Notes under the pieces: model-generated
What the model was told of the DNA's origin: nothing
The model's input: only the letters and a program-made list of their open reading frames with translations
Database searches by the model: none
Source: Phycisphaeraceae bacterium
GTDB lineage: Bacteria > Planctomycetota > Phycisphaerae > Phycisphaerales > Phycisphaeraceae
Direction: 5' to 3'
Assembly (NCBI GenBank): GCA_019634195.1
Contig: JAHQVV010000223.1
Coordinates: 1 to 32,428 of the forward strand
Length of the DNA stretch: 32,428 nt
Part shown: positions 1 to 32,428 of the stretch, in pieces
Layout of the letters: each line of letters opens with the position of its first letter
How positions within the stretch are numbered: position 1 is the stretch's first letter
Translations under genes and position numbers: made by a program

Positions 1-72
1 AACGATAGCGATCGGCTCGCCCCCATTCACCGCCGCCACCACCCGCTCACGTAGGTCCATTGAATATGCCAT
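1..72 (-). mobile_element. IS630-family transposase, N-terminal fragment (gene continues beyond left window edge)
   Basis: Minus-strand translation from ATG at 72: MAYSMDLRERVVAAVNGGEPIAIV, resembling the IS630-type 'MAYSxDLRERVV' N-terminal HTH; AGGAGG ribosome-binding site just upstream on the minus strand. Confidence 0.75.
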
Positions 73-320
73 CGCTGAGGCCTCCTTGCCTAGAAAGCCT
101 CAGTATCACCGATGGAGAACGATCGCGCCAGTTGCTCTAATATGTGAATTGAATTTACGGCAATTTAAATTGACATCTGACACCCATCACGTATATTCCC
201 CCTAGGAAGTACCCTTAAGGGGTGATGGCTTGCTCAGTTCAGCTGTCAGCGCTTGTTGTTGAGTTCGCAACAACGCAACCCGATGTGACCGAGCCCTGGG
301 TTCGGAGAAAAGAAGCCTGT

Positions 321-1007
321 ATGAAGAAGTTATGCGAAGCAGCGCTGCTGGTTGTCTTCGGTTCCGCTTGCGCTGCGACCCAAGCCGCCACCATCACACC
401 GGTTTTCGCGCCCCCGGCGAACGAGAAGTCCCACGAGCAGATTATCGAGGACATACTCGGCGGCGATTTCTCGCAAACGGGCAATGATTTTACCGATGGC
501 GTGCGGACCGTGGCCCGTGTCGATGACGATGCCGACCAGTCTTACGACTTCGCGTCCTGGAGCGTCCTGGCTCAAGCAGTCTGGGCCGGCGCGTCGCAAT
601 CGTTTGGCACCGTGGAAGACGGCGTACTCTTTATTGTTGGTGGCGATGAGAGCAGCGTCAGCGGATCGGCCTTCGATCCCGACGGCGGGCAGGGTATCGT
701 CTTCAAGCGGTTTGGCAGCGAGTACCAGACCCTCGAGATCCATACGGACCCGGCCCAAAACCCCAACGGCCAGGATCATGTCGTTACCTACACCTATACC
801 GTTGATGATGTTGACGGCCCGGTGACCAGCTACCTCTTGTTCTTCGAGGACTTGAACGAGACTTCCCCTCTCGCGGACTGGGACTACAACGATCTTGTGG
901 TTGAGCTGCGCGGGACACCGCTTGAGCAAGACACTCTCACCCCTGAGCCCGGGTCGTTGGTGCTCATGGGCGCGGGCGTGCTCGTCTTGCTCAGACGCCG
1001 CCGCTGA
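321..1007 (+). CDS. PEP-CTERM sorting domain protein with DUF4114-like domain
   Basis: ORF 222..1007; likely start at 321 (MKKLCEAALLVVFGSACAATQA signal peptide). C-terminus PEPGSLVLMGAGVLVLLRRRR is a PEP-CTERM signal; 'LLFFEDLNETSPLADWDYNDLVVEL' is DUF4114-like. Confidence 0.85.
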   Translation: MKKLCEAALLVVFGSACAATQAATITPVFAPPANEKSHEQIIEDILGGDFSQTGNDFTDGVRTVARVDDDADQSYDFASWSVLAQAVWAGASQSFGTVEDGVLFIVGGDESSVSGSAFDPDGGQGIVFKRFGSEYQTLEIHTDPAQNPNGQDHVVTYTYTVDDVDGPVTSYLLFFEDLNETSPLADWDYNDLVVELRGTPLEQDTLTPEPGSLVLMGAGVLVLLRRRR

Positions 1008-1028
1008 TGAGGCGCCAATCGAATTCAT

Positions 1029-1069
1029 GACGATGCCCGCGGCCCGGCCGTGGGCATCGTCTAATTTTT
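1029..1069 (+). terminator. Rho-independent terminator-like hairpin
   Basis: GACGATGCCCGCGGCC/GGCCGTGGGCATCGTC stem followed by TAATTTTTA. Confidence 0.75.
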
Positions 1070-1075
1070 AGTCCT

Positions 1076-2194
1076 GTGCGCTGCGTCGTGATTTCGCGGT
1101 ATCTTGTCAGGATGAACCGACGCCTATGCCTACTGCTCTGGTCCCTGCCGCTTTTGTTTTCGGGGGCATGCCAATCTCACACGGAAGCTGTGTTTGTTTC
1201 GGGCGAGGATGCGGCCATCGCGTCGCCCGCGCAGGCGGTCAGCGAATCCACCCGTGGTGCGGCGATCGCGCTGCTGGAAGCGTTAACCGATGAACAAACG
1301 AAGCTTGCGGTTTACGATATCAAGGCCCCGCTCCGCAAAGACTGGCACTTCGTCCCCCGCGAGCGCAAGGGTCTGATGCTCGGCGACATGACCGTTAAGC
1401 AGAAAACGCTCGTACACCAACTCATGCAGACCGCGCTCTCGGACAGCGGCTACCTCAAAGCGACCGACATCATCTGGCTTGAGTCCGTGCTGTACGAGAT
1501 GAGCAACCAGAACCCGATGCGCGACCCCGGCAAGTACGGCCTGATCATCTTCGGCGACCCGACGGATGAAACCGCCGCGTGGGGCTGGCGGTTCGAAGGC
1601 CACCACCTGTCGATCAACCTGACCTACACCCCCGAAGGTATCGGCGTGACGCCGCTCTTCTTCGGCACCAACCCCGCCGTCGTTCAACAGGGCCCCTTAG
1701 CCGGTAAGCGCATCTTGGCCGATGCCCACAACCTCGCGGTCGAGTTGGCGAAGTCGATGGATGAGGAGCAACGCAAGAAGATGATGCTCGACAAGAAGCC
1801 ACGCGATGTGATCACGGGCCCGGGGCGGGAGTTGGCTCTATATAAAGATGAGCCGCGAGGGGGTATCGATATCCACCGGCTGGATCAGGAGAAAATTGAT
1901 AGGGCCCATCGATTGGTGAGTCTGCATTTGTATTACAACCTAGAAATCCAGCACCGTATGATTCAAGCGAGAGAAATCAGTAAGAAAGAGGCACCTGACG
2001 ATCATCAACTGATGTTTGCGTGGGCCGGTCCGATCGATGCGGACAAGCCTTTTTATTATCGCATACAGTCGGGCACGATGATTATCGAATACTCCTGCCA
2101 AGGCAAGAATCACGTCCACGCCGTGGTACACGATCTCGAAGACCCGCTGCAGGAAGACCTGCTCAAGAAGCACTTTGAGCAGCACGAGCACTGA
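1076..2194 (+). CDS. DUF3500-type protein, probable lipoprotein/exported
   Basis: ORF of 372 aa; N-terminal signal with LLFSGAC (start may be the internal Met at MNRRLCLL); 'YGLIIFGDPTDETAAWGWRFEGHHLSINLTY' is typical of DUF3500 proteins. Confidence 0.75.
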   Translation: MRCVVISRYLVRMNRRLCLLLWSLPLLFSGACQSHTEAVFVSGEDAAIASPAQAVSESTRGAAIALLEALTDEQTKLAVYDIKAPLRKDWHFVPRERKGLMLGDMTVKQKTLVHQLMQTALSDSGYLKATDIIWLESVLYEMSNQNPMRDPGKYGLIIFGDPTDETAAWGWRFEGHHLSINLTYTPEGIGVTPLFFGTNPAVVQQGPLAGKRILADAHNLAVELAKSMDEEQRKKMMLDKKPRDVITGPGRELALYKDEPRGGIDIHRLDQEKIDRAHRLVSLHLYYNLEIQHRMIQAREISKKEAPDDHQLMFAWAGPIDADKPFYYRIQSGTMIIEYSCQGKNHVHAVVHDLEDPLQEDLLKKHFEQHEH

Positions 2195-2206
2195 GGTTTT
2201 TGTGTA

Positions 2207-2282
2207 GTGGTGACGCGCAGCGTCCCGTTCAAGCCATCTATCACGATTCGCACGGGGCGCTACGCGTCTCCCGCGACACGCC
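2207..2282. repeat. Imperfect inverted repeat, GTGTCGCGGG family copy 1
   Basis: GACGCGCAGCGTCCCGTT (left) versus reverse complement of ACGGGGCGCTACGCGTCTCCCGCGACAC (right); same family as 6604..6705. Confidence 0.65.
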
Positions 2283-2285
2283 GCG

Positions 2286-3125
2286 CTATTCAATCACAAT
2301 CGTCTCTGGATCAAAATCCGCCTTCGGCGGCTGCGGGTTCATCTTCTCCAGCGTATCCACAAGCACCTTCGCCACCAGCAGGTTACGGAACCACCGCCGC
2401 TCGGCGGGCACGGCGTACCACGGCGCGTGCTCGTGGCTCGTCTGCTGCATCACCTCGCTGTAGCGGTCCTGGTACTCCCCCCAGCGGGCGCGTTCCTCGA
2501 GGTCGGCGACGTTGAACTTCCAGTGCTTGTCCGGCCGATCGAGCCGGCGTTGCAGCCGCTCCTTCTGGTAGTCCTTGCTGATGTGCAGGAAGAACTTGAC
2601 GATGGTGGTGCCTTCGTCGGTGAGCATGCGTTCGAAGTCGTTGATGTGGCCGACGCGTTTGGACCAGATCTTCTCCGGGGCCAGGCTCTTGACGGCGACG
2701 GTCGCGGCGTCTTCGTAGTGGCTGCGGTTGAAGACGCCGATGGTCCCGCGCTTGGGGGTGTTGCGGTGGATCCGCCAGAGGTAGTCGTGGGCCAGTTCGT
2801 TGTCGCTGGGCTTCTTGAAGCTCTTGACGTGGCAGCCCGCGGGGTCGATCGGGCCGAACACGGCCTTGAGCGTCGAGTCCTTCCCGCCCGCGTCCATCGC
2901 CTGCATCACGACGAGCAGCGACCGCTTCTGCTCCGCGTAGAGGTTTTCCTGCAGCTCGACGAGCCGGTGGCTGAGCGCCTGGAACGCGTCTTTCCCGTCG
3001 TCTTTTTCGAGCCCGCCATCGACATAGGTCTCTCGCTTGCGGAGGTGGAAGGCCTTGCCCGGATTGACGCGGTAGGGCGTGGTGTCGAAATCGATGTGCG
3101 TGGCATGTTTGTGTTTATTACCCAT
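2286..3125 (-). CDS. ppk2: Polyphosphate kinase 2 family protein
   Basis: 279 aa; Walker-A-like MDAGGKDSTLK, 'GVFNRSHYED', 'FFLHISKDYQKERLQRRLDRPDKHWKF' typical of PPK2. Confidence 0.92.
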   Translation of the reverse strand: MGNKHKHATHIDFDTTPYRVNPGKAFHLRKRETYVDGGLEKDDGKDAFQALSHRLVELQENLYAEQKRSLLVVMQAMDAGGKDSTLKAVFGPIDPAGCHVKSFKKPSDNELAHDYLWRIHRNTPKRGTIGVFNRSHYEDAATVAVKSLAPEKIWSKRVGHINDFERMLTDEGTTIVKFFLHISKDYQKERLQRRLDRPDKHWKFNVADLEERARWGEYQDRYSEVMQQTSHEHAPWYAVPAERRWFRNLLVAKVLVDTLEKMNPQPPKADFDPETIVIE

Positions 3126-3446
3126 ATGTGATTTGTAATCGATCGGCGGGCTGCCTGCTCGTCGAGCATCGGGGTTGGGCTGATCATTTCGTGTGCAGTG
3201 TGGGCCTAGGGCGGTGATCTGGGAAAGAACGTTTTACCCATCACTTGCGCCACAGAGTGAACGCCACAGTGGCTCAAGCGGGGATTATTGATTGTTTATG
3301 CAGCGAGCCGCTGAGTTCTGGTGTTTTGGCACACCCTTTGTCAGTGCTCTGGTGACAGGCCACGACCTTGAGCCTGAGGGGCCCCCGCCACGCTGGCGAC
3401 CGGCCAATCGGATTTGTACCAACAGCAAACCAGAAGGGACTCCACG

Positions 3447-4271
3447 ATGTACGGACTCCTGATAGATATGGACGGGGTGATCTACAAGAGCAGCCAACTG
3501 ATCCCCGGCGCAGATCGATTTATTCACGCGTTGCACGAGCGGGCCGTGCCGTTCCTGTTCCTGACGAACAACTCCCAGCGGACCCGGCGGGACATCGCGG
3601 CGAAGCTTGCGAAGATGGGGGTCCATGCCGGGCCCGAGCACGTGTTCACCTGCGCGATGGCGACGGCCCGATTCCTCGCATCACAAAAGCCCGGCGGCAC
3701 CGCGTACGTCCTCGGCGAGACCGGCCTCACCACCGCGCTGCACACCAACGGCTTTGCCATCGTGGACAAAGACCCGGACTACGTCGTCGTCGGCGAAGGG
3801 CGGACCTACACCTTCGAGATGCTCGAACACGCGACCAACTTGATTCTCGGAGGAGCCAAGTTGATCGCGACCAACATGGACCCGAGCTGTCCGACGAGTA
3901 GCGGGACACGCCCCGGTTGCGGCGCGGTCGTCGCGCTACTCGAAGAAGCGACGGGCAAGAAAGCCTTCAGCGTCGGCAAGCCCAGCCCGATCATGATGCG
4001 GGCCGCACGAAAAGAGCTCGGCCTGGACGCCGACCACACCTTCATGGTCGGCGACACCATGTCCACCGACGTCCTCGGCGGGGTCCAACTCGGGTACCAC
4101 ACGATCCTCGTCCTCTCCGGCGGGACCAAGCGCGAAGACCTGCCCAACTACTCCTACCAGCCCGACACCATCGTCGACTCGGTCGCCGACCTCAGCCCGG
4201 ACCGTCTGGAGCACCTCCAACTCGGCGTGGGCTCATCGACCCGGGCCCTACTCACTGCTGCATCTGCATGA
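3447..4271 (+). CDS. HAD-IIA family hydrolase (NagD-like)
   Basis: MYGLLIDMDGVIYKSSQLIPGA, LTNNSQR, GKPSPIMM, MVGDTMSTDVLGG: HAD motifs. Start at 3447 chosen over 3414. Confidence 0.92.
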   Translation: MYGLLIDMDGVIYKSSQLIPGADRFIHALHERAVPFLFLTNNSQRTRRDIAAKLAKMGVHAGPEHVFTCAMATARFLASQKPGGTAYVLGETGLTTALHTNGFAIVDKDPDYVVVGEGRTYTFEMLEHATNLILGGAKLIATNMDPSCPTSSGTRPGCGAVVALLEEATGKKAFSVGKPSPIMMRAARKELGLDADHTFMVGDTMSTDVLGGVQLGYHTILVLSGGTKREDLPNYSYQPDTIVDSVADLSPDRLEHLQLGVGSSTRALLTAASA

Positions 4272-4296
4272 CGTGACAAGTCTAAGATTCCTCCTG

Positions 4297-4335
4297 CCCT
4301 GGCGGTCGTTTTCGAAGCGACCGTCAGGGTTTTTT
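4297..4335 (+). terminator. Rho-independent terminator
   Basis: CCCTGGCGGTCG-TTTTCGAAG-CGACCGTCAGGG stem-loop followed by TTTTTT. Confidence 0.9.
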
Positions 4336-4408
4336 CATGGACACAACCAATCAAGCCCATGGCGTGCCTGCTCTGAGGCATGCCGCGGGATACCGCTACA
4401 CTTTGGTT

Positions 4409-5599
4409 ATGTCTCAAGAACGCACACGCCTCGTCGCGGGCTGCATGACCGGTACCTCACTGGACGGCCTGGACGTCGCGCTCGTAAAAATCATCGGCAC
4501 CGGCCTGGAGATGAAGGCCGAGCTGCTCGGCCACCACGCGCTGTCGATGCCCGAGGACCTGCGCAGCACGCTGAAGTCACTCGCATCGGGTGAGCCGAAC
4601 GAGCCGATCACCTACATGCGTGCGGCCCGCGCACTCGGCGAACTCCACGCGGATGGTTTACAGCAACTGTTGGCCGGCGGGCTCGTCTCGCCGCTTGATC
4701 AACCGGTTGACTTTGTCGCCGCCCATGGCCAAACCATCTGGCACGCCCCGAGAGATGAACAAAAAATTTCCGGCGGCGGGCCCAAGAGCTGGCAACTCTT
4801 CGACCCCTGGCCGATCGTTAAGCGGCTAAACGTCCCCGTTTGCTACGACCTCCGACAGGCCGACCTGATCGCCGGCGGCGAAGGCGCCCCGCTGACCCCG
4901 ATCGCGGATTGGGTGATGTATCGGGAACACGCCGACATCGTGGCGAACCTCGGCGGGGTCCTGAACATCACGAAACTCGATGCAGATCCAAGCCGGATCG
5001 AAGGCGCCGATCTGTACCCCTGCAACCTGCTGCTCGATGGTCTGTGCAAGCGGTATTTCGACAAGGCTTACGACACTGACGGCGAGTTGGCTGGGCGCGG
5101 GTGTATCCAGCCGGCCTTGGTTGAGGTGATTTTTGAGGCGATTGATGAAGCGTGCCAAGGGAAGAAGTCTTTGGGCCGCGAACAGTTCTCTCCTGATTGG
5201 CTTGATCGTTTGGTTGGGTTGATCGGTGTTGTGGAGTCGCCAGAAGATGTCTTAAGCACCGCAGCACGATTGGTAGCGGTTCAACTCGGCGGTGAGTTCC
5301 GTGAAGCCGGCGTCCCGCAAGAGCGGATGATCCTCGCGGGCGGCGGGGCCAACAATCAAACGCTTGTCAAGGTTATCGAGAAAAGGGGCTATCGCGAGGT
5401 GCGCCGGTCCGACGACCTCGGCATCCCCTGTGAAGCACGCGAGGCGTTTGCGTTCGCGGTACTCGGGGCGTTGTCGCAGGACGGCGTGCCTATCTCGCTG
5501 CCGCAGGTGACGGGGGCAGCAGGCCCCGGTGTCGCGGGGGTTTGGGCGGGGGCACGACGGCGTCGTTCACTCCGAGACTGTTCGCCGGGTAGACTTTGA
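4409..5599 (+). CDS. anmK: Anhydro-N-acetylmuramic acid kinase
   Basis: GCMTGTSLDGLDVALV, VDFVAAHGQTIWHAP, ADIVANLGGVLNIT, ILAGGGANNQTL motifs; start at 4409 (MSQERTRLVAG). Confidence 0.93.
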   Translation: MSQERTRLVAGCMTGTSLDGLDVALVKIIGTGLEMKAELLGHHALSMPEDLRSTLKSLASGEPNEPITYMRAARALGELHADGLQQLLAGGLVSPLDQPVDFVAAHGQTIWHAPRDEQKISGGGPKSWQLFDPWPIVKRLNVPVCYDLRQADLIAGGEGAPLTPIADWVMYREHADIVANLGGVLNITKLDADPSRIEGADLYPCNLLLDGLCKRYFDKAYDTDGELAGRGCIQPALVEVIFEAIDEACQGKKSLGREQFSPDWLDRLVGLIGVVESPEDVLSTAARLVAVQLGGEFREAGVPQERMILAGGGANNQTLVKVIEKRGYREVRRSDDLGIPCEAREAFAFAVLGALSQDGVPISLPQVTGAAGPGVAGVWAGARRRRSLRDCSPGRL

Positions 5600-5605
5600 A
5601 TTGCC

Positions 5606-6595
5606 ATGACCACCCCCACCCCCAGCGAAGACCGCGGGCACCTCGCGACCGAGCAGCGCCTCGCCGCCGCCGCCGCGATCGATGCGCTGTCGGTCGAGGC
5701 GACCCTCCGGCTGATGAACACGCAGGACATGGAGGTCCCCCTGGCCATCCGCAAGGCGATCCCGCAGATCACGAAGGTCGTCGAGATCGTTGTCGCGGGG
5801 ATGAAGCAGGGCGGCCGACTGATCTATTGCGGCGCGGGGACGTCGGGTCGCTTAGGCGTGCTGGATGCCAGCGAGTGCCCGCCGACGTTTTGTAGCGACC
5901 CGGATCAGGTCGTCGGCATCATCGCGGGCGGCGACACCGCGCTGCGGAGCGCAGTCGAGGGCGCAGAAGACCAGCGCGACGGTGCCGTGCCAGACCTGGA
6001 TAAACTCAAGGTCACCGAGCACGACACCCTCATCGGCATCGCGGCGGGGGGCACGACACCCTACGTCTGGGGCGCGATCGATTACGCCCACAGCCGCGGC
6101 GCAAAGACGTCGCTAATGACCTGCGTGCCGATCAAGACGCTGATGACTCGGCCGCGTGCGAAGGTGGTCAAGCCCAATGAGCCGGTGAGCATCCCGCCTA
6201 GGCCCGAACTGCCCGCGCCGGTGTACCAGCCGATCGAACTGCTAGTCGGGCCCGAAGTCTTGACCGGTTCAACTCGCATGAAGGCCGGCACCGCCACCAA
6301 GCTTGCCCTCAACATGATCTCAACGACCGCCATGCTGCAGATGGGCAAGGCCTGGGGCAACCTCATGGTCGACCTCCGCGCGACCAACGCGAAACTCATG
6401 GACCGCTCGATCCGCATCGTCTCGTCGCAGGCTAGGATCACGCGCGAAGAAGCGGCGGACGTCCTCACGAAAGCCGAGGGCCGGGTCAAGCCCGCGCTCA
6501 TCATGGCCACCCGGGGCGTCGAACTAGGCGAAGCGAAGCGGCTGCTCGATCGGCACGAGGGCAAGTTAAGGCCGATCCTCGGCCCGCCGCGGTGA
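5606..6595 (+). CDS. murQ: N-acetylmuramic acid 6-phosphate etherase
   Basis: SIS-domain: [65 protein letters not shown]. Confidence 0.94.
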
Positions 6596-6603
6596 TGCCT
6601 GTA

Positions 6604-6705
6604 CGGTGTCGCGGGCGACGCGAAGCGTCCCGTTCGACGCTTCTAAACCAAGTCTCGCTCACAGATCACCGAAACGTGGGACACTTCGCGTCGCCCGCGA
6701 CACCG
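6604..6705. repeat. Inverted repeat, GTGTCGCGGG family copy 2
   Basis: Arms 6604..6631 CGGTGTCGCGGGCGACGCGAAGCGTCCC and 6678..6705; 27/28 nt complementary. Confidence 0.9.
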
Positions 6706-6729
6706 TTCTGTCGAGGTTATCATGCCTGT

Positions 6730-7200
6730 ATGAGCACCACCTCCACCAACACATCGATCGTACCCTGCCAGATCAAACGCCTTGCTGGCAACGCCGATTC
6801 GCCGCTGCCGGCCTACCAGTCCGAGCACGCGGCGGGGATGGATGTACACGCGTTTCTAAGTGAGAACGTCACGATCGAGCCGGGCAAAATTGTTCTGGTG
6901 CCGACGGGCTTCGCGATCGCGGTGCCCGAGGGCTACGAGGCCCAGCTCCGGCCGAGGTCGGGGCTGGCGTGTAAGTTCGGCGTGACGCTGCCCAACTGCA
7001 CCGGCACGATCGATGCGGACTACCGCGGTGAGGTGAAGGTCGCCCTGATCAATCTCGGTGAGAGTCCCTTCACCGTTGAGCCGGGCATGCGCATCTGCCA
7101 GATGATCGTCAAGGAAGTGCCCAAGTGCGTCTGGCAGGAAGTTGATGAGCTCAGCGACACCGTCCGCGGTTCTGGCGGCTTCGGGCACACGGGGCACTGA
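6730..7200 (+). CDS. dut: dUTP diphosphatase
   Basis: Trimeric dUTPase motifs: [46 protein letters not shown]. Start at 6730. Confidence 0.94.
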
Positions 7201-7222
7201 GCGCGTTGCATGTTTTGTCTTA

Positions 7223-7305
7223 GGTGGGATAGGCTTCCGGCCTGTCGTCAAGGCGAAGCCTTGGTCGATGTACTTACGAATGGCAGGCAAGATGCCTATC
7301 CCACC
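7223..7305. repeat. Inverted repeat, GGTGGGAT family copy 1
   Basis: Arms 7223..7246 GGTGGGATAGGCTTCCGGCCTGTC and 7282..7305 (reverse complement GGTGGGATAGGCATCTTGCCTGCC); 20/24. Confidence 0.85.
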
Positions 7306-7319
7306 ATGCGATCCTAAAG

Positions 7320-8261
7320 ATGAAGATTATTTCTGCCGACGATGTTCACGCTTCGCTGTCGTACCCGGCGATGGTCGATGCGCTTCAAGAGGCTTATTCG
7401 GGTTCGTTCAGCATGCCGCCGCGGCAGGTGTTCTTGTTGGATGATGAGCCGGGCAACCATGATGCGTTCGCGGTGCTCCCGTCGTGGAACGATGAACTGA
7501 TCGCGGTGAAGTCGTTTACGTACTTCCCGGACAACCCGCCCCCGGAATTCTCGTCGCTTTACTCGAAGATCATGCTGTTTGATCGCAAGCACGGTGAACC
7601 GTTGGCGCTGGTCGATGGGACGAGCGTGACGTTCTGGCGTACTGCGGGGATTTCAGGCCTAACGTCACGACTGTTGTCGCGAGAAGATTCGAAGACGTTG
7701 CTACTACTAGGCACCGGCAACCTCGCGCCGTACATCATCAAGGCTCAGTTGAGCGTCCGTCCGATCGAGCGCGTGATGACCTGGGGCCGCACGCCGAACA
7801 AGGCGAAGGCGATTACTGAGCAGTTCGCTAACGAAAACAAAGCGGTGCGCTTTGAGGCGGTCGAAGACCTGCAACACGCCTGCGGCGAGGCCGACATCAT
7901 CGTCAGCGCGACCGGCTCGCACGAACCCCTGGTCCTCGGCGACTGGGTCACGCCCGGCACGCACACCGATTTCATCGGCAACCACCACGCCACCAAACGC
8001 GAGTGCGACACGGCACTGGTCGCAAAGTCCAAGGTCTATGCCGACAGCTACGTCAACTGCTTCAAAGAAGCGGGCGAGGTGCTCGTCCCCATCGACGAAG
8101 GCGCGATCACCAAAGACCACATCCTCGGCGAACTCACCGAGATGTGCAGCGGGGCGGTGAAACTACGTGAGTCTGAAGAAGAGATCACGCTGTTCAAATC
8201 GATCGGGATGGCGTTGAGCGATCTTGTTGGTGCGGGGGCGGCCTATAGGGCGATCACTTAA
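7320..8261 (+). CDS. Ornithine cyclodeaminase / mu-crystallin family protein
   Basis: MKIISADDVHASLSYPAMVDALQEAY, PPRQVF, RTAGISGL, LLGTGNLAPYIIKAQ, IIVSATGS: family motifs. Confidence 0.9.
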   Translation: MKIISADDVHASLSYPAMVDALQEAYSGSFSMPPRQVFLLDDEPGNHDAFAVLPSWNDELIAVKSFTYFPDNPPPEFSSLYSKIMLFDRKHGEPLALVDGTSVTFWRTAGISGLTSRLLSREDSKTLLLLGTGNLAPYIIKAQLSVRPIERVMTWGRTPNKAKAITEQFANENKAVRFEAVEDLQHACGEADIIVSATGSHEPLVLGDWVTPGTHTDFIGNHHATKRECDTALVAKSKVYADSYVNCFKEAGEVLVPIDEGAITKDHILGELTEMCSGAVKLRESEEEITLFKSIGMALSDLVGAGAAYRAIT

Positions 8262-8706
8262 CCGGCCAATCTTCCCGGACCCAATCTCTTATGACGATTC
8301 CTCTGACGTATGGAACCCCATCTCTATTGATTCCAAATCGTTCTTGGCACACATCAAGTACAGCTTGCCGTATCGCAATGCGGTCAGGGTCATTAAGCAT
8401 TTCCTGTGTGGCTCTGGCCATGATCTCGTATAAAGATTGAGCATTGCGACCCGCATGAGAACTAAATACATTCTCCATATAGGCATGATCGCGTTCACTT
8501 ACGACAGCGTAAAAAGTCACGTTATAGAGATAGGTGTTGTCCCCCTGATTTCGCGTGTTTTGGAACCGGTCTCCGAGAAGAAGTACTTGCACATCGGGGC
8601 CAGGCTCATTGAGCCGATGAAGCGATTCCTCTATCGAAGAGTCAGATGATGATTTGCAGCGAGAAGATAAGAGTGCAAAGATTGTGGCTAACACCAAGGG
8701 TCGCAT
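8254..8706 (-). CDS. Small putative lipoprotein, possibly FliL-like
   Basis: Likely start 8706: MRPLVLATIFALLSSRC resembles a lipoprotein signal. C-terminal half 'DPDRIAIRQAVLDVCQERFG...VRGIVIRDWV' is reminiscent of FliL-like domains (weak). Confidence 0.5.
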   Translation of the reverse strand: MRPLVLATIFALLSSRCKSSSDSSIEESLHRLNEPGPDVQVLLLGDRFQNTRNQGDNTYLYNVTFYAVVSERDHAYMENVFSSHAGRNAQSLYEIMARATQEMLNDPDRIAIRQAVLDVCQERFGINRDGVPYVRGIVIRDWVREDWPVK

Positions 8707-8739
8707 TAGGCACCTCCATGTGTTGTACTGCAGGATCAA

Positions 8740-9357
8740 TCACCCATCAAACGCTTCGAAGTGCTTGTTCTGGATCGGCGTGACGACCTCGATGATGTCG
8801 TGCAGGATGGTTGCAGGGCTGCCGATCGAATCGATGTTGATGATGTCTTCGGCGGGGTAGTGGTCGAGTACCGGCTCGGTCTCGCGCTTGTACACGTCCC
8901 AGCGGTTGCGGATCACTTGTTCGTCCGCATCATCAATACGGTTTTCTTTCAGCGCCCGACGACGCAGGCGTTCGAACATTGCGTTCTCGTCGGAGCAGGT
9001 CAGGTGGATGACCTTGTAGACGTGGATGTGCTCGTCCATGAGTTTGGCTTGTTCGACGGTGCGCGGGATGCCGTCGAGGATGAGCAGGTCGTCGTTGGGT
9101 TTGTAGATGCCGAGCGTGACGCGGGCGGCGATGTTCTTGGCCCACATCTTGACGGTGATCTCGTCGGGCACGAGCTCGCCGCGCGAGGAGGTCTCGTAGA
9201 AGATCTTGCCCAGGTCGGAGTTGATGTCGATGTTGCGGAAGACTTCGCCGCAGGACATGTGGAAGAAGCCGGGGATTCGGCCGAGGATGTTGCCCTGGGT
9301 CCCTTTGCCCGCCCCGGGGGCCCCGAAGAGGAGGATGGTCTTGTAGCGGTCGGGCAT
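8740..9357 (-). CDS. adk: Adenylate kinase family nucleoside monophosphate kinase
   Basis: LLFGAPGAGKGTQGNILG, SCGEVFR, LILDGIPRTVEQA, ENRIDDADEQVIRNRW. Confidence 0.85.
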   Translation of the reverse strand: MPDRYKTILLFGAPGAGKGTQGNILGRIPGFFHMSCGEVFRNIDINSDLGKIFYETSSRGELVPDEITVKMWAKNIAARVTLGIYKPNDDLLILDGIPRTVEQAKLMDEHIHVYKVIHLTCSDENAMFERLRRRALKENRIDDADEQVIRNRWDVYKRETEPVLDHYPAEDIINIDSIGSPATILHDIIEVVTPIQNKHFEAFDG

Positions 9358-9553
9358 GGCAGGTCTTTCGTGGGCTTCTTGCCCGGCGGAGTCGGATCGG
9401 GTGAGCGTTCTGTGAGGGGAGCGGCCGATTTTAATCTTCGGTCAATCCCTTGCACGGCTTGTCTTGGCCGATTTGACTGCTTAGAATGATTCCAAAGGTC
9501 AATTTACTATCAAACCGGCCTCCGAGGGCCGGAATCACGGATAAAATTCTGAT

Positions 9554-10789
9554 ATGAGCTTAAAACTGCCTATCTACCTCGATCATAACGCCACCACGCC
9601 GATGGACCCGCGTGTGCTGGACGCCATGCTGCCGTACTTCACCGAGAAATTTGGCAACTCGGCGAGCCGTAACCACCAGTACGGGTGGGACGCGGAAGAG
9701 GGCGTCGACTACGCCCGCGAGCAAGTGGGCAACCTCATCGGCTGTACGTCTAAGGAGATCGTCTGGACGTCCGGCTCGACCGAGTCGAACAACCTGGCCA
9801 TCAAGGGCGTCGCCGACATGTACGGCAAGAAGGGCAACCACATCATCACCGCGGTCCACGAGCACAAGGCCACGCTCGACCCGGTCAAGCGGCTGCAGAA
9901 GCAGGGCTTTGATGTGACCTGGCTTGAGCCGAACTCGGACGGCATCATCACCGCCGAGGCGGTCGAAGGGGCGCTGCGTGACGACACGATCCTTGTGACG
10001 ATCATGTGGGCCAACAACGAGCTGGGCACGATCAACGAGATCCCCGAGATCGGCAAGATGCTTAAAGAAAAGCACAGCGAGAAGGACAAGCCGATCCTGC
10101 ACACGGACGCGACGCAGTGGGTGGGCAAGATGCCGACCGATGTCGAGCGCGACGGGGTAGACCTGCTCAGCGCATCGGCTCACAAGATGTACGGGCCCAA
10201 GGGCGTCGGCTTCTTGTACGTGCGTCGCCGTCGGCCACGCGTCCGCCTGACCCCGATCATCGATGGCGGCGGCCACGAACGCGGCATGCGATCGGGCACG
10301 CTCAACGTCACTGGCATCGTCGGCATGGGTAAGGCCTGCGAGATCGCGGGCCAGGAAATGGACAGCGAGCAGGGACGCCTGCTCAAGATGCGGACCCGGC
10401 TCGAAGAGGGCATCACCAGCAAGCTCGAGATGGCGGTCATCAATGGCCACCCGACCAAGCGACTGCCCGGCACGACGAACATCAGTTTTCCCTACGTTGA
10501 AGGCGAATCCCTGATGATGGCCATCAAGGAGATCGCGGTGTCTTCCGGCTCGGCCTGCACCAGCGCGTCACTCGAACCCAGCTACGTGCTCAAGGCTTTG
10601 GGCCTGGGCGACGAGATCGCCCACAGCTCGATCCGCTTCGGCATGGGCCGGTTTACGACGGACGAAGAAATCGATTATACGATCGAGAAGGTCGTGAAGA
10701 ACGTGCAGCACCTGCTGGACATGAGCCCGCTGTGGGAGATGGTCCAGGAAGGCATCGATCTGGACAGCATCGAGTGGGGTGCCCACTAA
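9554..10789 (+). CDS. iscS: Cysteine desulfurase
   Basis: YLDHNATTPMDPRV, WTSGSTESNNLAIKG, HEHKATLDP, SASAHKMYGPKGVGFLYVRR, SSGSACTSASLEPSYVLKALG. Confidence 0.94.
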   Translation: MSLKLPIYLDHNATTPMDPRVLDAMLPYFTEKFGNSASRNHQYGWDAEEGVDYAREQVGNLIGCTSKEIVWTSGSTESNNLAIKGVADMYGKKGNHIITAVHEHKATLDPVKRLQKQGFDVTWLEPNSDGIITAEAVEGALRDDTILVTIMWANNELGTINEIPEIGKMLKEKHSEKDKPILHTDATQWVGKMPTDVERDGVDLLSASAHKMYGPKGVGFLYVRRRRPRVRLTPIIDGGGHERGMRSGTLNVTGIVGMGKACEIAGQEMDSEQGRLLKMRTRLEEGITSKLEMAVINGHPTKRLPGTTNISFPYVEGESLMMAIKEIAVSSGSACTSASLEPSYVLKALGLGDEIAHSSIRFGMGRFTTDEEIDYTIEKVVKNVQHLLDMSPLWEMVQEGIDLDSIEWGAH

Positions 10790-10857
10790 TTAAAGCACTG
10801 CTTAAGTCCACCCGCCCCGCCAATCAACCGATATAAACAAAACAAAGGAGCCTCACT

Positions 10858-11295
10858 ATGGCTTACAGCGAGAAGGTCATCGACCACTACGAAAACCCCC
10901 GCAACATCGGCACGATGGACAAAGCCGACCCCAACGTCGGCACCGGCGTCGTCGGCGCCCCCGAGTGTGGTGACGTCATGCGGCTGCAGATCAAGGTCAA
11001 CCCCGAGACCGGCGTCATCGAAGACGCCAAGTTCAAGACTTTCGGCTGCGGCAGCGCGATCGCCTCGAGTTCCCTCGCCACCGAGTGGCTCAAGGGCAAG
11101 AGCCTGCACGATGCCGACGAGATCAAGAACACGGATATTGTCCAAGAGCTGGCGCTCCCGCCGGTGAAGATCCACTGCTCGGTCCTGGCCGAGGACGCGA
11201 TCAAGCACGCCTTGGAAGACTACCTCGAGAAGCACGGCAAGACGATGGAGTCGCTGCACGAGCACGACCATGAGCACGAAGACGCCAAGGCGTAG
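10858..11295 (+). CDS. iscU: Iron-sulfur cluster assembly scaffold IscU/NifU-like
   Basis: MAYSEKVIDHYENPRNIGTMDKADPNVGTGVVGAPECGDVMRLQIKV, FKTFGCGSAIASSSLATEWLKGKS, PPVKIHCSVLAEDAIKHALEDY. Confidence 0.94.
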   Translation: MAYSEKVIDHYENPRNIGTMDKADPNVGTGVVGAPECGDVMRLQIKVNPETGVIEDAKFKTFGCGSAIASSSLATEWLKGKSLHDADEIKNTDIVQELALPPVKIHCSVLAEDAIKHALEDYLEKHGKTMESLHEHDHEHEDAKA

Positions 11296-11378
11296 CTGTA
11301 CTGGTGGGATGGGCGTCCCGCCCGTCATCAAAGCGATCTGATTCGCGACGGCCATCCCACCGGACCAAGGCGTAACTG
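11285..11378. repeat. Inverted repeat (GGTGGGAT family copy 2) flanked by 14-nt direct repeats
   Basis: IR outer ends 11303..11361 (GGTGGGATGGGCGTC...GACGGCCATCCCACC). Direct repeats CCAAGGCGTAGCTG 11285..11298 and CCAAGGCGTAACTG 11365..11378 (13/14). Confidence 0.85.
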
Positions 11379-11431
11379 AAACCAACTCGCAGCGTCGCTA
11401 TACTGGTAACAACGTTATTAAGGACTTACCC

Positions 11432-11764
11432 ATGGCTATTGAACTGACCGAAACCGCCGCCCGCGAGATCAAGACCATCGTCGAACAGCAGGAGCTGGAT
11501 TCCGAGAAGGTCCGCCTGCGTGTCGGCGTCAAGGGCGGGGGCTGCTCCGGCTTCTCCTATCTCTTGGACCTGACCGAGACCGCCCGCGACACGGACGAGG
11601 AGTTTGAGCTGCACGGCATCAGGGTCGTCTGCGACCCCAAGAGCTACCTCTACCTCAACGGCACCTCGATCGACTTCAAAGACGAAGTCATGGGCCGAGG
11701 CTTCGTGTTCAACAACCCCAACGCGAACGCGACGTGCGGGTGTGGGTCGAGCTTTAGTGCCTGA
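11432..11764 (+). CDS. iscA: IscA/ErpA-type iron-sulfur cluster assembly protein
   Basis: LTETAAREIKTIV, RVGVKGGGCSGFSYLLDL, GRGFVFNNPNANATCGCGSSF: conserved A-type carrier motifs including C-GCG. Confidence 0.94.
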   Translation: MAIELTETAAREIKTIVEQQELDSEKVRLRVGVKGGGCSGFSYLLDLTETARDTDEEFELHGIRVVCDPKSYLYLNGTSIDFKDEVMGRGFVFNNPNANATCGCGSSFSA

Positions 11765-11787
11765 TCGATATGAAAATTGAATCAAGC

Positions 11788-11820
11788 AAGAAGCCCGCGT
11801 TCATCGAACGCGGGCTTCTT
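11788..11820. terminator. Bidirectional terminator between convergent iscA and peroxiredoxin genes
   Basis: Perfect 15-bp stem AAGAAGCCCGCGTTC-ATC-GAACGCGGGCTTCTT followed by TGTTTTGC. Confidence 0.9.
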
Positions 11821-11845
11821 TGTTTTGCTGAGTTGTTGTCTGGCT

Positions 11846-12367
11846 TTATAGGTGCTTGTCGCCCGCGTTCCAGTTGCAGGCACACAGTTCGCCGGACTGG
11901 ACCGCGTCGATGACGCGCAGGGCCTCGGCGACGGATCGGCCGACGGAGAGGTTGTTGACGCTGGCCCACTGGATGACGCCGTCCGGGTCGACCAGGAAGC
12001 TGGCGCGGAGGCAGACGTGGTTGTCCGGGCAGAGGATGCCCAGGTCCTGTGCGAGTTTCTGGCAGGAGATCAGCGGGTAGGGCAGGTTGTTGAGCATCTT
12101 GTCTTGGCTACGCCAAGCCAGGTGCGAGTACTCGTTGTCGGTGCTGCCGCCGACGAGCACGACGTCCCGCTTGTCGAACTCTTCCGCAGCGTTGCCAAAC
12201 TCGACGAGCTCGGTCGGGCAGACGAAGGTGAAGTCCTTGGGGTAGAAGAGGAAGAGCTTCCACCGGCCTTCGTACGTGCCGGTGTGGACCTGGGTGAGGT
12301 CTTCGGGGGTGTTGCCGACACAAGCCTGGCAATGGAATTCGGGGAAGGGCTGGCCAACGGTCAGCAT
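11846..12367 (-). CDS. Peroxiredoxin (AhpC/TSA family)
   Basis: MLTVGQPFPEFHCQA, LFFYPKDFTFVCPTELVEFG, DNEYSHLAWRS; start at 12367 chosen over 12415. Confidence 0.93.
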   Translation of the reverse strand: MLTVGQPFPEFHCQACVGNTPEDLTQVHTGTYEGRWKLFLFYPKDFTFVCPTELVEFGNAAEEFDKRDVVLVGGSTDNEYSHLAWRSQDKMLNNLPYPLISCQKLAQDLGILCPDNHVCLRASFLVDPDGVIQWASVNNLSVGRSVAEALRVIDAVQSGELCACNWNAGDKHL

Positions 12368-12491
12368 GATCGACTCCTGGGTTGGGGGTTGTTCTGGGCG
12401 CGGCGGTTGCCGCATCAGGCGGGTTGCATCAAGCAGGGCGGACAGTTTAGCGAGGCCTAATTTTTAAGGCAATTTGGCTTTCTAAAAAGAA

Positions 12492-12516
12492 AGCCCACGC
12501 TGGTTTAACGTGGGCT
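12492..12516 (-). terminator. Terminator hairpin downstream of ftsK
   Basis: AGCCCACG...CGTGGGCT stem; on the minus strand followed by TTCTTTTT. Confidence 0.75.
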
Positions 12517-12541
12517 CCTTGGGGGCTGATATCAGTCTCGC

Positions 12542-15442
12542 TTACGCGGCGATCTCCTCGTCCTCGTCTTCTTCGACCTCTTCGTATTCGTACTCCCACT
12601 CGCCGTCTTCGTCTTCGGCCTCTTCGTCTTCTTCCTCGTATTCGGCCTCGGCGTCCGGGTCCTCATCCTCCTCTTCCTCCTCGTATTCCTCCCCATCCTC
12701 AGCGACGACTTCGTATTCCTCATCGTCCTCCTCGCCGGGCTCCTCTTCGAAATCTTCTTCTTCGAGTTCGTCGACGGTTTCGATTTCGAAGTCGTCGTCT
12801 TCCTCGTCGATGGAGTCGTCGCCGGTCATATCCTCGTCGGTGATGACTTCCTCGGCGTAGGCGGAGGCCGCTTCAGCGGCCGGGGTATTTTCTACGAGAT
12901 GCCCGGTCGCTGAAGCGCCTTCGGCCGATTGCGTTGGGCCGCCGCTGGCTTGCTCGGCCTGCATCTGCTTCATCGCATCCCACTCTTCGAGGGTGATCTG
13001 TACCTCGCGGGCTTGGCTGCCTTTATGATCACCGAGGATGCCCGACGCGGCCATCGCCTCGATGAGTCGTGACGAACGTGCGTAGCCGATCGTGAGTCGG
13101 CGTTGCAACAGCGACACGCTGCCGCGCTTGGTCTCGATGACGATCTGCACCGCCTTGTCGAACAGGGGGTCGTTCATCGAGTCTTCGTCGACGCTGACCT
13201 GATCGCCCGATTTGATCTGCACGAGTTGCGGCTCGAAGCTCTGCTGCGCGATCGTCTTGAGGAACTTGACGGTCTTGCGGACTTCCATGTCGTCGATCAG
13301 GCAGCCTTGTGCGCGCGTGAGTTCGGACGATCTTGGCGAGAGGAACAGCATGTCGCCGTGGCCTAGCAGCAACTCGCCGCCCTTTTGGTCGAGCACGATG
13401 CGTGAGTCCATGCCTGAAGAGACCTTCATACAGATTCGGCAGGGCATGTTGGACTTGATCAGGCCGGTGACGACGTTGGCCGACGGGCGCTGCGTCGCGA
13501 GGATGAGGTGGATGCCCACCGCACGGGCCTTCTGAGCGATGCGGACGATGAAGCCCTCGACCTCCTTGTTGGTCATCATCAGGTCCGCGAGCTCGTCGAT
13601 GACGAAGACCATATAGGGCAGTTTCTTGGGGATGCGCGCGGCCTCGTCCTCGGTCGCCGGCTCCATGCGGTCCTTGATCTCGTCCCAGCCGAGCTTGTTG
13701 TAGGTGCCGATATCGCGGACGCCGACCTCTGCGAGCAGCTCGTACCGCTCGTCCATCTTGGTGACCGCCCACTCGAGGATCGCCGCGGCCTTGCTCATCT
13801 CGGTGACGACCGGGCACATCAGGTGCGGGATGTTCTTGAACATCGACATCTCGACCATCTTCGGGTCGACCAGCACGAGCTTGAGCTCGTCGGGCCGCTT
13901 GGTGAAGAGGAAGGACATGATGATCGAGTTCATGCACACCGACTTACCCGAGCCGGTGGTGCCCGCGATGAGCATGTGCGGCATCTTGTTGAGGTCTTCG
14001 ACCAGCGGGTTGCCGGAGGCGTCCTTGCCCAGGAACATCGGCAGGTTCATCTCGGCGGACTCCGGGCAGGCCTGCATCAGTTCCTTGACGCGGACGAGTT
14101 CACGCTTGATGTTGGGCACCTCGATCCCGACGGTGTCCTTGCCGGCCATGTTCGCCACGATGCGGATGTTCTGCGCCTTCATCGCGCGGGCCAGGTCGGT
14201 CGATACGCCATTCAAGCGCGACACCTTGGTGCCGGGGGCGAGGCGGGCTTCGAAGAGCGTGATGACCGGGCCGGAGTCGATGCCGACGACTTCGCCCTGG
14301 ATGTTGTACTGCTGCATCGCGGACTCGAGTTTGACCGCCTGATCGCGGACGATGGCTTCCTGCTCGGCGGTGAAGTCGTGCTCGGGTTCTTCCAGGAGGT
14401 CCTGGCCAGGGAACTTGTAGCCGGAGAGGTCTTGTTCGACGGGCGCTGCGGGCGCGGTCGCCGCCTTGGGCGCGAAATTAATGGGCATCTGCGCCATCTT
14501 TTCACGCAGCGCATCGGGGTCGAGCTTCTGCTTGCCCTTGGTATAGGCGTCGGGGGCGTCGCTTGCGACATCGTCTTCTTCCTCGGCATTAGCGATCGCC
14601 TCCATCGCTCGCTTCGCGGTCGGGGTCGAGTCGGCCTTCTTCTTGGCCTTGGCTTCCTTGCGTTTCTTGCGCTTGAGCTGCTTGGGTGTGAGCGGGGCTC
14701 CGGCTTCTTCGGGGCCTTCTTCAACGTCCGTCTCCGCGCCGTCCCAAGCCTCGGGCGCGGTGCGCAGCCGATTCGTGAGCGGCGCGAGCGCACCGGCCAG
14801 ACGCCCGGCGATATTCAGCTTCGGCAGCGGCAGCTTCTTCGGATCAATATCGCAGATGCGCAGGATCACCTCGGCGATCGCCTTAGGGATTGCCAGCACG
14901 ATCTTGTCCGCCGTTAGGATCGCCCCGACCCAGAAGCTGACCAACAGCAGCACGACGCTCCCGAACGTCTCGAAGCGAGCGATCAGGTGGTCGTTCACGT
15001 ACAGGCTCAGCAGGCCTCCGGTCCCCTCTGGCATCGGGGAGCGGAACAGCGCGTAGGTGTTACCCAGGATCGCGATCAGGGCGGAGACGGTCACCGCAAT
15101 CATGACAAGCCCGATGCCGCGCAGCACGATCTGATTCGTCGCCCGGCGGGTCGCGGTGCGGTAGAGATACACGGCCATGCCGATCACCAGCGCCCAGACC
15201 CCGGCGCCCAGCACGGCGTACAACTCGTAGGCCATCGCCGCGCCGACGACGCCAACCCAGTTGTGCACCGGGTCCGCCGCGACACCCACCGCGTGGCTGG
15301 GTGCATCGTCGGGGTGGTAGCTGACCAGGCTTGCGACGAGCATCAGCCAGAGCCCGGCCAGGACCGCCCAGCCGACCCCGCGATAGGCCGCTAGGGCCTG
15401 CGTTGCCGAGGGGTTGTCCGTCTTCTTCGTTCGCTTGGCCAT
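12542..15442 (-). CDS. ftsK: DNA translocase FtsK/SpoIIIE with acidic C-terminal extension
   Basis: Multiple N-terminal TM segments, Walker A AGTTGSGKSVCMNSI, VIDELADLMM, ATQRPSANVVTGLIKSNMPCRI, C-terminal gamma-like domain (LLQRRLTIGYARSSRLIEAMAASGILG). Start probably 15442 (MAKRTKK). Confidence 0.95.
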   Translation of the reverse strand: MAKRTKKTDNPSATQALAAYRGVGWAVLAGLWLMLVASLVSYHPDDAPSHAVGVAADPVHNWVGVVGAAMAYELYAVLGAGVWALVIGMAVYLYRTATRRATNQIVLRGIGLVMIAVTVSALIAILGNTYALFRSPMPEGTGGLLSLYVNDHLIARFETFGSVVLLLVSFWVGAILTADKIVLAIPKAIAEVILRICDIDPKKLPLPKLNIAGRLAGALAPLTNRLRTAPEAWDGAETDVEEGPEEAGAPLTPKQLKRKKRKEAKAKKKADSTPTAKRAMEAIANAEEEDDVASDAPDAYTKGKQKLDPDALREKMAQMPINFAPKAATAPAAPVEQDLSGYKFPGQDLLEEPEHDFTAEQEAIVRDQAVKLESAMQQYNIQGEVVGIDSGPVITLFEARLAPGTKVSRLNGVSTDLARAMKAQNIRIVANMAGKDTVGIEVPNIKRELVRVKELMQACPESAEMNLPMFLGKDASGNPLVEDLNKMPHMLIAGTTGSGKSVCMNSIIMSFLFTKRPDELKLVLVDPKMVEMSMFKNIPHLMCPVVTEMSKAAAILEWAVTKMDERYELLAEVGVRDIGTYNKLGWDEIKDRMEPATEDEAARIPKKLPYMVFVIDELADLMMTNKEVEGFIVRIAQKARAVGIHLILATQRPSANVVTGLIKSNMPCRICMKVSSGMDSRIVLDQKGGELLLGHGDMLFLSPRSSELTRAQGCLIDDMEVRKTVKFLKTIAQQSFEPQLVQIKSGDQVSVDEDSMNDPLFDKAVQIVIETKRGSVSLLQRRLTIGYARSSRLIEAMAASGILGDHKGSQAREVQITLEEWDAMKQMQAEQASGGPTQSAEGASATGHLVENTPAAEAASAYAEEVITDEDMTGDDSIDEEDDDFEIETVDELEEEDFEEEPGEEDDEEYEVVAEDGEEYEEEEEDEDPDAEAEYEEEDEEAEDEDGEWEYEYEEVEEDEDEEIAA

Positions 15443-15664
15443 GTCGTTTCCTGGCAATGACTTAGATTATCGGGCCCGGCCCCATAAAGGCGCACCATCG
15501 GCCCGGTGACATTCACTGATCATCGGCTAGGGCGACTGAAAAACGACAATGTTGAGCAGCGTGTCAGGAATCGAACTCGGATTGCTGGCTATTGCTTCAA
15601 GTGCTGTTATATTGGCCGTTTGACCCGTCATCGATTCGATTCTTGCTTTCCGTGGTACCGAGAT

Positions 15665-17098
15665 ATGCCTGATCTGCTTCACCGCCCAATCGCCTCGCTG
15701 AGCATCTGCTTTGTCCTCTTGAGTGCGCTGCTATACGCGCAACCGGTATCTGCGCAGTCCGAGGGCCTCGAGCTCAAGCACAGCCCCAATGGCAAGCGGG
15801 CATTGCGCCTGCATGCAGAGAAGCAGGCCGGCCTTGAGGCCGATTATCTGGAATCGATTGAGCTCCCCGCCAAGCGTTTTAATCAGACCTGCGAGCGGCA
15901 CGTCAATCGCTACACATCGATGCTGGACCGCGAGATACGCACGCTCACACGCAAGGGGGCTCTTGAAGAGGCCAAGGCAATCCAGTCGGCGATCCAACGG
16001 GCAGAGGCTTGGTCGATTGCTCCGCCTGATGGCGAAGGCCTGCATTTTTTGAGCCAAGAAACACTAGAGGTTGTAGGCAGCGATAAAGCGACCAAGCTCG
16101 GCGTCGATCTGCAGGTGAATGTTGAGAGTGCCGGGGTCGCCTATGCAAAGCATATTCAGCAGGCCTTTGGTCAATACAAGCTCAAAATCGATTCGGCGCG
16201 CAACTTGTTGAAGGGTGAGCTAACCACCGTGCTGGAGCAGGAGCAGCGTGCCGGCCGACTCGAAGCGGTTCAGGAGGTTCAAGCGGCGATCGATGCGATC
16301 AAGACGCTTCCCGCGGTCACCGCTCCGAAAAATGAAGAACCTGAGCAGGCGGATGAAGCCGACGAGCCCGCGGAGCAGCCGAAAGACCGCTACCACGGGT
16401 ATTACGTGCTTCGGCATGAGGCCAACGGCAAGACGCAGCGCCGATACCTGCTCGAATTAGGCGAGGAAGAAAGCGCGATCCGCGAATACAACACTGCGGA
16501 TATGGGCGGCAGTTGGCAAAATGTCGATTGGCACGTCAAGGTCATCCGAGAGCAGGGCAGCAAGCTTCTGATCCAGAGCACCGACGACCACGGCAACGAG
16601 CTGATCCATGAACTGTCGCTTCGTGAAAATCGCCGGCCACACAAGGCGACAACGTGGCGTTCGCGCCAAGACTATGACAACAAGCGCGAGCCCGTCGGCA
16701 GCGGTTATGTCCAGATACCTGGCACACCTGACGCAGACCTCCTTGGGCTCAAGGATGGCGAGTACTTCATGGCCATGACGCGGACCTACTCCGCAACCTA
16801 TTCCCACCCACTGGCCTACCGCGTCCGCGTGCTTAACGGCACGATCGTCCGCACCCATGAAAACGTCACCGACGACCCGGACCAATGGAAGCGGACATAC
16901 CACGTCTTCTACACCGTCAAGACCGAGGGCAAACGCTTGGTCCTCCGGCAGGACGCGACGATGCGCCGCAATATCTCGCAGTTCATGATGGTCAACATGT
17001 CTGGTAAACGACCCAAGATTGCCGGGTGGTCCAGCAAACTGGATTACGATCGGAAAGATGACCCGGACTATCAGGGCGAGCTCATCAAGGGGAAATAG
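15665..17098 (+). CDS. Hypothetical secreted protein
   Basis: Likely start 15665: MPDLLHRPIASLSICFVLLSALLYAQPVSAQSEG signal peptide; no recognised domain; ends just before kdsA. Confidence 0.7.
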   Translation: MPDLLHRPIASLSICFVLLSALLYAQPVSAQSEGLELKHSPNGKRALRLHAEKQAGLEADYLESIELPAKRFNQTCERHVNRYTSMLDREIRTLTRKGALEEAKAIQSAIQRAEAWSIAPPDGEGLHFLSQETLEVVGSDKATKLGVDLQVNVESAGVAYAKHIQQAFGQYKLKIDSARNLLKGELTTVLEQEQRAGRLEAVQEVQAAIDAIKTLPAVTAPKNEEPEQADEADEPAEQPKDRYHGYYVLRHEANGKTQRRYLLELGEEESAIREYNTADMGGSWQNVDWHVKVIREQGSKLLIQSTDDHGNELIHELSLRENRRPHKATTWRSRQDYDNKREPVGSGYVQIPGTPDADLLGLKDGEYFMAMTRTYSATYSHPLAYRVRVLNGTIVRTHENVTDDPDQWKRTYHVFYTVKTEGKRLVLRQDATMRRNISQFMMVNMSGKRPKIAGWSSKLDYDRKDDPDYQGELIKGK

Positions 17099-17145
17099 CC
17101 GGTGTCGCATCGGCTTGGGCTGATCCATCAGCTAAACTTGTTGCG

Positions 17146-17967
17146 ATGCATAACGCCATTATCGCCAACCTCACTGTCGGCCAAGACCAGCCGCTCACCA
17201 TCATCGCAGGCCCGTGCCAGATCGAATCCGAAGACATGTGCCTGTCCATCGGCGAACAGGTCCGCGACCGCTGCGCTGAGCTCGGCCTGCAATACATCTT
17301 CAAAGCCAGCTTCGACAAGGCCAACCGCTCGTCCATCCACACCCCACGCGGCAGCGGGCTCGACGACGGCCTCGCATCCCTCCAGCGCATCGGCAAAGCC
17401 CTCGGCGTACCCACCACGACCGACATCCACGAGCCCTACCACGCCGAGCCCGCGGGCCAGGCCGTAGACCTCCTGCAGATCCCCGCGTTCCTGTGTCGGC
17501 AGACGGATTTGCTTGTCGCCGCAGCGAAAACAGGCAAGGCCGTCAACGTCAAAAAAGGCCAGTTCCTCTCCCCCGGCGAGATGACCAACGTCGTCAACAA
17601 ACTCGACGAAGCCGGCTGCAAGGCCATGATGCTCACCGAGCGCGGCACGTTCTTCGGCTACAACCGCCTGGTCAACGACTTCCCCGGCCTCGAAGACATG
17701 ATGGACCTCAACTGGCCCGTCTGCTTCGACGTCACCCACTCGACCCAGCTGCCCGGTGGCGGCGGCACGCACACCGCAGGCCGGCCCGAGCGAGCGCCGC
17801 TGCTCGCGCGTTGCGCCGTCGCGGCGGGCGTCCAGGCGCTGTTCATTGAGACCCACCCCGAGCCGAGCCAGGCCAAGTCCGACGCCGCGACCATGCTCTC
17901 CGTCAATCAGGTGCTTGGTATGCTCGGCCAGCTGGCGAAGCTGCACGAGACCGTGAAGTCGCTCTGA
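17146..17967 (+). CDS. kdsA: 3-deoxy-8-phosphooctulonate synthase
   Basis: IIAGPCQIESEDMCLSIGE, FKASFDKANRSS, TTTDIHEPYHAEPAG, VNVKKGQFLSPGEM, FDVTHSTQLPGG. Confidence 0.95.
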   Translation: MHNAIIANLTVGQDQPLTIIAGPCQIESEDMCLSIGEQVRDRCAELGLQYIFKASFDKANRSSIHTPRGSGLDDGLASLQRIGKALGVPTTTDIHEPYHAEPAGQAVDLLQIPAFLCRQTDLLVAAAKTGKAVNVKKGQFLSPGEMTNVVNKLDEAGCKAMMLTERGTFFGYNRLVNDFPGLEDMMDLNWPVCFDVTHSTQLPGGGGTHTAGRPERAPLLARCAVAAGVQALFIETHPEPSQAKSDAATMLSVNQVLGMLGQLAKLHETVKSL

Positions 17968-18042
17968 TAACAGGTTGAATCACCCCGCAACGCCAGCTTG
18001 ACTCGGCACTTCCAACCCATAGCAATCGATGCATCGCGTGTG

Positions 18043-18975
18043 TTACTGCACTTCACCGGCAAGTGCAGCGACCCCCTCGGTCACACCGACCGCGACGCGG
18101 GTCATGCGGTCGTAGTCCAATGTCTCGGGTGTGTCGTTCATCGTGTGATAGTTGTGATTGCGAAACCAGCTTGTGTCGGTGACCATCAGCGCGGGGTAGC
18201 CGTTGTCCCAGAACGGGCCGTGGTCTGAGACCCATATGACCTGCCTCGCCTTGGGCAGCGGGGCGGCGACGACGGGGAACTTCACCGCCTTCTTGAATGC
18301 ACGCTTGAATCGACCGAGCCTGGACCGTGTGGCCATATCGGAAACGAATGCGATGAAGTCGCCTTCGCTGCGCAGGAACGGCCGGATGAACTTATGCAAC
18401 TCTTCCGGATAATCCTGGCTGTCCTCGGCGGTATCGAAATAGCCCACCATCTCCAGGCAGACCATCACGTCGATCATTTCGCCCGCGGCCTTGCAGCGGT
18501 CCGCATACACACGGCTGCCCATCGTCGGCCCGCTGAAGTGCATCGGTTCTTCGTTCGCAAAGGCTACGAAACGAAGGGTGCGCTTGAACCTGCGCCCCAG
18601 CAGCTCTTTGCACACCGCCAGCAGCATCGCGACAGCCGAGGCGTTATCGTCCGCGCCGGGTGTCCGGCTTACCGTGTCATAGTGCGCCCCCACCACGACG
18701 ATCAGATCGACTTCCTCTGTGCCTGGCCACTCGACGACGAGGTTCTTCGCTTCCATCGCCGGCGTGGGGTACGCCTGCATCTCGACGCTCTGGCCAAGCT
18801 TGACCCACTCCTCGTGCAGATAGCTCACCGTGGAAGCGATGCTGATCGGGTTGCTGTCGTGGCGGATACCGATCTCGCCGGCGAGCTTATCAACGTGACG
18901 GTGCAGATACGCCCAGACCTCAAGCTCATCTTGCGTCAGCGGCGGATCGATCGGCTTGTTCTTCGGCCCGGGCAT
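18043..18975 (-). CDS. M28 family metallopeptidase
   Basis: VVGAHYDTVSRTPGADDNASAVAMLLAVCKEL, LRFVAFANEEP, CLEMVGYF, SDHGPFWDNGYPALMVTDTSWFRNHNYHTMNDTPETLDYDRM: zinc ligands conserved. Confidence 0.92.
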   Translation of the reverse strand: MPGPKNKPIDPPLTQDELEVWAYLHRHVDKLAGEIGIRHDSNPISIASTVSYLHEEWVKLGQSVEMQAYPTPAMEAKNLVVEWPGTEEVDLIVVVGAHYDTVSRTPGADDNASAVAMLLAVCKELLGRRFKRTLRFVAFANEEPMHFSGPTMGSRVYADRCKAAGEMIDVMVCLEMVGYFDTAEDSQDYPEELHKFIRPFLRSEGDFIAFVSDMATRSRLGRFKRAFKKAVKFPVVAAPLPKARQVIWVSDHGPFWDNGYPALMVTDTSWFRNHNYHTMNDTPETLDYDRMTRVAVGVTEGVAALAGEVQ

Positions 18976-19044
18976 GAAGGTAGTCTAGCGATCACGGCTT
19001 TGCTACAAAGATTGGATGCGTCGATTTTGCAGGACTTTGGAGGA

Positions 19045-19638
19045 TTACTCATCTTCCTCCTGCAACGCCTCCCACCGTGCGAGCTTCGCCTTGTCTTTGC
19101 CGACCATGTAGAACATGAAGCCGGCGCTGGCGAAGAGGAGGACGCCGATAGGCAGGCCGACGAGCCCGATGATGGCGAGCTGCTGGGCGTTGCCCTGGTC
19201 GGCCATGGGCAGTGTGTCGTTGCCGGCCTTGACGAGGATGCCCCACACCCCCAGTGCGATCATGATCAAGCCCATCGTGATGAGCACGGGGATCGAGGCG
19301 GTGCGCACCCCGATCATGCCGGTGTCCGGCTTTTGCATCCGACGCTTTCTTCGGCTTGAGTTCGAGTGCATACCCGGGTCGTAGGCGGCGCTCTCCGTGC
19401 CGCTGAGCTGGGCCAACGCGTTGGCGGACAGCCCGGACTCGTCACGCTCGACGGTGGGCGGGGCCTCGGGGCGCTTGGCTGGCTTGGGTTCCTGCGCGAT
19501 CGGCGACTCGGGCTTGCTGCTTGAGGCGAGTGCGTCGGCGGCATCGGTCGGTTCCATCGGCTCGGGCTCGATCGGTTTGTCGCCGCTGGCGGACGCGGCG
19601 GCCAGGTCGCGCAGCGCGTCTTCGGGGTCGGTCATCAC
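19045..19638 (-). CDS. Hypothetical membrane protein with Pro/Glu-rich N-terminus
   Basis: 197 aa; low-complexity N-terminal half then two TM segments (ASIPVLITMGLIMIALGVWGILV; LAIIGLVGLPIGVLLFASAGFMFYMV). Confidence 0.65.
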   Translation of the reverse strand: MMTDPEDALRDLAAASASGDKPIEPEPMEPTDAADALASSSKPESPIAQEPKPAKRPEAPPTVERDESGLSANALAQLSGTESAAYDPGMHSNSSRRKRRMQKPDTGMIGVRTASIPVLITMGLIMIALGVWGILVKAGNDTLPMADQGNAQQLAIIGLVGLPIGVLLFASAGFMFYMVGKDKAKLARWEALQEEDE

Positions 19639-19683
19639 GGGGCTCCTGCGTGAGAGATAGGACGCAGGCTATTGTATCGCGTG

Positions 19684-20241
19684 ATGATGCCGCTCCACGA
19701 ACGACTCGATTTTGGTTTTCAAACAACAGTGACCGTACTGTCTTTTTATCTGCTTGGCTGTGTGTTGTTGGTGATCGGGATATTGCTTTATGACCTATTG
19801 CTGACCACTCGGTCATCCCCAGACAGTGCCGGCCTAATGGTCTTCTTAATTTTGGCAACCGTCTTTGTGCTGCCTTATGGTTTCTTTATTGGTGTGGGGG
19901 CTTGGATCAGCGCGCTCTTGTTCCCCGCGGTCGCGCGGTCGCAGTTGTATTGGTTTGCTCCTGCTGGCACTGGGTTGCTCTCCAGCGCTGGGCTGTATCT
20001 GCTGACGCTAGAAACCACCTTCGATCCGTTTGAGATCGAAGAGTTTGGCTTGATACTCCTTTTGAGCGGCATCGGCGTTTTCTTCTCACGCATCATCGGC
20101 CTGACATTCGGCTGGGCTCGGCATTGGTATCCCCCGGGAGCTTGTGATTATTGCGGCTACGATCTGCGCGAAACCCAACCCGGCGGGACCTGCCCCGAGT
20201 GTGGCGAAGTGGCAGAGAAGCCCTTTCTACGCCGATCTTGA
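19684..20241 (+). CDS. Multi-pass membrane protein with C-terminal zinc ribbon
   Basis: ORF 19672..20241, start uncertain; several TM segments; C-terminal CDYCGYDLRETQPGGTCPECGE, a motif I associate with planctomycete proteins. Confidence 0.65.
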   Translation: MMPLHERLDFGFQTTVTVLSFYLLGCVLLVIGILLYDLLLTTRSSPDSAGLMVFLILATVFVLPYGFFIGVGAWISALLFPAVARSQLYWFAPAGTGLLSSAGLYLLTLETTFDPFEIEEFGLILLLSGIGVFFSRIIGLTFGWARHWYPPGACDYCGYDLRETQPGGTCPECGEVAEKPFLRRS

Positions 20242-20369
20242 CCCAATAACGAAAAACCACCCCCTTTTGAACCCAGCGGGGGAGAAAACGTCCGATTGAT
20301 ATTGATAGCCCGTGTCCTGCTGACGTAGGATGTAGGGACGTTTTATCCCATGTTTCCGGAAGACCCATC

Positions 20370-22295
20370 ATGACTAGCCCGATCCACCGCAGTATTACGA
20401 AGGTCCAACGCAGAATCGCCGCTAACCGTGTGCTCCGTGCAACGGGCTGGGCGGTGCTTGTCGGCCTGCTGGCGGCGTCGGCGATGCTCATCGTCGATCG
20501 GCTGCTTCCCATGACCGTGATGCCCATCTGGACCTACGCGATCGCGGGGGGCGTGGCGCTGGTGGTCGCCATGATCTTCGCCCTGCAGAACCTCCCCGGT
20601 GAAGCGGATGCGGCGGTGCTGCTCGACGACAAGCTCGGGCTCAAGGACAAGCTCGGCACCGCGCTGTACGCCGCGACGCTCGAACAGCAAAACGAACTGA
20701 CGCAGCAGGTCGCCCGTGAGGCGGATGTGGCCGCGGACCAGGCGCGTGTGATGGTCGCCCAAGCGGCGCCGATCGAGTTCGCCCGGGTCTGGAACTACAC
20801 GCCGATCGCCGCGGCGGTGCTGCTGGCGGTTCTGTTCCTCGTGCCCGAAGACCTGGGCGACCCGCTGGGCCAGGTCGCTGCCGCAGAGGCCGAGGAGCAA
20901 GAAAAGCGCTTGGTCGAGGAAGGCGAAGTCATTATTAATACGATCGAGCAGGGGCTCGACGAGCCGGAGGAAGAGGGCGAGCAGAAGATCGCCGAGGGTC
21001 TGCCCGACGAGCTGCGTGACCAGCTGGTGTCGATCTCCGATCAGGTGCGCAACGACCCGAGCAGCGCTGAAGAAAAACTGAAAGAAGCCGAGTCGCTAAT
21101 CAGCGATGCCGAGTCGCGCTTGGGCGAGCAGGCGGACGTGATCGAGGCGGCGTACAACCCGCTGCGCAACGCGGCGAGCGGTTTGGACCCGGGTCAGACC
21201 GGCCCGGCCGACGAGTTCACCCGCGCGATGAACCAGGGCGACTTCGAGAAGGCCAAGGAAGCCTTAGAAGACATGCAGGAGGCGATCGAGAAGGGCGAGT
21301 ACAGCGAAGAAGAACGCCAGCAGCTCCAGCAGCAGCTCAACAACGTCGCCCAGCAGCTCAATCAGCAGGCCCAACAAGCCCAGCAGGCCCAGCAGCAAGC
21401 CGCGCAACAGGCCCAGCAGCAGATGGCCCAGCAGCTCCAGCAGTCGGGCATGAGTCCCCAGCAAGCCCAGCAGATGGCACAACAGATGGCCCAGCAGGCT
21501 CAGCAACAACAGCAGCAGGGCCAGCAAGGCCAGCAGCAACAACAGGGTCAGCAAGGACAACAAGGTCAGCAGGGCCAAAGTCAGCAGCAGATGCAGCAGC
21601 AGTTGCAACAGGCCTTGCAGCAGCAGGGCATGAGCCAGCAGCAGGCCCAGCAGCAAGCGCAACAGATGATGCAGCAGATGCAGCAACAGATGCAGCAGAG
21701 CCAGGGCCAGCAGCAGAGCGGGCAGATGCAGCAGCAGCTCAGCCAGGGCCTGCAGCAGATGGCCAGCCAGTGCCAGAACCCCGGCCAAGGCCAGCAAGGT
21801 CAGCAGGGACAGCAAGGCGGCCAACAAGGCCAGCAGGGCGGTCAATCCGCTCAACAAGCGATCAACCAGATGGCTCAGATGCAGCAGCAGCTCCAGCGGA
21901 TGCAGCAGCAGCAGGGCCAGATGCAGCAGGCCATGCAGCAGATGCAGCAGATGCAACAAGGCCAGGGCGGCGGCCAAGGCCCGGGATGGGGCAGTTCGCC
22001 CGGCGGCAACCCGTACGGCCCCGAGAACCAGTCTTACCAGCACCAGAGCTACGCCGCCCAGGACATCCAGCAGGGCGAGGGCCGGGTCATCGCGTCCTGG
22101 ACCGAGAACGGCGAGGTCGCGCCCGGGGAGGCTACCGTGCAGTTCAACGCGTCACGTACCGAGGCGGTCCAGGCCGCGGAACGAGCCGTGACCGAAGACC
22201 GCGTGCCACGCCGCTACCACGAGTCGGTCAAGGACTACTTCCAGCAGCTGCCCGAAGACCCTAACGCCGGCAAGGCACCGGCGGCACCGCGCTAA
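20370..22295 (+). CDS. Gln-rich membrane-anchored protein, first gene of MoxR/vWA operon
   Basis: Two N-terminal TM segments, acidic/coiled region, then extensive Q/M/G-rich low-complexity tract and a conserved-looking C-terminus (VIASWTENGEVAPGEATVQF...VPRRYHESVKDYFQQLPED). Confidence 0.8.
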   Translation: MTSPIHRSITKVQRRIAANRVLRATGWAVLVGLLAASAMLIVDRLLPMTVMPIWTYAIAGGVALVVAMIFALQNLPGEADAAVLLDDKLGLKDKLGTALYAATLEQQNELTQQVAREADVAADQARVMVAQAAPIEFARVWNYTPIAAAVLLAVLFLVPEDLGDPLGQVAAAEAEEQEKRLVEEGEVIINTIEQGLDEPEEEGEQKIAEGLPDELRDQLVSISDQVRNDPSSAEEKLKEAESLISDAESRLGEQADVIEAAYNPLRNAASGLDPGQTGPADEFTRAMNQGDFEKAKEALEDMQEAIEKGEYSEEERQQLQQQLNNVAQQLNQQAQQAQQAQQQAAQQAQQQMAQQLQQSGMSPQQAQQMAQQMAQQAQQQQQQGQQGQQQQQGQQGQQGQQGQSQQQMQQQLQQALQQQGMSQQQAQQQAQQMMQQMQQQMQQSQGQQQSGQMQQQLSQGLQQMASQCQNPGQGQQGQQGQQGGQQGQQGGQSAQQAINQMAQMQQQLQRMQQQQGQMQQAMQQMQQMQQGQGGGQGPGWGSSPGGNPYGPENQSYQHQSYAAQDIQQGEGRVIASWTENGEVAPGEATVQFNASRTEAVQAAERAVTEDRVPRRYHESVKDYFQQLPEDPNAGKAPAAPR

Positions 22296-22318
22296 TTTGT
22301 TGATGGTTCGTTTAGTTC

Positions 22319-22389
22319 ACCACAGAGAACACAGAGGGCCACAGAGTAGATTTTGACTTTGCTCTGTGGCCCTCTGTGTTCTCTGTGGT
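22319..22389. repeat. Perfect inverted repeat (CACAGAG family), empty hairpin
   Basis: 28-nt arms ACCACAGAGAACACAGAGGGCCACAGAG (22319..22346) and exact reverse complement (22362..22389); 15-nt loop TAGATTTTGACTTTG. Confidence 0.97.
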
Positions 22390-22480
22390 AAAACACGAGC
22401 ACCAATAAACTTCGAAGAGTTAATCGATCCTAGACGCCTTCCTCCTCATCCTGGCCCTCGCCTACCTGACCACCGCGGGG

Positions 22481-25400
22481 GTGCTGGCGATGTGGCTGGC
22501 CTGGATCGGGCTGGCGTGGGCAACAGGCAAGGTTGAGAACCCGACAATGCCGTTGCCGCAGCTCATCACGCTCGGCGCGTTGGCCGCCGTCGCGGCCGGC
22601 CTGTGGTTCGCGTTCGGCCTGACCGACAAGCTCACGTTTGATCGGCCCAGCCTCCTGCTGCTCGCACTCATCGCGCTGCCGATCTTCGCGCTCGGGGCGT
22701 GGTCCCTGCAGCAGCTCGGCCCGGCAAGGCGTTGGGCGTCCGTCGGCCTGCGCGTCTTCGTGCTCCTGTTGATCACGGTCATGCTCGCCGGCTTCCGCTC
22801 GGTGCAGACCCACGACGAGCTGACCGTCGTCTCGCTGATCGATACCAGCGATTCGGTCCGCAAGTTCTTCACGCCCCCGCTCGGGCCCGACGGCCAGCCG
22901 CAGGACTACGAGCAGTGGCTCGCGTCGTATTTCCAGCAGGCCGGCGGCGATAAGCGCAGCGAAGACTATTGGTCCGTTCAGACTTTTGATGGCCGGCCGA
23001 CGATCCGCCTGAGCCCGTCGCTTGGCGAGGTGACGATCCCGCTGGGCTCGATCGATCAGCCGTACGAGGGCTCGAACGTGCAGCGCGCCATCGAGTCGGC
23101 CATGGCCGCCAAGCAGCGCGGCGACTCGGCCCTGCGCATCGTGCTGGTCAGCGACGGAAACCTCGACGGCGAGGTCATGGCCGCTGTCCAGGCCGCCGCC
23201 GCGGCGGGCGTGCAGATCGACGTCGTCCCGCTGCAGTACAAGGTCAAGGGCGAGGTCATGGTCGAGGCCGTGCGTGCCAACCCCGAGGCTCGCAAGGGAC
23301 AGACGGTCAAGGTCTCCGTCGAGCTGCGATCCGCCGACCGCGTGCCCGGCCAGCTCAAGCTTAAGCATAACGGCAAATGGGTCGACCTCAACGGCGCGGC
23401 CCAGGGCGAGGGGCTCCGCATCGAGGCCAAGGAGTGGCAGACGCGCATCGACGCCGGTGAAGAAGAGATCGGCCTCTACGCGCTGACCAAGTACATCGAC
23501 CGGCCCATCAGCGAAGCGGGCGTCAACACCTTCGATGCGATCTTCGAGCCGGATGACAAAACGGGCTTAGCCAACACAATCGTTTCGAACGACACCGGCC
23601 AGGCCTTCACCCTCGTCGCCGGACCGGGCAAGGTGCTCGTCGTCGATGGCGTCGATGGGCAGGCCGGGCAGATCCTCCCCCGGGCCCTGGCCGAGCGCGG
23701 CATCGACACCATCCTAGCGCCTGTTACCGCTATGCCCAGCCGGCTGCGCGACATGCGCAACTACGATGCGATCCTCTTCAACAATGTCGCGGCCGACAAC
23801 GTCCCGCCCAAGGTCCAGAAGAACCTCACCCGCTACGTCCACGACCTGGGCGGTGGCTTCGTGATGATCGGCGGGCCCGACTCCTTCGGTGCCGGCGGCT
23901 GGACCAACACCGACATCGACAAGTACATCCTCCCCGTCCACTGCCAGATCCCCACGCAGAAGATCCTGCCCTCCGGGGCGCTGGTCCTCGTCATCGACCG
24001 GTCCGGCTCGATGTTCGGCAGCGTCGGCGGCACCAGCCAGACCCAGCAGAACGTCGCAGCCGAGGCCGCGATCCTCGCGCTCAAGTCGATGTACCCGCAG
24101 GACAAGGTCGGCGTCGTCGCCTTCGACACCCAGGCCCACTGGATCGTCGACCTGCAGTACAACAAAGACCCCGCGGGCATCGCCAAGAAGATCCGCGCGA
24201 TGCAGCCCGGGGGGGGCACGGACATCCGCGTCGGCGTTGACGCCGCCTACAAACGGCTCGCCGCGGAGCCCGTCGGCGAGTCCGCGATCAAGCACATGAT
24301 TGTCATCTCTGACGGTCACGGCGACTTCCACCAGAACCCCTTCCAACTCGGCGGCAGGCTCGGCCAGGCCGGCGTCACGATCTCCACCATCGGCGTGGGC
24401 GACGGTCACAACGCCGCCGGCCTCCAGGCCTTGGCCAACACCGGCAACGGCAATTTTTACCCCGTCACCAACCCCGCCAACCTGCCGCAGGTCTTCATCA
24501 AAGAGGCCCGCGCGATCCGCAAGAACCTGATTAAAGAAAAACCCTTCGACCCGGTCGTCCGCAACGTCGCTTCGCCGATCATGGTCGGGATCAACGACGT
24601 CCCGACGCTGCGCGGGTTCGTGCTGACCGGGGCCAAGTCTGACCCGCGCATCTTCACGCCGATCGTCGCCGACGAAGGCGAGCCGATCTTCGCCCACCAC
24701 CAGGTCGGACTGGGCCGCGCCGCCGCGTTTACTGCGGATGCCACCAACCGCTGGGCGCAGGACTGGCTGGGCAACTGGGCCAGCGGCAGCAACTACGCCG
24801 ACTTCTGGGCCCGCACCGTCCGCCAGATCGCTAGGCCCGCCGCGTCGACCCAGGCCGACCTCACCACCACCGTCGCCGGCGACACGATGACGATCCGCCT
24901 CGACGCCGCGGACGATGTCGACTTCAACGCCTCCCGCGGAGCGTCCTTCGGCAACAACCTCCAGGTCACCGGCAGCGTTGAAGACCCCGACGGCAACCTC
25001 ATTAACGTCACCCTCGAGCAGGTCGGCCCGGGCATCTACGAGGCCCGTATCCCCGCTCGGCAGGCGGGTAACTACATCGTCGACCTGAACATGCGATCGC
25101 CCGATGGCGAGGCCCGACGCGTCATCGGCGGCTCGAGCAAGGCGGCCGGCGGCGAGCTACGGAACTTCCAGTCCAACGTTGCGCTGCTCCAGCAGATCGC
25201 CGAGATGACCGGCGGGCGCGTCTTGGACCCGGGCGACCCGGCGGCCGCGAACCTCTACAACCGCGACGTGCCGATCGAGAGCACCAGCACACGCCCGCTG
25301 CGCTGGCAGCTTATGCCGTTCTTGTTGGCGCTCTTGCTGCTGGACGTCGCCTGTCGACGCATCGCGTGGGAGGGCCAGGAGGTCGCCGCCTGGGCCAAGG

Positions 25401-25831
25401 GCCGGGCCAACGCCATCGCAGGCATTACCCGCACCCGCAAGGTCGAGAGCGAGAACACCATGGCCGCGCTCAAGGCCAAACGCGAAGCAACCACCGAGAA
25501 GCTCAACAAGCCTGCTGAAGCGACCCCGCTCGGCGGCCTGGCCGCCAAGGTCAAGGGCAGTACCAACGGCGAAGCAAAAACAAGCAAACCCAAAGCGAAG
25601 CCCGCGACCAGCAAGACCCGCAAGTTCGTCGCCAGCGAAGAAGACCTCACCAAGGCTAGCGACGACTTCAGCGACGCCGTCGGTGGCGCAAAGGAAGGCG
25701 CAGCCGCCAAACCCATCGTTACCGCCGCGATGCGCAAGAGCGACAAACCCCAGGACCAAGGCCCCATGACCTCAAGACTGCTCGACGCCAAACGCCGAGC
25801 CCAAGAACGTATGAACGAGCAAGAGGAATAG
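22481..25831 (+). CDS. Large membrane protein with vWA domain and glutamine-amidotransferase-like region
   Basis: MIDAS motif VLVIDRSGSMFG, GVVAFDTQAH, GGGTDIRVGVDAAY; 'YVHDLGGGFVMIGGPDSFGAGGW'. GTG at 22481 is the first canonical start; frame is open back to about 22424. Confidence 0.85.
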   Translation: MLAMWLAWIGLAWATGKVENPTMPLPQLITLGALAAVAAGLWFAFGLTDKLTFDRPSLLLLALIALPIFALGAWSLQQLGPARRWASVGLRVFVLLLITVMLAGFRSVQTHDELTVVSLIDTSDSVRKFFTPPLGPDGQPQDYEQWLASYFQQAGGDKRSEDYWSVQTFDGRPTIRLSPSLGEVTIPLGSIDQPYEGSNVQRAIESAMAAKQRGDSALRIVLVSDGNLDGEVMAAVQAAAAAGVQIDVVPLQYKVKGEVMVEAVRANPEARKGQTVKVSVELRSADRVPGQLKLKHNGKWVDLNGAAQGEGLRIEAKEWQTRIDAGEEEIGLYALTKYIDRPISEAGVNTFDAIFEPDDKTGLANTIVSNDTGQAFTLVAGPGKVLVVDGVDGQAGQILPRALAERGIDTILAPVTAMPSRLRDMRNYDAILFNNVAADNVPPKVQKNLTRYVHDLGGGFVMIGGPDSFGAGGWTNTDIDKYILPVHCQIPTQKILPSGALVLVIDRSGSMFGSVGGTSQTQQNVAAEAAILALKSMYPQDKVGVVAFDTQAHWIVDLQYNKDPAGIAKKIRAMQPGGGTDIRVGVDAAYKRLAAEPVGESAIKHMIVISDGHGDFHQNPFQLGGRLGQAGVTISTIGVGDGHNAAGLQALANTGNGNFYPVTNPANLPQVFIKEARAIRKNLIKEKPFDPVVRNVASPIMVGINDVPTLRGFVLTGAKSDPRIFTPIVADEGEPIFAHHQVGLGRAAAFTADATNRWAQDWLGNWASGSNYADFWARTVRQIARPAASTQADLTTTVAGDTMTIRLDAADDVDFNASRGASFGNNLQVTGSVEDPDGNLINVTLEQVGPGIYEARIPARQAGNYIVDLNMRSPDGEARRVIGGSSKAAGGELRNFQSNVALLQQIAEMTGGRVLDPGDPAAANLYNRDVPIESTSTRPLRWQLMPFLLALLLLDVACRRIAWEGQEVAAWAKGRANAIAGITRTRKVESENTMAALKAKREATTEKLNKPAEATPLGGLAAKVKGSTNGEAKTSKPKAKPATSKTRKFVASEEDLTKASDDFSDAVGGAKEGAAAKPIVTAAMRKSDKPQDQGPMTSRLLDAKRRAQERMNEQEE

Positions 25832-25837
25832 ATTTTT

Positions 25838-26354
25838 AACCACAGATGCACACGGATGGACACGGATTCATGACCGAAATTGGTAGGACACTTCAGGAAT
25901 CAGATGTGATAGGTAGGCAGATTGTCGCTATCTACCAGTCTTATCAATTGCAAGATGATTGGCTTGATGTATTTGACACATGCTTCCGACTCGATACGGG
26001 CTTGGTAATCTCGATGGGCATCGCCATTAATCCGTGTGATTTAACTGACGAAACGAAGCAACTTATTCCTGACGATCCGGAAGTGCGAAATCAATTGATC
26101 GGTCAAGCCATCGAAGGTGTCTATTTTGACGCTGAAGCTGGAGATGATCTGGAAGATGGCGACCTTTGTATCAAATTAGAAAATGGAAGATTTTTGATGA
26201 CTGTATCAATGGCTCCACACGGCACCGGCGGTGCAGGAATGTGGGTTAATGATCCCGATGATCCGCCCTTTGACTCAATGAAGCGGTATCGCTTTGAACC
26301 AGAAGCAAATGTGAATTGATTTGAATCCGTGTCCATCCGCGTTCATCTGCGGTT
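25838..26354. repeat. Inverted-repeat pair (CACRGAT family) enclosing one ORF (cassette A)
   Basis: Arms 25838..25870 AACCACAGATGCACACGGATGGACACGGATTCA and 26322..26354 (reverse complement AACCGCAGATGAACGCGGATGGACACGGATTCA); 30/33. Confidence 0.95.
25870..26319 (+). CDS. Small hypothetical acidic protein inside inverted-repeat cassette A
   Basis: 149 aa from ATG at 25870 (alternative start 25846 inside the arm); MTEIGRTLQESDVIGRQIVAIYQSYQ...; AT-richer than neighbours; stop 2 nt before the right arm. Confidence 0.7.
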   Translation: MTEIGRTLQESDVIGRQIVAIYQSYQLQDDWLDVFDTCFRLDTGLVISMGIAINPCDLTDETKQLIPDDPEVRNQLIGQAIEGVYFDAEAGDDLEDGDLCIKLENGRFLMTVSMAPHGTGGAGMWVNDPDDPPFDSMKRYRFEPEANVN

Positions 26355-26373
26355 CCAAAAAGGATTGAAAATT

Positions 26374-27417
26374 ATGGCAGCATCCGAACCCCAAGCCAAC
26401 GAACAAAACATCCTGCAACAGGCCGACGCGTTCCGTTCGTCGTACAAGAGCGTCCGCGAGCAGATCGCCAAGATGGTCGTCGGCCACGACGAGATCATCG
26501 ACGGCGTCCTGACCTGCCTCTTCACCGGCGGCAACGCGCTCCTGGAAGGCGTGCCCGGCCTGGGTAAGACGCTGCTCATCCGTTCGCTGAGCCAGGCGCT
26601 CTCGCTGGACTTTAGCCGTATCCAGTTCACGCCCGACCTCATGCCCGCGGACATCACCGGCACGACCATCGCCGTGGAACAACAGCACGACGACGGCAGC
26701 ACGTCCCGCGTCTTCCAGTTCCGAAAGGGGCCGATCTTCGCCCAGATCGTCCTGGCCGACGAGATCAACCGCGCGACGCCGAAGACACAGTCGGCCATGC
26801 TCGAAGCGATGCAGGAACGCAGCGTTACCGTCGGCGGCACGACCTACCCGATGAGCAAGCCCTTCTTCGTCATGGCGACACAGAACCCCATCGAACAAGA
26901 AGGCACCTACCCGCTGCCCGAGGCGCAGCTGGACCGCTTCATGCTCAAGCTCGAGGTCGGCTACAGCAAACGCGAAGACCTGCACGAGATCGTCAACCGC
27001 ACCACCATGGCAAGCTCGCCAACGATCGACCCTGTGCTCGACGCGGAAAAGATCGTCGACTTCCAGAAGGTCATCCGCCAGGTCATCATCGCGCCGCACG
27101 TGCAGGACTACGCGATCCGTGCGGTGCTCGCGACGCACCCCGGTGGCGAGTTCGCTGGCAACATGGCCAGCCAGTTCCTCCGCTTCGGCGGCAGCCCCCG
27201 CGCATGCCAGGCCCTGGTCCTCGGCGGCAAGGTGAAAGCACTGTTGGATGGCCGAGCCCACGTCAGCGTCGAAGACATCAAAGCCGTCATGCTCCCCGCG
27301 CTCCGTCACCGCGTCCTGATGAACTTCGAAGGCCAGGCCGAGGGCGTAACGCCAGACATGGTCATCAACGACATCATCGACAAGCTGCCCGTGGAAGCTG
27401 CGGGGTTGAAGGTTTGA
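26374..27417 (+). CDS. MoxR family AAA+ ATPase
   Basis: MVVGHDEIIDGVLTCLFTGGNALLEGVPGLGKTLLIRSLSQAL, DEINRATPKTQSAMLEAMQE, ATQNPIEQEGTYPLPEAQLDRFM. Start 26374 (MAASEPQ); the 26329 start would translate the repeat arm. Confidence 0.95.
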   Translation: MAASEPQANEQNILQQADAFRSSYKSVREQIAKMVVGHDEIIDGVLTCLFTGGNALLEGVPGLGKTLLIRSLSQALSLDFSRIQFTPDLMPADITGTTIAVEQQHDDGSTSRVFQFRKGPIFAQIVLADEINRATPKTQSAMLEAMQERSVTVGGTTYPMSKPFFVMATQNPIEQEGTYPLPEAQLDRFMLKLEVGYSKREDLHEIVNRTTMASSPTIDPVLDAEKIVDFQKVIRQVIIAPHVQDYAIRAVLATHPGGEFAGNMASQFLRFGGSPRACQALVLGGKVKALLDGRAHVSVEDIKAVMLPALRHRVLMNFEGQAEGVTPDMVINDIIDKLPVEAAGLKV

Positions 27418-27432
27418 GGTTGTAGAGTTTTT

Positions 27433-27870
27433 CACAGAGGTCACGGAGGCACAGAGATCACAGAGGAAGGCAAATGGATTTTGAACCTTGGAAAAACCAT
27501 CCGCAGAGTGATTCGGAGTATTTGCAAAGACCCGAGGCTCAGCCTCACCTAAAGGTGATGGAAGTGTTGCGTGAATGGGATCCGATCGGAGTGGATCCAA
27601 ACAATACGCCTGGAGCTTTTGATGAATATGACAGCTACGCAGGGCCAATTGTGAGTTTTTTGGATCAGGGAGTCGATATTGACGTGATGTTGAATTACTT
27701 AAGGCGGATAGTCCATGACCACATGGGTTTGACCAATTTTGAAGAAAATAAAACACGGCAACTACTGAGAGAGTTAATAGCTTGGTGGGCTGAATGGAAC
27801 AATCACCAGTTGGATCAAAACTAAATCCCCTGCCTTCCTCCGTGACCTCTGTGCCTCTGTGTCCTCCGTG
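27433..27870. repeat. Inverted-repeat pair (CACRGAG family) enclosing one ORF (cassette B)
   Basis: Arms 27433..27472 CACAGAGGTCACGGAGGCACAGAGATCACAGAGGAAGGCA and 27831..27870 (reverse complement CACGGAGGACACAGAGGCACAGAGGTCACGGAGGAAGGCA); 35/40. Confidence 0.95.
27474..27824 (+). CDS. Small hypothetical protein (tentatively DUF1871-like) inside inverted-repeat cassette B
   Basis: 116 aa; 'VLREWDPIGVDPNN...DEYDSYAGPIVSFLDQGVDIDVMLNYLRRIV'; GAGGAAGG RBS-like sequence lies in the left arm; stop 6 nt before the right arm. Confidence 0.7.
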   Translation: MDFEPWKNHPQSDSEYLQRPEAQPHLKVMEVLREWDPIGVDPNNTPGAFDEYDSYAGPIVSFLDQGVDIDVMLNYLRRIVHDHMGLTNFEENKTRQLLRELIAWWAEWNNHQLDQN

Positions 27871-27893
27871 GTAAAGCGAAGCGCAAACAAATC

Positions 27894-28829
27894 ATGACAA
27901 TCGCATCCACAACCCGAATCTCAAAAACAGGCGACCTCTTATCGCCTGATTTTATGAGGCAACTCGACAAGCTCGACGTTATGTCGCGGAAGATGCTGCG
28001 CGGCAGTCAGCAGGGCGAGCGGCGGACCAAGAAGAAGGGCCAGTCCGTCGAGTTCGCCGACTACCGCAGCTACGTCGTCGGGGATGACCTGCGTTTTATC
28101 GACTGGAACCTCTACATGCGGCTGGACAAGCTGTTCATCCGCTTGTTTATGGAAGAAGAAGACTTGTCCGTCTCGATCGTGCTCGATGTCACCGGGTCGA
28201 TGGACTACGGTGAGCCGAACAAGCTCGAGTACGCGAAGAAGCTCTGCGCGGCGCTGGGCTACATCTCGCTGACGCACCACAACCGAACGAGCCTGTATAC
28301 GATGGCTGACGGCCTGCTCGAGTCCTCGCAGGGTATGCGCGGGAGGCGCCCGATCCCGCAGATGCTCGAATTCCTCAATCGTCAACAGGCGCTATCGCCC
28401 GACGCGCAGCGCCCCGGCGACATGACCAGCACGTTCAAGTCCCTGGCGGTCCAGAACCAGCTCCCCGGCGTCACGATCGTTGTTTCTGACTTCTGGGATA
28501 AGGGCGACGTCTCCGACGCTTTCCGCTTCCTGGCCGGCGACAAGAAGGACACCTACCTGATCCACCTGCTCTCGCCTCAGGAGGTCGACCCGGTCAAGGG
28601 CAAGGTCGTCGGCGACCTGCGCCTGACTGACCTTGAAGACGGCGACATTGCCGAGGTGTCGGTGAGCCCCGCGCTCGTTAAGAAATACAAGGCCACCCTG
28701 CAGGCCTACTGCAACCACATCAAGGACCAGGCCCACCGACGCGGACTGGCGTACATGATCAGCGAGACAGACGTGCCGTTCGAAGTGATGGTGCTGCAGT
28801 ACCTGCGGCAGAGGGGGTTGCTCGCTTAA
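27894..28829 (+). CDS. DUF58 domain-containing protein
   Basis: GERRTKKKGQSVEFADYRSYVVGDDLRFIDWNLYMRLDKLFIRLFMEEEDLSVSIVLDVTGSMDYGEPNKLEYAK: DUF58 signature. Confidence 0.95.
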   Translation: MTIASTTRISKTGDLLSPDFMRQLDKLDVMSRKMLRGSQQGERRTKKKGQSVEFADYRSYVVGDDLRFIDWNLYMRLDKLFIRLFMEEEDLSVSIVLDVTGSMDYGEPNKLEYAKKLCAALGYISLTHHNRTSLYTMADGLLESSQGMRGRRPIPQMLEFLNRQQALSPDAQRPGDMTSTFKSLAVQNQLPGVTIVVSDFWDKGDVSDAFRFLAGDKKDTYLIHLLSPQEVDPVKGKVVGDLRLTDLEDGDIAEVSVSPALVKKYKATLQAYCNHIKDQAHRRGLAYMISETDVPFEVMVLQYLRQRGLLA

Positions 28830-30844
28830 TGGGATTTATCTCGCCACTCGTCGCGGCCATCGCAGCAGGGATCACCATCCCCGCTTTAGTATCGCTCTAC
28901 TTCCTCAAGCTCAAACGCAAGCGGATGGTGATCCCGTCGACGCTGCTCTGGCAGCGCGCGGTACAGGACCTTCAGGTCAACGCGCCGTTCCAGAAGATCA
29001 AGAACAACCTGCTGCTGTGGGTGCAGTTGTTATTGCTTTTGCTGCTGCTTGTCGCGATGGCCCGGCCGACGCAGAACGCGTTCGCCTCGCCGGGCGAGCG
29101 GGTTGTGATCGTCATCGACCACTCCGCCTCGATGAACACGACCGACGCGGACGGAGAGTCGCGCCTCGAGGCCGCGAAAGAACGTGCACTCGAGGTCGTT
29201 GCCAACCTCGACGCCGGAGGCGGTGATCAGGCGGGGGCCGGGGCGATGGTGATCGCCTACGCGCACCGCACGGTCGTGCTGCAGGACTTCACAACGGACC
29301 TGGCCCGCGTCCGCAGCGCGATCCGCGGGGTCGAGGCGACGGACCAGAAGACGCACCTGGACAGCGCGATCGCCGCGGTCGAGCCGCACGCACGCCAGAC
29401 CGGCGGCGACGACAAGCTCTACGTCCACGTCTTCAGCGACGGCCGGGTGAGCAAGTCCACCGACGAGCCGCTCGCCCTTGCGAACGCGGAAGTCCGCTAC
29501 CACAGCATCGGCGATTCCGGTGCAACCTCCGGCAGCAACCTCGCGATCGCGGCGCTCAGCGCCAGGCGGGACCTCGAGAAACCCCAACTCGTGCAAGTCT
29601 ATGCCAGGCTCGCCAATTACAGCGACCAGGCGGTCACGACCAACGTCCGCTTCATGGCCGACGACCGTGTGCTCTCGACGCAGCGGGTCACGGTCCCCGC
29701 CGTATCGAAGGTGGCCTTGGCCCCGGGCGTGCTGCCTCCGCCGGGCGAGACGGGGCTGACGTTCGACATGACCTGGCTGGGCGATGCGCTGATCACGATC
29801 AGCCACGACCACCAGGACCTGCTTCGGGCGGACAACTCGGCCCGGATGCTGTTGACGCCCTCGCGCGAGCTGCGTGTCCTCATGGTCACCACCGGCAACG
29901 GGTACCTCGAACTGGCCTGCCAATCCGCGGGCATCGAGAATCTCGTGCAGATGACGCCCGACCAGTTCGAGAAGCAGGACCCCAAGCGCCTGCGGCGTGG
30001 TGGCTGGGACGACGCGGCCATCGCCGGGGCGAGCGGCGCCGCGGGCGAGGGCTTCGATGTCATCGTGTTTGATCGCTACGCACCCAAAGACGTCCCGCTG
30101 ATTAACAGCCTGTACTTCGGCGTCGTCCCGCCGTTGGAAGGCTTATCACGCAAAGACACCCGGCCCGACTCACCCGCCAACGAGCTGATCACGCAGTGGG
30201 ACCGCTCCAGCGAGTTACTCCGTAATGTTGAGCTCAGCGACATCCCCTTGCGTCGGCCCGGGCGTCTGGTCGTGCCGGTCGACGGGACGGTGATGGCGAT
30301 CGGGCGCGAAGGGCCGGTGATGGCGGAAGTCACACGCGACACGGTCCGGCACGTGGTGGTCGGCTTTGACCTGTACGAATCGCTCTGGCCGCACCGGATC
30401 AGCTTCCCGGTCTTTATCAAGAACGTGCTGCCGACCCTCGGGCTCGATGGCAACACGCAGGAGGCGGGCATCGGCTACCACACCGGCGAGAACGCGGTGG
30501 TCCTGGTCGACACCGAGATCGACGCGCTCAAGTACACCGGCCCGGCCACGATCGCCGGCCGAGCGCTGGGCACGACCTTCGCCGTCGACGCCTTCCCCCG
30601 TGTCGGCCTGTACGAGACCAAGGCGGATGTCCCGACCCGCTACAAACAACTCGCGGTCAACCTGCTTGACACCGCAGAAAGCGACCCACGCGTCGCCGAG
30701 GTCTTAGAGATCGGCACGAGCAGCCAGGCCCAGCAGGCCCAGGCCGTCGAAGTCCGCAAAGAGATCTGGCCCTGGTTCGTGTGGGGTGCGCTCGCGGTGC
30801 TATTGATGGAGTGGATGGTGTATGCGCGGCGGATGCATATTTAA
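28829..30844 (+). CDS. BatA-like N-terminal domain / vWA protein
   Basis: MGFISPLVAAIAAGITIPALVSLYFLKLKRKRMVIPSTLLWQRAVQDL (BatA N-term), MIDAS VIVIDHSASMNTTD, C-terminal TM; overlaps DUF58 stop (TAATG). Confidence 0.9.
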   Translation: MGFISPLVAAIAAGITIPALVSLYFLKLKRKRMVIPSTLLWQRAVQDLQVNAPFQKIKNNLLLWVQLLLLLLLLVAMARPTQNAFASPGERVVIVIDHSASMNTTDADGESRLEAAKERALEVVANLDAGGGDQAGAGAMVIAYAHRTVVLQDFTTDLARVRSAIRGVEATDQKTHLDSAIAAVEPHARQTGGDDKLYVHVFSDGRVSKSTDEPLALANAEVRYHSIGDSGATSGSNLAIAALSARRDLEKPQLVQVYARLANYSDQAVTTNVRFMADDRVLSTQRVTVPAVSKVALAPGVLPPPGETGLTFDMTWLGDALITISHDHQDLLRADNSARMLLTPSRELRVLMVTTGNGYLELACQSAGIENLVQMTPDQFEKQDPKRLRRGGWDDAAIAGASGAAGEGFDVIVFDRYAPKDVPLINSLYFGVVPPLEGLSRKDTRPDSPANELITQWDRSSELLRNVELSDIPLRRPGRLVVPVDGTVMAIGREGPVMAEVTRDTVRHVVVGFDLYESLWPHRISFPVFIKNVLPTLGLDGNTQEAGIGYHTGENAVVLVDTEIDALKYTGPATIAGRALGTTFAVDAFPRVGLYETKADVPTRYKQLAVNLLDTAESDPRVAEVLEIGTSSQAQQAQAVEVRKEIWPWFVWGALAVLLMEWMVYARRMHI

Positions 30845-32244
30845 AATTTGATCTTATCCGCTTGTACGAAATGCTTAATATTTTTTATGTTGTACGTTTT
30901 GTTAATGGCCTGTTTTATTTCCTTTGGTTTTAATCCAAGCTGATATAAGAGTAAGCTCTGAATCAAAATGCTAAGCACGAAATTTGCTTGCACCATGCCA
31001 AGCCCGCTAAGTATGCGCCGATTCTTGTGTGGTAAACCGTGTAATTTTTGATTACGAGTGTCAATAACAGCATTGATGAATTGCGAAATAGGGATGCCTG
31101 TATCTTGCAGTATGATCCAGCACACTCCGCATAATTCAGAAAGTCGAAATCGCAGTGATGGCTCTGACGCATATCTTAACTCGCCTCTGAGCCAGTCACT
31201 GTCGACTTGGCCAAGTTGATTGCAAATAGAATCTATGCGATTAGCCTTGCTTAGGTCCGTTTGATTGTTGAATCCCGGAAATGCTCTATGAAAACTTTCC
31301 ACAGCGGAAATCAGCGAGATAAACTTTGTGTCTACATATGTATGGCTTGAATACATGCTTCCAAAATAACCTGTAAGTGACTTGTTGATGATTGGATATT
31401 TAATAAACCAACGTTTCAATATATTTGCTTTGTGATTGACAAGTTGCGAATAAGTGATCAGCATGCTGCGACGAAGGAATCGAGAGTCTTGGTCAGATAT
31501 TTCTTTGGGTTGTACTACTTGATCCCAATGTACTGATATCTTGTTGAGTCTATCTTTATCGCCTTCTTCAAACAAAATCAATTCGGTTATACGGTTTGCA
31601 TTGCCAGTAGCGAATGTTAGAAAGCTTTGTATGGGGTCAACTACTTTTTTATGTAGCGTTTTAAGCTGCAATGATCTGTCTAGTTCTACATACAACTTCA
31701 CTTCGTCATGTAAAGTTGTTTTACGAAAAGCCCCGAATGGTATTGATCCGCCGTGCTCTACTCGCATTTGGCCTTGATTAAACTTTATGAATTTATGTTC
31801 GGGCGGTCTGTACGTAATTCTTAAATCATCAAGTTTAGATATATCGCGCGGGATAGACATTTGATAAGCATAGGTGTCTACCCAAGCATCCAAGTAATTG
31901 GTTTTGATTTCTAGTTTTTTTATGTGTGTTGCTAAGCCTTCCGTCCAATGAGTTCCGCAGAGAAGAAGGCGAGTAGAGAAATGCTCTTGCTCAATTCCAG
32001 GATTCGCATAGGATGATCCCATGTGCGTATTGTCTAATAGCGTTACATGATTCCCTGCTGGGCAATCAGTGCAAATGCCAAATAAGATTTCGCAAGATTC
32101 TTCCTTGGGTATTGGATGGTTGTCGAATGACCCAATAAGTGTGAGCTTGATACCATCAGCTGCAGAAAATGTGAGTTTTCCTGCTACAGTATTACTCTCA
32201 TCGTGTGGTTTATAAAATTTGCCGGTGGCCTCGAAATCTTCCAT
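30841..32244 (-). CDS. ApeA-like protein with HEPN RNxxxH motif; candidate anti-phage defence gene
   Basis: Likely start 32244 (MEDFEATGKFYKPHDESNTVAGKLTFSAADGIKLTLIGSF...), matching ApeA N-terminal domain style; C-terminal VIDTRNQKLHG gives RNxxxH; strongly AT-rich compared with flanks. Confidence 0.7.
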   Translation of the reverse strand: MEDFEATGKFYKPHDESNTVAGKLTFSAADGIKLTLIGSFDNHPIPKEESCEILFGICTDCPAGNHVTLLDNTHMGSSYANPGIEQEHFSTRLLLCGTHWTEGLATHIKKLEIKTNYLDAWVDTYAYQMSIPRDISKLDDLRITYRPPEHKFIKFNQGQMRVEHGGSIPFGAFRKTTLHDEVKLYVELDRSLQLKTLHKKVVDPIQSFLTFATGNANRITELILFEEGDKDRLNKISVHWDQVVQPKEISDQDSRFLRRSMLITYSQLVNHKANILKRWFIKYPIINKSLTGYFGSMYSSHTYVDTKFISLISAVESFHRAFPGFNNQTDLSKANRIDSICNQLGQVDSDWLRGELRYASEPSLRFRLSELCGVCWIILQDTGIPISQFINAVIDTRNQKLHGLPHKNRRILSGLGMVQANFVLSILIQSLLLYQLGLKPKEIKQAINKTYNIKNIKHFVQADKIKF

Positions 32245-32304
32245 CCTTCGAGCATACAACAACCAGCTCGCAATAAGTGTGAATTTGTTGGGAAGATTTG
32301 GTTT

Positions 32305-32428
32305 TTAGAGATTCTGATTCGAATCAAACTTCCCAACCAACTCCACCTGCACCTCATCAACCGTGAAGCCCATGCGGTCGCGGATGGTGTCGAGGACTTC
32401 CTGTGGAAGGTGGTCGAGGATGAGTTGG
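32305..32428 (-). CDS. C-terminal fragment of unknown protein (continues beyond right window edge)
   Basis: Minus-strand open frame ...QLILDHLPQEVLDTIRDRMGFTVDEVQVELVGKFDSNQNL*; high-GC codon usage. Confidence 0.5.
   Translation of the reverse strand, partial: QLILDHLPQEVLDTIRDRMGFTVDEVQVELVGKFDSNQNL

Follow-up and report, generated by a model that had tools for sequence, protein, structure and literature searches.

Our analysis of a 32,428-nt stretch of DNA from a Phycisphaeraceae bacterium (hereafter the window; contig C220 of a 3.62-Mb draft genome) reveals that a small ORF in a MoxR/vWA operon and the inverted repeats enclosing it (cassette A) occupy an exchangeable slot, which in congeners holds different cargo, an empty hairpin, or nothing, and that the arms of cassette A are members of a dispersed arm family, which most often carries GxxExxY (TIGR04256). 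We lean towards the reading that cassette A is a one-gene unit resembling a mobile insertion cassette (MIC), with GxxExxY-family arms and with movement that would be driven by GxxExxY. The features of the operon, in order along the window, are:

22316..22392, + strand, empty hairpin of the CACAGAGG-type family (31-nt arms, 97% complementary; 15-nt loop)
22481..25831, + strand, vWA / GATase1-like protein, host operon
25833..25870, + strand, left arm of cassette A (three units, CACAGATGCA / CACGGATGGA / CACGGATT; best period 10)
25870..26319, + strand, ORF A (149 aa; 157 aa from ATG 25846)
26322..26359, + strand, right arm of cassette A
26374..27417, + strand, MoxR ATPase, host operon
27428..27472, + strand, left arm of cassette B (CACAGAGG-type units)
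27474..27824, + strand, ORF B (116 aa)
27831..27875, + strand, right arm of cassette B
27894..28829, + strand, DUF58 protein, host operon
28829..30844, + strand, BatA/vWA protein, host operon

The arms of cassette A are 38 nt each, 33/38 complementary (87%), and 451 nt apart. Their core is the pair of 33-nt inverted repeats round one ORF recognized in the preliminary description (30/33, 3 mismatches), which also correctly placed ORF A between the vWA gene and moxR, its ATG at 25870 starting at the final base of the left arm, and its TGA at 26317–26319, 2 nt short of the right arm; an ATG at 25846, within the left arm, also lies in the open frame, so the true start may be either. ORF A is, as had been noted, AT-richer than its neighbors (44.9% GC vs 66.6% for the vWA gene and 63.4% for moxR). 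An identical inverted-repeat scan (score at least 18) of 600 kb of order-2 Markov sequence returned one inverted repeat in total and none with a loop of 100–2500 nt, and the arm motifs CACAGATGNACACGGATG and CACAGAGGNCACAGAGG have 9 and 36 matches, respectively, in the window's own genome, vs 0 for the reversed control of each. Rfam matches to the hairpins were limited to sub-threshold microRNA models, as any long hairpin gives, and were set aside.

ORF A has no Pfam, NCBIfam, or PHROG match above the curated cut-off or at a meaningful E-value, no match to the TIGR04256 profile, and, in a single-sequence scan, no relative among genome contigs. Among 399 genomes of the phylum there is one clear homologue (35% identity; L186), which lies in another family of the phylum and lacks such arms; ORF A is thus probably a real protein family, carried here as cargo. 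Weaker matches in 61 relatives (E 0.004–0.008) fell on a long frame and a second frame, which from their translations we take to be Hsp70-like and peptidyl-prolyl-isomerase-like, respectively, and were judged to be chance. A structure model of ORF A built from two sequences has a pLDDT of 54.

Cassette B lies in the moxR–DUF58 gap, has 45-nt arms, and is built from a unit type other than that of cassette A. ORF B has a GC content of 44% (host genes, 63–67%), and matches no Pfam, NCBIfam, or PHROGs family above the curated cut-off or at a meaningful E-value, and not TIGR04256. Homologues of ORF B (43–51%) are present in the corresponding slot of G002 and G003 and, in G012, one slot further on; 3/7 homologues lie outside arms. 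The empty hairpin upstream of the vWA gene has a predicted RNA fold of −63.9 kcal/mol (z −12.2). Elsewhere in the window, compact hairpins at 6603–6706 (29-nt arms, 97%) and 7223–7305 (22-nt arms, 86%) belong to other, GC-rich, REP-like families, and families similar to these are common in G001. Upstream in the operon, positions 20370–22295 hold a large, glutamine-rich, repetitive ORF of 641 aa with no confident family.

Orthologous operons were fetched from relatives (one genome per species, many of them drafts, so that recent events are not datable). Five slots in two operons of four congeners hold GxxExxY, A, B, four-helix-bundle genes, empty hairpins, or nothing. In particular, the vWA–moxR slot, which the preliminary description had proposed to compare in close relatives, holds ORF A in the window genome (G000), GxxExxY in AACCGCAGATGAACGCGGATGAACGCAGATT arms in G002 (TIGR04256 match of 139.8 bits; cut-off, 35), an empty hairpin, AACCACCGATGCACACCGATCCACACAGATT, in G001, a decayed hairpin in G003, and, in the more distant relatives G012, G018, G026, and G031, a short gap of 29–70 nt with no palindrome. 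The moxR–DUF58 slot holds B in G000, G002, and G003, a four-helix-bundle gene in G001, GxxExxY in G018, G026, G042, and G046, and empty palindromes in G010, G012, and G007. The DUF58–BatA slot holds GxxExxY in G003 and G010 and B in G012, is empty in G001, G002, and G013, and is a 2-nt gap in G000. G031 has no palindrome at any of the three junctions.

A second operon, comprising what we read as an FtsX-like gene followed by an ABC ATPase gene, has the same kind of slot variation: its first slot holds GxxExxY in CGCAAAGG arms (G000), GxxExxY in CACAGAGG arms (G002), an empty hairpin with GTGGCCAAG-type units (G001), or an empty CACCGATG hairpin (G003); and its next junction holds GxxExxY in G000 and G001 and an overlapping ATGA stop/start with no insert in G002 and G003. 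Specifically, the GxxExxY cassette at L305 2816–3308 splits the ATGA overlap of the operon genes that is seen in congeners (L327 and L329). Comparison of the ftsX–ABC junction with uninserted G002 and G003, congeners and not near-identical strains, turned up no more than a possible ATGAC repeat flanking this cassette as a candidate target-site duplication.

Within a slot, the two arms of a pair change in concert, staying complementary while diverging. In hand alignments made from the outer ends without gaps, compensated pairs number 6/31 in G002 vs G001 (with 4 broken in one genome), 11/34 in the B cassettes of G000 vs G002, and 4/30 in G046 vs G042; in the moxR–DUF58 gap of the last two genomes (L314 and L315), the unit CGCAGAGG became CGCGAAGG in both arms. 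The cargo DNA of G046 and G042 is 73% identical, vs 88.7% for moxR, and B proteins are ~50% identical, with adjoining MoxR proteins at 87–93%. This divergence fits either replacement by a related cassette or fast evolution of the cargo, the two not being separable.

Enclosure by arms was scored as the local-alignment score of an inverted repeat bridging the gene, with thresholds set from controls after the data had been seen. By this measure, GxxExxY lies in arms at 27/29 loci within the order (score at least 16; 99% quantile, 15.5 in 401 control ORFs) and at 59/79 testable loci across phyla (score at least 15), vs 0.8% of 474 random intervals from the same loci. The cross-phylum set comprises the best 80 of 590 relatives, not a random sample, of which 79 were testable, and includes Planctomycetota, Verrucomicrobiota, Chloroflexota, Bacteroidota, Pseudomonadota, Cyanobacteria, Acidobacteriota, and archaea. 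Arm sequences vary on a common plan: tandem units, often starting (TTTG)AACC, with a best period of 8–11 nt in 46/48. The cargo points in the direction of both its neighbors (29 co-directed vs 1 opposed across phyla; 46/51 pooled, p 2e-9), and it therefore probably relies on transcription of the host operon, or else antisense insertions are removed. Across the 399 genomes, 81 have both the arm motif and GxxExxY, 18 the arm motif only, 113 GxxExxY only, and 187 neither (odds ratio 7.4, p 8e-15, a value that ignores kinship and partly counts the arms of the GxxExxY cassettes themselves). The 18 arm-positive genomes without detected GxxExxY include G344 (rated 100% complete; 21 arm matches), G343 (a draft; 120 arm matches), G111, and G049, which indicates that GxxExxY is not strictly needed to keep arms.

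The window's own genome contains further single ORFs in paired arms: ORF B, an ORF on each of contigs C41, C58, C105, C149, and C152, and two on C226. The cargo is GxxExxY on C105, C226 (both), C149, and C152, an ORF of 157–169 aa on C41, and a lipoprotein-like ORF of 157 aa on C58, the last two in GxxExxY-type arms; such arms also enclose a DUF429 gene (G002) and an ORF of 314 aa (G015). The preliminary description had proposed testing whether pairs of repeats across the genome each enclose one ORF, and the outcome is in its favor: single ORFs do recur in paired arms, with the qualification that many palindromes and arm pairs, scattered in the genome, are empty hairpins without an ORF. Its view of a mobile or exchangeable one-gene unit gains support from these pairs and from the slot states in congeners; what it missed is the usual cargo of the arms, GxxExxY, a predicted nuclease and candidate driver. 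The GxxExxY cassette on C105 has arm sequence, including GGAGCAAGGC, in common with empty hairpins (best match on C104), and its GxxExxY copy has an internal stop, indicating that some copies are dead. In G001, long inverted-repeat pairs that span more than one gene were taken to be neighboring palindromes paired by chance.

A second family of genes lies in arms of a different style. TIGR02436 four-helix-bundle genes, the rRNA intervening-sequence family, are enclosed at 26/30 loci (L267–L296), the arm period being 7 or 8 nt in 25/26, unlike the 8–11 nt of the GxxExxY style. Free combination of arm type and cargo was dropped on this account, the four-helix-bundle genes having 7–8-nt arms and GxxExxY mostly 8–11-nt arms; ORFs A and B sit in GxxExxY-type arms. 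Separately, L302 (G050:C20:112000-128000) contains, at 3071–11318, a gene array with ~1-kb spacing and back-to-back half palindromes between the genes (TGTGGT-ATCTTCT / AGAAGA-ACCACAGAG), which amounts to repeated gene units between mirrored arms.

The GxxExxY profile had no match among PDB sequences, and fold comparison was therefore used. The high-confidence structure model (pLDDT 94.9) has as its best PDB matches SSO0001 (a Cas4 protein), lambda exonuclease, LHK-Exo, and MGME1. Residues E21, D61, E71, and K73 are invariant in 29 sequences and correspond to the expected catalytic set. GxxExxY is thus predicted to be a Cas4/lambda-exonuclease-like PD-(D/E)XK nuclease.

Cassette A comprises two arms of degenerate tandem 8–11-nt units and one small cargo ORF, lying in the stop-to-start gap of an operon. 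In the model that we favor, the substrate of GxxExxY would be hairpins or cruciforms that the arms extrude, and arm homology may then guide repair or recombination that inserts, replaces, or deletes the segment; A and B would travel in trans as passengers, empty hairpins would be internally deleted, MITE-like forms, and the cargo would probably be translated from the host operon transcript. We infer this link from nuclease to movement from the nuclease fold, the invariant residues, the association of arms with GxxExxY, and the arm sequence common to the C105 cassette and empty hairpins. Weighing against it are the 18 arm-positive genomes without detected GxxExxY, among them the arm-rich G344, G343, G111, and G049, a target duplication not demonstrated, arms far more variable than normal transposon ends, and the occurrence of the A homologue (L186) and 3/7 B homologues outside arms. 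Homing endonuclease genes, which are single nuclease ORFs with presence/absence polymorphism at a fixed site, offer an analogy for the proposed mechanism; the cassettes differ in lying outside introns and inteins and in occupying a palindromic site, and the nuclease is Cas4-like, not LAGLIDADG, HNH, or GIY-YIG.

The arms could instead be ends moved in trans by a host tyrosine (RAYT/TIRYT-like) or DDE transposase, with GxxExxY a mere common passenger. REPtrons and TIRtrons, palindromes or TIRs with a Y1 transposase, are known from PVC phyla (PMC3733652), MICs have no transposase of their own (PMC3913671), and the arm-positive genomes without GxxExxY are consistent with such an arrangement. We nevertheless consider it unlikely, as no transposase was seen among the arm-enclosed ORFs in the stretches read, GxxExxY is enclosed at most sampled loci of many phyla, unlike a chance passenger, and the arms are degenerate tandem units, not a fixed end. 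A slightly less likely possibility is that the arms are dispersed homology, and that RecA-type recombination or template switching between hairpins swaps the loop contents with no dedicated enzyme. Neither the predominance of GxxExxY as occupant in many phyla nor the contrast at the ftsX–ABC junction between a full cassette and no palindrome is explained in this way, although arms are abundant and similar within genomes, similar GATG-type arms occur in one slot of four congeners with changing contents, and concerted arm change is expected of template switching at quasi-palindromes. That the hairpins are selected mRNA-processing or mRNA-stabilizing elements of operons, with ORFs in their loops by chance, is improbable: the slot has no palindrome in many relatives (in G031, at all three junctions) and the cargo is non-random, even though stable RNA hairpins, compensatory changes, operon position, and co-direction would all suit such elements.

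By definition, cassette A is closest to a mobile insertion cassette (PMC3913671), with which it has in common a non-transposase passenger gene between inverted repeats and modular cargo; its one ORF belongs to no transposase family, in line with the preliminary remark that the unit has no transposase of its own. MIC231 of Bacillus cereus terminates in the ends of a known IS, and in mic-qnrD a single, fixed IR pair is accompanied by a 2-bp target duplication (PMC3913671), whereas the arms here are degenerate tandem units varying between cassettes, with no known IS parent and no duplication shown. REPtrons and TIRtrons resemble the cassettes as single-gene units between palindromic repeats accompanied by many gene-less dispersed palindromes (PMC3733652), copies that the end palindromes here also have; the difference lies in the gene, since ORF A has no family and the usual central gene is a predicted PD-(D/E)XK nuclease, not an HUH/Y1 transposase, and the arms are by appearance unlike the GTAG/CGTC-tagged REPs of PMC3733652. 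The 23S rRNA intervening sequence (IVS) with S23p, a ~430-nt element whose long terminal inverted repeat carries a single ORF in its loop (PMC4990558), has the shape of cassette A, whose terminal repeats form one long stem round an ORF, and S23/four-helix-bundle genes occupy such arms; however, cassette A lies in the vWA–moxR gap, outside any 23S rRNA gene, the cassettes are in protein operons and not in rRNA helices 9/25/45, and S23p is unrelated to ORF A, ORF B, or GxxExxY.

In the literature searched, which left preprints and most subscription journals outside its scope, there is no report of these arms; a prior description is possible. In the same literature, six arm strings matched only papers on vertebrate biology, as judged by title and abstract, and the name GxxExxY is used in just two papers, in one of them in passing. 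Tentatively, GxxExxY may define an undescribed cross-phylum class of one-gene mobile element, namely a Cas4/lambda-exonuclease-like nuclease gene in a hairpin built from degenerate tandem units, with cruciform- or hairpin-dependent, homing-like spread and with non-autonomous relatives (A, B, others, and empty forms); the four-helix-bundle genes with 7–8-nt arms could form a parallel class, of which the 23S IVS would be a particular instance, one that inserted into rRNA.

Proteins of the GxxExxY and TIGR02436 families, which have no known role, turn up repeatedly across many environmental genomes. If this reading is true, both would gain a biology, as mobile one-gene units; it would account for a large class of palindromes that are scattered through Planctomycetota and other phyla, tie the cassettes to the long-puzzling rRNA intervening sequences, and provide a possible route for small genes into operons without an ordinary transposase. 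The enclosed small nuclease genes across bacteria point to a widespread, little-noticed family of one-gene mobile units.

Follow-up and report, generated by a model that had tools for sequence, protein, structure and literature searches.

From comparative analysis, we read cassette B, a single gene enclosed by inverted repeats between moxR and a DUF58 gene of a Phycisphaeraceae bacterium, as a filled copy of a dispersed family of palindromes, here called class I hairpins, whose loop appears able to hold one foreign gene; from sequence comparison we give this reading a probability of about 0.7. Bare, empty and filled alleles suggest that single genes are shuffled into operons by a mechanism not yet described, and a literature search, with subscription journals mostly outside its reach, found no paper describing these hairpins. 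The source genome (G000) is a 3.62-Mb MAG in 246 contigs, with near relatives annotated as Phycisphaeraceae or Phycisphaerae. The window is the whole stretch of 32,428 nucleotides that was analysed, and the gene order around B is Q-rich gene, vWA, cassette A, moxR, cassette B, DUF58 and BatA (Table 1). The 641-aa gene upstream of the first vWA gene contains a very Q/M-rich low-complexity stretch (21320-21970, CAGCAG/CAGATG repeats).

An inverted-repeat search returned the arms of B as the longest inverted repeat of the window (45 nt, 84% complementary). Their score is 27.5, whereas the best inverted repeat in twenty 32-kb windows simulated with an order-2 Markov model reached 16.5, and 40 of the 45 left-arm bases pair with the right arm in the minimum-free-energy fold of the single RNA strand. 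The 40-nt arms matching at 35 of 40 positions in the preliminary description were recovered as the core of this repeat (27433-27472 against 27831-27870, 88% identical), and its start and stop coordinates for the enclosed gene were exact. Both arms carry four CACAGAG/CACGGAG words and GGAAGGCA, and thereby show the RCNNRAG words and AAG(G/A)CA inner end by which class I is recognised, with TTTTTC on the left and TTTACC on the right in place of TTGAACC as outer ends. The inner arm ends flanking the cargo are GGAAGGCA and TGCCTTCC, and a Shine-Dalgarno-like GAGGAAGG lies at -11 to -4 relative to the ATG. Read inwards, the right arm contains this motif too, so that the cassette may have a symmetric ribosome-binding site, and the inner arm of class I copies that have GGAAGGCA might serve as such a site in either orientation.

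Cassette A, on the other side of moxR, has arms that match at 87% and score 25.5 against the same Markov maximum. The claim that the repeats of A and B are related stands: the arms of A are real and built of a related but different word, CACRGAT. The two enclosed proteins are indeed unrelated, as family and homology searches gave no relation between P0001 and P0002. For P0002, the ATG in frame just past the arm is a likelier start than the listed ATG inside the left arm, and no homologue was found in 40 relatives.

Table 1. Coordinates of the two cassettes, their host operon and filled hairpins on other stretches
Location	Feature	Coordinates	Strand	Remarks
Window	Empty CACAGAG hairpin	22316..22392	.	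15-nt loop; between Q-rich gene and vWA1
Window	vWA / GATase1-like protein	22481..25831	+	host operon
Window	Left arm of cassette A	25833..25870	+	CACRGAT words
Window	Cassette A ORF P0002	25870..26319	+	GC 45%; likely start 25870 rather than 25846
Window	Right arm of cassette A	26322..26359	-	
Window	moxR AAA ATPase	26374..27417	+	host operon
Window	Left arm of cassette B	27428..27472	+	TTTTT, CACAGAG/CACGGAG words, inner GGAAGGCA
Window	Shine-Dalgarno-like GAGGAAGG	27463..27470	+	inner end of left arm, 3 nt 5' of ATG; putative function
Window	Cassette B ORF P0001	27474..27824	+	116 aa, GC 44%; WDPIGV...DEYDSY family; putative orphan immunity-like product
Window	Right arm of cassette B	27831..27875	-	
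Window	DUF58 protein	27894..28829	+	host operon
Window	BatA / vWA protein	28829..30844	+	host operon
G000, C41	Filled CACRGAG hairpin	2133-2660		157-aa ORF, no family
G000, C58	Filled CACRGAG hairpin	19890-20485		lipoprotein-like ORF, no family
G000, C105	Filled CACRGAG hairpin	2685-3147		GxxExxY / PDDEXK_3, broken by one stop
G001, L266	GCCAAGG-word hairpin	5230-5746		118-aa CxxC ORF without significant Pfam family

The same arms occur elsewhere in the genome, as judged by a census that combined pattern searches, an evenly spaced 400-kb sample of G001 and selected stretches. The pattern CACRGAG N0-4 CACRGAG gave 54 matches in the source genome and none in the reversed-pattern control. These matches correspond to about 18 sites, nearly all with two inverted arms (the partners are weak at C79, C207 and C226). 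About 14 of the palindromes are short-loop empty hairpins and four enclose unrelated ORFs of low GC, the cargo having 42-51% GC vs 59-67% in the flanks. The scan proposed in the preliminary description thus found further arm pairs with unrelated ORFs, both in the genome (C41, C58, C105) and in the clade; together with orthologous sites that are bare, hold an empty hairpin or are filled, they support its claim of a process over coincidence. Moreover, the unbiased sample of G001 held 21 inverted repeats, against 0 in Markov sequence; REPs were among them, as was the filled GCCAAGG-word hairpin of L266 (Table 1).

Over 69 class I elements one architecture recurs, in which TTGAACC at the outer end is followed by some three RCNNRAG words, often by AAG(G/A)CA at the inner end, and then by the loop. 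The outer ends read TTGA followed by ACC-R-C on both sides, with ACC at 93-100%, and the inner end is AAGGCA in 41 and AAGACA in 20 of the 138 arms (controls: reversed ACGGAA 0, TGCCTT 6). Element sizes are bimodal (67-298 vs 379-532 nt, plus three near 1 kb), in a sample that mixes pattern-selected with gene-selected loci and therefore yields no filled fraction; among pattern-selected elements of G010, 30 of 33 measure at most 298 nt. A 5-nt flanking repeat of the kind left by target-site duplication (TSD) was seen in 5 of 68 elements, near the null, with a single tempting case (AGTTC in G004). Nesting of one hairpin within the loop of another was seen in at least four cases in G010 and in one case in G001. 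At L358, L359 and L361 (G010) and L342 (G001), it is often a 67-68-nt CACAGATT-word hairpin that sits inside a CGCAGAG or CGCCAAG hairpin.

The bimodal sizes, the scattered empty copies that share the ends of filled ones and the broken GxxExxY copy in C105 would also suit MITE-like internal deletions of a TIR transposon, the filled elements being remnants with passenger genes and the transposase being absent or elsewhere. We regard this as a tentative possibility, for near-identical arms in one genome hold unrelated genes and not one ancestral gene, a transposase-coding copy is absent among the cassettes read, there is no TSD, and the arms are tandem words, of which usual TIRs are not built.

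Reading of the moxR operon junctions in 15 relatives showed that both arm words and occupants vary. In G002, moxR stands between a GxxExxY gene in CGCAGATGAAC arms on its upstream side and a P0001 homologue with CACAGAG arms on its downstream side, and an empty CGCCAAG hairpin precedes BatA. In G003, moxR is followed by a P0001 homologue whose arms have decayed, and BatA is preceded by a GxxExxY gene in CACCGATGCA arms. A four-helix-bundle IVP ORF in CGAATG arms (PF05635, 8e-15) occupies the moxR-DUF58 site of G001, and two empty hairpins lie at junctions of the same operon. GxxExxY genes were also found at operon junctions of G010 and G018, in the latter as a cassette at the moxR-DUF58 site, while in G012 the hairpin after moxR is empty and a P0001 homologue precedes BatA; the junctions of G009, G011 and G016 are clean. 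All recognised cargo ORFs at these junctions read in the operon direction.

Since G002 and G003 have P0001 homologues at the moxR-DUF58 junction too, B could be inherited. Ancestral membership of the operon, which the preliminary description had set against its own claim, accordingly keeps one point in its favour: the homologue is present at this junction in two of four same-genus genomes and occupancy may predate the species. The view that B is simply an ancestral gene of the operon, its hairpin being an incidental terminator or attenuator, is refuted as a full account by the junction variation among relatives, and we hold it extremely improbable; the one site carries a four-helix-bundle cassette, an empty hairpin, a GxxExxY cassette or nothing, the arms flank the ORF on both sides and not only 3', and the same arms enclose other ORFs elsewhere in the genome.

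Tracing the flanks of four sites through the four same-genus genomes, a comparison of empty with filled sites as suggested in the preliminary description, showed that sister species differ at orthologous sites in both occupancy and occupant. Site C54 is bare in G003 (12-nt junction), an empty hairpin in G000 and an empty hairpin with a 16-nt loop in G004. The G002 hairpin is of the same type as that of G004, and its loop of 712 nt contains DUF429 (PF04250, 4.7e-55); G001 has a different insert, with another ORF. The DUF429 insert of G002 sits between inner GCAAGGCA and TGCCTTGC, as B does between its own inner ends. Site C58, filled in G000, is in G001 an empty hairpin holding a second hairpin in its loop, and other ORFs without arms are present in G002 and G003. 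Likewise, C41 has an insert without arms in G002, and C105, filled in G000, is without hairpin in G002 and has a REP-like palindrome in G003. Because armless inserts occur at the compared sites, not every insertion in these hotspots needs hairpins; the compared intergenic sites are general insertion hotspots, and hairpins are one of several things landing there. These sister-species bare, empty and filled alleles make the hypothesis directly testable.

The G002/G004 pair, with similar arms and different loop content, also suits an account without any dedicated enzyme, in which hairpins act as homologous patches and loops are swapped by homologous or single-strand-annealing recombination between incoming and resident arms. 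Dozens of hairpins with common words per genome, and one arm type holding unrelated cargo, would be expected from it. We consider it possible, if doubtful, as hairpin dispersal and nested hairpins are left unexplained, and as the P0001 family occurs in both CACAGAG and GATGAACGC arms, so that cargo also crosses between arm types. Furthermore, the arms of filled elements match their own partner best (87% identity within vs 71% between elements with the same word, p=2e-11), which argues for a unit rather than a mosaic; in empty elements the values are 82% within vs 76% between.

Movement of the hairpins as REPs by Y1 tyrosine transposases was considered as well. Y1 genes are present in 16 of 21 relatives, with two in the source genome, and gene ends are favoured by REPs too (PMC3733652). 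A RAYT/REP origin was rejected, being very improbable, because the 30 Y1 loci are flanked by other, GC-rich REPs and hairpin abundance is uncorrelated with Y1 counts (rho 0.25, p=0.27). The window itself contains GC-rich REP-like palindromes GTGTCGCGGGCGACGCGAAGCGTCCC (2248-2279, and 6603-6637 and 6678-6706 within 6603-6706), which resemble the repeats flanking the Y1 gene at C198 of the source genome; these palindromes and that gene are a separate REP/RAYT system. At site C105 of G001 (L341), what from its sequence looks like a Y1-type transposase gene, bounded by ACTGGTTGCTTAAGCAACCAGT palindromes, lies exactly where G000 has its GxxExxY cassette.

P0001 is a member of the WDPIGV...DEYDSY family. 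Searches for a known identity gave no Pfam match (PF05635 included) and an NCBIfam match that was weak and far under cut-off; its AlphaFold model is all-helical (pLDDT 77), with no fold match and no convincing sequence relative in the PDB, and Rfam returned no known RNA family at gathering thresholds. Among 80 GTDB loci of the family, arms surround only the three Phycisphaeraceae copies. A relative in a Chlamydiae MAG (L207) lies 2 nt behind an RHS protein (RHS_repeat 5.7e-48, C-terminal DUF4258), one in Paraburkholderia (L233) directly behind an RHS-repeat protein, and one in Variovorax (L200) 174 nt behind a weaker RHS protein, its direct-downstream position being graded probable; the RHS-neighbour regex was noisy and these three alone were retained. 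With 3 of 80 loci in the position of an immunity gene, P0001 may be an orphan immunity-like protein, and no RHS-type toxin gene is found among the neighbours of B.

The commonest occupant found was the GxxExxY protein, of the PD-(D/E)XK superfamily by Pfam, which occurs mostly in such hairpins. At 25 of 30 GxxExxY loci the arm score exceeds the 95th percentile of a null built from swapped flanks. For the 27 arm-bounded cassettes, with neighbours called by longest ORF, the upstream neighbour was codirectional in 24 and usually ended within ~25 nt of the arm, and the sites were tandem co-oriented (12), tandem anti (2), convergent (10) or divergent (1). Hairpin counts correlate with GxxExxY counts (rho 0.69, p=6e-4, n=21, no phylogenetic correction) and more weakly with IVP counts (0.56). 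In this context, GxxExxY is the leading candidate enzyme for moving hairpins, although the correlation would also be expected if hairpins merely carry it as frequent cargo.

Returning to B as a filled class I hairpin, hairpin and cargo may together form a non-autonomous cassette, mobile or exchangeable, which would settle at the 3' end of transcribed genes, where a cargo that has little or no room for its own promoter could be expressed by run-on or read-through transcription. The transcript of B would form a stem of ~45 bp between moxR and DUF58, which may be an RNase III target. Beyond this, a dedicated system can be envisaged in which a cassette-encoded protein, with GxxExxY as best candidate, would recognise hairpins built of tandem words and act on them in trans, moving or filling them, so that unrelated genes are dealt into operons. 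The hairpin cassettes between genes and the 23S rRNA intervening sequences (IVSs) would then form one element class; we think this wider scheme unlikely.

A second hairpin class, with tandem-heptamer arms around PF05635 ORFs, was above the null's 95th percentile at 18 of 30 loci. Such PF05635 (23S_rRNA_IVP) genes lie in inverted tandem-heptamer arms far from rRNA genes at L283, L286, L296, L303 and similar loci, and the arms also occur as empty copies (L356:6334, L362:10363, L364:439).

Among known systems, the nearest architecture is the 23S rRNA IVS with its S23p/IVP ORF (PF05635), which likewise has complementary ends, a stem and one small ORF in the loop. The Coxiella IVS carries tandem heptamers (GACAGAT) 5' of its ORF and a mobile origin has been proposed (PMC4990558). 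PF05635 ORFs in intergenic tandem-heptamer hairpins of the relatives, one of them at the moxR-DUF58 site of G001, extend this likeness. Unlike an IVS, B lies between protein genes and not in a 23S rRNA helix, P0001 is not S23p/IVP, and hairpin cargo is highly varied. The hairpins offer a comparative handle on the origin and spread of ORF-bearing 23S rRNA IVSs, and on what GxxExxY and four-helix-bundle IVP proteins, both very common, do.

REP/RAYT systems (REPtrons) share with the hairpins dispersed palindromes, mostly at gene 3' ends and in a similar copy range, but the hairpins are of another sequence class, have unrelated genes in their loops, and no Y1 gene was read within their arms. With MITEs and TIR non-autonomous transposons they have in common inverted ends, small size and empty copies; they differ in their short-word arms and nesting, and in that neither TSD nor parent transposase was found among the loci read. 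Relatives of B directly behind RHS proteins in three loci recall orphan immunity genes and acquired interbacterial defence clusters, from which B differs in standing without a cluster and in having a protective role that is putative. Finally, integrons hold promoterless single-ORF cassettes and hairpin DNA (attC), and the class I hairpins resemble them in both respects and in unrelated cargo. Here, however, two opposed arms stand one on each side of the ORF instead of a single 3' attC, sites are dispersed singly and not arrayed, and no integrase is present among the operon genes examined near B. If true, the proposed reading would add a second, non-integron route to single genes, ready to express, at operon ends.
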